Assembly (NCBI RefSeq): GCF_026151205.1
Contig: NC_087082.1
Coordinates: 16,957,401-17,021,400, forward strand
Direction of reading: 5' to 3'
DNA length: 64,000 bases
Source: Bolinopsis microptera
Taxonomy: Eukaryota > Ctenophora > Tentaculata > Lobata > Bolinopsidae
A model generated the notes under the pieces. That model ran no database searches. It saw only the letters and a program-made list of their open reading frames with translations, and was not told the origin of the DNA. Positions 1-64,000 of the stretch are shown here, piece by piece. A program made the position numbers and the translations under genes. Every line of letters begins with the position of its first letter. The first letter of the stretch is position 1.

Positions 1-576
1 TGCCAGCAACAACTGTGAAATAAGTGTGGCTTGTAAAAGAGGATACATATTGGGACATTTGCTTTCAGAGTTCCAATGAGATGATAAATCTAGTAAAGTT
101 TGTTATAAAAAGTAATCTAGTGAAAATTGAACTCCAGCTACCAAATAGAGCTAGAGGGAAGCTTTCTGCCATCCTTCCAGGCAAAATCATACCTGTTAGA
201 CTCAGAACTCTGTAACTGTGCTGCCAGCGGATACCGATCCATCTTTTCTCCTTTCGACTTTGCCATAATTATATGTTGTTTCTTGTCAACCCAGTCATGA
301 TTTCTAAGAGTAATAGATTATTGAATGAAAGATACAAGAAGTTACAATCAGAACAAATAAATAAAATATACACCATTCCAGGACAATCATGACTGCTAAT
401 TGTTAAATTCTTGGCAGTATTCAAGATGCCTGATGGAATTCCGTGTGAACATCCACACAGAATTTCACGCTAGTTCACATAGAATTCGGCGTGGACTAGT
501 TGGGCTTCTAGATACTGCCTAATTCCCTGCTAAAAAAATAATGAAAAAAGGCCTTGAATAGAGGCCATTCAGCTTG
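1..576. other. No gene recognised
   Basis: I see no convincing coding region, RNA gene or repeat family here. The only open frame (24-215) is short, has no recognisable motif and lies in AT-rich sequence. LINE-B sequence begins directly downstream. Confidence 0.5.
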
Positions 577-996
577 TGATGTTATTCCATATTGGAACAA
601 ACTCCCTCCGGATGTCAAGAGCTCTGTGACAGTTTTAGGCTTTAAAATTAAATTAGGATGATGTAAGAAGGATTATATGATTTCTAAAAGTATTACAAAT
701 TATTACAAATTATTACTTTTTTGGACTGTTTCTAATGAAGTTTTAGTTGAGGGAGTTGAAGAATTGAGGGAGCCAGTTATGTCAGTAATAATAAAGAGAA
801 AGATAACGATTATCTTTGGTTTCATCCTTATGTGGCAAAGAAGCGATTTATAAATATTTATTCCACTGTGAAATTTGATTAGGTTTTAAAATAGGATTGT
901 TGATACATTTTTTTGAATATTGTATTTGATAAATAATTTATGTTGGTGGGGAAATATTTATAATATATTTTTTCGCATAGTGCGATGATATTTTGT
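577..996 (+). mobile_element. LINE-B 3' fragment (5'-truncated CR1-like LINE)
   Basis: The sequence matches the end of the LINE-B open frame seen at 19009-19785 (minus) and 22253-22669 (plus). It includes the region coding for PYWNKLPPDVK and the terminal KKRFIN-LYS motif, followed by the family 3'UTR ending in GCGATGATATTTTGTAGA. The reading frame is broken by small indels, so this is a dead 3' remnant. It abuts a second, even shorter copy in the same orientation. Confidence 0.8.
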
Positions 997-1645
997 AGAA
1001 TGTTTCGAAAGAAGTTTTAACAAGAATTGAAGGTACCAATTATATCAGTAATAAGGAAAAACACAATGATTATCTGTGGTTCCATCCTTATGTAGCAAAG
1101 AAACGTTTTATAAATCTTTACTCCACTGGGAAGTATGAATAAATTAAATTTTGTAATGTTGTTTTTATTCATGATTAATATTTGATAAATTATTACCTTT
1201 AAATTTGATGGAGAAATAGTTATTTTTCCATGTAGTGTGATGATACTTTGTAGACATTAGTGCAGTGGCGTAACGAAGGGCCCTGCTGACCCCGCTGTGC
1301 AGGGGGGCGCCGTCTTAGGGGGGCGCCAAATCGTCGTTTGAATGTGGGACAATTTCGAAAACTTAACTAAAGTACTAGCAAAACTGCGCGTTTTGCTCCA
1401 GATACACACTTTTTTAGAGATTTTTACCGGTGTATCCTCTAAAATCACCTAATTTGTTCAATGTTAGGGAGGGGCACCAAAAGGGGAGGGGGCGCCAACA
1501 GGGGGGCGCCTTTTCGGCAGGGGGGCGCCAACAGGCAACGTTACGCCACTGATGTTATGTCATAATTTTTACTTTACTTTACTTTACTTTATGTGTGATG
1601 ATGTGATGTCATAAATTTTACTTTACTAAACTTTATTTTAGCTCC
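997..1645 (+). mobile_element. Second LINE-B 3' fragment, interrupted by a MITE
   Basis: A shorter 5'-truncated LINE-B copy starts at the codons for the last ~40 residues (KKRFINLYS is legible near 1097-1125). It runs through the 3'UTR to the tail GATGTCATAA plus TTTAC repeats (1562-1640). The UTR is split by the element at 1263-1551. Two truncated 3' ends side by side in the same orientation suggest that LINE-B repeatedly inserted into its own tails. Confidence 0.75.
1263..1551. mobile_element. Short non-autonomous DNA element with CAGTGGCGTAACG ends
   Basis: Thirteen-base terminal inverted repeats, CAGTGGCGTAACG at 1263 and its complement ending at 1551, bound a 289-bp segment. The interior contains several copies of GGGGGCGCC. 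The end sequence resembles the CAGTGGCG-type termini known from hAT elements, but I find no clean 8-bp target duplication (CATTAGTG on the left, ATGTTATG on the right). There is no coding capacity. It sits inside a LINE-B 3'UTR. Confidence 0.7.
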
Positions 1646-2085
1646 AATGCTCATGTATTCTAACAGATTCTACCAATCCAATACAAAGAGTAAAGTAGGT
1701 TTCCATTCAGTCAGTAGTAAAACGTGTCAGGGGCTGGTCTTCCTTAGAGGGACTCCCCATTTAATTCGTGGCAGGCCTGAGCATTGGCAGTTACCTGGCA
1801 TGTCAGCCCCAATGTGAAGAGCTCTTTTCTAGATTCTTGCATCATATACGTGAGAGGAGCGAATATGAAATACAGAATACTAAATTAGCAAGCTAGGTAA
1901 CATTGGCGGTTAAGAAACGACAATTTCTTTTGTGTTTTGTGTTTTGAAAAAAGACAATGTAAAATATTTAGCAACTCACTATAAATCCTAAATACGTTTC
2001 AGCTAAAAACTTTCAAGGTTCAAACTATAAACTATAACTAGACTTTTAATTTTAAGGGTCCATACAACGTACTAGAATTTTATTT
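1646..2085. other. No gene recognised
   Basis: This spacer lies between the LINE-B tail and the Copia element. I found no open frame with a recognisable domain, no tandem repeat and no RNA gene. Confidence 0.4.
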
Positions 2086-2090
2086 ATTTT

Positions 2091-2280
2091 TGTTAGTATT
2101 CTCACTGAGCTGCGAGGGCCACATCGCTGCAGTGTTTCTATTTCTATTATGGATTGTATTTGTATTTATATTCATTTATTTATTTATTAAGATGACTAAC
2201 CATCTATCTCCATAGGAGTGGTGGGGCTGTTTTTACACTACAATTACTGCCTATCATTGCACCGTCTAACCAATAAAACA
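2091..2280 (+). repeat. Copia 5' LTR
   Basis: 190 bp, beginning TGTTAGTATT and ending CAATAAAACA, with the canonical TG...CA termini. The AATAAA near the 3' border (2274-2279 region) is a plausible polyadenylation signal. The copy at 7567-7756 appears identical. Confidence 0.95.
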
Positions 2281-3032
2281 TGGTAAACAGTGAAGATGAA
2301 AAAGAAAGTAATCCACCACCTGATACAGCAACATCATCAAATGTTCAAGGAGCAGTACTGCAACCAGAGCCAATACAAGTGCAGTACCAACAGCCAGCAG
2401 CCCGCCTTACAGCCCCACCGCAATGGAAAGCATCTATGAGTTATGAGGAATGGAGACTACAAGTTGAGATGTGGGACAAATTATGTGCAGTCAGAAAAGT
2501 AGACCCCGCAGAGCAAGGGTATGCCTTGTTCAACCTAGTATCTCAACACACTGATCATAATATCGTATCAAAGCTCAACTCAGCAGTAAAAAACAAAGAC
2601 ATCGATGTTCTTGACGGGGAAGGAGTACAAAACATCATGAAGCTATTAGATAGAACATACAGGAAAGATGATACCAGTAAGATGATGAAATCCTGGTCGG
2701 ATTTTATCAATCTTAGGAGAAAGGACAGTCAAGATATGTCAAGCTTTCTCAATAACTTTGATCAAGCCAACACCAACTTGAAAATTAGCAAGATAACTCT
2801 TCCTGGAACTGTGTTAGCATTACACATGCTAGAAAGATCCGGTTTATCAGCAAATGACAAAAAGCTGGTAATGACTGGAGTTGAGTTAGTTAAAACAGAG
2901 TCTGTTGTTGAAGATATGATGAATTCAATCAAGAAATACTTTGGTGAAGGAATCCGTGAGGTTGAAAAGAGACCACAATGTGATACGCCCATCAAAGAAG
3001 AGCCAGTATTCAATGGTGAGACTTTTTTCTGA
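2280..3032 (+). CDS. gag: Copia Gag (capsid-like) protein
   Basis: The 250-codon frame starts with an ATG whose A is the last LTR base. The next in-frame Met is about 50 codons in, so this start is likely. After a Gln/Pro-rich N-terminus comes a helical capsid-like region around residues 50-215. It contains a W-x-L-Q-V-E-M-W segment and an L-D-R-T-Y-R-K-D-D-T-S-K-M segment, typical of Copia gag polyproteins. The zinc knuckle is not in this frame but in the next one, so Gag as written ends before its nucleic-acid-binding tail. The stop TGA (3030-3032) directly follows a T6 run, and the pol frame overlaps it in +1. Confidence 0.85.
   Translation: MVNSEDEKESNPPPDTATSSNVQGAVLQPEPIQVQYQQPAARLTAPPQWKASMSYEEWRLQVEMWDKLCAVRKVDPAEQGYALFNLVSQHTDHNIVSKLNSAVKNKDIDVLDGEGVQNIMKLLDRTYRKDDTSKMMKSWSDFINLRRKDSQDMSSFLNNFDQANTNLKISKITLPGTVLALHMLERSGLSANDKKLVMTGVELVKTESVVEDMMNSIKKYFGEGIREVEKRPQCDTPIKEEPVFNGETFF
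2281..2292 (+). promoter_or_regulatory. Putative primer-binding site
   Basis: TGGTAAACAGTG begins immediately after the 5' LTR. TGG complements a tRNA CCA end, and TGGTA followed by CAG partly resembles the initiator-Met tRNA complement used by many Copia elements, but the match is imperfect. The site overlaps the start of the gag frame. Confidence 0.5.
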
Positions 3033-6000
3033 ATCGTCAGAATCTACACGTTCATCATCAGATCCTGATAACATGTCTGAAGAAGAGGAAGCCTACTACA
3101 CCAATTGGAGAAATAGAGGAAAGGCTTGGAGAAGAACAGATAATAACAGATCATACAACAATCACATCTCAAGATTTAATCGTGACAAAAGGGATAATGG
3201 CAAAGGAGAATACAAGCCAAAGAGATATTCAGATAATGATCGAAGAAGAGATAACTCTAGAAGTTTCAAAAAAGAGTACTCTAAGACATATAAGACAGCT
3301 GATGACTCTAGGGCAACTCAGAAGTTTAACCCCCGGTTGAGATGTAATAGATGCGAATCAGTAATGCATTTGATTAAAGATTGTCCTCATTCAGATAGAT
3401 CAGAAAATGTTAATGAATGTAGAGAGATTTCAGAGATGGAGACAGCAGAATGCCATCAGGTAGCACTTTTAGACTCTGCTTGCTCGAAGAATGTAGTTGG
3501 CGAAGAATGGATTCGTGAGTACATAGATAACCTGACAGAAGAGGACAAAGCACTCCTGAAAGTGTCAGACGCCCGTTCAAAATACAGTTTTGGAGGTAGT
3601 GACCCTATTGCTGCCGCAGATGCGGTGAGAGTACCTTGTATAATTGCCGGAAAGAAGACATTCCTTTGGGCTGATATAGTGCAAAGGAATATTCCATTTC
3701 TGATCTCCAAAGAAGAGATGGCAAAGCGAGGGTTTAAATTAGACCTTGGTACAAGTACGATTGAAGTAGACGGAGAGGTGATCCCTGTTATAACAACCGA
3801 GTCAGGTCTGATTGGCATATCTCTATGGGATTATAATGAAGTTGCTATAGAAGAGCAATGTAATCTAGTCAATCTAGATGACACAGTCAGCAGTATTACC
3901 AAACTTCATAAGCAGCTGGGTCATTGTTCAGCAGAGAATCTGAAAAAGATTACAAAAAATGCAAACGTACAAGGTGAAAATGTGAACAAGGTGATTGATC
4001 AAGTGCTAAAAGAATGTGATGCCTGTGCGAGATATAAAAGAACACCCTCCACACCAGTCGTTGGATTACCTATGGCAACGAAGTTCAATGAGGTAGTAGC
4101 TCTTGATTTGAAACAATTTACTGGAATCAATGGTTATGTGATTTACATTGTTGATATGTTCTCAAGATTCTGCAAAGCTAGGGTGATTTCCAACAAAAAG
4201 CCAGAGACAGTAATAAAAGCCTTTACTATGGAATGGATTGCAGTAGGTATGGGACCTCCAGGAAAAATATTAGTGGACAATGGAGGAGAATTCGCAAACA
4301 ATGAACTTAATGATCTCAGTGAACAACTCAACTTTGAAATTTGTGTTACCAGTGCCTACTCACCTTGGTCAAATGGCTTATGTGAAAGAAACCATGCTGT
4401 GGTTGACAAATCAGTGCTTAAAATGATGTATGACGGGTTTCCATTGAAGATAGCACTTGCATGGTCAATCAATGCCAAGAACACACTGTACAATGTCAGT
4501 GGATTTTCTCCAGTGCAGATAGTGACAGGTCAGAATCCAAACTTTCCTGGGGTATCTTACAACTTGCTACCTGCTAATGAAGGAGCAGATGAATCATTAT
4601 CAAGCGACATTCAAAGGAATCTTAATGCAATGTATCTAAGCAGAAAAGCATATCTAGAGGCAGAGAATTCAGAAAGAGTTAAAAGAGCTTTGAAAAGACC
4701 CTTACGAGATATCAACCAAGACTTTATGATTGGTGATGTTGTATTCTACAAAAGACCTAATATTGAACGCTGGAAAGGACCTGCCAAGATAGTCGGCAAG
4801 GAAGGAAAGACTCTTATACTGAGGCATGGAGGACTGCTTATCAAAGCAGCAAGCTGTAGAATTGTGAAACGAGAATATATAGTGAGTGACGAGCACAACC
4901 AAAACAATGATGATATCTTGGAAACAGAGAATAGCCAACATGATGAAGCAGTCAATCTTAACGATGATCAGTTTGATGAAGCTGCTGAAAACATAGAAGA
5001 AATGCCTATTCAATTTCAAGTGCCAGTGGAAACAGAGGAAATACCAACAGGACAAGAAATTATGAGCTCCTCTCCAATACTTGAAATAGACTCTAAGGTA
5101 ATTTCCAATGAACAAAAACAACAACTCAAGATTAAGTATTTGGAAACTAGACTTCAGAAAAACGATGTTTCGGTCGGAGATACGGTGAAACTTGTTAAAG
5201 AAGGAAAAGAAAATGAATGGGAGACATGTACCGTGACTCAAAAAGGAAAACGGCTTGGCAGAAAAGATCACTGGGTGAAACTTATGACAACCCAAGGTGA
5301 AGAAAAGCTGATAGATTGTACAAAGACGGCTATGTACAAAGCTGATGCTGCTATTGGTGCAGAACCTGGAGACGATCACGAAGAATGTAATGTTGTGACA
5401 ATTCCCACTTCCAGACACAATGAAGATGTGGTTATTAAGGCTAAAGTTATTGAATTGACTAACTGGAAGCAGAGAGAAGTATATGATGAAGTCAAGGATT
5501 GTGATCAGAATGTCATTACAACAACTTGGGTAATAACAGAAAAACCCAGCACTGAACTTGGAGTTAAAGCCCGGTTAGTAGTCCGTGGATTTCAAGAGCA
5601 AAATCAGTCGATTGAAGTGGAGTCACCTACAGTATTCAAAAACACTCTCAAGGTTGTACTTGCTATAGCTGCAAACCAGCAGTGGCAACTAACAACGATT
5701 GATATCAAAGCTGCCTTTCTGCAAGGAAATAAAATTGAAAGAAATGTTTATGTCATACCACCCAAGGAAGCTCATGTAGAAAAAGGTTATTTGTGGAGAT
5801 TGAGAAAGACAGTGTATGGTTTAAATGATGCGGCAAGAGCTTGGTTTATCAGTGTGAAGGGACTTCTTATCAACCTTGGTTGTACTCAATCAGTGTTAGA
5901 TCCTGCTTTGTTCATATGGAGAACTAGTACTGGATTCGAAGGAATACTTGTGCTTCACGTTGATGATTTCTTAGTAGCTGGTACAAAGTCATTCTTTGAT

Positions 6001-6894
6001 ATAGTTGTAAAAGAACTGACATCAAACTTTGAAGCTGGTAAAATATGCAAATCAAAGTTCAATTACATTGGTCTATCAGTTGAGCAGACAGAAGACGGTA
6101 TCCTAGTGAACCAACATGAATATATCCGAGATCTAGCAAATGTCATCAATGATAAAGAACATGAGATATATCATCTGTCGACTGACAGGAAGCTTAGAAC
6201 AATATGTGGTCAGTTGAACTGGGTAGCTGCTCAATCACGCCCAGATTTGTCATTCATGACGTATGATTTAAATGTAACAAAGAGTGTAGATCCAGTAGAA
6301 GCTGTTAAGAAGGCCAAGAAAGCATTCAGACGGATGAAAGAGCTCAACGGTTGTTACAACACAAAGTTCTCAAAGTTAGGAGACATTTCTACACTAAAGA
6401 TTGTGATCTACTCTGATGCATCATCTATGAACCTCGGTGACAAGGTGTCCACAGGAAAAGGTCATCTAATAGTCCTAATGAATGAGGAAGGAAAGATATC
6501 ACCGTTATCATGGGGAAGTCATAAATGTAAACGAGTTGTAAGCAGTACTTTGAGCGCAGAGACTTTGGCATTCAAAGATACATTAGATCATGGAGTGTAT
6601 GTCTCTCATCTGATAAGTGAGATCTACTTCGATCAATTTGATAAGTCAATGGTTCCAGTAATAGGCTTTACAGACAATCAATCATTAGATAAAGCTTTGC
6701 GATCAAGTAAACATGTTGAAGAAAAGAGGTTGAACGTTGATCTGGCTACCATTAGACAAATGCAGCAGAAAGATGAGATTGAAGTAAAATGGGAAGAGGG
6801 AGCTAAACAGCTTGCGGATCCCTTTACTAAAATAACCAGTAACAGTGATAAACTTTTAGTGATGCTAAATAAAGGAGAAATTGTTTCAATTTAA
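2941..6894 (+). CDS. pol: Copia Pol polyprotein (zinc knuckle, protease, integrase, RT, RNase H)
   Basis: This long frame is open from about 2941, without a convincing ATG at its start, and stops at 6892-6894. In order it shows a CX2CX4HX4C zinc knuckle (C-N-R-C...H...C, ~3350) and an aspartic protease with D-S-A at the active site (~3470; most Copia have DSG/DTG). The integrase has an H-x4-H...C-x2-C finger (~3905-4030) and D, D, E catalytic positions in the ALDLKQF, VDNGGEF and CERNH contexts. The reverse transcriptase has DIKAAFLQG and HVDD (the Copia YVDD position, ~5958). The RNase H has SDASS, LSAET and TDNQS (to ~6720). It needs a +1 shift from gag to be expressed. All catalytic motifs look intact. 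Confidence 0.92.
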   Translation: MVKESVRLKRDHNVIRPSKKSQYSMVRLFSESSESTRSSSDPDNMSEEEEAYYTNWRNRGKAWRRTDNNRSYNNHISRFNRDKRDNGKGEYKPKRYSDNDRRRDNSRSFKKEYSKTYKTADDSRATQKFNPRLRCNRCESVMHLIKDCPHSDRSENVNECREISEMETAECHQVALLDSACSKNVVGEEWIREYIDNLTEEDKALLKVSDARSKYSFGGSDPIAAADAVRVPCIIAGKKTFLWADIVQRNIPFLISKEEMAKRGFKLDLGTSTIEVDGEVIPVITTESGLIGISLWDYNEVAIEEQCNLVNLDDTVSSITKLHKQLGHCSAENLKKITKNANVQGENVNKVIDQVLKECDACARYKRTPSTPVVGLPMATKFNEVVALDLKQFTGINGYVIYIVDMFSRFCKARVISNKKPETVIKAFTMEWIAVGMGPPGKILVDNGGEFANNELNDLSEQLNFEICVTSAYSPWSNGLCERNHAVVDKSVLKMMYDGFPLKIALAWSINAKNTLYNVSGFSPVQIVTGQNPNFPGVSYNLLPANEGADESLSSDIQRNLNAMYLSRKAYLEAENSERVKRALKRPLRDINQDFMIGDVVFYKRPNIERWKGPAKIVGKEGKTLILRHGGLLIKAASCRIVKREYIVSDEHNQNNDDILETENSQHDEAVNLNDDQFDEAAENIEEMPIQFQVPVETEEIPTGQEIMSSSPILEIDSKVISNEQKQQLKIKYLETRLQKNDVSVGDTVKLVKEGKENEWETCTVTQKGKRLGRKDHWVKLMTTQGEEKLIDCTKTAMYKADAAIGAEPGDDHEECNVVTIPTSRHNEDVVIKAKVIELTNWKQREVYDEVKDCDQNVITTTWVITEKPSTELGVKARLVVRGFQEQNQSIEVESPTVFKNTLKVVLAIAANQQWQLTTIDIKAAFLQGNKIERNVYVIPPKEAHVEKGYLWRLRKTVYGLNDAARAWFISVKGLLINLGCTQSVLDPALFIWRTSTGFEGILVLHVDDFLVAGTKSFFDIVVKELTSNFEAGKICKSKFNYIGLSVEQTEDGILVNQHEYIRDLANVINDKEHEIYHLSTDRKLRTICGQLNWVAAQSRPDLSFMTYDLNVTKSVDPVEAVKKAKKAFRRMKELNGCYNTKFSKLGDISTLKIVIYSDASSMNLGDKVSTGKGHLIVLMNEEGKISPLSWGSHKCKRVVSSTLSAETLAFKDTLDHGVYVSHLISEIYFDQFDKSMVPVIGFTDNQSLDKALRSSKHVEEKRLNVDLATIRQMQQKDEIEVKWEEGAKQLADPFTKITSNSDKLLVMLNKGEIVSI
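3021..3032 (+). other. Gag/pol +1 frame junction (T6 run followed by TGA)
   Basis: Gag reads ACT TTT TTC TGA. The pol frame reads the same bases one position later and stays open. Either the element uses programmed +1 shifting at a pyrimidine-rich codon before a UGA stop, or one T was gained in the homopolymer and the copy is damaged. The sequence alone does not decide. Confidence 0.6.
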
Positions 6895-7022
6895 TTGGTA
6901 TTTAATGGTTTTTTAATTAGTGGTAGGTTTTGACGCCAATGAAACAGTGTGCATTTGTTTTTTTTAATTGTTTATAATTTGTTTATAATTACGAGTGACG
7001 ATGACTTTAATGTATAATTAAC

Positions 7023-7071
<49 letters not shown>

Positions 7072-7566
7072 AACAACAACAATCCGAAGTCCCGGTGACA
7101 CTTTGTCAAGAACAGCTTATTAAAAGAAAAAGACAATCCGAAGTCCCGGTGACACTTTGTCAAGAATCAGCCCATCAAAAAAAAAAAAAAAAAAAAAAAA
7201 ACTAACAATATTTACAGGGTTTCACAAGGAATTGGTACCTGTGCATCTCTGCTTTGGTTTTGGATCTTGTGATCTCTCTGTGGTAGTATGGCTCTCCTCT
7301 TGGCTAGTACCTACTCTCACCTTGCTCTCAACGTGACAGACTACTTACTTTCTCCTGCTATCTATGGCCGTTGTGAGAACGGGATACAGACTATGAATAG
7401 TACAGTGTAAGAAATTGAAAGGACTGAAAGAATTGAAATGAACAGTATTATTATGATTTTTGAAAAAGGAAGGAAGAAAGAATTGAGAATGTGATGATAG
7501 TTTTTGGAAAAGTGATGATGATAGTTTTTGGAAAAGTTTTAATCTGTTTTAGAAATTGGGGTAAGA
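6895..7566 (+). other. Copia 3' internal noncoding region with poly(A) runs and polypurine tract
   Basis: This 672-bp stretch between the pol stop and the 3' LTR has no gene. It contains an A43 run (7028-7070), a 33-bp direct repeat, an A25 run (7177-7201) and Purine-rich GAAATTGGGGTAAGA just before the LTR (7552-7566), which can serve as the polypurine tract. Confidence 0.7.
7028..7201 (+). repeat. Poly(A)/33-bp duplicated module inside the Copia element
   Basis: A 33-bp unit containing CAATCCGAAGTCCCGGTGAC occurs at 7080-7112 and again at 7134-7166. The pair is bracketed by A43 and A25 runs. It looks like two reverse-transcribed, polyadenylated ends, or a small insertion carried by the retrotransposon. 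Confidence 0.75.
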
Positions 7567-7756
7567 TGTTAGTATTCTCACTGAGCTGCGAGGGCCACAT
7601 CGCTGCAGTGTTTCTATTTCTATTATGGATTGTATTTGTATTTATATTCATTTATTTATTTATTAAGATGACTAACCATCTATCTCCATAGGAGTGGTGG
7701 GGCTGTTTTTACACTACAATTACTGCCTATCATTGCACCGTCTAACCAATAAAACA
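7567..7756 (+). repeat. Copia 3' LTR
   Basis: 190 bp, appears identical to the 5' LTR by eye, followed by the target duplication ATTTT (7757-7761). Confidence 0.95.
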
Positions 7757-7842
7757 ATTTTCAATCTAAATCGCACGCCAAAATTTAAATTGAATTTTGC
7801 AAAAAGACTCTGAATGCTGAAGTTATCAAAATAATGTGTAAA

Positions 7843-7882
7843 AGTAAAGTTAAGTAAAATTTATGACATCATATCATTATTA
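7843..7882 (-). mobile_element. LINE-B tail fragment
   Basis: A short segment containing AAAATTTATGACATCATATC is the complement of the LINE-B 3' tail (GATGTCATAAATTTTAC). It is only about 40 bp of the family end. Confidence 0.5.
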
Positions 7883-7993
7883 TCATTTTTTTTGTGTGTA
7901 GTCAGTGTAGCTTACGTTGCAATTATCGAGCTCTGTTATCTTTTGTAAATTGCGATAAGTTCAGTTTGCTGCTACCGCGTAGTTAGCCTTTGC

Positions 7994-8938
7994 GTGTGTA
8001 CTTGTACATTCCTATACAAGTACACTATGGAGGATGATCGTAAGGTGACCCAATCTCTGGACCAAATTCAAGGATTCGAGTATGATGAACAGACAAAATT
8101 GAAGGACAGTTGTACTAAGTGGTTCATTGCGCTGGGAAAAGAACTGAAAATAGACGACAGAGATATTGGTGGAGATATGGACAGAGAAATATTTATGGCT
8201 CCAACTGTCTATAAAAAGCATCTGGCACTTCGGCTTGTGGAAGCAATAGACCTCGTTCAACGGCATGAATGCCAGATGGCTAAAATGGAGGAGATCATAT
8301 ATTTCTTGAAGACGGAAGCGTTAGAAGACAAGGATAAGTTGATCAGGCTGCAGGGCCAGCTGCTTGTGCAGAAGGACAAAGAACTAGAGTTGTTTAAGAC
8401 ATCGGTTAAGAAGACAGTGCAAACAACGGTGGAGTCAGGGATTAAGAGCTACAGTGCAGCTGTACAACAGAAAGGTGAAAGTGGTACGGTCTGCGACAGT
8501 AACATACTGAAGAAGGTGATGAAGAGTGTGGCTGCAGAGGAGGACAGGAGCAAGAACCTGATTGTGTTTGGGTTGAAAGAAGAAGAGGGAGAACAGCTTC
8601 CAGCGCTAGTAACCGCAGTTCTGGAGGAGATTGGGGAGAAACCTCACTTCGAAGCGACTAGAGTCGGCAGGAAGATGCCAGGTAGTACGACTATCCGACC
8701 AGTAAAGATCACTGTCCCAAGCTCAACAGCGGTTCAACAGATTCTGATGAGAACAGGAAGACTGAGGCTAGTTGAGACCCACAAAAATGTATGGATCTGT
8801 CCAGATAGATCTAGCGAAGAACGAGCAACGAGGAAACATCTAGTTACCGACCTGAAGAAGAAAAGGGCTGAACAGACTCATCTCGACCACTATATCCGGT
8901 ACGGGAAAGTCTGTAGCCGTGATAAGAAACCACCATGA
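7994..8938 (+). CDS. Stand-alone LINE ORF1-type RNA-binding protein
   Basis: This is an intact 314-codon frame. The second ATG (8027), after a tight 12-residue lead, could also be the start. The N-terminal third is helical. Residues ~95-140 are charged and coiled-coil-like (LEDKDKLIRLQGQLLVQKDKE region). From ~185 comes an RRM-like block (RSKNLIVFGLKEEEGE) with a basic C-terminal part (WICPDRSSEERATRK, then YIRYGKVCS). That combination is typical of ORF1 proteins of invertebrate non-LTR retrotransposons, which bind and chaperone the element RNA. No endonuclease/RT frame follows within the next kilobases. It may be an ORF1-only, parasitic element or a captured gene. Confidence 0.8.
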   Translation: MCTCTFLYKYTMEDDRKVTQSLDQIQGFEYDEQTKLKDSCTKWFIALGKELKIDDRDIGGDMDREIFMAPTVYKKHLALRLVEAIDLVQRHECQMAKMEEIIYFLKTEALEDKDKLIRLQGQLLVQKDKELELFKTSVKKTVQTTVESGIKSYSAAVQQKGESGTVCDSNILKKVMKSVAAEEDRSKNLIVFGLKEEEGEQLPALVTAVLEEIGEKPHFEATRVGRKMPGSTTIRPVKITVPSSTAVQQILMRTGRLRLVETHKNVWICPDRSSEERATRKHLVTDLKKKRAEQTHLDHYIRYGKVCSRDKKPP

Positions 8939-9059
8939 AGCAACTCATGTCTCTCGGACACTGATCAGTATTTGAATGAGTATTGTGTATCTTAATAGTT
9001 TTCGGACGTTATCTGTATTTGAGAGACAATTTTATAATTTATATACGAGCTATTTCTTG

Positions 9060-9141
9060 ATTGTTTCACACTTCATATTTCATAATTTGTTTCACACTTC
9101 ATATTTCATAATTTGTTTCACACTTCATATTTCATAATTTC
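9060..9141 (+). repeat. 26-bp tandem repeat, three copies
   Basis: The unit TTGTTTCACACTTCATATTT plus CATAAT is repeated three times downstream of the ORF1 frame, probably in its 3'UTR. An AATAAA at about 9366 could be the polyadenylation signal. Confidence 0.85.
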
Positions 9142-9379
9142 ATTACTAGGTGGAGGTGACGTTATTGAGACTTTGGGCGGCCATAAACCTCGTGTTTTAA
9201 AAGTTGTCTTCTGTACTTGTTTCACTGACCCACGCTTTATAGCATTTATACATTTCGGCCCATTTTATATGTTTGTTCGATTTGCTGTACATTTGTATAT
9301 TTGCTATTTTGTAAAAGTTTCAAATCAAATCATTACACATTTTTTGTATTTTGGACGCTGATTCTGAATAAAGTTTAAC

Positions 9380-10222
9380 AACTTTACCTTTACTGGGCCG
9401 CGCTCAGCCTGTCATTCCGCCTAATCTCTGATCTCTAACATGATAGCCTGAGGTCCCCAGTGCCCAGGTAACTTTACCATTTACCTAGCCATGAGTCTAC
9501 GCATACTAATTGCGTGACGCGCTTGTATTACAAGTAATATGTAATATATCCTGTGCCGCCTTCGGCGGTCTCGCGCTACTGCAAACGAGAGGGCTTTGGG
9601 TTAAAGCAATTTAACAATTGATACTCGTCTAAATTTCAAAATAAGCAAAGTGCAGTGCTGCCAAGTAGCGCGCTGTGTTAATTCATTTATGATTTACAAT
9701 TTACAGTAAACAAAATTAAGTCGAGACATATTTTTGGCTCGGCGAGCAAATTAAAGGGCGCAATTAAATTTTGCCCGTTCTGTGTACATTTGTAAATGCT
9801 GGTTTCGATTTTAATGGTAAGTATTTCAAATTAAGGTAAACAAATTTGTGCTTCAAATCTTATTACTTTACCCGGGAACATTATAGCGGGTTAATTTATG
9901 ACTATAAAAATTAATGACCGGGAAAATTATGGCGGAATTTTCCAAAACCCACCACTTTATCCCAGTTATAATATTCCCGAGTAAGGTATATATATTATCT
10001 TCACGATAACTTTAAAACAAAAACTAACTCGAATCCTAAAACATAAACAAGCGCAGCTCAAATCTTGTAGGTTTACAACCTACCAGGACGCGCGCCGAGT
10101 TGGACTCGTCAACGGTCCAATTTATGGAACAGATATTTTACGAGTATCACCCGTTAACTTAAATTACATATATTGTTTTACAAGCCTGTATCGTAAGCAC
10201 GTTTGTAAAGTAAAGTAATTTA
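9380..10222. repeat. Dispersed-repeat mosaic (repeat X and relatives), no gene
   Basis: Short blocks here recur elsewhere in the window. The CTCAGCCTGTCATTCCGCC block (~9400) recurs near 58425. The GCGTGACGCGCTTGT block (~9510) recurs near 11045. The block around CCTACCAGGACGCGCGCCGA (~10080) is found again at 11290, 42540 and 58840. No coding region is visible. Confidence 0.6.
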
Positions 10223-11180
10223 CTGTCACCAAGATGTAAATCAGATCGAACGAGAAATTAGATCGAACCAGAAATTAGATCGAACTTGACCATTGTTAAT
10301 GATTTGGCCCGGCGCTGGGCGCGCGCTACTTCGTAGCACTTGTCATTTCGAGAAGAAAGCGGCGCGCGCTACTTCGAAGAAATTTAGACTAGTAACATCC
10401 TTCACATAGGCGGTGCACGATAAAAATAAACTTGCTCGGATTTTCAAAATTTTTGTACCATCGTTTTCTAGAGACTGTGAGAATTTTCACAGTACAAAAT
10501 TTATTTTACCTTTTTGGAATGATCAGTGAGTTTCTCCTAGGTGCCATATTTGATGGTGCGCGGCTTTTGGAGCAAAATTAGGTGTAAAAGTCGCGTAATT
10601 TGACGAAATTCGTTGATTTTTGTCGTATTATCAAAAATTATATTATTATTCTGTCATATCTTCGGTTCCTGAACATGAATCATGCTGAAAATTTGTCAAA
10701 ACCTTCCAATCATACCTAACTACCGAACCTAATTTAGTTGGGAGAGATTGGCCTTGATTAAGAGGTTTAAAAATGACAAAATAGGTATAAATTCGTTGAT
10801 TACTCAAATTCTGACCATCGAAATTGCTCAAACTAAATTAGGTTCAGTAGAACATAAGTGTTTACGTAAGCTGACCAAATTTCAACAAAATTGTTATATG
10901 GGAAGTATTATAACTTTTCGATTGTTTCCAAAATAATGTGCTGGCCGAAATAAGAGCTAAAAAACCATTCAATGGTCAGCGCGCGCGTCTTATTGTCGAT
11001 GGCGCACTGCCTACTTCACATAGCCATGTGTATACGCGTACTGCGTGACGCGCTTGTTTCAAGCGAGAGGGCTCTGGTTAGAGCAAGTAACATCCGTCAA
11101 GATCGAACGAGAAATTAAATCGAACGAGAAATTAGATCGAACGGCGTCTCAATTCGATCTGATTTACATCTTGGTGACAG
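10223..11180. mobile_element. 958-bp non-autonomous element with CTGTCACCAAGATG inverted ends
   Basis: The ends are complementary over about 28 bp (CTGTCACCAAGATGTAAATC... at 10223 and its complement ending at 11180). Just inside each end are tandem 17-bp units, GATCGAACGAGAAATTA. The interior holds repeat-X material (10285-10400) and no transposase. The target duplication is not clear because a second member begins only 15 bp away. Confidence 0.75.
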
Positions 11181-11195
11181 TAACTGTCACAGTAA

Positions 11196-11424
11196 CTGTC
11201 ACCAAGATGTAAATCAGATCGAATTTTAACGGGTGATACTCGTAAAATATTTGTTCCATATTCCCATATGTACAGGACCGTCGACGAGTCCAACTCGGCG
11301 CGCGTCCTGGTAGGTTGTAAACCTACAAATCGAATTGAGACGCCGTTCGATCTAATTTTTCGTTCGATCTAATTTCTCGTTCGATCTAATTTCTCGTTCG
11401 ATCTGATTTACATCTTGGTGACAG
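11196..11424. mobile_element. 229-bp short member of the CTGTCACC family
   Basis: It has the same inverted ends as the neighbour (start 11196, end 11424), three to four 17-bp subterminal units near the right end, and the core CCTGGTAGGTTGTAAACC. It is separated from the first member by a duplicated 12-mer, AGTAACTGTCAC. It appears to be a deletion derivative of the longer element. Confidence 0.75.
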
Positions 11425-11427
11425 GAA

Positions 11428-11655
11428 TAATAAAGTAATGTAAAATTCATGACATCACATCATCACACATGTTTACAAAATATCATCGCACTATGTGAAG
11501 AAATATTTTCCCACTATAACATTAATTATTTATCAAAGACAATATTTTAAAAAATTTATCGAATTATTATCTTATTTTATTAACCTATTTTAAAAACCTG
11601 ATCAAACTTCTCAGTGAAATAAAGATGTATGATACGCTTCTTTGCCACATAAGGA
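11428..11655 (-). mobile_element. LINE-B 3'UTR and C-terminal fragment
   Basis: Reading on the minus strand gives the end of the LINE-B frame (the GCTTCTTTGCCACATAAGG complement) and its whole 3'UTR down to GATGTCATGAATTTTAC at about 11430. The upstream part is replaced by the minisatellite at 11651. Confidence 0.75.
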
Positions 11656-11804
11656 TACAAGGATACAAGGATACAAGGATACAAGGATACAAGGATACAA
11701 GGATACAAGGATACAAGGATACAAGGATACAAGGATACAAGGATACAAGGATACAAGGATACAAGGATACAAGGATACAAGGATACAAGGATACAAGGAT
11801 ACAA
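11651..11804. repeat. 9-bp minisatellite (AAGGATACA)n, about 17 copies
   Basis: A near-perfect tandem array of AAGGATACA. The first unit coincides with the LINE-B sequence ACATAAGGAT, so the array grew from within the LINE end. The long frames seen through it in several phases are a consequence of the 9-bp periodicity. Confidence 0.95.
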
Positions 11805-12180
11805 AAGTGATAATTACTTTATTGAGTACACAATAGTTGTAATTCTGAAATAATTTAAGTTACACAATTCTAATTATTTACAAGTGTGTAGGGATAATTT
11901 AGAAATGTTATATAATGCTAGTTTTAGAAAAATAGATAAATCGAGTTTGTTTGGTTCAATTTTATTTTAAGGTCCGATAACATTATGCACTTGCCAGTAT
12001 TTGAGTGGAAATCTGGGCTCTTATAATAGGCTGTATAATGTTCGTTCACAGAGAGAATTGAATGGATTGCTCCTGCTGTGGCAGTGAGTATGGTAGGATC
12101 TAGAGTTTTGTTGGAGAGCAAACCGACTAGGTCAGTAATGTTTTGGAGATGGTAATGTTTTGGGGATGGAAATTAAGGAT
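11805..12180. other. No gene recognised
   Basis: Spacer between the minisatellite and another LINE-B tail. No domain, RNA gene or clear repeat is seen. Confidence 0.4.
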
Positions 12181-12300
12181 GAAACCAAAGATAATAGAAG
12201 TAAGAAGTAAAATGTATGACATCACATCATCACACATGTCTACAAAATATCATCGCACTGTGTGAAAAAATATAGTAAAACAAATTTTTAGTAAAACAAA
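12181..12300 (-). mobile_element. LINE-B 3' tail fragment
   Basis: TATGACATCACATCATCACACATG followed by the GCACTGTGTGAAAAAATA region is the complement of the LINE-B 3'UTR. Only the tail is present. Confidence 0.65.
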
Positions 12301-13511
12301 TTTAAATTTTGGTATTTATTAATAACAATCAAAACATATCATATCATAAAAATAAAGCCGCGCGTTGGTTGACTGCCTCAGTATGGTGAATAATTTAAGC
12401 TTGAAGGTGCCCTGCGCATTTACTGAACATTATGCGGCGATCACATGATCACGAGGACCTGTGAGCGCCAAATTTAATTTAAACTTTCTAGAAATCATAC
12501 ATCACTACGAGTTACTCATGCTTTTGAATTATAGGAGTGCGGATTGTCAGGTATTTCATTCATTCATACTTAATCGGTTTAAAGCTGTATATTTAGAGCT
12601 CACTATTGTTTGAACTTTGAAAGCAGAACGTAGATAATGGACAATATACCGACGACAATACCAAGGACCCGAGTGCCGCATTGACTTTTCCGGATCCGTT
12701 TTTACCGAAGGCTTATCCACCAGTTACTCATGCTGCATGTATAGTCTGATAATATTTTGTTTTATCTCTAGCAGGCATTCTGTAAGTTGGAGTGTCGTAT
12801 TTATTATAGAAGAGCCAGCCAACCTCCGCATTACAATCTTTTGTGTGCCAGGTTCGTTTATAAAGTCTAATCATATAATAAGATTGATCCAATAGTCTAA
12901 GATGAACGGTATATCTTAGCTCATCGTTATTAAAATCCTAATGGATGAATTAATCAAGTAATGTTCCCTTCCAACACAACTAAACAACAAACAAATGCTT
13001 GCTCACCAGTGGTGACGCAATCGTAGGGGCATGCAGTTGGTTCAGATAACTCTCACCCCGACGACAGCGTCGAGAAATTATCAAATTATGCATTTGCGCC
13101 ATACTGGACACATTTTATATTTAATATTTTGTGGTTTGTAGAAATTAGTGTCATCTAAAGTATAGCTTAACTGGCGAGCAAGCATCGTCCCACTCGGCGG
13201 GGACGAAAATACCGAGTCCAATCACAGAAAGTTAACCAAAAGATAAAAACAAGAGCTCGGATATCAACAAAAATCACACGCTCCAGACGACGGGGGAAGA
13301 GAGGAAAGGAAGTAAGCTGCTGGGCTCAACAAATTTTGATAATTGTAAACAAATTTGTTCTTGTGCCCTATAATAATTTGGTATTGAGGTATGACCCTGT
13401 ACTGTGCGTGATAATGAAAATGAAAGTGAATGTGAATCTGTAATGCGAACGAAATGAGTTATGGCCAGACGATTCTTCAATTTCAAAATAATAAAGTCAA
13501 AGGACTCTGTT
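12301..13511. other. No gene; right part may be the LINE-A 3'UTR
   Basis: No coding region is recognised. LINE-A ORF2 ends at 13512, so the adjacent sequence is probably its 3'UTR. I could not locate the 3' terminus because there is no second LINE-A copy in the window for comparison. Confidence 0.4.
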
Positions 13512-16500
13512 TTAAAATACAAGCTCATTCTTATCAAAGTTTAATTCTGTCCATTCTAATTCTTCGTACCTTGACTGTATCTTGAGTAGCTCACTTTTCA
13601 GTGTTACTTTAACTAAGTTCGTTGACTTAGTAAAGCTTATCAAACTGTCAATTTTTCGACAGTCGTTCCACATTTTTGTTGATTGATAAATGAAAGAGGA
13701 GGATGGGTTCGGGGTGATGAACTGGTCTGAACGTCTTTGTGATGGTGATCTGTGGAGTAAAGATAGGAGTGAGATTGGAGATTGTAATCTGACAATTTTG
13801 AACAGTTCTAATAGACATGTGTATTTGTACAGGTTGTGGACGGTAAGAAGGCCGTTCTTGTTAAACAACGGCTTTGTATGCTCTTTTTCAAAGAATTCTC
13901 TTCCTAGGATTTGTTCATCTATACAACGTGTTCTGGCACATGTTCTAAATTTATCTAGATATGCTTCAAGGTCACCAAATAGTATTCTGATACATTTTTT
14001 CTGAGTGATGAAGATAGGTTGAAGCATATTATTACTCGACCCACCCCATACCGATATTCCAAATCTTAGGTGTGACTCAAATAACGTGTGGTACAATTCT
14101 TTATGGTGTTTTTTCGGGATAACGTGTCGTATTCTACTGAGTCTTCCGATCTCACACCTAAGTTTCGAGTTGAGGGCTCTTATTTGAACATCCCATTTTA
14201 GCTTTTCGTCAATAATAACACCTAAAAACTTGGTCTCTTTAACTTGCTTTATTACCGTATTTTTTAGAGTTAGTATATATTCTGATTCGTTATCTGCCTC
14301 ATTATCAGTAGCTGTACGTGACGGATTGAAGTGAATGTAGCAGCATTTCTTTATATTTATATGTAATAGATTGCATTTCATGTACTGGTGTAACAAACGG
14401 AGAATTTCGTTTGCTCTTGCATACAGTTTTTTTCTACATTCATCTACTACGAATATGTTTGTGTCATCTGCAAATAGTATGAACTTGCCCAGATCAGTTG
14501 TTCTAAATAAGTCGTTAACATATATTATAAATAGCAAGGGTCCGAGACAAGAGCCTTGGGGAACTCCAAAGAGAACAGGCAGCTTGTCAGACTCTTCGCC
14601 CAGTACAGAGACATATTGATATCTATTAGAGAGATAACTAGCGATGAGTCTATTGGCGTTTCCACGTATTCCATAGTTGTCTAGTTTATTAAGTAGTTTT
14701 TCATGTGAGATCGTGTCAAACGCTTTAGATAGATCAATAAATATTCCAAGTACATGCAGTTTTTTGCTAAGACAGGATTCTATGTAATTCACTGAGGAGT
14801 TGAGGGCATGGCTTGTGGAGTGATTTTTTCTAAATCCATACTGGTTCTCGTAAATCATTTTCTGGGACTGAAAGAAGCTATACAGTCTGTTGTAAATAAT
14901 TTTTTCAAATATCTTACCAAAAACAGCTAAGGTTGATACTGGCCTATAGTTTTCCAGCAATTCCTCATTATCCTTCTTATAGATCGGACTGATTCTCCCA
15001 GTCTTTAAATCATCTGGGAATACTCCATTCCTCATGCATTCACTGTATAATAAAGATAGTATAGGACAGATCACTTTAGACGATTCTTTAACTACATGTA
15101 TTGGGATGTCGGATGACTTCCCATTCTTCAGTTCAGATATAATCATTCTAACCTCGTCAGCTGTACAGTCATTAATGAAAATACTGGACGTGTTTGCTCT
15201 AGGCAGGTAGTCATAAAAACTAGGAAGATTGTTAATAGTTAGTTCTCCAATTTCATTATATGCCCCGTTTAAATTAGACGCTAGAGAAACAAAATACTTA
15301 TTAAATTCATTGGCTATTACTCTACGATTGGTTATCTTCTCATTGTTTATAGTAAACAGTGGTTTTATTTGCCGTTTCTGTTTGCCCCGTATTTGATTAA
15401 TCAGTTCCCATGTCTTCTTACTATTACCGTTTGTGTCTGCAAATTTTCCCATGAAATACTTAGTTTGAACATCTTTGCGATCTTTTTTAACCATCCTTCT
15501 ATAATCCTTATAAGTTTTGTATCTAGAACGTTTTTCACAACATTTCAAGCATTGACATGTTCCACCTTTATAATCAGTTTCACCGAGTTTACATTTTTTC
15601 TTTCTAACTTTAGCCCAATTGTCATAGAGTTGGTGCTGATGCTTGATTTTGGCTATAAGCCCAGGTGTGATCCATGGGTTATTTTGTGTAGTTCTTTTGG
15701 AAGACTTAGGGGTTGCCAACTTACACGTTTTATCGATACTACTTTTGAAAACATCATGAAATACCGTGAAGTTGTCAATTACTTTATTCTCTAATTCATG
15801 TTCCAAGTCCTTTACAAAAGAGGTAACATTAGACTTACAGTAGTCGTAATATTGTTTATATTTTAAGTTACTCTTAGTGGATCCCATACTCTTTTCAAAT
15901 ATTTGAAAGACTGGTGAGTGGTGGGATATACGATCAGTAAGTGTGCCTGAGGCTATTATACTCTCTACATCGTTAGTTATAATATTGTCAATACACGATG
16001 CTTTACAACCTGGCTTCTCATGAGTTGGCAGAGATATTAGGGGAAAAAATCCTCTACTGAACAGGACTTCCTCATAACGTTTTACAGTCGCATTATCCTT
16101 ATTATGTAGATCAATGTTGAAATCACCTGCCAGGTAACTGCATTTCGGCAAATTATCGAGAATTGCTGAGAGTTCTAATAATGCAACATTTACATCACCA
16201 CTTGGAGGGCGATACACTACACCAACAGTGACCGGAGTATTCTTGCTGCTTATCGTAACAAATAGAGTTTCTAGGTTTTCAGATATATGGGACAAATTGC
16301 CATTTACTGTAGCACTGAGGGTATCACATACATAAAGAGCGACTCCAGTGCCTTTTCTTTTATCTTGCAAAGTGTTTTGGTAGAAACTATTGTATCCAGT
16401 CAGTTGGTAAAGGTCACTTAATTCGGGGCCTTCATTTGTTTCTGCTAAAGCAATGATCGAAAATTTCATATATCTCTGTAGTTCTATTGCCAGAGTATCA

Positions 16501-16880
16501 AAGTTCGATTTATTACCATCGATATTTTGAAATAATAATGATGAGTACTCGTTCATTTGGTTGCAAAATGTTTTATTAAATTCTTTAACACTATATGGGT
16601 TACAGTTATTGAGTAATCGGTTGATGTTTACAAGTGTTTCATCAATGTCAGTACTATTATTTTCAGAGTCAGTATCTTCATATATAAACGGATTGTAACG
16701 AGTACTTGCTAAGTGTACACAGTTAGGGCAGTAAAAATCTTCATATATTTTGTTTGTACTGGATTTAGTATAGCATTTATGGTGCATAGCACAGTCACAC
16801 CTACAACATTCAGCAATGAATTGGCCAATGGAAATGAATTTTGTACAGACAGGGCATACCTCTTTGGTCAATTTATTCAT
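13512..16880 (-). CDS. LINE-A ORF2: zinc finger, AP-type endonuclease, reverse transcriptase
   Basis: 1122 codons, uninterrupted. An N-terminal PHD-like finger uses C9, C12, C25/C28, H33/H34, C36 and a distal C-P-N-C pair near residue 50. An apurinic-type endonuclease follows at ~95-330 (FQNIDGN, LAETNEG, VVYRPPSG, AGDFNIDL near residue 250, SHHSPVF). The reverse transcriptase spans ~590-870, with YRPVST, FIDLSKAFD, GVPQGS (~772) and the catalytic FADD (~802). The C-terminal tail has no RNase H that I can see. It makes the nick and copies the element RNA at the target site. The ATG overlaps the ORF1 stop as ATGA. Confidence 0.93.
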   Translation of the reverse strand: MNKLTKEVCPVCTKFISIGQFIAECCRCDCAMHHKCYTKSSTNKIYEDFYCPNCVHLASTRYNPFIYEDTDSENNSTDIDETLVNINRLLNNCNPYSVKEFNKTFCNQMNEYSSLLFQNIDGNKSNFDTLAIELQRYMKFSIIALAETNEGPELSDLYQLTGYNSFYQNTLQDKRKGTGVALYVCDTLSATVNGNLSHISENLETLFVTISSKNTPVTVGVVYRPPSGDVNVALLELSAILDNLPKCSYLAGDFNIDLHNKDNATVKRYEEVLFSRGFFPLISLPTHEKPGCKASCIDNIITNDVESIIASGTLTDRISHHSPVFQIFEKSMGSTKSNLKYKQYYDYCKSNVTSFVKDLEHELENKVIDNFTVFHDVFKSSIDKTCKLATPKSSKRTTQNNPWITPGLIAKIKHQHQLYDNWAKVRKKKCKLGETDYKGGTCQCLKCCEKRSRYKTYKDYRRMVKKDRKDVQTKYFMGKFADTNGNSKKTWELINQIRGKQKRQIKPLFTINNEKITNRRVIANEFNKYFVSLASNLNGAYNEIGELTINNLPSFYDYLPRANTSSIFINDCTADEVRMIISELKNGKSSDIPIHVVKESSKVICPILSLLYSECMRNGVFPDDLKTGRISPIYKKDNEELLENYRPVSTLAVFGKIFEKIIYNRLYSFFQSQKMIYENQYGFRKNHSTSHALNSSVNYIESCLSKKLHVLGIFIDLSKAFDTISHEKLLNKLDNYGIRGNANRLIASYLSNRYQYVSVLGEESDKLPVLFGVPQGSCLGPLLFIIYVNDLFRTTDLGKFILFADDTNIFVVDECRKKLYARANEILRLLHQYMKCNLLHINIKKCCYIHFNPSRTATDNEADNESEYILTLKNTVIKQVKETKFLGVIIDEKLKWDVQIRALNSKLRCEIGRLSRIRHVIPKKHHKELYHTLFESHLRFGISVWGGSSNNMLQPIFITQKKCIRILFGDLEAYLDKFRTCARTRCIDEQILGREFFEKEHTKPLFNKNGLLTVHNLYKYTCLLELFKIVRLQSPISLLSLLHRSPSQRRSDQFITPNPSSSFIYQSTKMWNDCRKIDSLISFTKSTNLVKVTLKSELLKIQSRYEELEWTELNFDKNELVF

Positions 16881-18919
16881 GGGTACGGTACGTAACCTTC
16901 CCCATGTTGAGTCGCAGCAGCAGCAGGAGAGGAACCACCCATCGTCTGGGAGTATAAGCGATTGTCAACTTTATCCGATCTCTTCTTCCTTCTATCAGTC
17001 CCTCCATTCATCCTTAAAAGTATTGTATTACGTATAAGAACCCCCAGTTTTGCTGTACCACTCCAATTGAGGTGTAAATAGTCCGGTCTCTGGTTTCGTC
17101 CAATGTTCCTAGAGAATTGCTGGCTTAGGAGCCCAGCCTCATCACAGAACATGTCAAAACCAGGTACCAAAGTCACACCAAAGTTGGAATGGAGCAGCTC
17201 CTTAAAAATTAATTCATTATAATGTGCAACTTTACGATTTAGCTCAACGAGTTTGGTTGGCAGCAGCGGACACACAAATATATTCGCTTTGGGGTTAAGC
17301 GCTTGGATCATTTCTACTTTCTGAACAAATGGTTTAAAAACATTGTTCTTTATATCAGCGGTATTTTTGATCTCAGGTTTCCTGATATCATTTATACCAC
17401 ACATCAAGAGGACATTCCTGTATCCACATGAAACTGTAGGATTTATATCCCCCACTACCGGAGCAAAATACTGTTTTCCGGGGAGCCACTGCCCAAATGA
17501 TTTTTTGGGGTCCAGCCCGAATTTGAGACCACCAGTATGCGAGTCTCCGATGATGCATGTAGAGTTCCTGTTTCTAAAGCTAACTGAACGAAAAGTTAGG
17601 CTGTATCTCACCCCACCAGTTATTGCCCCATCCTCGATACAGTGGCTGTAGAACTCTTGGCTGCGTCGAGTCATGCGATACATGGATCTTGGTACACATG
17701 TATGGTCAAGAGCCATATGATCCGTCTTCTTATCAAAGAATTTGATGTTGCACTGGCCTCCAATAGAAACAGTGAAAATTTCGGATTCAGGGTGGATGGT
17801 AGTTTCATCATCCGAGTGTTTCGGTAGGGAGCCATCCTCTTTGAAGCGATTGATCAGCAGGCTATTGATCTTCGGTTTTTCACCACTACAGAATGCACCA
17901 TTGATTTTCTCCACTAGATTGGAGAAGCTAGTTGAAGCTAGTTGGCCATTGGATGACTTGGAGCCATTATACTTGTATGGTTCTCCCAAAGAATACACAG
18001 CACGAGCTCCCTCCACAACAAAATCCTCGTCAAGTGATTGGCAGGCAAGGAGGAGAGTTTCCTGCTCTTCTGTGGTAATAAACTCTTCTATAGCGCCTAC
18101 AACTGGTTCTTCTTTTGATTGGAGATGCTCATAAGCTATTAGGTCTGGGCCAGGGGCAAGTGAAGAACTGGTAATTTGGACGTTTAAATGGTCAGAAGAA
18201 GCCAAAGAATTTCGCTCAAGAGTGTTCAAGGACTGTCTAATGGCTGTTAGCTCCTGATTCGTCTCCAGAGACTGCTTGGAATTCAGCTCATGGAGATTCT
18301 TCTCTATTTTTTCCATGAGATCGTTGGTCTTGGATGAAGATTGAGCACTTACTTGAGGAGTAGAAAAGTCCTGCAGTTGCTTGTTCAACACTTTAATCTG
18401 TTCTGTTAGGCCACTATCAGACTCAGAAACCTTTCCGAGTGTAGAGTCAACTGAAGTTTTCAGCTGCTTTAGATCTCCTTCCATCACTTCAACCCATGCT
18501 GGAGCAGTGCCCTTGTCACTAACCAGTAGGTGCTTGATATGGAGGTCAAGGTTCTGGATGGCAGCAATGCTGTCGTTTAGACTGTCAAAGTCCACCTTGG
18601 CAAGCTTTTCACCAAAAGCTGTGATGGTATTAAGCTTCTCTGTGGCAATAGCTGTCTCACACTGACTGTTAGATTTTTGAAGTGTCAGAGTGTTCCTACA
18701 CACATAACACACATCTGCAGCAGTTTCGAATGTGGGAATTGGTGAAACCAAACAAAAAGGGCAGTGCCAATTGGTCATGCTGTTGACATTTTTCTGGTTG
18801 AGTCCATTCATAGTTAGACAGTCTATGTGCCAATATTGCTTGCACTTTACACAGTCAATCTTCCATGACGATATTGACTTACTACATGGACATTTCGTCT
18901 TGTCCCTGTGTGAACTGTC
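16877..18919 (-). CDS. LINE-A ORF1: PHD finger, coiled coil, AlkB-like oxygenase, SGNH esterase
   Basis: The first ATG is at 18811 (644 codons), but the same frame is open to 18919. That upstream part encodes the first half of a C4HC3 PHD finger (CPC, CVKC, WHIDC) completed by WHCPFC, so I extend the CDS and call it 5'-partial. Numbering from the ATG, a helical coiled-coil-like region spans 60-215. An AlkB-type domain spans ~245-410, with Fe ligands H332-x-D334 and H390 and 2-oxoglutarate arginines R402 and R408 in RYSLTFR. An SGNH hydrolase spans ~418-600 (GDSH S424, GINDI, DYLH D577/H580). PHD plus esterase is known in CR1 ORF1. AlkB enzymes oxidatively remove alkyl groups from nucleic acids, so a role on element RNA or cDNA is an inference. 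Confidence 0.9.
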   Translation of the reverse strand, partial: DSSHRDKTKCPCSKSISSWKIDCVKCKQYWHIDCLTMNGLNQKNVNSMTNWHCPFCLVSPIPTFETAADVCYVCRNTLTLQKSNSQCETAIATEKLNTITAFGEKLAKVDFDSLNDSIAAIQNLDLHIKHLLVSDKGTAPAWVEVMEGDLKQLKTSVDSTLGKVSESDSGLTEQIKVLNKQLQDFSTPQVSAQSSSKTNDLMEKIEKNLHELNSKQSLETNQELTAIRQSLNTLERNSLASSDHLNVQITSSSLAPGPDLIAYEHLQSKEEPVVGAIEEFITTEEQETLLLACQSLDEDFVVEGARAVYSLGEPYKYNGSKSSNGQLASTSFSNLVEKINGAFCSGEKPKINSLLINRFKEDGSLPKHSDDETTIHPESEIFTVSIGGQCNIKFFDKKTDHMALDHTCVPRSMYRMTRRSQEFYSHCIEDGAITGGVRYSLTFRSVSFRNRNSTCIIGDSHTGGLKFGLDPKKSFGQWLPGKQYFAPVVGDINPTVSCGYRNVLLMCGINDIRKPEIKNTADIKNNVFKPFVQKVEMIQALNPKANIFVCPLLPTKLVELNRKVAHYNELIFKELLHSNFGVTLVPGFDMFCDEAGLLSQQFSRNIGRNQRPDYLHLNWSGTAKLGVLIRNTILLRMNGGTDRRKKRSDKVDNRLYSQTMGGSSPAAAATQHGEGYVPYP

Positions 18920-18920
18920 A

Positions 18921-20325
18921 TATATAATAATAAATATCTCCCCACCAACATTAATTAATTATCAATTTATACAATATTTAAAAACAATTTCATCAAAAAC
19001 ATTAGATCCTATTTTAAAAACTTCCCAGTGGAATAAAGATTTATAAAACGCTTCTTTGCCACATAAGGATGGAACCAAAGATAATTGTTATGTTTCTCTT
19101 TATTACTGACATAACTGGCTCCCTCAATACTTACTAAAACTTCATTAGAAACATTCCAAAAAAAGCAATCATTTGTAATACTTTTAGAAATCATATCTAT
19201 CTTATATCCTTCTAATTTAATTTTAAAACCTAAAACTGTCACAGAGTTCTTGACGTCCGGAGGGAGTTTGTTCCAATATGGAATAACTCGCTCCGGGAGA
19301 AAAGACTTCTGGATATTCTTGACCTTTGTCACACTTTTACTACATCTATTGGATGAAACCAGATTAAGACCTGATCTGCTTGGTCTGAACAAGTCTGAAC
19401 CATAATCAGTCATACCATTAATAACCTTAAAAGCTTCAATAAGGTCCCCACGTATTCGCCGCTCTGCCAGCGTTGTCAAATTGAGGATTTCCAGTCTACG
19501 GCTGTAAGGAAGAGTACCCACCTCATCAATCAGACGGGTAAACCGCCTCTGGACGCTCTCCAGCTCCAAAACAGTCCCCCAACTTCCATGAGCCGCAGGT
19601 GGATTCCACAATTGGACACAATACTCAAGATGAGGTCTTATTAAAGCTTTATATATAGCAATCATAACAACCTTTTCTCTAATAACTAAATTCCTTACAA
19701 TCCAACAAATCATAGGATTTGCCTTAGCGATACATGCTTTGATCTGTTCGTTCCAAAGCAGAGAGCTATGGGTAATAACCCCCAAATCTTTTTCCTGTGC
19801 AGATACTTCAAGTTCTATACCATTTACCTTATAATTTGAATGAATAGGAGAGGGCCTAGAACTGACCCCTGAGGAACACCAGATAAAACATGTTTAACCT
19901 CAGACCATTGTCCTTCTACAGAAACCCTCATAGTCCTGTCTGTCAGAAAATCTTTAATAACATCTAAAACCTTTCCTTTGACACCAAAGCCTTCCAATTT
20001 AGACAGAAGTCTAAAGTGGGGGACTGTGTCGAACGCCTTACTAGAAGATAGAAGATCAACCGGGGCACCTTCATCTAAAATGTCAAGAATGTCATCAAAT
20101 GTCTCTAAAAGATTAGATAAACACGATTTACCCTTAACAAATCCATGCTGATGCTTCGAAATTCGATGTTCTAGAAAATTTAATACATGTGCTCTCACCA
20201 ACTTTTCATACACTTTGCACAAAATACAAGTTAATGAAACTGGTCTATAATTTAAGGGGTCTGATTTAATACCCTTTTTAAACAATGCTACAACAGATGC
20301 AGATTTCCACACTGCAGGTCCCCGA
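18921..20325 (-). pseudogene. LINE-B copy (minus), 5'-truncated and broken RT
   Basis: The reading frame survives in two pieces, 19824-20325 (RT N-terminal part with YRPVSL, KSCLSNLLETF, GVPQGSVLGP) and 19009-19785 (thumb and C-terminus). A frameshift/deletion lies between them and removes the FADD catalytic region. The segment expected to read YFDFSKAFD is altered to DLLSSSKAFD. The 3'UTR extends to 18921. It cannot encode an active polymerase. It abuts a plus-strand copy head-to-head at about 20325. Confidence 0.88.
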
Positions 20326-22800
20326 TTGGCAAAAGTGATCATGTCAGTGTGGTAGTCGATCTAAGTGTTTCTTTAGATTCAATTAAATGTAAAGAGAAGA
20401 TTCTGAAACCATCATGGGGTAAAATAACTAATGATGATATTTTAAAGTTTAGTATTGAAAATATTAACTGGGATTTTAGTTGCTCTAATGATGTTCAGCT
20501 TATGTGGGATGAGTTACATGGCAAACTTACGACTGTTGCTGGGATAGTACCGACTAATTCGGTCTATAACAACAACAGACCTGTGAAGCTGCCATGGGAC
20601 ACATCCTCATTGAAGCGCATGAGAAAGAACAAAGATAAAGCATGGACTGCATTTGATATTGAACCTTCTAGTGTTAATCTTAGTCATGCAAGTAGTAAAC
20701 AGCTCATATATGAGAATGAGGAAGTGAAAGCAAAGATAAGATATGAGAAGAAGATAACTTCCAATTTAAAGATTAATTGTAAATCATTTTATTCTTATTT
20801 GAGAAATAAGAGAAAGGTTAAAGCTTCGGTACCAAGTTTAGATAAGGAAGATGGTACAAGGACAACTAGTGCAGGGGAGTCTGCAGAGGTACTTGCAAGT
20901 GCCTTTAGTTCGGTGTTTGTTAATGAGCCACTTGGCCCATTACCTAGAAGTTATAGTAAGAATACTAATAGTATATCTGATATTGTTATTACCTTTGATA
21001 AGGTTAAAAAGGAACTATTAAAGCTTAATATTTTTAAAAGCACTGGCCCAGATGGGCATCATCCAAAGCTGCTTAAGTCCCTAGCTGGAGATGATAGTTT
21101 TGTAACAGCTCTTACTAAATTATTTAGTGCCTGTAGTGATACTGGAAATCTTCCGGAGATATGGAAGTCGGCATCTGTAGTTGCACTTTTTAAAAAGGGC
21201 TCTAAGTCTGACCCTCTTAACTATAGACCAGTTTCTCTTACTTGTATTCTTTGTAAAGTTTATGAACAGTTTGTTAGATCCCATGTGTTAGAATTTTTAG
21301 AAGACCGTATTTCAAAGGACCAACATGGGTTTGTTAAAGGAAAATCTTGTTTGTCAAATCTTTTGGAGACTTTCGACACTATACTTAATTTAATAGATGA
21401 AGGTGCTCCTGTGGACTTATTTTATTTTGATTTTAGTAAAGCTTTCGATTCTGTTCCCCATTATCGCTTGATTAACAAGCTAGAGAGTCTAGGGATAACT
21501 GGTAAAGTTTTAGATGTAATTACAGATTTTATCTCAAATAGAACTATGAGAGTGTGTGTAGAAGGTGAAACTTCAGAGTGGAAGATTGTATGGTCAGGAG
21601 TTCCCCAGGGATCAGTCCTTGGACCATTACTAATTGTGTTATTTATTAATGATTTACCAGATAACATTAAAAGTAAAGTTAAAATATTTGCTGATGATCT
21701 TAAGCTTATAGCTAATGCCTCCGAGCATGAAACTATAGTTAATGATCTGAACGAACTAGAGATGTGGGAGAGTAAATGGCTTTTAAAGTTTAATCCTACT
21801 AAGTGTTCGGTAATGCATTTAGATGTTAACGATAACCCAAGATCAAGTTATTCTCTTAATGGAGTTACATTGGCAGAATCTGTACAGGAAAAAGACTTGG
21901 GAGTTATAACCCATAACTCTCTGCTTTGGAATGAACAGATTAAGGCTTCAATATCTAAAGCCAACAGAATGATATGTTGGATTGTTAGAAATCTGATTAT
22001 CAGGGAAAAATCTGTGATGATATCCATTTACAAAGCTTTGATAAGACCCCATTTAGAGTATTGTGTTCAATTGTGGAGTCCAGTTGCGGCTCATGGAAGT
22101 TGGGGGATCATCTTGGAGCTGGAGAGCGTCCAGAGGCGGTTTACCCGTCTGACTGACGAGGTACTCTTCCATACAGTCGTCGACTGGAAATCCTCAATTT
22201 AACAACGCTGGCAGAGCGGCGAATACGTGGGGACCTCATTGAATCTTTTAAAATGATAAGTGGTTTGGCCAATTACGGAGCTGGTTTGTTCAGTATGAGC
22301 AGATCTGGTCTTAATGTGGTATCAAACAGTAGATGCAGTAAAAGTAGGAGTAAAATGAAGAAAGTCCACAGTTCTTTTCTTCCGGAGAGGGTGAGACCAT
22401 ATTGGAACAAACTCCCCTCGGATGTCAAGAATTGTGGGACTGTGTTAAGTTTTAAAATAAGATTAGAGGCTTTCAAAAAAGAGATTATTTTAAACGGATC
22501 TGTAAATGACAGTCATTTTTGGTATGTTTCGGACGAAGTATTAGGAAAGATCGAGGGATTAAATTATGCTACTAATAAAGAGAAGCACAATGAATATCTT
22601 GTGTGTAATCCTCATGTTGCTAAAAAACGCTTTATCAACTTATATAGTAGTGGAAAGTATGTAAATTAGATACATTTTAACTTGGTTGTTTAGGCCAATA
22701 TATTAAAGATAATTGTTAAACTTTAGTAGATATATTTTTGATGATGTGTGATGATGTTTGTGTCATTATATTTTGATTTTGATTTTTTTTAAAGGTAAAG
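20326..22800 (+). pseudogene. LINE-B copy (plus), endonuclease end plus complete RT, frameshifted near the C-terminus
   Basis: The frame opens in the endonuclease C-terminus (GKSDHVSVVV at ~20328) and runs to 22202. It encodes a full RT with YRPVSL, FDFSKAFD, GVPQGSVLGP and FADDLKL. A frameshift near 22160 moves the remainder to 22253-22669 (KLPSDVKN, KKRFINLYS). The 3'UTR ends near 22800. This is the best RT-domain copy of LINE-B in the window, but it lacks most of the endonuclease and ORF1. Confidence 0.9.
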
Positions 22801-23250
22801 ATCCTGTATCTGAACACTTTTGAAATAATTTAGTTACTGCTTCAACAATATCGTTATATAATACTTACTTACTTACTTACTAATAACATTATTATGTTTC
22901 TCTTTATTAGCTGTTAATATCAACACATCAGGTGGACTGATTAGTATTTTTGTATTTATAGATCCACTTTATTAAATTTAGAACAGAGTAATGCGTTAAT
23001 ATCTTGTCATTTGTATCAAAAGCATCCGTAGTGAAAGGAATGATTTTCTTTTAGGAGATTTTAATCTACCAAATTGTTTATGGGAAACTCAGAAACTGGT
23101 AGCATAGATAGTAATATTGCTAGCAAGAGGTGCGAGAAAGAACTTGGTTGATATAAACAGTTTAGAATTGTATTTGGAGCCACAAGGCAAAGGTTGATAT
23201 TCAAATTTTTCTCCCAATATTTGAGATAGGGAATATATTGATTTTTGAAG
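22801..23250 (+). pseudogene. LINE endonuclease fragment in scrambled context
   Basis: Around 23030-23090 a short stretch reads LLGDFNLPNCLWET, the GDFN motif of an AP-type LINE endonuclease, with no intact frame around it. A TTAC microsatellite lies at about 22863-22880. The remainder is unassigned. Confidence 0.55.
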
Positions 23251-23710
23251 GGTTGTTTTTATATAGGGTCATTGTGACAATTATGTGTATATTGTTTGAA
23301 TAATTTTACTTAAAAAATATTGCTAGCAAGGGGTACTTCACCCTTAAGCCCAGTCCAACAGTGACAAGAGCATCTCACAGATGTACCAATCTCACGAGAA
23401 AAACAAAAAACGTGAGTACAATGACAGAGTCCTCAATGTTGAAAAGGCTACCTTCACGCCACTGGTGTTCAGTACTACTGGAGGAATGGCAACGGAGGCT
23501 TCGCAGTTTCTAAAACATCTTGCTGAAAAGATCAGCCTAAAGAAAGGCCAACGGTATTGTGATGTGATGTCATTTGTCAGACGCAGACTGCGTTTTGATC
23601 TACTCAGAACCTGTATAATCTCTATCAGGGGGTACAGAGGTACCAGAACCCTTCCACCCACGGCAATAAGTGATGTGGACCTTAACCTGATCAACTCTCT
23701 TAAACCCTAA
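23251..23710 (+). pseudogene. Fragment of an uncharacterised retroelement-type protein (copy 1)
   Basis: The open frame 23381-23710 includes KREYNDRVLNVEKATFTPLV and VFSTTGGM, ending in an Arg-rich RRRLRFDLLR...RGYRG block. I recognise this pattern from predicted invertebrate proteins that accompany mobile elements, but not its function. There is no start context and no upstream domain here, so it is probably a 3' remnant. A related copy lies about 590 bp downstream. Confidence 0.5.
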
Positions 23711-23842
23711 AAGGTCATGGAGTGCTTGTTGGATGGGGGTCTAAACTGCTTTTTGTTGTGATGTGATTAGTGGATTTCATATATATTATTACAAATGGTT
23801 TTATTTTTACCTCAATTTTTAAATTTGTACCATTTTTACAGA

Positions 23843-24265
23843 ATTTTTATATAGGGTCATTGCTATATTATGTGTTTGAATTTGAAAATATACTGCATAT
23901 TACTAGCAAGAACCAGTTTTTAGTTACTCAACAGAAAAGAAAGATTTGTAAGAAGAGAGAGTACTTCAGTCAGAGAAATGATCATTTGTCCCTCTAGTCT
24001 TCACAACCTCCGGAGGTATGGGACCGCTCTGCACTGTATTTGTAGATCGTGTCTCTGAGATGATAGCTGACCACAAAAAAGAAGCCAAGAGCCAAGTCAA
24101 AATCATATCAGAACACGATTCAAATTTGATCTGTTTAGAAGTACACTCATTGCACTGAGGAGAATCAGAGGAAGATCAACAGCCCAGCATCTTGAACTAC
24201 AAGACGTTTCCTTCAACCTCATCCCCAGAAGACGAGCTTTGAGGTCTCCTAGATTTGTTTATGTA
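23843..24265 (+). pseudogene. Second, decayed copy of the same domain
   Basis: The shared lead TTTTTATATAGGGTCATTG (23843; first copy 23256) is followed by a frame reading KKREYFSQR and then FVPLVFTTSGGMG. It continues in another frame with RFKFDLFRSTLIALRRIRGR. Stops and frameshifts break it. The two copies form a direct duplication at about 0.59-kb spacing but are clearly diverged. Confidence 0.5.
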
Positions 24266-24498
24266 AATTTTGTAGATATTTTACTGTACTATACGGTACT
24301 ATTTTATATTGTACACAATTTTACGGACAAAATGATCTCAGGGGGGACTCCCAACCCACCGCTTTGGCAGGTAGTTGATGCACCGTCCACAAGCAAGAGC
24401 CACTTTGGTCTACTTGCTGTGGGGTGTCTCAGCTACATGGGTTTTTTTTCTTTTTTTTTCCTCAACAGGAATACATGGATGTTTTCAATGACAGTGGT

Positions 24499-25621
24499 TT
24501 AAGGGGGCATACACCAAAACAGTGGTTTGTGCCGTCCAACCCAAATGACCTCATAGGCAGTTCAGTGACCATCTAGCGCACCGTTTCCAGTGGACTTATT
24601 TTAACCGAAAAGTCAGTCAGGGAAGATCGGATTGATTTGATGGCTGACATGAACTTGTTCTCTGAATTCTGGCGCAGTTTTTGATGCCTTCAAAAATGTT
24701 TTTCCTCATTTATCTTCAGATCTATTGGACTTCAAAGCCAAACAACAAATTTAGGCAAATTTTTCGTTTTTCATATTTACTGATTTTAATAACATTTTGA
24801 TAGGAATGTGCTAGTGACTTTTTGAAGGGCGCAAAATAACCGCAACTAGCACATTTATATATGAGTTATGAACAACAAAACACCCTAAAATGCTTCCCTT
24901 TGAAGTTATGGGAGAAAATGTGATTTTTTATCTGCAAAGCCAAAAAATCACATTTTCTCCTATAACTTCAAAGGGTAGCATTTTAGGGTGTTTTGTTGTT
25001 CATAACTCATATATAAATGTGCTAGTTGCGGTTATTTTGCGCCCTTCAAAAAGTCACTAGCACATTCCTATCAAAATTTTAGAAAAATCAGTAAATATGA
25101 AAAACGAAAAATGTGCCTAAATTTGTTGTTTGGCTTTGAAGTCCAATAGATCTGAAGATAAATGAGTAAAAACATTTTTGAGGGCATCAAAAACTGTGCC
25201 AGAATTCAGACAACAAGTTCATGTCAACCATCAAATCAATCCGATCTTCCCTGACTGACTTTTTGGTTAAAATAAGTCTGAAAAGGACAATTTCAACTTT
25301 TTGACTTTTTTAAACTTTAAGAATTCATAACACACCAGCCTTTTTAGATACGATATCAAGATTTTACACACACCTTGAAACAGATGTGAATAGACGGCGA
25401 GCAAAATTTCAACCCGATACCGCAAGAAATTAATAACTTATAGCCTCTCCACGAAACAAATTGTGTTTTTCCGAAAATTCCACTCTAACCAGAAAATGCT
25501 CGATTACAAAAATGGGTATTCTCAAAATAATTTTTTTAAATGTGGAAACGGCGCGCTAGATGGTCACTGAACTGCCTATGAGGTCATTTGGGTTGGACAG
25601 ATTTGGTGTATGCCCCCTTAA
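24499..25621. mobile_element. 1.1-kb foldback element flanked by TTAA
   Basis: A long inverted repeat: the left arm 24503-24928 pairs with the right arm 24941-25617 around a short loop near 24930. The right arm keeps about 260 bp (25285-25545) that the left arm lacks. The ends read TTAA-GGGGGCATACACC on both sides. TTAA is the piggyBac target, but with only four bases (or TA) the superfamily is uncertain. It has no coding capacity. A transcript would form a long hairpin. Confidence 0.85.
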
Positions 25622-26875
25622 CTTGGTATTTCACCAACGAGAGAACTAGAAGACGGCTTGTGAAGGATACTCTCCAGGAGAGTCTTCGTGATCAGGTCCT
25701 GTAGACAAATAATGCTCTTGTCAACGGTTGTAAGATCGTTTCTCCGCTTGGTAAGAGTGATCATACTTGTCGAACTAGTTGTTTTGCCGGATACTAACAA
25801 ATGTCTAAAAGAGAAAATTTTAAAACCCATATGGGGTAAGATTTCCTCTGAAGAGTTATTGAATTTTAGTTTGAAAAATATTGACTAGGATTATAGTTCT
25901 ACCAATGATGTTCAAGATATGTGGGCTGGATTACATGGTAAACTGGAGACTGTTGCTGCAGCTTCTCCGACTGCTTCGGTTTATCTTTACAGCAGACCTG
26001 TAAAGTTGCCATGGAGTACATCTGCACTTAAACGAATGAGAAAGAATTAAGATTAATTATGGGTTGAGTTTGATATTAATCCATCTGATGTTAATTTTAG
26101 TTATGCAAGTAGCAAGCTACATACTTATGAAGTAACAGAAATTAAAGCTAAAGTTAGCTATGAAAAGAAAATTACGTCTAATCTGAAAGCAGGATTATAA
26201 ATCTTTTTACTCCTATTTACGAAATAAACGTCAAGTTAAATCAAGTGTGGTTTCTTTAGATAGAGGAGATGGTACACGCACAGATAGTTCAACTGAGTCA
26301 GCTGAGGTACTTGCAAGCGCCTTTAGCTCTGTTTTTGTGTGTGAACCTCCTGGCCCTCTCCCTAAAACTGAGGATTTACTGTTTTGGAGCTGGAGAGTGT
26401 CCAGAGGCGGTTTACCCGTCTGATTGATGAGATGAGTACTCTTCCCTACAGCCGTAGACTGGATTTCCTCAATTTGACAACGCTGGCAGAGCAGCTAATA
26501 CGTGGGGACCTCATAGAAGCTTTTAAAGTAACAAGTGGTTTGACTGATTATGGATTGGGATGTTTAGAATTGACAGATCCGGTCTTAATATTGTTTCAAG
26601 CAACAGATGTAGTAGAAGTTGAACTAAAATCAAGAACATGCCAGAATTCTTTTCTTCCGGAGCAAGTTATTCCATATTGGAACAAACTCCCTCCGGAAGT
26701 CAAGAACTCTGTGACAGTTTTATGCTTTAAAATTAAATTAGAAGGATTTAAGAAAGATATGATTTCTAAAAGTATTACAAATGATTGCTTTTTTTGGAAT
26801 GTTTCTAATGAGGTTTAAGTAAGAATTGAGGGAGCCAGTTATGTCAGTAATAAAGAGAAAGATAACGATTAAGAT
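25622..26875 (+). pseudogene. Degraded LINE-B copy
   Basis: It begins in the endonuclease C-terminus (PLGKSDHT at ~25745) and continues with the linker seen at 20395-20900, with several stops. It then jumps, by internal deletion of the RT core, to the C-terminal part at 26384-26818 (ESVQRRFTRLIDE, PYWNKLPPEVKN). The 3' end is cut near 26875. Non-functional. Confidence 0.85.
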
Positions 26876-27412
26876 ACTCTGGGAAAATCTAGGTTCATGG
26901 TATACGTATCTATTATCTAGGCACATTAAATCGGGACACAGTGAATTTAAGTTTTACTCTACTTTAATTAATTCAATAATTATATTTACCTGGAATTCAT
27001 CAAGTATATCCTATCCTTTGTGTCCAACGACAAAGAATACAAGAGAATACGTTTTGTTAAAGAATTTTCTTGGTCATTACTAAATACTAATGGATAATTT
27101 AAAACACTCATGTCAACTTTGATTAAAATCTTTTATTCACATCTTAAAGTCCAAAAAGTGTGTGCCCTGCCTTGAGCTCAAATCATTCGGTTTTTTGTTT
27201 TAAAATAAGGTTAAAAGTTATAATTTACAAAAATTCTTCAATGAAAACTGTTCCATTTCTTTATGATCTCACAGCTAAGCACACAATTAACTTTTTTCTT
27301 AGTCCATTTACCATTAAATTACGAACTGTGGCATCCGCATACATTTAGTACAGTACTTTATTTGTATTTGCTTGTATTAATAGTACTTTATGTGATCCTC
27401 TGTAGAAACCTT
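26876..27412. other. Spacer, no gene recognised
   Basis: AT-rich spacer between a LINE-B remnant and the RING gene. It probably includes the 3'UTR of the RING gene on the minus strand. Nothing else is recognised. Confidence 0.4.
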
Positions 27413-28036
27413 TCAATACAGAAATGCACTGTCGTATTCCTCATCTGATAGTTCATGTATAACTGCAGTGTAAATAATCTGGACCACATCAATAGCATAT
27501 ACATAGGGCGGGATACCTCTATCATTCTCCACAGGCCCCCTACACATCGGGCAGGTATCATACCGGAACTTGTCCACCCACAGCTGTAGACACCGCTTAC
27601 AGAAGCAATGTCCACAGGGCAGTGACGTCACTCTTATCATCCTCCTCATGTTTTCCATGCAGATCGGACAGTCTGCTTTCTCTTTGACATTTATAAGACC
27701 GAGTTCCTTGAACAAGGTGGCTACATATCTGATTATCTTAATAATAAGGTACACTCCCCCGAGCAGAGCCACTAGAGAAACAAACACAAATTCTGAGTAA
27801 GATAGCGTGAACTGCTGAACTAAAACCACCTTATTCTGAGTAAACGTACAGGAATAATTAGCGCTGTGGAACAGCCTGGATCGCAACTCGTAATACTGGC
27901 TCAATATGGAGGAGGAAGGTAGTGCCCATTCTGTTGTGGAGATGAGAGATTTGGACATAAACAGTAGTCCGAGTATGTTGATGTAGAGGAGGATAAGAGA
28001 CGCGGTACACACGAAGGAAGGTAGGTTAGTTATCAT
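27413..28036 (-). CDS. Membrane RING-finger protein (probable E3 ubiquitin ligase)
   Basis: A single-exon frame of 207 codons. It has hydrophobic segments at residues ~8-27 and ~83-102 and a C3HC4 RING: C123-x2-C126-x14-C141-x-H143-x2-C146-x2-C149-x12-C162-x2-C165. The spacing is canonical. Two membrane passes with a RING after the second suggest an ER or endomembrane E3 that recruits an E2 through the RING. I cannot assign an ortholog. The N-terminus could be incomplete if a 5' exon exists, but the frame starts with ATG followed by a hydrophobic segment. The neighbouring LINE remnant downstream is unrelated. Confidence 0.82.
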   Translation of the reverse strand: MITNLPSFVCTASLILLYINILGLLFMSKSLISTTEWALPSSSILSQYYELRSRLFHSANYSCTFTQNKVVLVQQFTLSYSEFVFVSLVALLGGVYLIIKIIRYVATLFKELGLINVKEKADCPICMENMRRMIRVTSLPCGHCFCKRCLQLWVDKFRYDTCPMCRGPVENDRGIPPYVYAIDVVQIIYTAVIHELSDEEYDSAFLY

Positions 28037-30610
<2,574 letters not shown>

Positions 30611-30718
30611 CACTTACTTGTCCTGCTACTGGCACGTTATTCAGCTCACTTACTTGTCCTGCTACTGGCACGTTATTCAGCTCACTTACTTGTCCTGCTA
30701 CTGGCACGTTATTCAGCT
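30611..30718. repeat. 36-bp tandem repeat, three copies
   Basis: The unit contains TCACTTACTTGTCCTGCTAC followed by TGGCACGTTATTCAGC. The three copies are essentially identical, indicating recent expansion. Confidence 0.95.
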
Positions 30719-31308
30719 GACAGCTGCAAGAATGCCAGCTATTGGAAGAGAAACGTGCTGTTGATAAGATGTGAGATGTGAGATGTGAGTGGTTTAATGA
30801 TGGGTTGTGATCTGAAGGTGATTTCATTGAGTTTCATGTCACGAATGGGATGATGTAGCGAGGCTGGGTGTGAAATGTTTAGCTGAAACTGATCACATAC
30901 TATGTTAACATGTATGATGTTTAAATAAATTTTGTGGTTTAATTTATTGGAACAAGAAAGTTCGGTTTTCAAAACAGATCGCCAAAATATACAGATTGAA
31001 AAGCTCAAATAACTACGGCAGATTTTAAGCTTTCGTCACATAAACATATTTGTCATTCTTTTGTCGTGCAAAATTTAACCAGATATTTTGATCTGCTTTA
31101 AAACATACTACATCTTAGAGTGTACCTTAACATTTTTAAAAGTAAAGCACAGTTCATTACGATAGCGTTAGTCGTTACACAGTACAAACGAAATTCAGCA
31201 AACTGAAAAAGAAAATTTTGATCACATTGTTCGTCAACAACAAAATCAAATAATATTGAATTTAACTAATTCAACCCTTTATTCTAACACTCAATTCTCC
31301 TCTTGTAG
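30719..31308. other. Upstream region of the NEK11-like gene
   Basis: No gene is recognised. It ends in a pyrimidine-rich 3' splice acceptor, TCTCCTCTTGTAG (to 31308), that precedes the first coding exon of the kinase. Confidence 0.5.
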
Positions 31309-31320
31309 CGTCATGATCAG

Positions 31321-34300
31321 ATGCTCCCTCAAAACTTGCCGTTATCAATACAAGCAGTAAACAGAGTTATAGTAAACAGATACGCTGTTTCTAAAAAGAT
31401 CGGAAATGGAACTTTTGGGACAGTTTTCTTGGTCGAGGACAATTTCAAGAACAAAGCAAAGTGAGTTTCGCTAGCTATGAAAGTCACACCCCCACTACTC
31501 TACATAGTTTATGCCATTCCAGCTCCTTCCTAGCCCCTGGCAAAATATTTCACATATTTTTGTGACACAAATTCCTGGCTCCGAACACTTGGAACATTGC
31601 CCAACTATACAGTACTGTATACTGTATACAGTACTGTATAGTACAGTACTGTATACAATATACACATTGCTTGTAATTACACACCACTAAGCATGCTGTA
31701 AACCTTATAGCCAGTATGTAGCAGTTACTATCGATTATCGTAACTAGCTGTCTATTTGAATATAAGATGAGTAATTAGCCATCGATTTGTGTATAGCTCT
31801 TGTTGTGCCACATTCTAGACATAATTCTTCACTTTGATACAAAGCTGCTTGATTCTTAGAACTAAGCTGTTTGATTCTTAGAACTATTAGAGTGCGAATT
31901 GTATCTAGAATACCATACATATCATGGCAAAATTTTGTGAAATGATCACAATATTATAATCTGATCCTGACTTTGTTTCAGGAAAGTGCTAAAAGAGATA
32001 TGCATCGGGGAGATGAACGAACACGAGACTCAGTCAGTCGACAGAGAAGCCAACTTACTTTCCAAGGTTTCAGTGATTGGCTGCTTTATTCGTGGCATTT
32101 TGCCATGTTATGACAGTTGTCATGTGTTGTTTATTAATTTCTGACGCATGGTCTTGTGGCTGTTCTTTGTTTCGATTGTTTTCTATTAATCTCAATTTTT
32201 TGAAGTATGGCATGTTCCGTATGGAACGCGCGAGCTATTACTTGTTTTTTGTACACGCTTGTGCAGAAAGGCTTAGTATTGGTGGCAGTCAGTGCGCCAG
32301 AAATCTTGATTTTGAAAATCATATGTTTTGTCAAATTCCGTCCTGATGACATAATTATACATGTAATAAATGGCATTTCGTGAATCACAATGGTGGATAA
32401 TTTACAATTATTTTTTAACTGACCTCATGTTTCAGTTAAATCATCACAATATCGTTCGGATGTTCGAGAGTTTCGTTAACGAGGAATCTTTTTACATTGT
32501 AATGGAATACTGTGAGGTAAGCCACAACAAATCAGCCTTCTCTTCTTTCAGGAAAATGTCTGTCAGGTTCTATACAAGGTTCCTGAGTCACTATCCTGAC
32601 CTACCTTACAATTTGTGTGCCCCAAGTCATAAGTGAAGGTTGATCATACAATAACCAACAATGTTATCCAAAATTTAAATATTGGATAGATCGTGTTGTC
32701 GTTGGCCGCGTGGCCTAATGGCTAAGGTAAGGCGCCTGTTTCCGGCGCAGGAGATTCCAGGTTCGAGTCCTTCAGTCCTGGCGTGGTCGGTTTTACGCCA
32801 AACAGCCGGGGGATTGTATGTCTGGAATATATTGGCTCTTTGATCTGACACGCATCACTACAATTAATGAGTTTTGTTTTGCTCCAACTTCTAGTAATTC
32901 TCATACCTCAGATGGGAGACTTGGACAGGGAACTGAAGATTTGGAAAACTAAAGGAGTTTTAGTCCCCCAGGACCAAACTTTGGACTGGTTTGTTCAGCT
33001 GATAATGGCGGTTCAATACATCCACTCTCAGAAAATGTTGCACCGTGACTTAAAGTGCAAGAACGTCTTCCTCACCAAAAACAAGACTGTTAAAGTTGGT
33101 GGGTGAAATTGTTTACTAATTTAATCGGCTACAACGTATATAAAAAGAAAATAATTTGATAGTAACGTATGAAGCTTTGTAAATACATTCAAAATGTTTA
33201 AAAACTGTAAAACTCGCAGGAGATTTCGGCATATCCCGCATCCTTACATCAACCGAGTACGCCAGCACATTTACTGGCACTCCTTACTATATGTCACCTG
33301 AGGTTATCAAACACGACGGCTACGGCAGCAAGAGTGATATTTGGTGAGTGTCCCCCCGCAACGGTTACAATCTGTGACTCAGTAGTCAAAAGTTACTTTG
33401 GCGTAATTATCCCTGCATTTTATAATGCCCCCGTATTAATAATTACATCTTCCTCGGTGGTAGGTCGCTGGGTGTGATTCTGTACGAGATATGCGAGTTA
33501 AAACGAGCGTTTGAAGGGAAGAACCTGATGAGTGTAATGATGAGGATCATCCAGGGTAAACTTCCCACTTTATCTTCTGAGCGGGGCCAGCTAGCTCCTA
33601 TCTTCATCAAGTTAGTACATTCTTGGGAATCTTATTAAGTTCAACCTGCTTTTTAACTGCTATTAAGCAAAAGTAGGCGTATGCAATTCTTGAGCTAGGC
33701 CAGGTTTGCTTTTAATTGCTTTAAAATCATTTAAATTAAGGTCTAAGGATTATCCTCTTATCAGGATGTTAACACAGGACCCCCACGAGCGTCCTTCCTC
33801 CTCCCAACTTCTCACTGAACCCATCATAGCTGCCCACGTGTCCTTACTCCGCAAACGTTTACACAGCAAGAAAAGGGAGCGGAATGTCAGTAGTGCTTCC
33901 TCTCAGACGAGTGTGGAGAGTGGAATAGGAAATAGGAAGATGACTGCTAGGGAACGGATGAGGTAACAATTGTTCGTGTAATTGAGCGGGACATCCTCTT
34001 TGAAAATAAAAGGACACTTTTAGATTTCTTACTCCGATACAATTTTAATTATATTTTATTATATGATCTGGTACATGTCAAGTTCATTCGAATTTGTTTA
34101 TTACTGTTACTGATAATATAACACGTAACCAGGCTAGAAAAGCAAAAGCGAGCAGACGAGTCTGCGGAGCAGCTACGCCACGCAGCAACAGAGAACTTTG
34201 CAGCTAACCGTGCACGAACCGCCGCGCGGAGGGAGAGGGAACACAACCGCCCTAATATCATTCAACAAAGCAGCCCTTCCCTCGGCCTCGAGATTAAGGC

Positions 34301-35816
34301 TATAAATCCTAGTAAGATAAATTGTGGATATAATCCTCATTTTCATAAAAAGCATTGTAAAACGGTAATTTATATCCAAACTATCCCAACCGTAGCATCT
34401 TCTACATAATTATACAATCATTTTAGCGATGAGTTCACTAAAAACAGTCGCCACTTCAATTACAATATTATTTCAGGTGTAATAAAGCACGACAGAGATT
34501 TCCGCTACAGTCCCAAATCCCAATCGCCCGGTTCGAATTCCCAATCCCCCAGCTCACGTCGACCTATGACTGCCATACACCCCGAACCACGTAAACGAGT
34601 ACCTACCCCCAAAATCGCTAAAAACGAAGTTGACCGCCAGCTTGAAGCGATCGAGAAGTCTTTAGAGTATGCAAAAGCGGAGTCACTATCCAAAGCCATC
34701 AGAGAGAGTCAGGGTCTGGGTAATGTGGTTGAGGTGGACGGTAATCCTGATAAAACTCCCGATTCAGATGAGGATGAACTCAAAGATAAAACCAGCACAC
34801 CCAGCCCAAATTCGTCCAACTCTAACTCTACAATAGACGATTTTGTAGGTCAGTTAGAGCAACACTGCAACAATTCTAGTAGCTCTCCCTCTGAGGACCC
34901 CTTGTTGTCACTTCACAAATCAGAGCAGCTCGCTTCCAGTGTAACCACTTCTGAGGACCCCTTGTTCCAAATCAAATCGGAGCTCCTAGCAACAGGAGCC
35001 AGTGCTGCAGAGCTCCTAGCGACAGGAGCCAGTGCTGCAGATCCCACTTCAAACACATTATCAGATAGTTCTGACAGTATCGAGGAGGCACTCTTGTTTG
35101 AGACTGCGGACGAGGTTTGCCTTCTCGACATCAGCAATCTGGAGATGACTTCAGTTTCTCAGATTCCCGAAAACGAGGATGACGCGAATACTTTTTATTC
35201 GTTTGAAGATTTTGAGGAAGAAGTCCAGCAGACACCCGACGAGGAACTGGAGTCTCCTATTTTTACTGACTCCAGACTTTTCAAACGAGCCTCGAGTCTT
35301 GATTTGAAGTCTAGAAAAACTGCCAGCCAGTTGCTTAACCTCAGCCTTCCTCTAAACTCTAATTCTGATCCTATGGCTAATTTTAACTTATCGGACATGT
35401 CGGATTTGCATTTATCAGATGTTTCACAAGCATCAGATCTAGATAGATCATTATCACACGTTTCCCAATCATCCGAACTGGACAGATCAAATGTCTTGGA
35501 CAGATCAGATCCCAATATTTCAAACACCTCAAACAAATCCGACTACACCAAATCTTCAACCATCGTGCTGCGAAGCGATAGAATCAGGACACTTCGTGCT
35601 AAATGTGAACAGAGACTGGGACCAAATCTTTTTAACAAGATATACTGTTACCTGGAGGACGCTAGGTTCGGGGAAGATATCGTGTCGGAAGAGATAATTG
35701 TTAGCACTCTGAGGAGTTGGGTTCCGGAGTTCACTTCCGACTGTTTTTCTGTTGATCAGCTCATTTATTTGGAGAAACAAGAAATGTTGGCCAGTAACAA
35801 ATTGGATATGTTGTAG
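31321..35816 (+). CDS. nek11: NEK11-like protein kinase
   Basis: Nine coding exons: 31321-31460, 31982-32066, 32436-32516, 32912-33098, 33220-33343, 33464-33610, 33765-33962, 34133-34311, 34477-35816. All have GT-AG introns and consistent phases, giving 826 codons. The kinase domain (residues ~21-270) is complete: GNGTFG loop, K51, E69, HRDLK with D148, DFG D166, SPE. The segments [30 protein letters not shown] and SKSDIWSLG match NEK11, a kinase of the G2/M checkpoint family. A charged coiled-coil follows, then a long Ser/Asp-rich acidic tail with a tandem 30-bp duplication (34979-35038). The protein is longer than human NEK11. An out-of-frame ATG at 31313 precedes the chosen start. An acceptor AG lies 12 bp upstream, so a further 5' exon is possible. 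Confidence 0.88.
31612..31676. repeat. Palindromic TACAGTACTGTA cluster in NEK11 intron 1
   Basis: Overlapping copies of TACAGTACTGTA and GTATACAGTACTGTA make a self-complementary AT-rich stretch. No function is assigned. Confidence 0.7.
32704..32789 (+). pseudogene. tRNA-like sequence (Arg-type) in NEK11 intron 3
   Basis: GGCCGCG at 32704 can pair, with two G-T wobbles, with CGTGGTC at 32782. The A-box region TGGCCTAATGGCTAAGG and the B-box GGTTCGAGTCC are clear, and the GCGCC/GGCGC anticodon stem is intact. However, extra bases follow the D-arm, the T-arm carries an 8-bp duplication (TTCAGTCC), and the anticodon loop TGTTTCC lacks T at position 33. It is a tRNA pseudogene or SINE head, not a working tRNA. 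Confidence 0.65.
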
Positions 35817-36766
35817 TTAAAAGTAGTGTTTAGGATGGAATTGTGTAAATAGCACTGTTAACTTTTCTTATCAATAACTTAAAAATCCGAATACAGCAGG
35901 TTGTGAGGTTGTGTAGGTAAATATTTTTAGATGACAGAACTTTAAACTTTGACAGAATTTTGAATGACAGATATTATAGCAGAGCATGTTTAAATAGTGG
36001 ATTTGTTTCTGTTGAGCAGAAAATTGTAAATTGTAAGATTAATTTCTGTGAAGAATAGGGTTTTGCAGTGTAAACAGTAACTTTGATTTATCAAAATAGA
36101 GGTATATTTTATAAATGTATAAACCAACTACATTTTAATTTTACGTTTATCACATCATTATATTATTATGTAACTGTGTATAGATAATCATCACAAATGT
36201 AAATAAGCGTTGAATTTTATAATTTTCTCGATCACGTAATATTGATGATAGAATTCGATTCCAATGGTTACCTATGGTTATGGTATTGCGGCGTCCCATT
36301 AAGTAAAATGATCCGAATCTTAACTAATCTTCCAGCAAAGCTCAACTATTCTTTGTTTTTAAACCGGAACTCGTGATTTGAGAATGAGCCGAGATGGAAG
36401 ACGTTTCATAATTGGATATTAAAGGTTATCTTTTCTGAGTATGGATTGTTATTGGTATTTCTTGTCCAGCTTTTGATTTACAACTGCAACTGTGACCTGA
36501 TCATCTGTTGTTTCTGTCTAGTTCCAGTCCTAAGATAATTTATTGGATACTGAACTTGAAAATAATGACGGTTTTGAAAAACTGCACTTTTGAGCAGACA
36601 GTAGACACACATATTCGTTGTGACAATTTAAAACTCAATAAGTAATAAATCTTAAACTTCAGAACTTCTGGTTAGTTACGGCCAAGTGTCAAAACAAGCA
36701 TGTGTCCTCTATTTGCTTCAACTTATCAGTTATCTCGCACAAAATGTAATTAAAATCACAACTCAA
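35817..36766. other. 3'UTR and intergenic region after NEK11
   Basis: AT-rich, no gene recognised. It probably contains the NEK11 3'UTR. No distinctive repeat is present until the 24-bp array at 36767. Confidence 0.45.
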
Positions 36767-36890
36767 TTAATCATCCAACTAATCACTTAATTGATCATCA
36801 AACTAATCACTTGATTGATCGCCCAACTAATCACTTAATTAATCACCCAACTAATCACTTAATTAATCATCCAACTAATCACTTAATTGA
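36767..36890. repeat. 24-bp tandem repeat, five copies
   Basis: The unit ATCATCCAACTAATCACTTA plus ATTG is repeated about five times with single-base differences, directly upstream of the HAUS7-like start. Confidence 0.85.
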
Positions 36891-36934
36891 TCACTAGACA
36901 GTAATGATAATAATTAACTATTAACTAGACAGTA

Positions 36935-39900
36935 ATGACGGATACAGTGGACTACAGTTACTACCGGGACACGCTAGAGGGGTTGGGGTGTCCTTACATC
37001 AGTGCTCTAGACAACGAGTCTCTCAAAGAACTTCTTTTCAGGTTACTTGTTATTATGTTATGTAATATTATATTACTAATATAACGTTATATTATAGATT
37101 ACTTTTATAGAGTAATATATTATTCAACTAATTCGAGGTTTTCATCTAGAATTTCAACTAATTCTTCATTATGGAGTACACCTGGTTAAACGCTTCCATC
37201 CCATTACATAATGCTCAATAATTGTTATAGATTTGCAGTTTTGTACTTAGTGTAAAACTAATTACTATGATATATCGCTAAATTATCTGCAATATTACCT
37301 CATCAAACGGAGGTTTGACTGTACAGTAAAACAGGGGTGATTTTCTTCATGAGGGGGCCAAAATCTTACTAGACATTAGAGTTAGCACGCGCTTTGGCCG
37401 CAGCATGATTTTCAAAAACAGCAAAACGTTCAGTGTCAACCATAGTGTAGTGCCTGTAAAAACTTTTAAGTTTATCGAACGATGGCCTAAGAAAATAAAT
37501 ATTTCGGGGGAAAATGACATCTTGAAAATTTAGTATTTTTCAAGAATAAAATACGGCTTGTATCGCACGTACTTATCCGACTGCTTGTATCGTGTACGTA
37601 TTTGTCCCCCGGTACGATACGTATTTCTCCTCTTATATCATGATAGCATGATTAGGGTAGCATGAAACGTAGAGAAAAGTGTTTTCTAGGGACAAAAGTC
37701 AAGGGGGGGGGGGGGGGGGGGGGGGGGTCAGGCCATGATTACGTAATATTTCTGTCAGGAGCTGAGGGGGGTTGGGTCTTGATTACGGTTGATTACGGAG
37801 GGGTGGAGGGGATAGAAATTGCTAAAATATTGATTACGTAACATGTGAACGACCCCTTACGCTGACGACTGTAATCTCCCCACAGAGCAGGAGAAGCCAG
37901 ACTGAGGTTCTTTACGTGGCTGATCAGTAAACTGTCTCCCCACATCGACACGGAGCTGAACAGTCCTGTCCTCTCCGCCCATGTCAAGGACTCAAAGATT
38001 CAGAGGTATGCTATGTTGTATTATTTAGTGGTACTCAATTGTGTTCATATGTGTTTAATTTTATCATGTTAATACATGTTTTACTTTTTGATAGCTCGAA
38101 ATGAGCTTATCGTTAAAATTATTGAACCGTCTTTATTGGATATGGGGTATTCATAAGCAAAGATATGACAAAAAACTGTTTTTCGGTTAAAATAGGGAAA
38201 ATAACTATTTACTATAATATTTAAAGTAACAAAATTTACCGAAAGTCCAAATGAGTTAAAATTGAACATTCGTCATAAAGTTATAACTATGGGAACTTAA
38301 AATTAAAATCTCATATCTAATCGCTATTATTAGGGTTAAAAAACTATTTAATATTTTTCAAGAAAAAGTAGAAATTAAACCGTAATGTATCATGTATTAA
38401 TTAAGTAGCGTATCCAGTCATATTTCTTCCAGTAAAACCAAGAAGTCCATTTCTCTGCTCCAGAACAATTTACCTCACTCCTCGTCAGTGTTGCAGTGGT
38501 GTTTTGACAGATGGGCTATCAGAGCATCATCTAGGAGATGTCCACGGAATTCTGCGAGTTGTTCCCAACGGTCTCGTAGGTCCTCCAGCAGCTCCGTTGT
38601 TACTTCCTAAATGTTATCTCGTTAGATTTGGCGCATTACGGCATTATTTTGGTCTTGAAATGAATCTACAAATGGTTCAGCTGTATTACATCCTTTAGGG
38701 ATCTGTAACCGATTCAATCTAAATGCCAATACAATATCTACATGTTAGAAACGTTAAACATTGCTAATTATCACCTACTTGCAGACCTAAACTTACCATT
38801 CCCGTCTAGCATGATATTCTCACCTTGTTGTAATAGTCGGACAATTGAAGGAGTCCCCATCGGTTGTTGCATGTCTCCACAGCCTCTGCAGTAGGTTGTG
38901 AAGTAGGGGGCGGTGCTGTGGTCGTCCTGGTAACTTCGTGAGTGTGGGCAGAGCATGTCAAGTTGAACTTAACAACGTTGCCGTGCCTCTCTGTTTCGTC
39001 ACCCAGTAGCGTGGTCCATGACAGAAAGTTATCTTCAGCTAGAGATTCCTCGTAGCTGGAGCAGATACCAGAGCTGTACATACCAGCTACTTCCTCGTCA
39101 GATAATCTGCGTTTGAAAATGTTCAACTTTGCTAGTTCCCCTGCGAACGATTTTCCTGAGTAGAAATCTGTATCAAACGGGGATCTATGATGATGCTGTC
39201 CAATTACAATAGCTCTTTTATTTATGTCAAACTTTCTTCCTGACGATGTTGTTCTTGTTCCAACCTTCTGTCCGTTATAGTAGAGTGATTTAGTCCTGCT
39301 ACTAAAGGTCCAGGTCAGGCACACGTGGTACCATTGGGAGTGGACTGGAGTCACATTGTGAGGAGCCATTGTTAATAGATAGGCCCAGACCAAGTTATCA
39401 GAAAGGGTTATCTCGTCACGGTTTATGGTTCTATAGTGAAGTATACATCCTGTGCGACTCTCTGGACTAAGTTGTTTAACCCACGAGCAGAGAGATAAGC
39501 TTTCCTCCAATGGTGCCATGTTGGGACTTAGCATGATGTAACTCGTCAGATCATCTCCAAATCTTAGAGCTATGTTGGGGTCGTGGCAGAACACTGTTGT
39601 TATCATGACTATCAATGGCAGCAGCCTCAGGGTGACCATTTTATTTCCAGCCTAGAAAACGATTTACGGATCACTATAGAACGAAAGAGATTTGAACTAA
39701 GGTATATGATAAATCAATCAACTTTACTCACTAAAGTTTGTACGACGAATGTGTGATAACTGTTTATCCACGATTATCAAATCCAATTAATCATTAGGTT
39801 AAGAAATGACACGTCGAGAAATTTAAATCCTTCTGTTAACCATAATGAATTTAAAATTCGATGTTTTAAACTTTGCCTCAAATGTACAGCATTATAGAAG

Positions 39901-41499
39901 AGAAGATTTTGTGTGGGAAGTATGAGACAGATGAAGGATGGAGTATGTTCAGAAATAACACAATATCATTTAAAGGAACGGCTAACAGTTGTAAAATAAG
40001 AAGCAATGTGTTCTTACAGCCTCCTTATACAATCTGATACATTTTAATGATCCTGCACTAGCACCACCCTTCTCAAATTCCACAATTTAACATCACTCAT
40101 CCAATTTAAACATTAATGAATCGCCACTAAGACTCAACCCCCAAAATGAACCCCTCCCCCACAGGTTACTAAAAGTGTGCTCTGGTCTGGGACTCTGCGG
40201 ACGAAACGACTACGAGATAATCCAGGGTAACTGCTCGGTAAAGCGCCAGAGCAGGTTCTACACACGGGCTCTGGAGATGTTGAGTGTGTCAGGTGGTACA
40301 CCACGTGACCCCAACCTCTCCCACGATAAGAACAGTGTTAACTTGTGTAATAACACCTCCCGGGATTGTTTCTCTTTGGTGGATGGTCTGGTCAACTCTA
40401 GCAACTTCAAGGACCTGTTTAGGACGGATCTTGATGTTTTTCCTGCTAGTTTGATGTGTTTTAATAAAACGGGAAAGAAAACTCAGCCTTCTGAGGAGAA
40501 ACTCCTGGTAGGGAACTTTTAGTATTATACTCATTACTCTTATGTTTCTATCCCGAAAACGGCCTACGCTTATTCTGTTTCAGTTGTATTAGTAGCACTG
40601 ATAATATGCTCCAAACTGCAGATCAGTTCAATCTCAAACAAATCGGAATCTTTCGAGGTTTAATTTAGTCCGGCTAAAGATGCTGTGGCATTAAAATCCA
40701 GCATTTGGCCGGTCTGGTGCTGGATTAGCCGTATTATTATAGTAGCTTTATTTAAATCAATAACATATACTGTAAAATGTAAGATTATCATTTTAATAAA
40801 CTGCTTTTAAGCCTATATCAGCCACAACCCATTCTCCACCAGGACCGCTCAGGAAAGCTGGCAGAAGAACTGGAAACAATCCAAGAAAAGCTATCAGCAA
40901 TCCAAAACGAACACCCATCATACGAGGAACTGGACAGCGAGAGATTAGTAGGACACAAGAAAACCTTAACTAATACTTTGGGAACGTTAAGTCAGATAAT
41001 TGGGACGTTTAGCGGCTGTTACAATGAGGAGTTTAAACACTGGGCTCATAGGCCTGCTGTTGATATTAACGACATCGGTGAGTATCTTTTATGCCAATAT
41101 TTCTAGTAGATAATATATCAAATTGAGTGGCACCAATGGTGCACTTAATTGAATATACAAAGATAATTACGATTATTCGGACTATAATTTCAGTCTACAG
41201 TATTCTTAGTTGTCATATAGATCTTCACCATACAATAAGAATCTACGATACAGGACAAGATTACCAAAAGTAAATGTTAAATAATTTCAGGTCCCCTATG
41301 TAAACAACTGGACGAACAGCTAAGCAAAGTATTAAAGTTCCTGGAGAACGTCAAAGAGTTCAACTCGAGTGTGGACTATATCGAGAGTGTAGATTTAAAC
41401 CAAAAGTTAATACCTGTTTTACCACAAACTGATATTCACGAGTTGTCTGAACGGTTACGGACCTTGAGAGAGCAGGTCGAATTCACTGGGGTGGCGTGA
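36935..41499 (+). CDS. haus7: HAUS7-like augmin subunit
   Basis: Five exons: 36935-37041, 37886-38005, 40165-40507, 40843-41077, 41291-41499. All phases agree, giving 337 codons (human HAUS7 has 368). The pattern LxxLGCPY...LKELLF, then RLRFFTWLISKLSP and KIQRLLKVCSGLGLCG...EIIQG, follows human HAUS7 closely. Exon 4 contains a coiled coil (KLAEELETIQEKLSAIQ). Augmin is an eight-subunit complex that recruits gamma-tubulin to spindle microtubules for branching nucleation. HAUS7 is poorly conserved, so this call rests on the ordered motif match. A 2.2-kb intron 2 contains an antisense gene (38475-39639). An acceptor AG lies 6 bp before the ATG. Confidence 0.78.
37703..37727 (+). repeat. Poly(G) run, 25 bases
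   Basis: An uninterrupted G25 in HAUS7 intron 1, next to MITE sequence that is itself G-rich. It can form a G-quadruplex. Length from sequencing may be unreliable. Confidence 0.85.
37730..37858. mobile_element. Harbinger-like MITE remnant
   Basis: It shares ATGATTACGTAATAT, GAGCTGAGGGGGGT, GATTACGGAGGGG and the end GTGAACGACCCC-TTA with the MITE at 61508-61668. The left end is obscured by the poly(G) run. It is a relative of the element split by the foldback near 55,370-61,670. Confidence 0.65.
38475..39639 (-). CDS. Secreted pentraxin/LamG-type protein, nested in HAUS7 intron 2
   Basis: Two exons on the minus strand: 39639-38824 and 38606-38475 (intron 38607-38823, GT-AG, phase 0), 315 codons. 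Residues 1-18 form a signal peptide (LRLLPLIVMITTVFC). A pentraxin-like concanavalin fold (~20-225) includes LSLCSWVKQL, the WYHVCLTW strand and YYNGQKVGTR, features of the pentraxin family. A Thr/Pro-rich linker (HEVTRTTTAPPPTSQPT) follows, then a helical C-terminus completed by exon 2 (LLEDLRDRWEQLAEFRGHLL). Pentraxins bind ligands through a calcium site in this fold; I did not verify the calcium ligands. An acceptor AG lies 12 bp upstream of the ATG. Confidence 0.78.
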
Positions 41500-42140
41500 A
41501 CTTTACTGGCACCTGTCTCATTACACATTCCAAGTCTATGATACATTTTCTGTTCTGTTCGAGATGTAGGGTATTGAAGTTGCAAAGATGTAATCTTATG
41601 TTACGTTATCTAACGGTCCATCCTTTATTTTATCTGATTATTTGACCCACTTAGTTTTAGAATGCGGAAAATAAAATGGTATATTAATATAACTCTCGAT
41701 ATACATTGATGTCTCAGGATGGCCTTTTCTGTGTTATTTGGTGGTTATTTCTAAATAGATTATAGAGTAGCCCAATTATTTATATTTGAAATCATGGTTT
41801 TAATATGCTATGATTATGACAAGTTTTATTACATTTTACCCGATTGTAATTTTCATTGTTATTTTACAGTTTTTTGCCTGTTAGAAGAAAAACGGGTTTT
41901 TATTTGTTCAGTGTTGGTTCACAGTTGGTTTACAAATGGTAAAAATTTGATTGGAATGTATTAGAAATAAGAAATGGAAGATGCTGACGATGCACGATTA
42001 TCCAGTGCCTATAAATAGATATTATTATTAGTAGATACTCCAGCTCCATTCAGCATTGATTATGATTTATGATGTCCGTCATTATCCCTGCAACGAATAC
42101 AAAATAAAATGACAGAATGTGTCCGTGTGAGATGTTACCT
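41500..42140. other. HAUS7 3'UTR and intergenic region
   Basis: An AATAAA at about 41669 may be the HAUS7 polyadenylation signal. No further gene or repeat is recognised. Confidence 0.5.
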
Positions 42141-42148
42141 GGGGACCC

Positions 42149-42257
42149 TTGTCATACGTTGTATGACCCGCCGCGCACGAGTGCGCGGCTCCCCCTGTAT
42201 CGTCGAAACTGTACAGGGGTAGAGTGAAGCGACCGTGGGGGTCACCACGTGATACAA
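42149..42257. mobile_element. 109-bp hairpin MITE with 8-bp target duplication (copy 1)
   Basis: The ends TTGTCATACGTTGT and CACGTGATACAA are imperfect inverted repeats. The core hairpin GCCGCGCAC-GA-GTGCGCGGC has a perfect 9-bp stem. It is flanked on both sides by GGGGACCC (42141-42148 and 42258-42265), an exact 8-bp target duplication, which points to the hAT type. Confidence 0.88.
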
Positions 42258-42306
42258 GGGGACCCCAGGCAATTATGTTCGGCGGAATGACATGCTGAGC
42301 GCCGCC

Positions 42307-42401
42307 TTGTATCACGTCGTGACCACCATTGTCGTTTCACTGGGTATCGTGGCGAAACCCAGCCGCGCACTCGTGCGCGGCAGGTCTACAACGTGTGACA
42401 A
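42307..42401. mobile_element. Hairpin MITE, inverted copy 2
   Basis: Same family in opposite orientation: it starts TTGTATCACGTCGTGACC, carries the hairpin GCCGCGCAC-TC-GTGCGCGGC and ends GTGTGACAA. The flanks (GCGCCGCC and GCGGCCGC) do not match exactly, so the target duplication is decayed or lost. Confidence 0.8.
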
Positions 42402-42524
42402 GCGGCCGCACAGTAATATATTTAAGTGAAATGCATTCCGGCCTAGTTGCTAGTATTGAATCACGGTACAAAAGAGGGTCTTGCATAGCAAACAACTTGG
42501 TTTCTCTAATACATGTACAGTTGT

Positions 42525-42850
42525 AGGATTATAACCTATCAAGACGCGCGCCGAGTACAGTTGAACTTGGCGAATGTTACTCGTCTACATTTCTTCGAAG
42601 TAGCCCGCGGCAGCCCACACCGCTTTCTTCTCAAAATCATGAGGCTACGAAGTAGCGCGCGCCGGGCCAAACTAGTCGTGCGTCGACCATTGAACTCGTT
42701 TATTTTTTATGATTGACGCACGACGGTCATGAACAATTATTTCATAAAAATTCACTCGTTAATCTTTGATCTCTCAGTTGTCCATTGTTAATTGCGTAAC
42801 CCGGCGCGCGCTACTTCGAAGAAATTTAGACGAGTAACAACAATCATGAA
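42525..42850. repeat. Repeat X copies
   Basis: It contains the marker TTCTTCGAAGTAGC (about 42590) in a plus copy and its complement GCGCGCTACTTCGAAGAA (about 42806). The ACCTATCAAGACGCGCGCCG block lies at 42536. The same blocks are found near 10080-10400, 11290 and 58290-59160. Confidence 0.75.
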
Positions 42851-43079
42851 TCAAATTTTACAGCTGATACTCATGAATATTTGTTTTGGCACGCACGCGT
42901 CGATACAGCAGTAGATTAAAAAATAAATTACAACTCTGTTGTATTTGGTTGTATTTTGAATATACTACAGCATACACAATACGGTGTTTGATACATAACA
43001 CGTTGTACGTCCCTCTTCTTTCCCGTACAGTTTTTCTACAAAAAAGCCTTGTAGGATTTTCCTCCTACTACCAATCATG

Positions 43080-43198
43080 TTGTCATACGTTGTATGACCC
43101 GCCGCGCACGAGTGCGCGGCTCCCCTGTATCGTATAAACTCTACAGGCGTTCCACTATTATATAGTGAAACGACGATGGGGGTCACGACGTGATACAA
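43080..43198. mobile_element. 119-bp hairpin MITE with 8-bp target duplication (copy 3)
   Basis: It has the TTGTCATACGTTGTATGACC left end, the same perfect hairpin and the CACGACGTGATACAA right end. It is flanked by CAATCATG at 43072-43079 and 43199-43206, an exact 8-bp duplication different from that of copy 1. Two different exact duplications prove independent transposition. Confidence 0.9.
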
Positions 43199-43206
43199 CA
43201 ATCATG

Positions 43207-43804
43207 CTGGTCTTTGAAATTAAATGACTTTTTACTGTGTTCTCCCCACTTATCTCCTTGTCACTTCATTCCCCTTCAGCTTCTCATTCATCTGCCTCAT
43301 CTTCTGGATCTCATTAATTTTAGTTTCGTTGAGTTTCAAACAATATATACAATAAATTAAATCAAGTGATGCAATTGGCAAAGCACAATGATAAATCACG
43401 AGCAATTATAAATCTCAGCTATCCCTCACAGCTTTATTCCTGATCCTCAGGGATCACATTACATTGAAGAAGACACTGGCAACTGGATATAGGGATGGTA
43501 CATGCCTTTTTTCCCTTCCCACGTACACCTCTTACTGCTACCGGCACACTCCTTATTATATTCTGGCTGTAATCCTCCTGTAATCCTCCTTCTATTTGTC
43601 TTGACGGCTTTCAATGCAGCGAGTAAAAAACTTATTGTTTCATTGAAAACTTATTGTTTCATTGAATTAGCACATCACAATACATAGGTAACAAAAATAT
43701 GGTTGAAGAAATTGTGAAATTCTTGAAAATTGAATACCCTTGAAAATTAAACGGTCCATTTTCTGGAAGTATTAAGAGTAATTTTCTTTAATTGTTTTAA
43801 TACA
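43207..43804. other. Intergenic, no gene recognised
   Basis: No domain-bearing frame is present. CATTGAAAACTTATTGTTT is duplicated near 43640-43665. Confidence 0.45.
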
Positions 43805-43905
43805 GGCTGAGTGGCTCAGTTGGTAAATCTGCCTGCTCGTTGAAATTGATTGAACCATTTCACAAGGTACCAGGTTCAATTTTCCGCTGAGCCACCTGTT
43901 GTGGG
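43805..43905 (+). mobile_element. tRNA-derived SINE-like sequence
   Basis: TGGCTCAGTTGG matches the tRNA A-box consensus. A degenerate B-box, GGTTCAATTTT, follows about 55 bp downstream. GTGGCTCAG near the start is complementary to CTGAGCCAC near the end. It is too irregular for a working tRNA, so a SINE head or pseudogene is more likely. Confidence 0.5.
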
Positions 43906-44298
43906 GTGTACGTTGTTCACGCTCAGCTGAGGAGCTGAAAGATTTATGTATCCGAATCTATTCTACAAGCCTCATATACTAAGGGTTTGAAGATTTTCTT
44001 GCAAATAATAACTTAGTAACTGAACAATTTTTAAAACAAAAAAACAATTTTTTAACGGCCCCAACGTTAATGTGGCTCTTGCTATGTGTTGGTTCAGCCG
44101 AATTAATTATTATATAATCAAGTTTATTTTTCTCGTTAGTTGTCATCCGGCCAAACATTAAGCAACTTATATTGCAGTACCATTTATCATTTAGTAATCA
44201 AAATATGTCATCGTAATTTTGCATGGCTGAAATGTAACGCTTGATTTATATATATAATGATTAATTGAATTTTCAAATAAAAAAAAAAAATTAACCAG
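43906..44298. other. Upstream region of APEX2
   Basis: AT-rich with no gene. It ends in an A-rich stretch and the acceptor ATTAACCAG, three bases before the APEX2 start codon. Confidence 0.45.
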
Positions 44299-44301
44299 TC
44301 T

Positions 44302-46019
44302 ATGAAGATAATCACCTGGAATGTAAATGGTCTGCGCACTCTTGACAACTTTCGACAACACATTAGCCTCCTTGATCCTGATATCCTCTGCTTACAAGAA
44401 ACCAAAATCTCAAGAGCCCAGTTAGGTACATTTTATTTATTTGTGCAAGTATAGTAGATTGTATCATTAATCGTACAAGTGCTTACTATTGTTATATTAA
44501 TTGACAACCGAAAACTTCAATCGGCTGGATGTACACTTACCACCAAGAATACAATGAGATCATAATGTCTCCAATAGGTATTAGATTAAATTTTGTTATG
44601 AAATTAATAAATGTAAATTTGATTATAAACATTTGCAGATAACGAGCTTGCAAAATGTTGTGATTTCTACTCGTTTTTCAACTACCCATTAAAGAAACAA
44701 GGTCAGGCTGGAGTTGCTACTTATGTCAAGAAGGCATACTGTCCTCACTTTGTCGATCTTCTTGCTGATAATTTAGACTCTGATCAAGAAGGTTTTTACA
44801 TTTTCTTATGACCTTGTTCTCATCCACATTCATTTGAATTTAATTTGCATATTTAAAAGCTGAAGTCCTATCTATTTAACATAGCAGTGCCAACTTACTC
44901 TGTACATATGAATGACATAAATATGTATTGACGTTTCTCATCCAAGCGATTTCCATCAGGTTGTTTACTTATTCCATCTTAGGCCGAGTGATAGCAAGCT
45001 ACCACAAGAAAAGTGATGGAAAAATACTGGTTATTGTAAATGTCTATGTACCTTGTGCATATCCTGGTGATGGTGAAAAGTACGAAAAGAAAATAAAATT
45101 TCTTGAAAATCTGAAAGCTCATGTTTCCAAACTAATTGAGGAAAACAATGATGTTGTGTTAGCAGGAGATCTTAATGTGAAAACTCGGATTATTGACAGT
45201 GCTGAAGCATTCGAAAATAGGCATAATTCTAAGTTTATTGCAGAATGGCATAGTTCACCTGATAAAATTATTTTCAATTCTTTTCTTGATGATCACTTGG
45301 TTGACTGTCTTCGGTATCTATATCCTAACAAACCAGAATGCTACACATGCTGGAATGCTGGATTAAATGGAAGGATCAACAACTATGGAACCAGAATTGA
45401 CTACATTCTTCTATCAAAATCAAGTAAAACTTTGATAAAATCATGCTCAATTATGTCAGACATAACTGGCTCTGACCATTGCCCATTTTCAACAGAGATT
45501 GATTTCAGTGTTTTGCCCAGTCCAACTGTTCCACCAGAATGCACAATATTTTACCCTGAGCTGCGAGGAAAGCAAACAAGTCTCTCATCTATGTTTTCTA
45601 AAAGGAAGGCCGAAATGATGATTGAAAAGAATAGTACACAATTAGTCAGTCATCCTGGAAAAAAACAAAAAACCAACAGTGGTCTAGGAGCAACTCAAAA
45701 ACAATGTACTCAGACTAAATTGATGTTCTCTGCTAAATGCAGCAAAGTACAGAAACCCCAAGCACTTCCTAATCACAAAAGAAAGGCAAGCTCTCCTCCA
45801 AATACAGCAACTCCCAGCAGTGCTGTTTCTGTAAAGTCACTTTTGAGAGGCTTACCTACACCACCAGTATGTTCAGGTCATCAACTTAAATCGTCTTTAA
45901 AGACTGTTACAAAAGAAGGTCCTAATTTTGGAAAAAGATTCTACTGTTGTTCGTTGCCCATAGGCCCTTCATCATCTAAATCATCCAGGTGCAATTTCTT
46001 TCAGTGGCTGGATAAGTAA
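44302..46019 (+). CDS. apex2: AP endonuclease 2 (APEX2)
   Basis: Three exons: 44302-44425, 44639-44791, 44983-46019; phases agree, giving 437 codons. The exonuclease III-type nuclease domain shows WNVNGLRT, LQETKIS with E33, AGDLN and GSDHCP, all catalytic positions intact. The QTSLSSMF segment after the catalytic domain fits a PCNA-interacting box. The C-terminus is a GRF zinc finger (C-x2-H, GPNFGKRFYCC, C-x-FFQW). APE2 processes 3' ends during base-excision repair and feeds ATR-Chk1 signalling; the GRF finger binds single-stranded DNA. The order nuclease, PIP box, GRF is that of the family. The CCDC138-like gene starts 650 bp downstream on the same strand. Confidence 0.93.
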
Positions 46020-46661
46020 TCGGGATTTATAAGTACTGAAATTTATGCTAAATTATATTGTATTTTGATTTTGAATTATGACACATTTGCTTCTTTTATA
46101 AAAGTTTGATACTTACAACTTATTAGTAGGAGCTGTTACGGGGATTATTTGAAATTTTGAACATTTAAATTTTGCCAGCATTCTTAATGAAGCTGGTTTC
46201 TAGACCATTTCAACGCTTTAAAAACGATATTATGTATGGAGTAAATCTGGTTCCTTATATATTAGTATATTATACTATTGTGTCCAATGATTTGTTATGT
46301 TGCCAAATCTGTTGCAGTTTTTCCCGTAAGAGCTTCTAGTATATAAGATAATATATTTTTAATAAAAATATGTTTTATTTTTTAGAATTTGGATTGAGAG
46401 CATTCATTTGCTTGATTTTTAAACTTTGGTTTTATGTGTGACCCCATAGTTTTTGTTTGGGTAAATTTATTATTATCAATTCGGATCTATCCCATGAGAT
46501 TGTATCATTTCACAAAGTTTTTAATGCATTTGTTTGGTCAAATAATCTCATGACTCATGTCTTAATATAAATCATCTTAGTACCAAAAATTGAAATTGTC
46601 GTTATAATTCATAACACTGAATTAATACAGAAATATCAAGTTACCCTTTTCATATTTGCAG
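46020..46661. other. APEX2 3'UTR and short intergenic region
   Basis: AATAAA at about 46359 may be the polyadenylation signal. The region ends with the acceptor TTTCATATTTGCAG, seven bases before the next start codon. Confidence 0.55.
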
Positions 46662-46668
46662 CGAGAAA

Positions 46669-48677
46669 ATGTATAAAGCTGGATCCTCTGCTAGCACTGA
46701 TATCCTTTTTGGTGATGGTGGCTTAATTTGGGGTTATGAGCATCCCTCCTCACCCGACCAGATTATTCAATCGTCTTTTATCGAAGAGATGAGCACTGTG
46801 AGCAATGAGGTTAAAGATTTACTGGAGACAATTAAGTCAAGAGAAAGGGAGTTGAAGGAACAAGAAAACCAAGTTTATAAGCAGCAACTTAAAGTTGATT
46901 TAAAGGAGAAAGGTCTGATAAATCTCCAGGAAAAGGTGAACGGTGAGATGGCTAAGTTGGAAAAGGGAGCATTGGACACAGTTGTTACTCTCCAGAATTC
47001 GATTGTAGAGTTAAAGAAAGAAAATCAAAGGCTGAAGGATTCTTTTCAGAGTATGTCAAAGAACCATGCTGCTCTGAAAAGCGAGGTTGAGGTTGTGCAG
47101 TCCAAAAACGCCAAGCTAGAAAAACAGTTATCAAGTGCTAATGGGAGGATCAAAAACTTGATAAAAATACAAAATGCTAAGATCAAAGAAATCTCAGAAA
47201 ATAAAGAAAACGTTCAATCCCCACCAAAAGGAAAAAGGCTCACCAAAACAAAACCTCAAGTCCAAAGAGAAGACACCAGGAATCCAGAATTAGTAAAAAT
47301 CTTGATGAGGGCTCTTTCTAACATTGATCAAGAATACTTTTCGTCTCTATTTGAAGAAGCATTTCAAAATCAGCACACAAGTCTCCTATCATCCCTTACA
47401 ACATACCTCAAGCAAGTTACACAAAGCTCTGCTGTTGTCCAATATCCAGTGCTGAAACTCACACTGAAGTGTATTGGAGTGATGGCTGAATCCGAGTCCA
47501 GCTCTCCCACGATCAAGGTTATATTCAGGAAGATTGCGGAGGTACTGGGTTCGGAGGGCCAGTATTCTAACAGTGCTCATCTTCACAGTAGACTTCTCAG
47601 TTGTCTAATCCTATCTAAAACCTCCCTCCAGGTACTGCTGCTTGAAACGTGTTTTATTCATTTAATTGAAATTTGAACGTCTAATTCAGTTTAATTGATG
47701 TTAAGATTAAATATGTATTCAATTTCAAAGTCTATGATTATTTAATATTAATTATTGCTTTATCTTTCATCCAGTGTAGAGTTCAGTTTTGCTGTCACGT
47801 TTCAAAAGATGTATTATGTCACCTCCCCAGTATTATGCAAGGCTTAACCCATAGCTTCACTTCAGATACAGTCACTACAGAAGTCACTCAAACAGATTGT
47901 AACAGATGTGCAGGAGGAGGGGGCAGCTGATATCATTCTGGATAACTCAGGCCATTATGTGAGTACTAACCTGGCGGGGAGGTGACACGTGACCGAAATT
48001 AACCAATCAGACTAGACTATTGATCAATCAAATCCCAGAAACACTGTCACGTGTCAAATAATGTGCCTTGCCTCACCAATCCACATTCCACTTATATATT
48101 ATTGTTAGTGTTACCAACAAACTATCACTTCTAAGTTTCAAGAACACCCTCTTTAGAACTTACTATTGTCGAGTTAAGGAACCAAGACTGGAACATACCA
48201 GTTCTTAAATGTAAAACCGCTGATATTCAGCTGTGATCGACAATAATTGTTGATATGACCAATGATTCGTTTAAAACGAATTCTTATATTGTAGACTTTT
48301 CATAACATACGTTTCTCCGTCAGGTCTTACTGAGTTGTCTGACAGATCCAATCCAAGTCAAGTACATTCTTAACATTCTGATCCTGCTGACCCTAAACTC
48401 TGGTCCCACAGACCAAATATTTCCTGCTCTGGTGCCTTATCTGGACAGATTGTTAGAGCTAATGGAGGAGGGGGACACAGAAATAATCACCAGTGTTTCC
48501 ATACTTCTTCAGCGAGTTTCATCTCTCCAACCTGCCAAGTACAGGTTGAAACAGAGTGCCAGCTTACTGAGAAGAATGATAACTGAACATAGTTGTAGTA
48601 ATAGTTTAGTAGTGTTGAATTGTAAAGCTGTCTTGATGAATATTGATTGTTTTAGACAAATTCCTGGTGGAAGTTGA
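46669..48677 (+). CDS. ccdc138: CCDC138-like coiled-coil protein
   Basis: Three exons: 46669-47631, 47866-47958, 48324-48677; phases agree, giving 469 codons (human CCDC138 has 665). Residues ~35-190 are a long coiled coil (IKSRERELKEQENQV and LKKENQRLKDSFQSM segments). After a basic linker (PPKGKRLTKTK), residues ~205-469 are helical and armadillo-like. The register of the coiled coil, the LHSRLLSCLILSKTS segment and the VSILLQRVSSLQ end follow human CCDC138, a little-studied protein of the centrosomal coiled-coil type. The identification is by pattern and could be wrong. The N-terminus is shorter than human, and the start directly follows an acceptor AG. Confidence 0.65.
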
Positions 48678-49190
48678 GTGATACATTTGATTGTTTTCAA
48701 TTTACTTCAATCTGCATTATGAGGAGTAAGATTGGTCGGTGAATCTTTTTGTTGACATGATCCATATCCTAGATGACCTTATACACATAAACAATTGACA
48801 TAATATAATTATACAGAAATAAGTTTGGAATCGGAAATTTCAGTATTATTTGTAATGTTACTTACAGACTTTGTATATAATATAAATTATAGTTAATGAA
48901 ATTAATAATTTATGGTTTACAAAAATAGATCTATATTACAATGAAGATAATGGTGATTACTGATTTTGTATTTAATTTTGCTAACATCTGTTCAAAACCG
49001 CGAGTAAAGAACTATTCTTGGTGAATAGAAGAAGAATGATAAACTTAGTCTTAATGAATACCATTAAATTTTTTGATAAATTTTATTCGTCCTAATGATG
49101 AGGTGTTGTCAAAGTTTCTATTTAATTGAAAATTAAATCAATATTAATGTCTTTAAAAATCTTATTCAGAATATTTATAAGGTTCAAGCT
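48678..49190. other. Intergenic between the CCDC138-like gene and the BTB array
   Basis: AT-rich. No gene or repeat is seen. An acceptor-like TCTTATTCAG lies 21 bp before the first BTB start codon. Confidence 0.45.
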
Positions 49191-50923
49191 ATGGCTCCAA
49201 GAATAAAAGTACCTGCCAACTTTGGTGTAGAACATATCAACTCTCCTGTACACAGAAATCTGCTTCTTAAGCTGAGAGATGGACAAGAGATCAGAACTAA
49301 TTCCATGATCATGTCCTATAACAGTCCTGTTATTGACAAGCTGACCACCAACCTGTTTCAGGTAAGAATATTATTAATAAATATTAAGAGCAGGACGATA
49401 TTTTGAGTAAAATTGGCGATTGTACAATTATGTGCTATAAATATCCTTACGATTAAACTTCTCTTTTAGGCGATGTTTAACTTAAATGGTTAAATTCTAT
49501 TAATTAATATCTGGCCTGTTTCAGTCGTCTATTGAGGTGGATGATTTCGCAAATCCAGCAGTCGACTGTTTTGTTGAAGCGATGTACTCTGGTGAAGTTG
49601 ATAAACTAGAAAAAGACATCTTTGAAGATGTAAACAAAATGGCACATGTATTCGATGTGTCCTGGTTGACTAAGAGGTGCCTGAAGTTTTACAAAGCAGA
49701 AGTACTGAAGTTTGAGAACAACTCGTACGAAGAAATGTTATTTGCTTGTGAGATTGCTAGCAGGGCTCATTATAATTTGAAAGACAGCAAATATGTCAGC
49801 TGCTTTGTGAAAAATATTACTTTCGGCGAAAATGGAAGATTTATCTTCTTACAGAGATATATGGCTGGTTTTTCTGAGCTACCCAAACGTCGGATTGACA
49901 TGTCCCTCGCTATTGCTGCTAATGATTTGAACATCATTAGCAATTGTCTTATAACTTACGTTTCCTTAACCCTGAAATGCAAAGGATTGGATGAGAATTC
50001 TCTGTACATTTTACAGAAGCTGGATGTTCAGAAGTTCAGCCGTACTTTTCCCTCTTATTTGAATGATTTAACCAACTTCCTTGCTGCTGTATCTGAAGAT
50101 TCTGAATGTGCTGAACTTAAAGCAGTTGTAGAGAAGTTTGTTAAAGGGGGGAATACTGAAGAGTCAAGTAGCTCTAAAGAAGAGCTAGAAGTTGATGAAA
50201 ATACTGAAGATGTACAAGACAGTGATGATGAAGATTGTAAAGATGTTGCTAATCAAACTGAGGAAGTAGAATCAGGTAAATGATTTAATATGTAATTGGT
50301 TAATTAATGTAATTTTACAATTTAAACTTTCGGAATTCTTTATTCTTAAACAAACGAAATAACTACTAGTAGTAACTAATAGTTACTTAGTAACTACTAG
50401 TATTGACACGTTATTAACAGGTATCAATCAAGTGTTCCATGTATAATATTTAATCTATTTCTAGGTTGGATACAGTGTGGTAGTTACACAAGTTACACAA
50501 GCTACACTCTGTCACACTACGAACCAGTACAGATGATAACTAACACTACACTGTCAGTGAACATTATTGAAGTGTATTATACTCTATCTGGAGAAGGTGG
50601 GAGTAGTTGAGGAATATATTCAGATTTATAGAGATGTTAAAACCAATCAGTGGAGTTATGTTATTGAGGGATGTACTCCAAACAATTACAATACACAGTT
50701 TCTAAACAATGTACCAGCTGATAAACTCAAACACTGGATAATAACCAAAACTTCTACACACCTAAAGGTAGTGTGTAACAGAGTGACAGTTCTCAATTTC
50801 AACTTTGCTACTGACTACAAACCAGGTTCTGAGAATAGTCACCAGGTTTGGTTGAAAAGGTGCACAAAAATACGACTTATTGATTATTATGATGACTTAC
50901 TTGTTTTGAATACAGGCGGTTAA
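49191..50923 (+). pseudogene. BTB-BACK gene copy 1, frameshifted in exon 3
   Basis: Three exons: 49191-49361, 49525-50275, 50465-50923. The BTB fold (residues ~15-125: LRDGQEIRTNSMIMSYNSPV, then YSGEVDKLEKDIFEDVNKMA) is followed by a BACK-like helical region (EEMLFACEIASRAHYN) and an acidic Ser/Glu tail. In exon 3 an extra T makes AGT AGT TGA, a premature stop at 50608-50610 after 355 codons. The rest of the C-terminal domain continues in the next frame to 50923 and is well preserved. It is either a recent pseudogene or a truncated but usable BTB-BACK protein. Paralogs at 51420, 53651 and 62404 keep the frame. Confidence 0.8.
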
Positions 50924-51419
50924 TTTATGTAAATTAGACAGATATGACCTCTAAACTATAATTAGTGGAAATACTTTCCGAACTATTCAAGTGTTATCTT
51001 ATTTACCAACTGAACAGTGTATACACAGTGTACTTGTAATATACACATAATTCGGTTGTGAACTAATCAACTGTGGTCAGTTTTATGTGATTTATCTCAA
51101 TGTGCTTTTTGTTCTTAACGACGAGATTAATTAATGTTATAACTTTTTTAAAGCAATATTTCAATATTTCAACTGAAAAAAGCTGGCAGTTACTTTGATA
51201 TTAAGTATTGTTATGGCATGTTAAAGATTATTTTTATTGTTTTGATTTTATTCTTCCTCACGACTTTTTGAATGAATAGTACCTTTTTATTGTTTGATTG
51301 TTACCAATTGTTTTTATACACATTGAATTCGGAATGTTCTACACGCTACAGTTATCAATTATAGTCTTTAATTCTACGGGCTCTCAATTCGCAATTTAAT
51401 TTTTAGCAGTCGCTACGTT

Positions 51420-53149
51420 ATGGCTCCAAAAATAAAAGTACCTGCTAACTTTGGTGTAGAGCACATCAACTCTCCTGTACACGGAAATCTGCTTTTTAAG
51501 CTGAGAGATGGACAAGAGATCAGAACTAATTCCATGATCATGTCCTACAACAGTCCTGTTATTGACAAGTTGACCACCAACCTGTTTCAGGTAAAAAATA
51601 TTTTTAATAAATATTAAGAGCAGGACTATACTTTCAATAAAATTGGTGACTACTGACTGACGACTGTACAATTATGTGCTTTCAATATCCTTACAATCAA
51701 ACTTCTATTTATTTTTTCTATTAGGCGATGTTTAATTTATAATGCTTAAATTTATTAATTAATATCTGGCCCATTTCAGTCGTCTATTGAGGTGGATGAT
51801 TTCGCCAAACCAGCAGTCGACTGTTTTGTTGAAGCGCTGTACTCTGGTGAAGTTTATAAACTGGACAAAGACATCTTTGAAGAAGTAAACAAAATGGCAC
51901 GTGTATTTGATGTGTCCTGGTTGACTAAGAGATGCCTGAAGTTTTACAAAACAGAAGTACTGAAGTTTGAGAACAACTCGTACGAAGAGATGTTATTTGC
52001 TTGTGAGATTGCTAGCAGGGCGCATTATAATCTGAAAGACAGCAGATACGTCAGCTGCTTTGTGAAGAATGTTACTTTCAGTGGTAATGGCAAATTTTTC
52101 TTCTTACAGAGATATATGGCTGGATTTGCTGAGATTTCCAAACGTAGGATTGACATGTCCCTTGCTATTGCTGCGAATAACTTGAACATTATCGGCAACT
52201 GTCTCATATCCTATATTTCATTAACCTTAAAATGCAAAGGATTGGATGAGAATTCCCTGTACATGCTTCAAAAACTAGATTTCCAAAAGTTTAGCCGTAC
52301 TTTCCCTTCGGAATTAAATGATTTATGTGAAGTTATGGCCGCTGTAACTGAACATTCTGAATGTGCTGAAACGAAAGCGGTTGTAGAGAAGTTTGTTAAA
52401 GGGAGAAATACTGAAGAGTCAAGTAGCTCTAAAGAAGAGCTAGAAGTTGATGAAAATAGTGAAGATGTACAAGACAGTGATGGTGAGGATTGTAAAGATG
52501 TTACTAATCAGACTGAGGAAATAGAATCAAGTAAATGATATAATATGTAATAGTATAGGTTAACTAAAGTATTTTAACAATTTAAACTTTCAAAATTCTT
52601 TATTCTTATACTTTTATACGTATTTATTCGCACGTTATTTACACGTATCACGGTATCAAATCAAGTGTTCCATATATAATATTTAATCTATTATTTATAG
52701 GTTGGATACAGTGTGTTAAGAGTACATACTACACCCTGTCACACTACGAACCAGTACAGATGATAACTTACACTACACAGTCAGAGAACTGTATTGTTGT
52801 GTATTATACTCTATCTGGAGAAGGTGGGAGTAGTGAGCAAAATATTGGGATTTATAGAAATGCTAAAACCAAACAGTGGAGTTATATTATTGTGGGATGT
52901 ACTCCAAACAATTACAATACACAGTTTCTAAACAATGTACCAGCTGATAAATTCAAACACTGGATAATAACCAAAACTTCTACACACCTAAAGGTAGTGT
53001 GTAACAGAGTGACAGTTCTCAATTTCAACTTTGCTACTGACTACACACCAGGTTATGAGAATAGTCACCAGATTTGGTTGAAAAGGTGCACGAAAATAAG
53101 ACTTTCTAATTATCATGGTGATACACTTGTTTTAAATACGGTCTGTTAG
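51420..53149 (+). CDS. BTB-BACK protein with beta-rich C-terminal domain, copy 2
   Basis: Exons 51420-51590, 51780-52530, 52701-53149, giving 456 codons. The BTB domain dimerises and commonly links substrates to Cullin-3 ligases (family knowledge). The BACK-like segment follows, then an acidic linker (~265-305). The C-terminal ~145 residues contain HYEPVQMIT, LKHWIITKTSTHLKVVCN-type and VLNFNF strands. This C-terminal block resembles an uncharacterised domain of invertebrate predicted proteins with a W-I-I-T-K-T...L-x-V-x-C-N core; I cannot name it. The exon 2 donor is A|GT, against G|GT in its paralogs. It shares the 3' half of exon 2 almost identically with copy 3, suggesting gene conversion. 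An acceptor TTTTTAG precedes the ATG. Confidence 0.87.
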
Positions 53150-53650
53150 TTTATGTAAATTAGGCAGATCTGACCTCTAAACTATAATTAGTGGAAATTC
53201 TTTCCGGATTATTAAAATGTTATCTTATTTACCAGCTGAACAGTGTTTACACAGTGTACTTGTAATATAAACGTAATTCAGTTTTGAACTAATTTATCAA
53301 CTGAGGTCAGTTTTAGGTGATTTATCTCAATGTGCTTTTTGTTTTAAACGACAAGATTAATTAATTTTGTTCCTTTTTTAAGCAATATTTCAAATTTTGA
53401 ACTGAGAAAAGCTGGCAGTCACTTTGATATTGAGTATTGTTATGGCATGTTAAACATTATTTCTATTGTTTTGATTTGATTCTTCCTCACAACTTTTTGA
53501 ATGAATAGTACCTTTTTATTGTTTGGTTGTTGCCAATTGTTTTTATACACATTTTAAATTCGGAATGTTCTACACGTTACATTTATCAATTATAGTATTT
53601 AATTCTACGGGCTCTAAATTCACAATTTATGTTTTAGCAGTTGCTACGTT

Positions 53651-55360
53651 ATGGCTCCAAAAATAAAAGTACCTGCCAACTTTGGTGTAGAACACATCAA
53701 CTCTCCTGTACACGGAAATCTGCTTCTTAAGCTGAGAGATGGACAAGAGATCAGAACTAATTCCATGATCATGTCCTATAACAGTCCTGTTATTGACAAG
53801 CTCACCACCAACCTGTTTCAGGTAAAATATTTAATACTGTTCGTATAATGAAATTCGCTACTTTTCAATTAAATGCTTACAAGATTATTTGGTAAATTTG
53901 ACAATTCGATTCTAAATAATGTACGGTTATGAACTGTAAAATATATTAATATCCTGCACAATTTCAGTCCACGCTAGAAATGGACGATTTCACAAAACAG
54001 GCAGTCGACTGTTTTGTTGAAGCGCTGTACTCTGGTGAAGTTGATAAACTAGAAAAAGACATCTTTGAAGATGTAAACAAAATGGCACATGTATTCGATG
54101 TGTCCTGGTTGACTAAGAGATGTCTAACGTTTTATAAAGCAGAAGTACTGAAGTTTGAGAAAAACTCGTACGAAGAAATGTTATTTGCTTGTGAGATTGC
54201 TAGCAGGGCGCATTATAATCTGAAAGACAGCAGATATGTCAGCTGCTTTGTGAAGAATGTTACTTTCGGTGAAATTGGAAAATTCGTCTTCTTACACAGA
54301 TATATGGCTGGATTTGCTGAGATTTCCAAACGTAGGATTGACACGTCCCTCGCTATTGCTGCGAATAACTTGAACATTATCGGCAACTGTCTCATATCCT
54401 ATATTTCATTAACCTTAAAATGCAAAGGATTGGATGAGAATTCCCTGTACATGCTTCAAAAACTAGATTTCCAAAAGTTTAGCCGTACTTTCCCTTCGGA
54501 ATTAAATGATTTATGTGAAGTTATGGCCGCTGTAACTGAACATTCTGAATGTGCTGAAACGAAAGCGGTTGTAGAGAAGTTTGTTAAAGGGAGAAATACT
54601 GAAGAGTCAAGTAGCTCTAAAGAAGAGCTAGAAGTTGATGAAAATACTGAAGATGTACAAGACAGTGATGGTGAGGATTGTAAAGATGTTGCTAATCAAA
54701 CTGAGGAAATAGAATCAGGTAAATGGTATTACATGTAATAGGTTAATTAAGATATTTCTACAATTGAAACTTTCAGAATTCTTTATTTTTAAACAAACCT
54801 AATAACTACTATAACTACTAGTTACTAATAGTTACGCAGTAACTACTAGTATTGACACGTTATTTACGTATCAATCAAGTGTTCCATATATAATATTTAA
54901 TATATTTCTAGGTTGGATACAGTGTGTTATTGACACTTACTACCCCCTGTCACACTACGAACCAGTACAGATGATAACTAACACTACAGAGTCAAAGAAC
55001 TATATTGAAGTGTGGTATACTCTACCTCGGGAAGGTGGGAGTAGTGAGAAAGAAATTCTGATTTATAGAGATGCTAAAACCAATCAGTGGAGTTATTATA
55101 TTGGGGGATGTACTCCAGGGAATTACAATACACAGTTTATAAACAATGTACCAGCTGATAAACTCAAACACTGGATAATAACCAAAACTTCTACACACCT
55201 AAAGGTAGTGTGTAACAGAGTGACAGTTCTCAATTTCAACTTTGCTACTGACTACACACCAGGTTATGAGAATAGTCACCAGGTTTGGTTGAAAAGGTGC
55301 ACAAAAATAAAACTTTTTATTTATTATGATGAGTTACTTGTTTTAAATACGGGCGGTTAG
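53651..55360 (+). CDS. BTB-BACK protein, copy 3
   Basis: Exons 53651-53821, 53968-54718, 54912-55360, giving 456 codons. The domain plan matches copy 2. Intron 1 and the first codons of exon 2 (TCCACGCTAGAAATGG) differ from copies 1, 2 and 4, while the rest of exon 2 is nearly identical to copy 2. In the BTB region it is closer to copy 1 (EDVNKMAHVF). The stop is four bases before the insertion of the nested transposons, so its native 3'UTR is displaced by 6.3 kb. Confidence 0.87.
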
Positions 55361-55375
55361 TTTAGGGGTCGTTCA

Positions 55376-57830
55376 GGCAAGTTTCCATAAACGATATTTT
55401 ATGATCGGCGCCGATAATCGCTTATTGAGCGCTTTTTCGGCGCTTTTTAAAAAAAACCGTTTACAATCGCTTTTTTTACGATTATAAACGGTTCAAAAAA
55501 AATCGCTTATAATCGAATATAATTGATGTCATAATTCAAAAAAGCGCTTTTTTGAATTTAAAAGCGCTTATAAGCGCTTTTAAGCGCTTTTAAGCGCTTA
55601 CTAGCGTCGCTGAGCGATTTGAAAACGGTTTTCCAGTAGGATTGGCGCCAAAAACAGGTGGATAAGCGGTTGGCCGGATAAGCGATTCGTAGGCGCTTTT
55701 TTGAACCATTTATAAGCGATTATAAGCGCTTATAATTGGGGTGCAATTTAGCTGTTTGTAAAGCGCAAATAAAGCGCTTATAAGCTCTTTTAAAATTGAG
55801 TCAGGAAAACGCTATATTACATCTTATAACGCTTATAATCGATTATAAGCGGTTTTTTAGAAATCGCTTATTACGGCTAATTCATCGCTATTTCACCGCT
55901 TTTACCGCTTTTCCTATCATCCATGGCCAGGTGAGCAGGAATTAAAAAGCGCTTATAAGCGCTTTTTTGATGCTGCCCCTAGCCTGGTCGGAACGGGGTA
56001 GTGCCCGGAATTTAAAAGCGCTTATAAGCGATTTCTCAATTCCCCTTAACCTGGTTGGAACTTTCATGTGCTTTTCTGAGCAACCTGGGGTGCACCGGCA
56101 GAGTCAGGATTTAAAAGCGCTTATAGGCGCTTATGATCGCTTTTCTACCACTTTTCCTATCACCCATGGCATGGGTTGGCAAGAATTATAAAGCGCTTAT
56201 AAGCGTTTTTCAATGCTGCCCCTTACCTGGTCGGAACGGGGGAGTGCCCGGAATAAAAAAGCGCTCATAAGCGCTTTTTAAATGCTGCCCCTAACCTGGT
56301 CGGAACTGGAAATCAGAGTGCCCGCTTATAAGTGCTTTTCTGAGCAACCTGGGGTGCACCGGCAGAGTCAGGATTAAAAAGCGCTTATGATCGCTTTTCT
56401 ACCGCTTTTCCTATCACCCATGGCCTGGTTGGCAAGAATTATAAAGCGCTTATAAGCGTTTTTTCAATGCTGCCCCTAACCTGTTCGGAACGGGGGTGTG
56501 CCCGGAATTAAAAAGCGCTTATAAACGATTTCTCAATTCTCTTCAACCTGGTCGGAACTGGAGAGTGCCCACTTGCATGTGCTTTTCTGAGCAACCTGGG
56601 GTGCACCGGCAGAGTCAGGATTTAAAAGCGCTTATAGGCGCTTATGATTGCTTTTCTACCGCTTTTCCCATCACCCATGGCCTGGTTGGCAAGAATTAGA
56701 AAGCGCTTATAAGCGTTTTTTCAATGCTGCCCCTAACCTGGTCGGAACGGGGGAGTGCCTGGAATTAATAAGCGCTTATAAGCGATTTCTCAATTCCCCT
56801 TAACCTGGTCGGAACTAGAAATCAGAGTGCCCGATTATAAGTGCTTTTCTGTGCAACCTGGGGTGCACCGGCAGAGTCAGGATTTAAAAGCGCTTATAGG
56901 CGCTTATGATCGCTTTTCTACCGCTTTTCCCATTACCCATGGCCTGGTTGGCAAGAATTTTAAGCGCTTTTTCAATGCTACCCCTAACCTGGTCGGAACG
57001 GGGGAGTGCCTGGAATTAATATGCGCTTATAAGCGATTTCTGAATTCCCCTTAACCTGGTCGGAACTGGAAATCAGAGTGCCCGCTTATAAGTTCTTTTC
57101 TGTGCAACCTGGGGTGCACCGGCAGAGTCAGGATTTAAAAGCGCTTATAGGCGCTTATGATCGCTTTTCTACCGCTTTTCCCATTACCCATGGCCTGGTT
57201 GGCAAGAATTTTAAGCGCTTTTTCAATGCTACCCCTAACCTGGTCGGAACGGGGGAGTGCCTGGAATTAATATGCGCTTATAAGCGATTTCTGAATTCCC
57301 CTTAACCTGGTCGGAACTGGAAATCAGAGTGCCCGCTTATAAGTTCTTTTCTGTGCAACCTGGGGTGCACCGGCAGAGTCAGGATTTAAAAGCGCTTATA
57401 GGCGCTTATGATCGCTTTTCTACCGCTTTTCCTATCGCCCATGGCCTGGTTGGCAGGAATTAGAAAGCGCTTATAAGCGCTTTTTCAATGCTGCCACTAA
57501 CCTGGTCGCAACGGGGGAGTGCCCGGAATTAAAAGGCGCTTATAAGCACTTTTTCAATGCTGCCCCTAACCTGGTCGGAACGGGGGAGTGCCCGGAATTT
57601 AAAAGCGCTTATAGTTATAAGCGATTTCTCAATTCCCTTCAACCTGGTCGGAACTGGAGAGTGCCCACTCGTATGTGCTTTTCTGAGCAAACTGGGGTGC
57701 ACCGGCAGAGTCAGGATTTAAAAGCGCTTATAGGCGCTTATGATCGCTTATCTACCGCTTTTCCCATCACCCATGGGCACCTAAGGATTTGAAAAGCGGT
57801 TATAAGTTATAAGCGATTACAATCACTTTT
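55376..57830 (+). repeat. Left arm of the foldback element
   Basis: 2.45 kb. The outer part to ~55930 is unique palindrome-rich sequence. Then come seven tandem units, each with the segment ACCTGGTCGGAAC, the marker GTGCACCGGCAGAGTCAGGA and AAGCGCTTATAGGCGCTTAT. Units at about 56830-57080 and 57080-57330 are practically identical. The repeated open frames through the units are by-products of the repetition. Confidence 0.9.
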
Positions 57831-59859
57831 TATTGCTGGTTTTTACCGATTTATCTATCATTCTCGCGAGCATTATATACTTCATGAAACTGAGTGTCAG
57901 TTTGAAACTGAAACATATGTATGAGATTTTTATAAACATTATAATTTGCTGTCTATTTAGGATATCGATTCTATTCAAATAATTCAGTGTTTTTATTTTT
58001 CAGTTTTTAAAATACTCTATCACACTGTGACATGATAAATATAATATAATGACGAGCAATAAGCAAGTTACTTGGAGGACCCTATTGGGCTTAACCAGAT
58101 AGTTAAAACTTTCTACAACAATCGCTATATTTTTGGACGCCGATTCCGTACTACCCTCTTGCACTGAACATGACTGATAACGTAATTACCACAAAGCCGA
58201 TCAAATCAAAATGTCGCCCGCAAATCTGTGATCACTGTTCTAAGTAACAACCCTCAACCCTCGTTGCCATGGTTACTGGTTACTTTGACGGAGTTACTCG
58301 TCTAAATTTCTTCGAAGTAGCGTGCGCCGCTTTCTGCTCGATGGCAAGTGCTATATACGACGTAGCGCTCCAGGGCCAGACCATTAACAATGGTCAACTG
58401 GTTACTTTACTGGGCGGCGCTCAAGCTCAGCCTGTCATTCCGCCAAATCTTTATTCGTTTATTATGTTTATGAACATAATAGCCTGGGGTAACTGGTTAC
58501 TATGTGCTATGGATGACAACCTTTTGCTTTTTACCTAATTTGCACGTAGGCAGTCGTGCATACATACTAAATACAGAGTAATAATAATACAATAATAATT
58601 AAAAATGCTTTAAATTATGATAAAATTAGTATAGATTTTGGACGCTTTTAACGGGTGATACTCGTAATATATTTGTTTCAAATATTAGGACCGTCGACGA
58701 TTGACGGATGTTACTCGTCTAAATTTCTTCGAAGTAGCACGCGCCGCTTTCTTCTCGAAGTCGATGGCAAGTGCTACGAAGTAGCGCGCGCCGGGCCAGA
58801 TCATTAACAATGGTCAACGTCGACGAGTCCAACTCGGCGCGCGCCCTGGTAGGTTATTAACCTACAAGGACGCTTCAATTCCGAATCACCCCTCATGGCT
58901 GTATTATATATAGTTATAACCATAAGTTTGTGTGTTTATAACCATACAAGACGTATTTATACCATGCAAAACGTATTTATAAGCATGCAAGACACTTAAT
59001 TGTCGCCGGTCTAATTGCTTATATTTGTGATAAATATTTTAAGAGTATCACTTGACCATTGCATGTTACATGTTACTGGTCTGGCCCGACATAGCACGTG
59101 CCATCGTGGCATTTCGAGAAGAAAGCGGCGCGCGCTACTTTAGACGAGTAACATCCGTCAATTAAGAGTATCACCTGTTAACCATGGGTATTGGGTCTAT
59201 TTGTATCATTCAGGTCGCGTCGTGACATAGTCATAAGTAAATTAAACAATTGCGCGGTAATCGTGAATCGGTAAACAAGCTGATATGCCCATTTTACAGC
59301 ATGAACTAACATGAGACAAAATAAAATATTGACTCACAATGCGATGTCAATCTTTCAATTCACAGCTTGGCGAGGCCCAGTCTAGTGGTGAATTTTTACC
59401 AAACTAGCGAAGCGCAATGTTGAATGTGATTGCGAGAATTGACGGGTGACACTCGTAAAATATTTGTTCCATATATTGGAGTCCAACTCGGCTTTTACTA
59501 ATTCGCTCGCCCAAAAATTTCACGTGACTTTGGTTTTTATGGTTTTGCAGCCGTACAAAACGGTTTTACATAAATCCTAATCCCAACCCTAACCCTAACC
59601 ATAACCCCGAAGTTAACCATAACCCTTTCCACAAGCCTAACCCTAACCCGGGCCCTAAACAATCGAATTCGTATTTTACTAGCCTGTCACGTGACCAAAA
59701 CGGTTTTTTGCCCATAACTCTCCAGGGAAGCATTTTAACCCTACGTCATGGGGGGTGATTCGGAATCAGCGTCCAAAAATACACCGATATAGATCACTTT
59801 CATGCCCCAAAGGGCCTTTTCACAAGAATTTCCTTAAAATTTGGGCGAGCGATTTAGTA
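57831..59859. repeat. Core of the foldback element with repeat-X copies and a degenerate CCCTAA block
   Basis: Repeat-X markers (TTCTTCGAAGTAGC and complement) occur near 58305, 58725 and 59130, and the GTCCAACTCGGCGCGCG block at 58825. A degenerate CCCTAA-rich tract spans 59576-59660. No open frame has a recognisable domain; 58269-58538 is repeat sequence. Confidence 0.7.
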
Positions 59860-61499
59860 GAAGCGGTAGAAAAGCGATCATAAGCGCCTATAAGCGCTTT
59901 TAAATCCTGATTCTGCCGGTGACCCCAGGTTGCACAGAAAAGCACTTATAACTATAAGCGGGCACACTGATTTCCAGTTCTGACCAGGTTAAGGGGAATT
60001 GAGAAATCGCTTATAAGCGCAGCATTAAAAAAGCGCTAATGAGCGCTTTTTAATTCCGGGCACTCCCCCGTTCCGACCAGGTTAGTGGCAGCATTGAAAA
60101 AGCGCTTATAAGCGCTTTCTAATTCTTGCCAACCAGGCCATGGGTGATAGGAAAAACGGTAGAAAAGCGATCATAAGCGCTTTTAAATCCTGACTCTGCC
60201 GGTGCACCCCAGGTTGCTCAGAAAAGCACTTATAAGCGGGCACTCTGATTTCCAGTTTCGACCAGGTTAGGGGCAGCATTTAAAAAGCGCTTAAGAGCGC
60301 TTTTTAATTCCGGGCACTCCCCCGTTCCGACCAGGTTAGTGGCAGCATTGAAAAAGCGCTTATAAGCGCTTTTTAATTCCGGGCACACCCCTGTTCCGAA
60401 CAGGTTAGGGGCAGCATTGAAAAAACGCTTATAAGCGCTTTATAATTCTTGCCAACCATGGGTGATAGAAAAAGCGGTAGAAAAGCGATCATAAGCGCCT
60501 ATAAGCGCTTTTAAATCCTGACTCTGCCGGTGCACCCCAGGTTGCTCAGAAAAGCACATGCAAGTGGGCACTCTCCAGTTCCGACCAGGTTAAGGGGAAT
60601 TGAGAAATCGCTTATAAGCGCTTTTAAATTCCGGGCACCACCCTGTTCCGACCAGCTAAGGGGCAGCATTGAAAAACGCTTATAAGCGCTTTATAATTCT
60701 TGCCAACCCATGCCATGGGTGATAGGAAAAGTGGTAGAAAAGCGATCATAAGCGCCTATAAGCGCTTTTAAATCCTGACTCTGCCGGTGCACCCCAGGTT
60801 GCTCAGAAAAGCACATGCAAGTTCCGACCAGGTTTAGGGGAATTGAGAAATCGCTTATAAGCGCTTTTAAATTCCGGGCACTACCCCGTTCCGACCAGGA
60901 TAGGGGCATCATCGAAAAAGCGCTTATAAGCGCTTTTTAATTCCTGCTCACCTGGCCATGGATGTTAGGAAAAGCGGTAAAAGCGGTGAAATAGCGATGA
61001 ATTAGCCGTTATAAGCGATTTCTAAAAAAACGCTTATAATCGATTATAAGCGGTTATAAGATGTAATATAGCGTTTTCCTGACTCAATTTTAAAAGCGCT
61101 TATAAGCGCTTTATTTGCGCTTTACAAACAGCTAAATTGCACCCCAATTATAAGCGCTTATAATCGCTTATAAATGGTTCAAAAAAGCGCCTACGAATCG
61201 CTTATCCGGCCAACCGCTTATCCACCCGTTTTTGGCGCCAATCCTACTGGAAAACCGCTTTCAAATCGCTCAGCGACGCTAGTAAGCGCTTAAAAGCGCT
61301 TATAAGCGCTTTTAAATTCAAAAAAGCGCTTTTTTGAATTATGACACCAATTATAGTCGATTATAAGCGATTTTTTTTGAACCGTTTATAATCGTAAAAA
61401 AAGCGATTGTAAACGGTTTTTTTTAAAAAAAGCGCCGAAAAAGCGCTCAATAAGCGATTATCGGCGCCGATCATAAAATATCGTTTATGGAAACTTGCC
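59860..61499 (-). repeat. Right arm of the foldback element
   Basis: 1.64 kb, the inverted complement of the left arm with fewer units: complement marker TCCTGACTCTGCCGGTGCAC near 60187, 60514 and 60774, plus a variant at 59908. The outer 0.6 kb mirrors 55376-55940 almost base for base. Confidence 0.9.
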
Positions 61500-61873
61500 G
61501 TCGTTCACATATTACGTAATCATTTTTTGGAACATTTTTACCCCCCCCCCCCCCCTCCGTAATCAGTTTTACACATAGCTATTGTGTCAAAATTACATTA
61601 GCGTAATCATTTGGAAACCCCCCCCCCCCTACCCCCCTCAGCTGATTACATAATATGTTAACGACCCCTTATGTAAATTAGGCAGATATGACCTCTAAAC
61701 TGTATTATTAGTGGAAATTATTTCTGAATTATCTTATTTACCAGCTGAACAGTGTATACACAGAGAACATGTACTATACACATAATTCAGTTGTGAACTA
61801 ATTTATCAACTGAGGTCAGTTTTATGTGATTTATCTCAATGTGCTTTTTGTTGTAAACGACAAGATTGATTAA

Positions 61874-62106
61874 CCCATTAGGGACGATAGGGTCGTTTTT
61901 ATGACCCACCTTTTCTAGACGAAAAACCAAATTACTAAACGCTATAACGAATCTATAGCATATATGCTCAAAATTTATTGGGCTACGTATAATGAAGCCC
62001 AATAAATTTTGAGTATATATGCTATAGATTCGTTATAGCGTTTAGTAATTTGGTTTTTCGTCTAGAAAAGGTGGGTCATAAAAACGACCCTATCGTCCCT
62101 AATGGG
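61874..62106. mobile_element. 233-bp perfect hairpin MITE at TTAA
   Basis: CCCATTAGGGACGATAGGG at 61874 and its complement ending at 62106 extend into an almost perfect inverted repeat over the entire element, with a loop near 61985-61995. TTAA flanks both ends (61870-61873 and 62107-62110), as for piggyBac-type insertion. The paralogous spacer after copy 2 reads GATTAATTAATTTTG (~53354), the empty site. Confidence 0.88.
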
Positions 62107-62403
62107 TTAATGTTATTCCTTTTTTAAGCTATATTTCAAATTTTGAACTGAAAAAATCTGGCAGTCACTTTAATATTGAGTATTGTTATGGCATGTTAAA
62201 GATTATTTCTATTGTTTTGATTTGATTCTTCCTCACGATTTTTTGAATGAATAGCACCTTTTTATTGTTTATTTTTACCAATTGTTTTTATACACATTAT
62301 TAAATTCGGAAATCTTTACACGCTACAGTTATCAATTATATAGTTTTTAAATCTACGAGCTTTAAATTCATAATTTATGTTTTAGCAGTTTATACGTTAT
62401 ATT

Positions 62404-64000
62404 ATGGCTCCAAAAATTAAAGTACCTGCCAACTTTGGTGTAGAACACATCAACTCTCCTGTACACGGAAATCTGCTTCTGAAGCTGAGAGATGGACAAG
62501 AAATCAGAACTAATTCCATGATCATGTCCTACAACAGTCCTGTTATTGACAAACTGACCACCAACCTGTTTCAGGTAAAAATATTAAGAGCAGGACAATA
62601 CTTTCAGTAAAATTGGTGACTGACGTACAATTATGTGCTTTCAATATCCTTACAATCAAACTTCTATTTTAGACTATGTTTAACTTAAATTCTAATAATT
62701 GATATCTGGCCCATTTCAGTCGTCTATTGAGGTGGATGATTTCACAAAACCAGCAGTCGACTGTTTTGTTGAAGCGCTGTACTCTGGTGAAGTTGATAAA
62801 CTAGAGAAGGACATCTTTGAAGAAGTTAACAAAATGGCACATGTATTCGATGTGTCCTGGTTGACAAAGAGATGTCTAAAGTTTTACAAAGCAGAAGTCC
62901 TGAAGTTTGAGAACAACTCGTACGAAGAGATGTTATTTGCTTGTGAGATTGCTAGCAGGGCGCATTATAATCTGAAAGACAGCAGATATGTCAGCTGCTT
63001 TGTGAAGAATGTTACTTTCAGTGGTAACGGTAAATTTTTCTTCTTACAGAGATATATGGCTGGATTTTCTAAGCTGTCAAAACGTCGTATTGACATGTCC
63101 TTAGCTATTGCTGCAAATGATCTCAACATTATCGGAAATTGTTTTGTAACTTACGTTTCCTTAACCTTGGAATGTAAAGGATTGGACGAGAATTCATTGT
63201 ACATGCTTCAAATACTAGATGTCCAGAAGTTTAGCCGTACTTTTCCCTCTGAATTAAATGAGTTAACGGACTTTCTTGCTGCTATAACTGAAGATTCTGA
63301 ATGTGCTGAAATGAAAGCGGTTGTAGAGAATTTTGTTAAAGGGAGAAATACTGGAGAGTCAAGTAGCTCTAAAGAAGAGCTAGAAGTTGATGAAAATACT
63401 GAAGATGTACAAGACAGTGATGGTGAGGATTGTAAAGATATTGCTAATCAAACTGAGGAAATAGAATCAGGTATTTTTACAATGTAAACTTTCAAAATTC
63501 TTTATTCTCATACGTATTTATTCGCACGTTATTTACACGTATCAAATCAAGTGTTCCATATATAATATTTAATCTATTATTTCTAGGTTGGATACAGTGT
63601 GTTAGTAACACACACTACACCCTGTCACACTACGAACCAGTACAGATGATAACTTACACTACAGAGACAGATAACAGTATTCTTGTGGATTATACTCTAT
63701 CTGGAGAAGGTGGGAGTAGTGAGAAACATATTTGGATTTATAGAGATGTTAAAACCTATCAGTGGAGTTATGTTATTGAGGGATGTACTCCACACAGTGT
63801 CAATAAACAGTTTCTAAATAATGTACCAGCTGTTAAACTCAAACACTGGATAATAATCAAAACTTCTACACACCTAAAGGTAGTGTGTAACAGAGTGACA
63901 GTTCTCAATTTCAACTTTGCTACTGACTACACACCAGGTTATGAGAATAATCACCAGGTTTGGTTGAAAAAATGCAAAAAAATAAGACTTATTAAATATA
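62404..64000 (+). CDS. BTB-BACK protein, copy 4 (runs off the window)
   Basis: Exons 62404-62574, 62720-63470 and 63587 onward; about a dozen codons are missing beyond 64000. The frame is open as far as seen, with the same domain plan as copies 2 and 3. In exon 2 it groups with copy 1 for the NDLNII...TYVSLTL segment and with copy 2 for FSGNGKFFFLQ. The C-terminal domain is the most divergent (CTPHSVNKQFLNN, KLKHWIIIKTS). The acceptor GTTTTAGCAG lies about 17 bp upstream of the ATG. Confidence 0.87.

Follow-up and report, generated by a model that had tools for sequence, protein, structure and literature searches.

The DNA analysed here, called the window below, is a stretch of 64 000 nucleotides from the genome of Bolinopsis microptera (contig NC_087082.1, positions 16 957 401 to 17 021 400). 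Its minus strand carries a 5'-truncated copy of a non-LTR retrotransposon, LINE-A, at 12273..18920 (about 6.65 kb), with limits set by homology to three other copies (99.2–99.4% identity) and an uncertainty of about 10 bases at the 3' limit. The longest sister copies found measure about 6.95 kb. The 5' end of the window copy, at 18920, lies inside ORF1; target-primed reverse transcription often leaves such 5' truncations. Four copy ends were compared: the element terminates in a short tandem repeat (12273..12310, minus strand; about two copies of a 14–16-base unit) without poly(A), and no convincing target-site duplications were found among these four copies. Copies of the window family are 99.2–99.7% identical across 6.6–6.9 kb in the B. 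microptera assembly, a sign of recent LINE activity.

The 5' end of LINE-A is adjoined by frames of another RVT_1-type LINE (19009–20360, minus; 20265–22669, plus); the profile scan of this second element covered 20265–22199, and its minus-strand frames were judged alike by eye. The window also includes a 1323-residue frame with integrase and RVT_2 domains, representing a Copia-type LTR element (2923–6894, plus), a RING-finger protein frame (27413–28045, minus), a Pentaxin/laminin-G-like frame (38806–39651, minus) and a coiled-coil protein with a CCDC138_cc match (46621–47676, plus). A further frame (44916–46019, plus) combines an endonuclease/exonuclease domain with a GRF zinc finger, presumably the domain pair of AP endonuclease 2.

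An ORF1 search of the 264.7 Mb assembly gave 1076 candidates, of which 64 were scored; all 64 matched, and the aligned stretch is stop-free in 60. Twenty LINE loci, from twelve contigs of 15–26 Mb, were examined. Both ORF1 (at least 678 residues) and ORF2 (at least 1121 residues) are open in 16 of them, where open means stop-to-stop, with start codons putative and some copies 5'-truncated; in the locus L014, for example, the first Met of the ORF2 frame occurs only at 611. In the remaining four loci, ORF2 is broken (L015, L016 and L023) or cut by the end of the examined stretch (L024).

ORF2 (13512..16880, minus) is predicted to encode an N-terminal zinc finger, an APE-type endonuclease and a reverse transcriptase. 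Its start overlaps the ORF1 stop in the motif ATGA (16877..16880, minus); 12 of the 20 loci end ORF1 with ATGA, and where ORF2 is long (16 loci) the motif lies in its frame in eight. The reverse transcriptase matches Pfam RVT_1 with E = 1.6e-37, and FADD is present in all 16 long ORF2s. The endonuclease match is weaker (Exo_endo_phos, 20.7 bits, under the Pfam cut-off of 24.5). LINE-1 ORF2p matches ORF2 in the PDB search (E = 1.2e-19; the alignment begins at residue 168–175), and no RNase H match was found in Pfam at E ≤ 0.1. CR1/L2 elements typically have an APE endonuclease and a reverse transcriptase, no RNase H and short 3' repeats. These predicted features are all found in LINE-A, a likeness of domain content and 3' repeat. 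The Cys/His-rich zinc finger opens ORF2 ahead of the endonuclease (16719–16859, minus), an arrangement that is unusual to our knowledge.

The minus-strand frame 16880–18958 encodes 693 residues. The ORF1 remnant itself occupies 16877..18920 (minus; frame residues 13–693 plus the stop), and the frame stays open to 18958 via flanking DNA. The order of the ORF1 domains is PHD-like finger, probable coiled coil, AlkB, SGNH esterase. The PHD-like zinc finger (residues 16–75; 18734..18913, minus) is recognized by its Cys/His spacing, with a block pLDDT of 44–74. It matches the CXXC-type zinc finger protein 1 weakly in the PDB (E = 0.062), the Pfam scan of ORF1 gave no PHD match at E ≤ 0.1, and the finger profile is matched by 70 of 179 ORF1 proteins (see below). 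The probable coiled-coil region (residues 85–253; 18200..18706, minus) consists of long helices in a structure model of moderate confidence, some segments having pLDDT below 50. Residues 86–290 are only 7–32% identical to protein P0001 in 41 of the 42 other ORF1s.

The SGNH/GDSL esterase domain (residues 462–650; 17009..17575, minus) includes a GDSL_2 match at residues 502–634 that is below the Pfam threshold (22.5 bits; cut-off 32.9). A PDB search matches it to entry 4c1b; with the single window sequence, the search gave weak matches only (best E = 0.039). S473 is present in 43 of 43 sequences, and N523, D626 and H629 in 40 of 40 each, three sequences having gaps there, so that the predicted SGNH catalytic residues of type IV LINE ORF1 proteins are present. 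Gly521 is replaced by Ala in five of 40 sequences, and also in the ORF1s of the L011–L013 subfamily. An NCBIfam scan gave nothing beyond one chance-level match.

Between the coiled coil and the esterase lies the AlkB domain (residues 280–461; 17576..18121, minus), supported by Pfam, PDB profile and fold matches. The Pfam profile 2OG-FeII_Oxy_2 (PF13532) matches residues 312–457 with E = 1.3e-11 and 45.6 bits, well above the curated cut-off of 31.2, and the predicted structure has the double-stranded beta-helix fold. The predicted Fe(II) ligands are H381 and D383 in the motif HSD (17810..17818, minus) and H439 (17642..17644, minus); the motif RYSLTFR (17588..17608, minus) supplies R451, predicted to bind 2OG, and R457, the AlkB-specific second Arg. 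HxD...H iron ligands are among the AlkB family features listed in the available text of PMC544882. All five ligands are kept in the alignment of the 20 loci. A sequence-only reading of this DNA had proposed an AlkB ligand set in the LINE ORF1 (H332, D334, H390, R402 and R408, counted from an internal Met at residue 50, hence the offset), with an AlkB-type arginine spacing; both the ligands and the spacing were recovered, and the profile and structure checks that it had suggested gave the matches described above. That observation is confirmed, and the interpretation put on it is supported in part. Membership of the AlkB family of 2OG/Fe(II) oxygenases is near certain. A chance motif is ruled out by the Pfam, PDB profile and fold matches.

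Three protein searches yielded 178 homologues, which together with P0001 make a set of 179. Retrieval was by exact 5-mers, which favours conserved words; one of the searches found 181 relatives at E ≤ 0.001 among 8000 candidates scored, and PF13532 is precomputed in 118 of the 120 matches listed for these 181. All 179 proteins match both the AlkB and SGNH profiles, the presence of AlkB in every homologue being a consequence of queries that were AlkB-centred or AlkB plus SGNH. H381, D383, E385, H439 and R457 are present in all 179 proteins and R451 in 178, with a constant R451–R457 spacing of six. Gln takes the place of the predicted 2OG-binding Arg in just one member, protein P0084; the closely related P0090 has Arg. 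The median pairwise identity of the domain is 40% (3000 sampled pairs), and 15 of 181 alignment columns reach 178/179.

The dN/dS ratio of the AlkB domain was estimated by the Nei–Gojobori method for 17 pairs of loci. The six informative pairs, which are not independent of one another, give 0.07 (L014/L015), 0.13 (L010/L012), 0.15 (L010/L011 and L017/L019), 0.17 (L016/L021) and 0.19 (L017/L020). Five close pairs give 0.29–0.60, from 3–12 changes only, and three close pairs have no AlkB changes. The three distant pairs comprise two that are saturated and one with a ratio of 0.21. The AlkB domain is under purifying selection. It is also linked to the esterase in evolution: AlkB and SGNH distances correlate with r = 0.81 (175 proteins), and AlkB and finger distances with r = 0.53 (68 proteins). 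The domain is a real, standing and conserved part of the ctenophore LINE ORF1 and is likely to be an active enzyme. The ORF1s of L010 and L011 are mosaic, with no differences in 68 finger codons, dS of 0.30 in AlkB and saturation in the esterase, pointing to recombination between LINE families.

Only eight of the 178 homologues carry an organism name; all are from ctenophores (one Bolinopsis, seven Mnemiopsis leidyi). The closest named protein is B. microptera LOC134813758 (P0003), 97% identical over query region 285–480, and a cnidarian or lophotrochozoan host is rejected on this ground. Mnemiopsis has the PHD type (P0027 and P0170) and, in a separate branch, a PHD-less type (P0143), according to a tree of 92 of 175 proteins plus five loci, with the L011 row disregarded. 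Restriction of the AlkB-bearing LINE ORF1 to ctenophores is likely. Scans of viral contigs (23 pattern matches) and of prokaryotic genome contigs (eight) gave no relatives by tblastn; the patterns were partly esterase-derived, and a distant prokaryotic or viral source is therefore compatible with these empty scans.

Among solved structures, the best sequence and fold matches of the LINE domain are ALKBH2 and ALKBH3. ALKBH5 and FTO are absent from the 48 PDB sequence matches at E ≤ 0.5, and the fold match to the ALKBH5/m6A type is weaker than that to ALKBH2/3. Sequence and modelled fold thus favour an ALKBH2/3 type over an ALKBH5/m6A type among solved structures. In the BFVD fold search, many AlkB folds match, some scoring above the best PDB match, and viral AlkBs match about as well as ALKBH2/3. 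An enzyme of the m6A type would remove m6A from the element RNA and so evade host surveillance, as proposed for an orchid Gypsy AlkB. We consider this explanation unlikely.

ALKBH2 and ALKBH3 reverse the same lesions as E. coli AlkB, and base lesions on the Watson–Crick face interfere with reverse transcriptases. The available text of PMC544882 describes repair of 1-methyladenine and 3-methylcytosine by the E. coli enzyme and a possible role of the human homologue 3 in repairing RNA. We propose that ORF1p belongs to the RNP and unites several domains: a PHD-like finger, a coiled coil, an AlkB dioxygenase and an SGNH esterase. The dioxygenase, which is conserved and probably active, would be an ALKBH2/3-type dealkylase of nucleic acids that depends on Fe(II) and 2OG and acts in cis on the RNP. 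From the Watson–Crick faces of A and C in the element RNA it would strip methyl groups (m1A and m3C), and it may clean the nascent single-stranded cDNA too. The ORF2 reverse transcriptase would thus be spared block or mutagenesis during target-primed reverse transcription. Catalysis, substrate, action in cis and the benefit to reverse transcription are what we infer, and we regard the proposal as a whole as evenly poised between right and wrong.

The charge of the domain counts against this template-clearing mechanism: the AlkB domain is acidic (pI 5.2, median 5.5) and the esterase basic (median 9.4). The acidic domain leaves room for a protein substrate. Some ALKBH proteins act on proteins, and together with the PHD-like finger an oxygenase of this kind could modify histones or RNP or host proteins, guiding integration or escape from silencing. 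The finger is seen in the 70 proteins mentioned above, but the other 109 ORF1s, some of them N-terminally incomplete, have no finger-profile match and nevertheless keep AlkB, and the nearest solved relatives by sequence and fold, ALKBH2/3, are nucleic-acid repair enzymes. We regard a protein substrate as rather improbable.

The esterase ORF1ps of RepBase had no known structural RNA-binding domain as of 2013, according to section 13 of PMC3905857. The AlkB domain would accordingly be the first fold acting on nucleic acids in an esterase-type ORF1p; we know of no earlier one. It could also supply the missing RNA binding as a simple holding module, with no need for catalysis; both the strict conservation of the Fe and 2OG ligands and the acidic pI speak against this, and we give it little credence. 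Slightly less credible still is host-wide alkylation repair in trans, by which the selfish element would pay its way by protecting germ-line RNA and DNA. An ALKBH2/3-type domain, present in many copies and under purifying selection, speaks for such a role, but AlkB evolves jointly with SGNH, and its fusion to a coiled coil and an esterase would argue for action on the element. Finally, an artefact (chance motif, chimeric assembly or single host-gene insertion), for which no supporting evidence was found, can practically be dismissed, AlkB being present in 20 of 20 loci on twelve contigs and in Mnemiopsis and metagenome proteins.

LINE ORF1 proteins have hitherto been classed by their RRM, PHD and esterase modules, and to these a conserved enzyme that dealkylates RNA or DNA would bring a reaction on the nucleic acid itself. 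If true, the dealkylase proposal would suggest that alkylated or methylated bases in transposon RNA genuinely hinder retrotransposition, in one early-branching phylum of animals at least, and that different RNA-copying parasites have met this obstacle with one enzyme family. The ctenophore element would also provide a natural coupling of an RNA dealkylase with the reverse transcriptase of a non-LTR retrotransposon.

CR1/L2 LINEs have a short 3' repeat, as does the ctenophore LINE. Esterase-type members (type IV; ZfL2-1) also resemble it in the coiled coil (a probable one here) followed by an SGNH esterase, with PHD in some, and in an ORF2 with endonuclease and reverse transcriptase; the ctenophore LINE differs by the addition of AlkB before the esterase. 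In the available texts, a term search found 'AlkB' and 'oxygenase' 0 times in the LINE ORF1 classification (PMC4120745) and in a bdelloid retroelement paper (PMC5408684), and 'AlkB' 0 times in PMC12221973. No AlkB in a LINE was found among the titles and abstract openings listed by full-text searches of a collection consisting mainly of open-access papers. Within that scope, the novelty suggested by the sequence-only reading stands for LINEs but not for retroelements in general, since an AlkB-family domain is likewise borne by an orchid (Phalaenopsis) Ty3/Gypsy element, whose ALKBH5-like ORF is active on m6A in vitro (PMC9289625, available text). The orchid element is an LTR retrotransposon that carries AlkB in an ORF of its own; this AlkB falls within the plant homologues of ALKBH5 and is reported from two Phalaenopsis species only, whereas the ctenophore LINE family is deep and diverse. 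That the ctenophore lineage fixed an ALKBH3-like dealkylase in ORF1p as a template-repair step, apart from the orchid ALKBH5-like domain and perhaps also from the AlkB of RNA viruses, is a tentative conclusion, held at just under even confidence.

With ALKBH2 and ALKBH3 (PF13532) the LINE domain shares the HxD...H...R.....R pattern and the double-stranded beta-helix; it differs in its place in ORF1 between coiled coil and esterase, its acidity and its identity of about 20%. AlkB domains have long been known in RNA viruses. In the replicases of plant RNA viruses, which are likewise parasites that copy RNA, the AlkB-family ligands are present (PMC544882, available text), and there are fold matches in BFVD. 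The viral domain lies within the replicase of an RNA virus, and the ctenophore domain within the ORF1 of a LINE.
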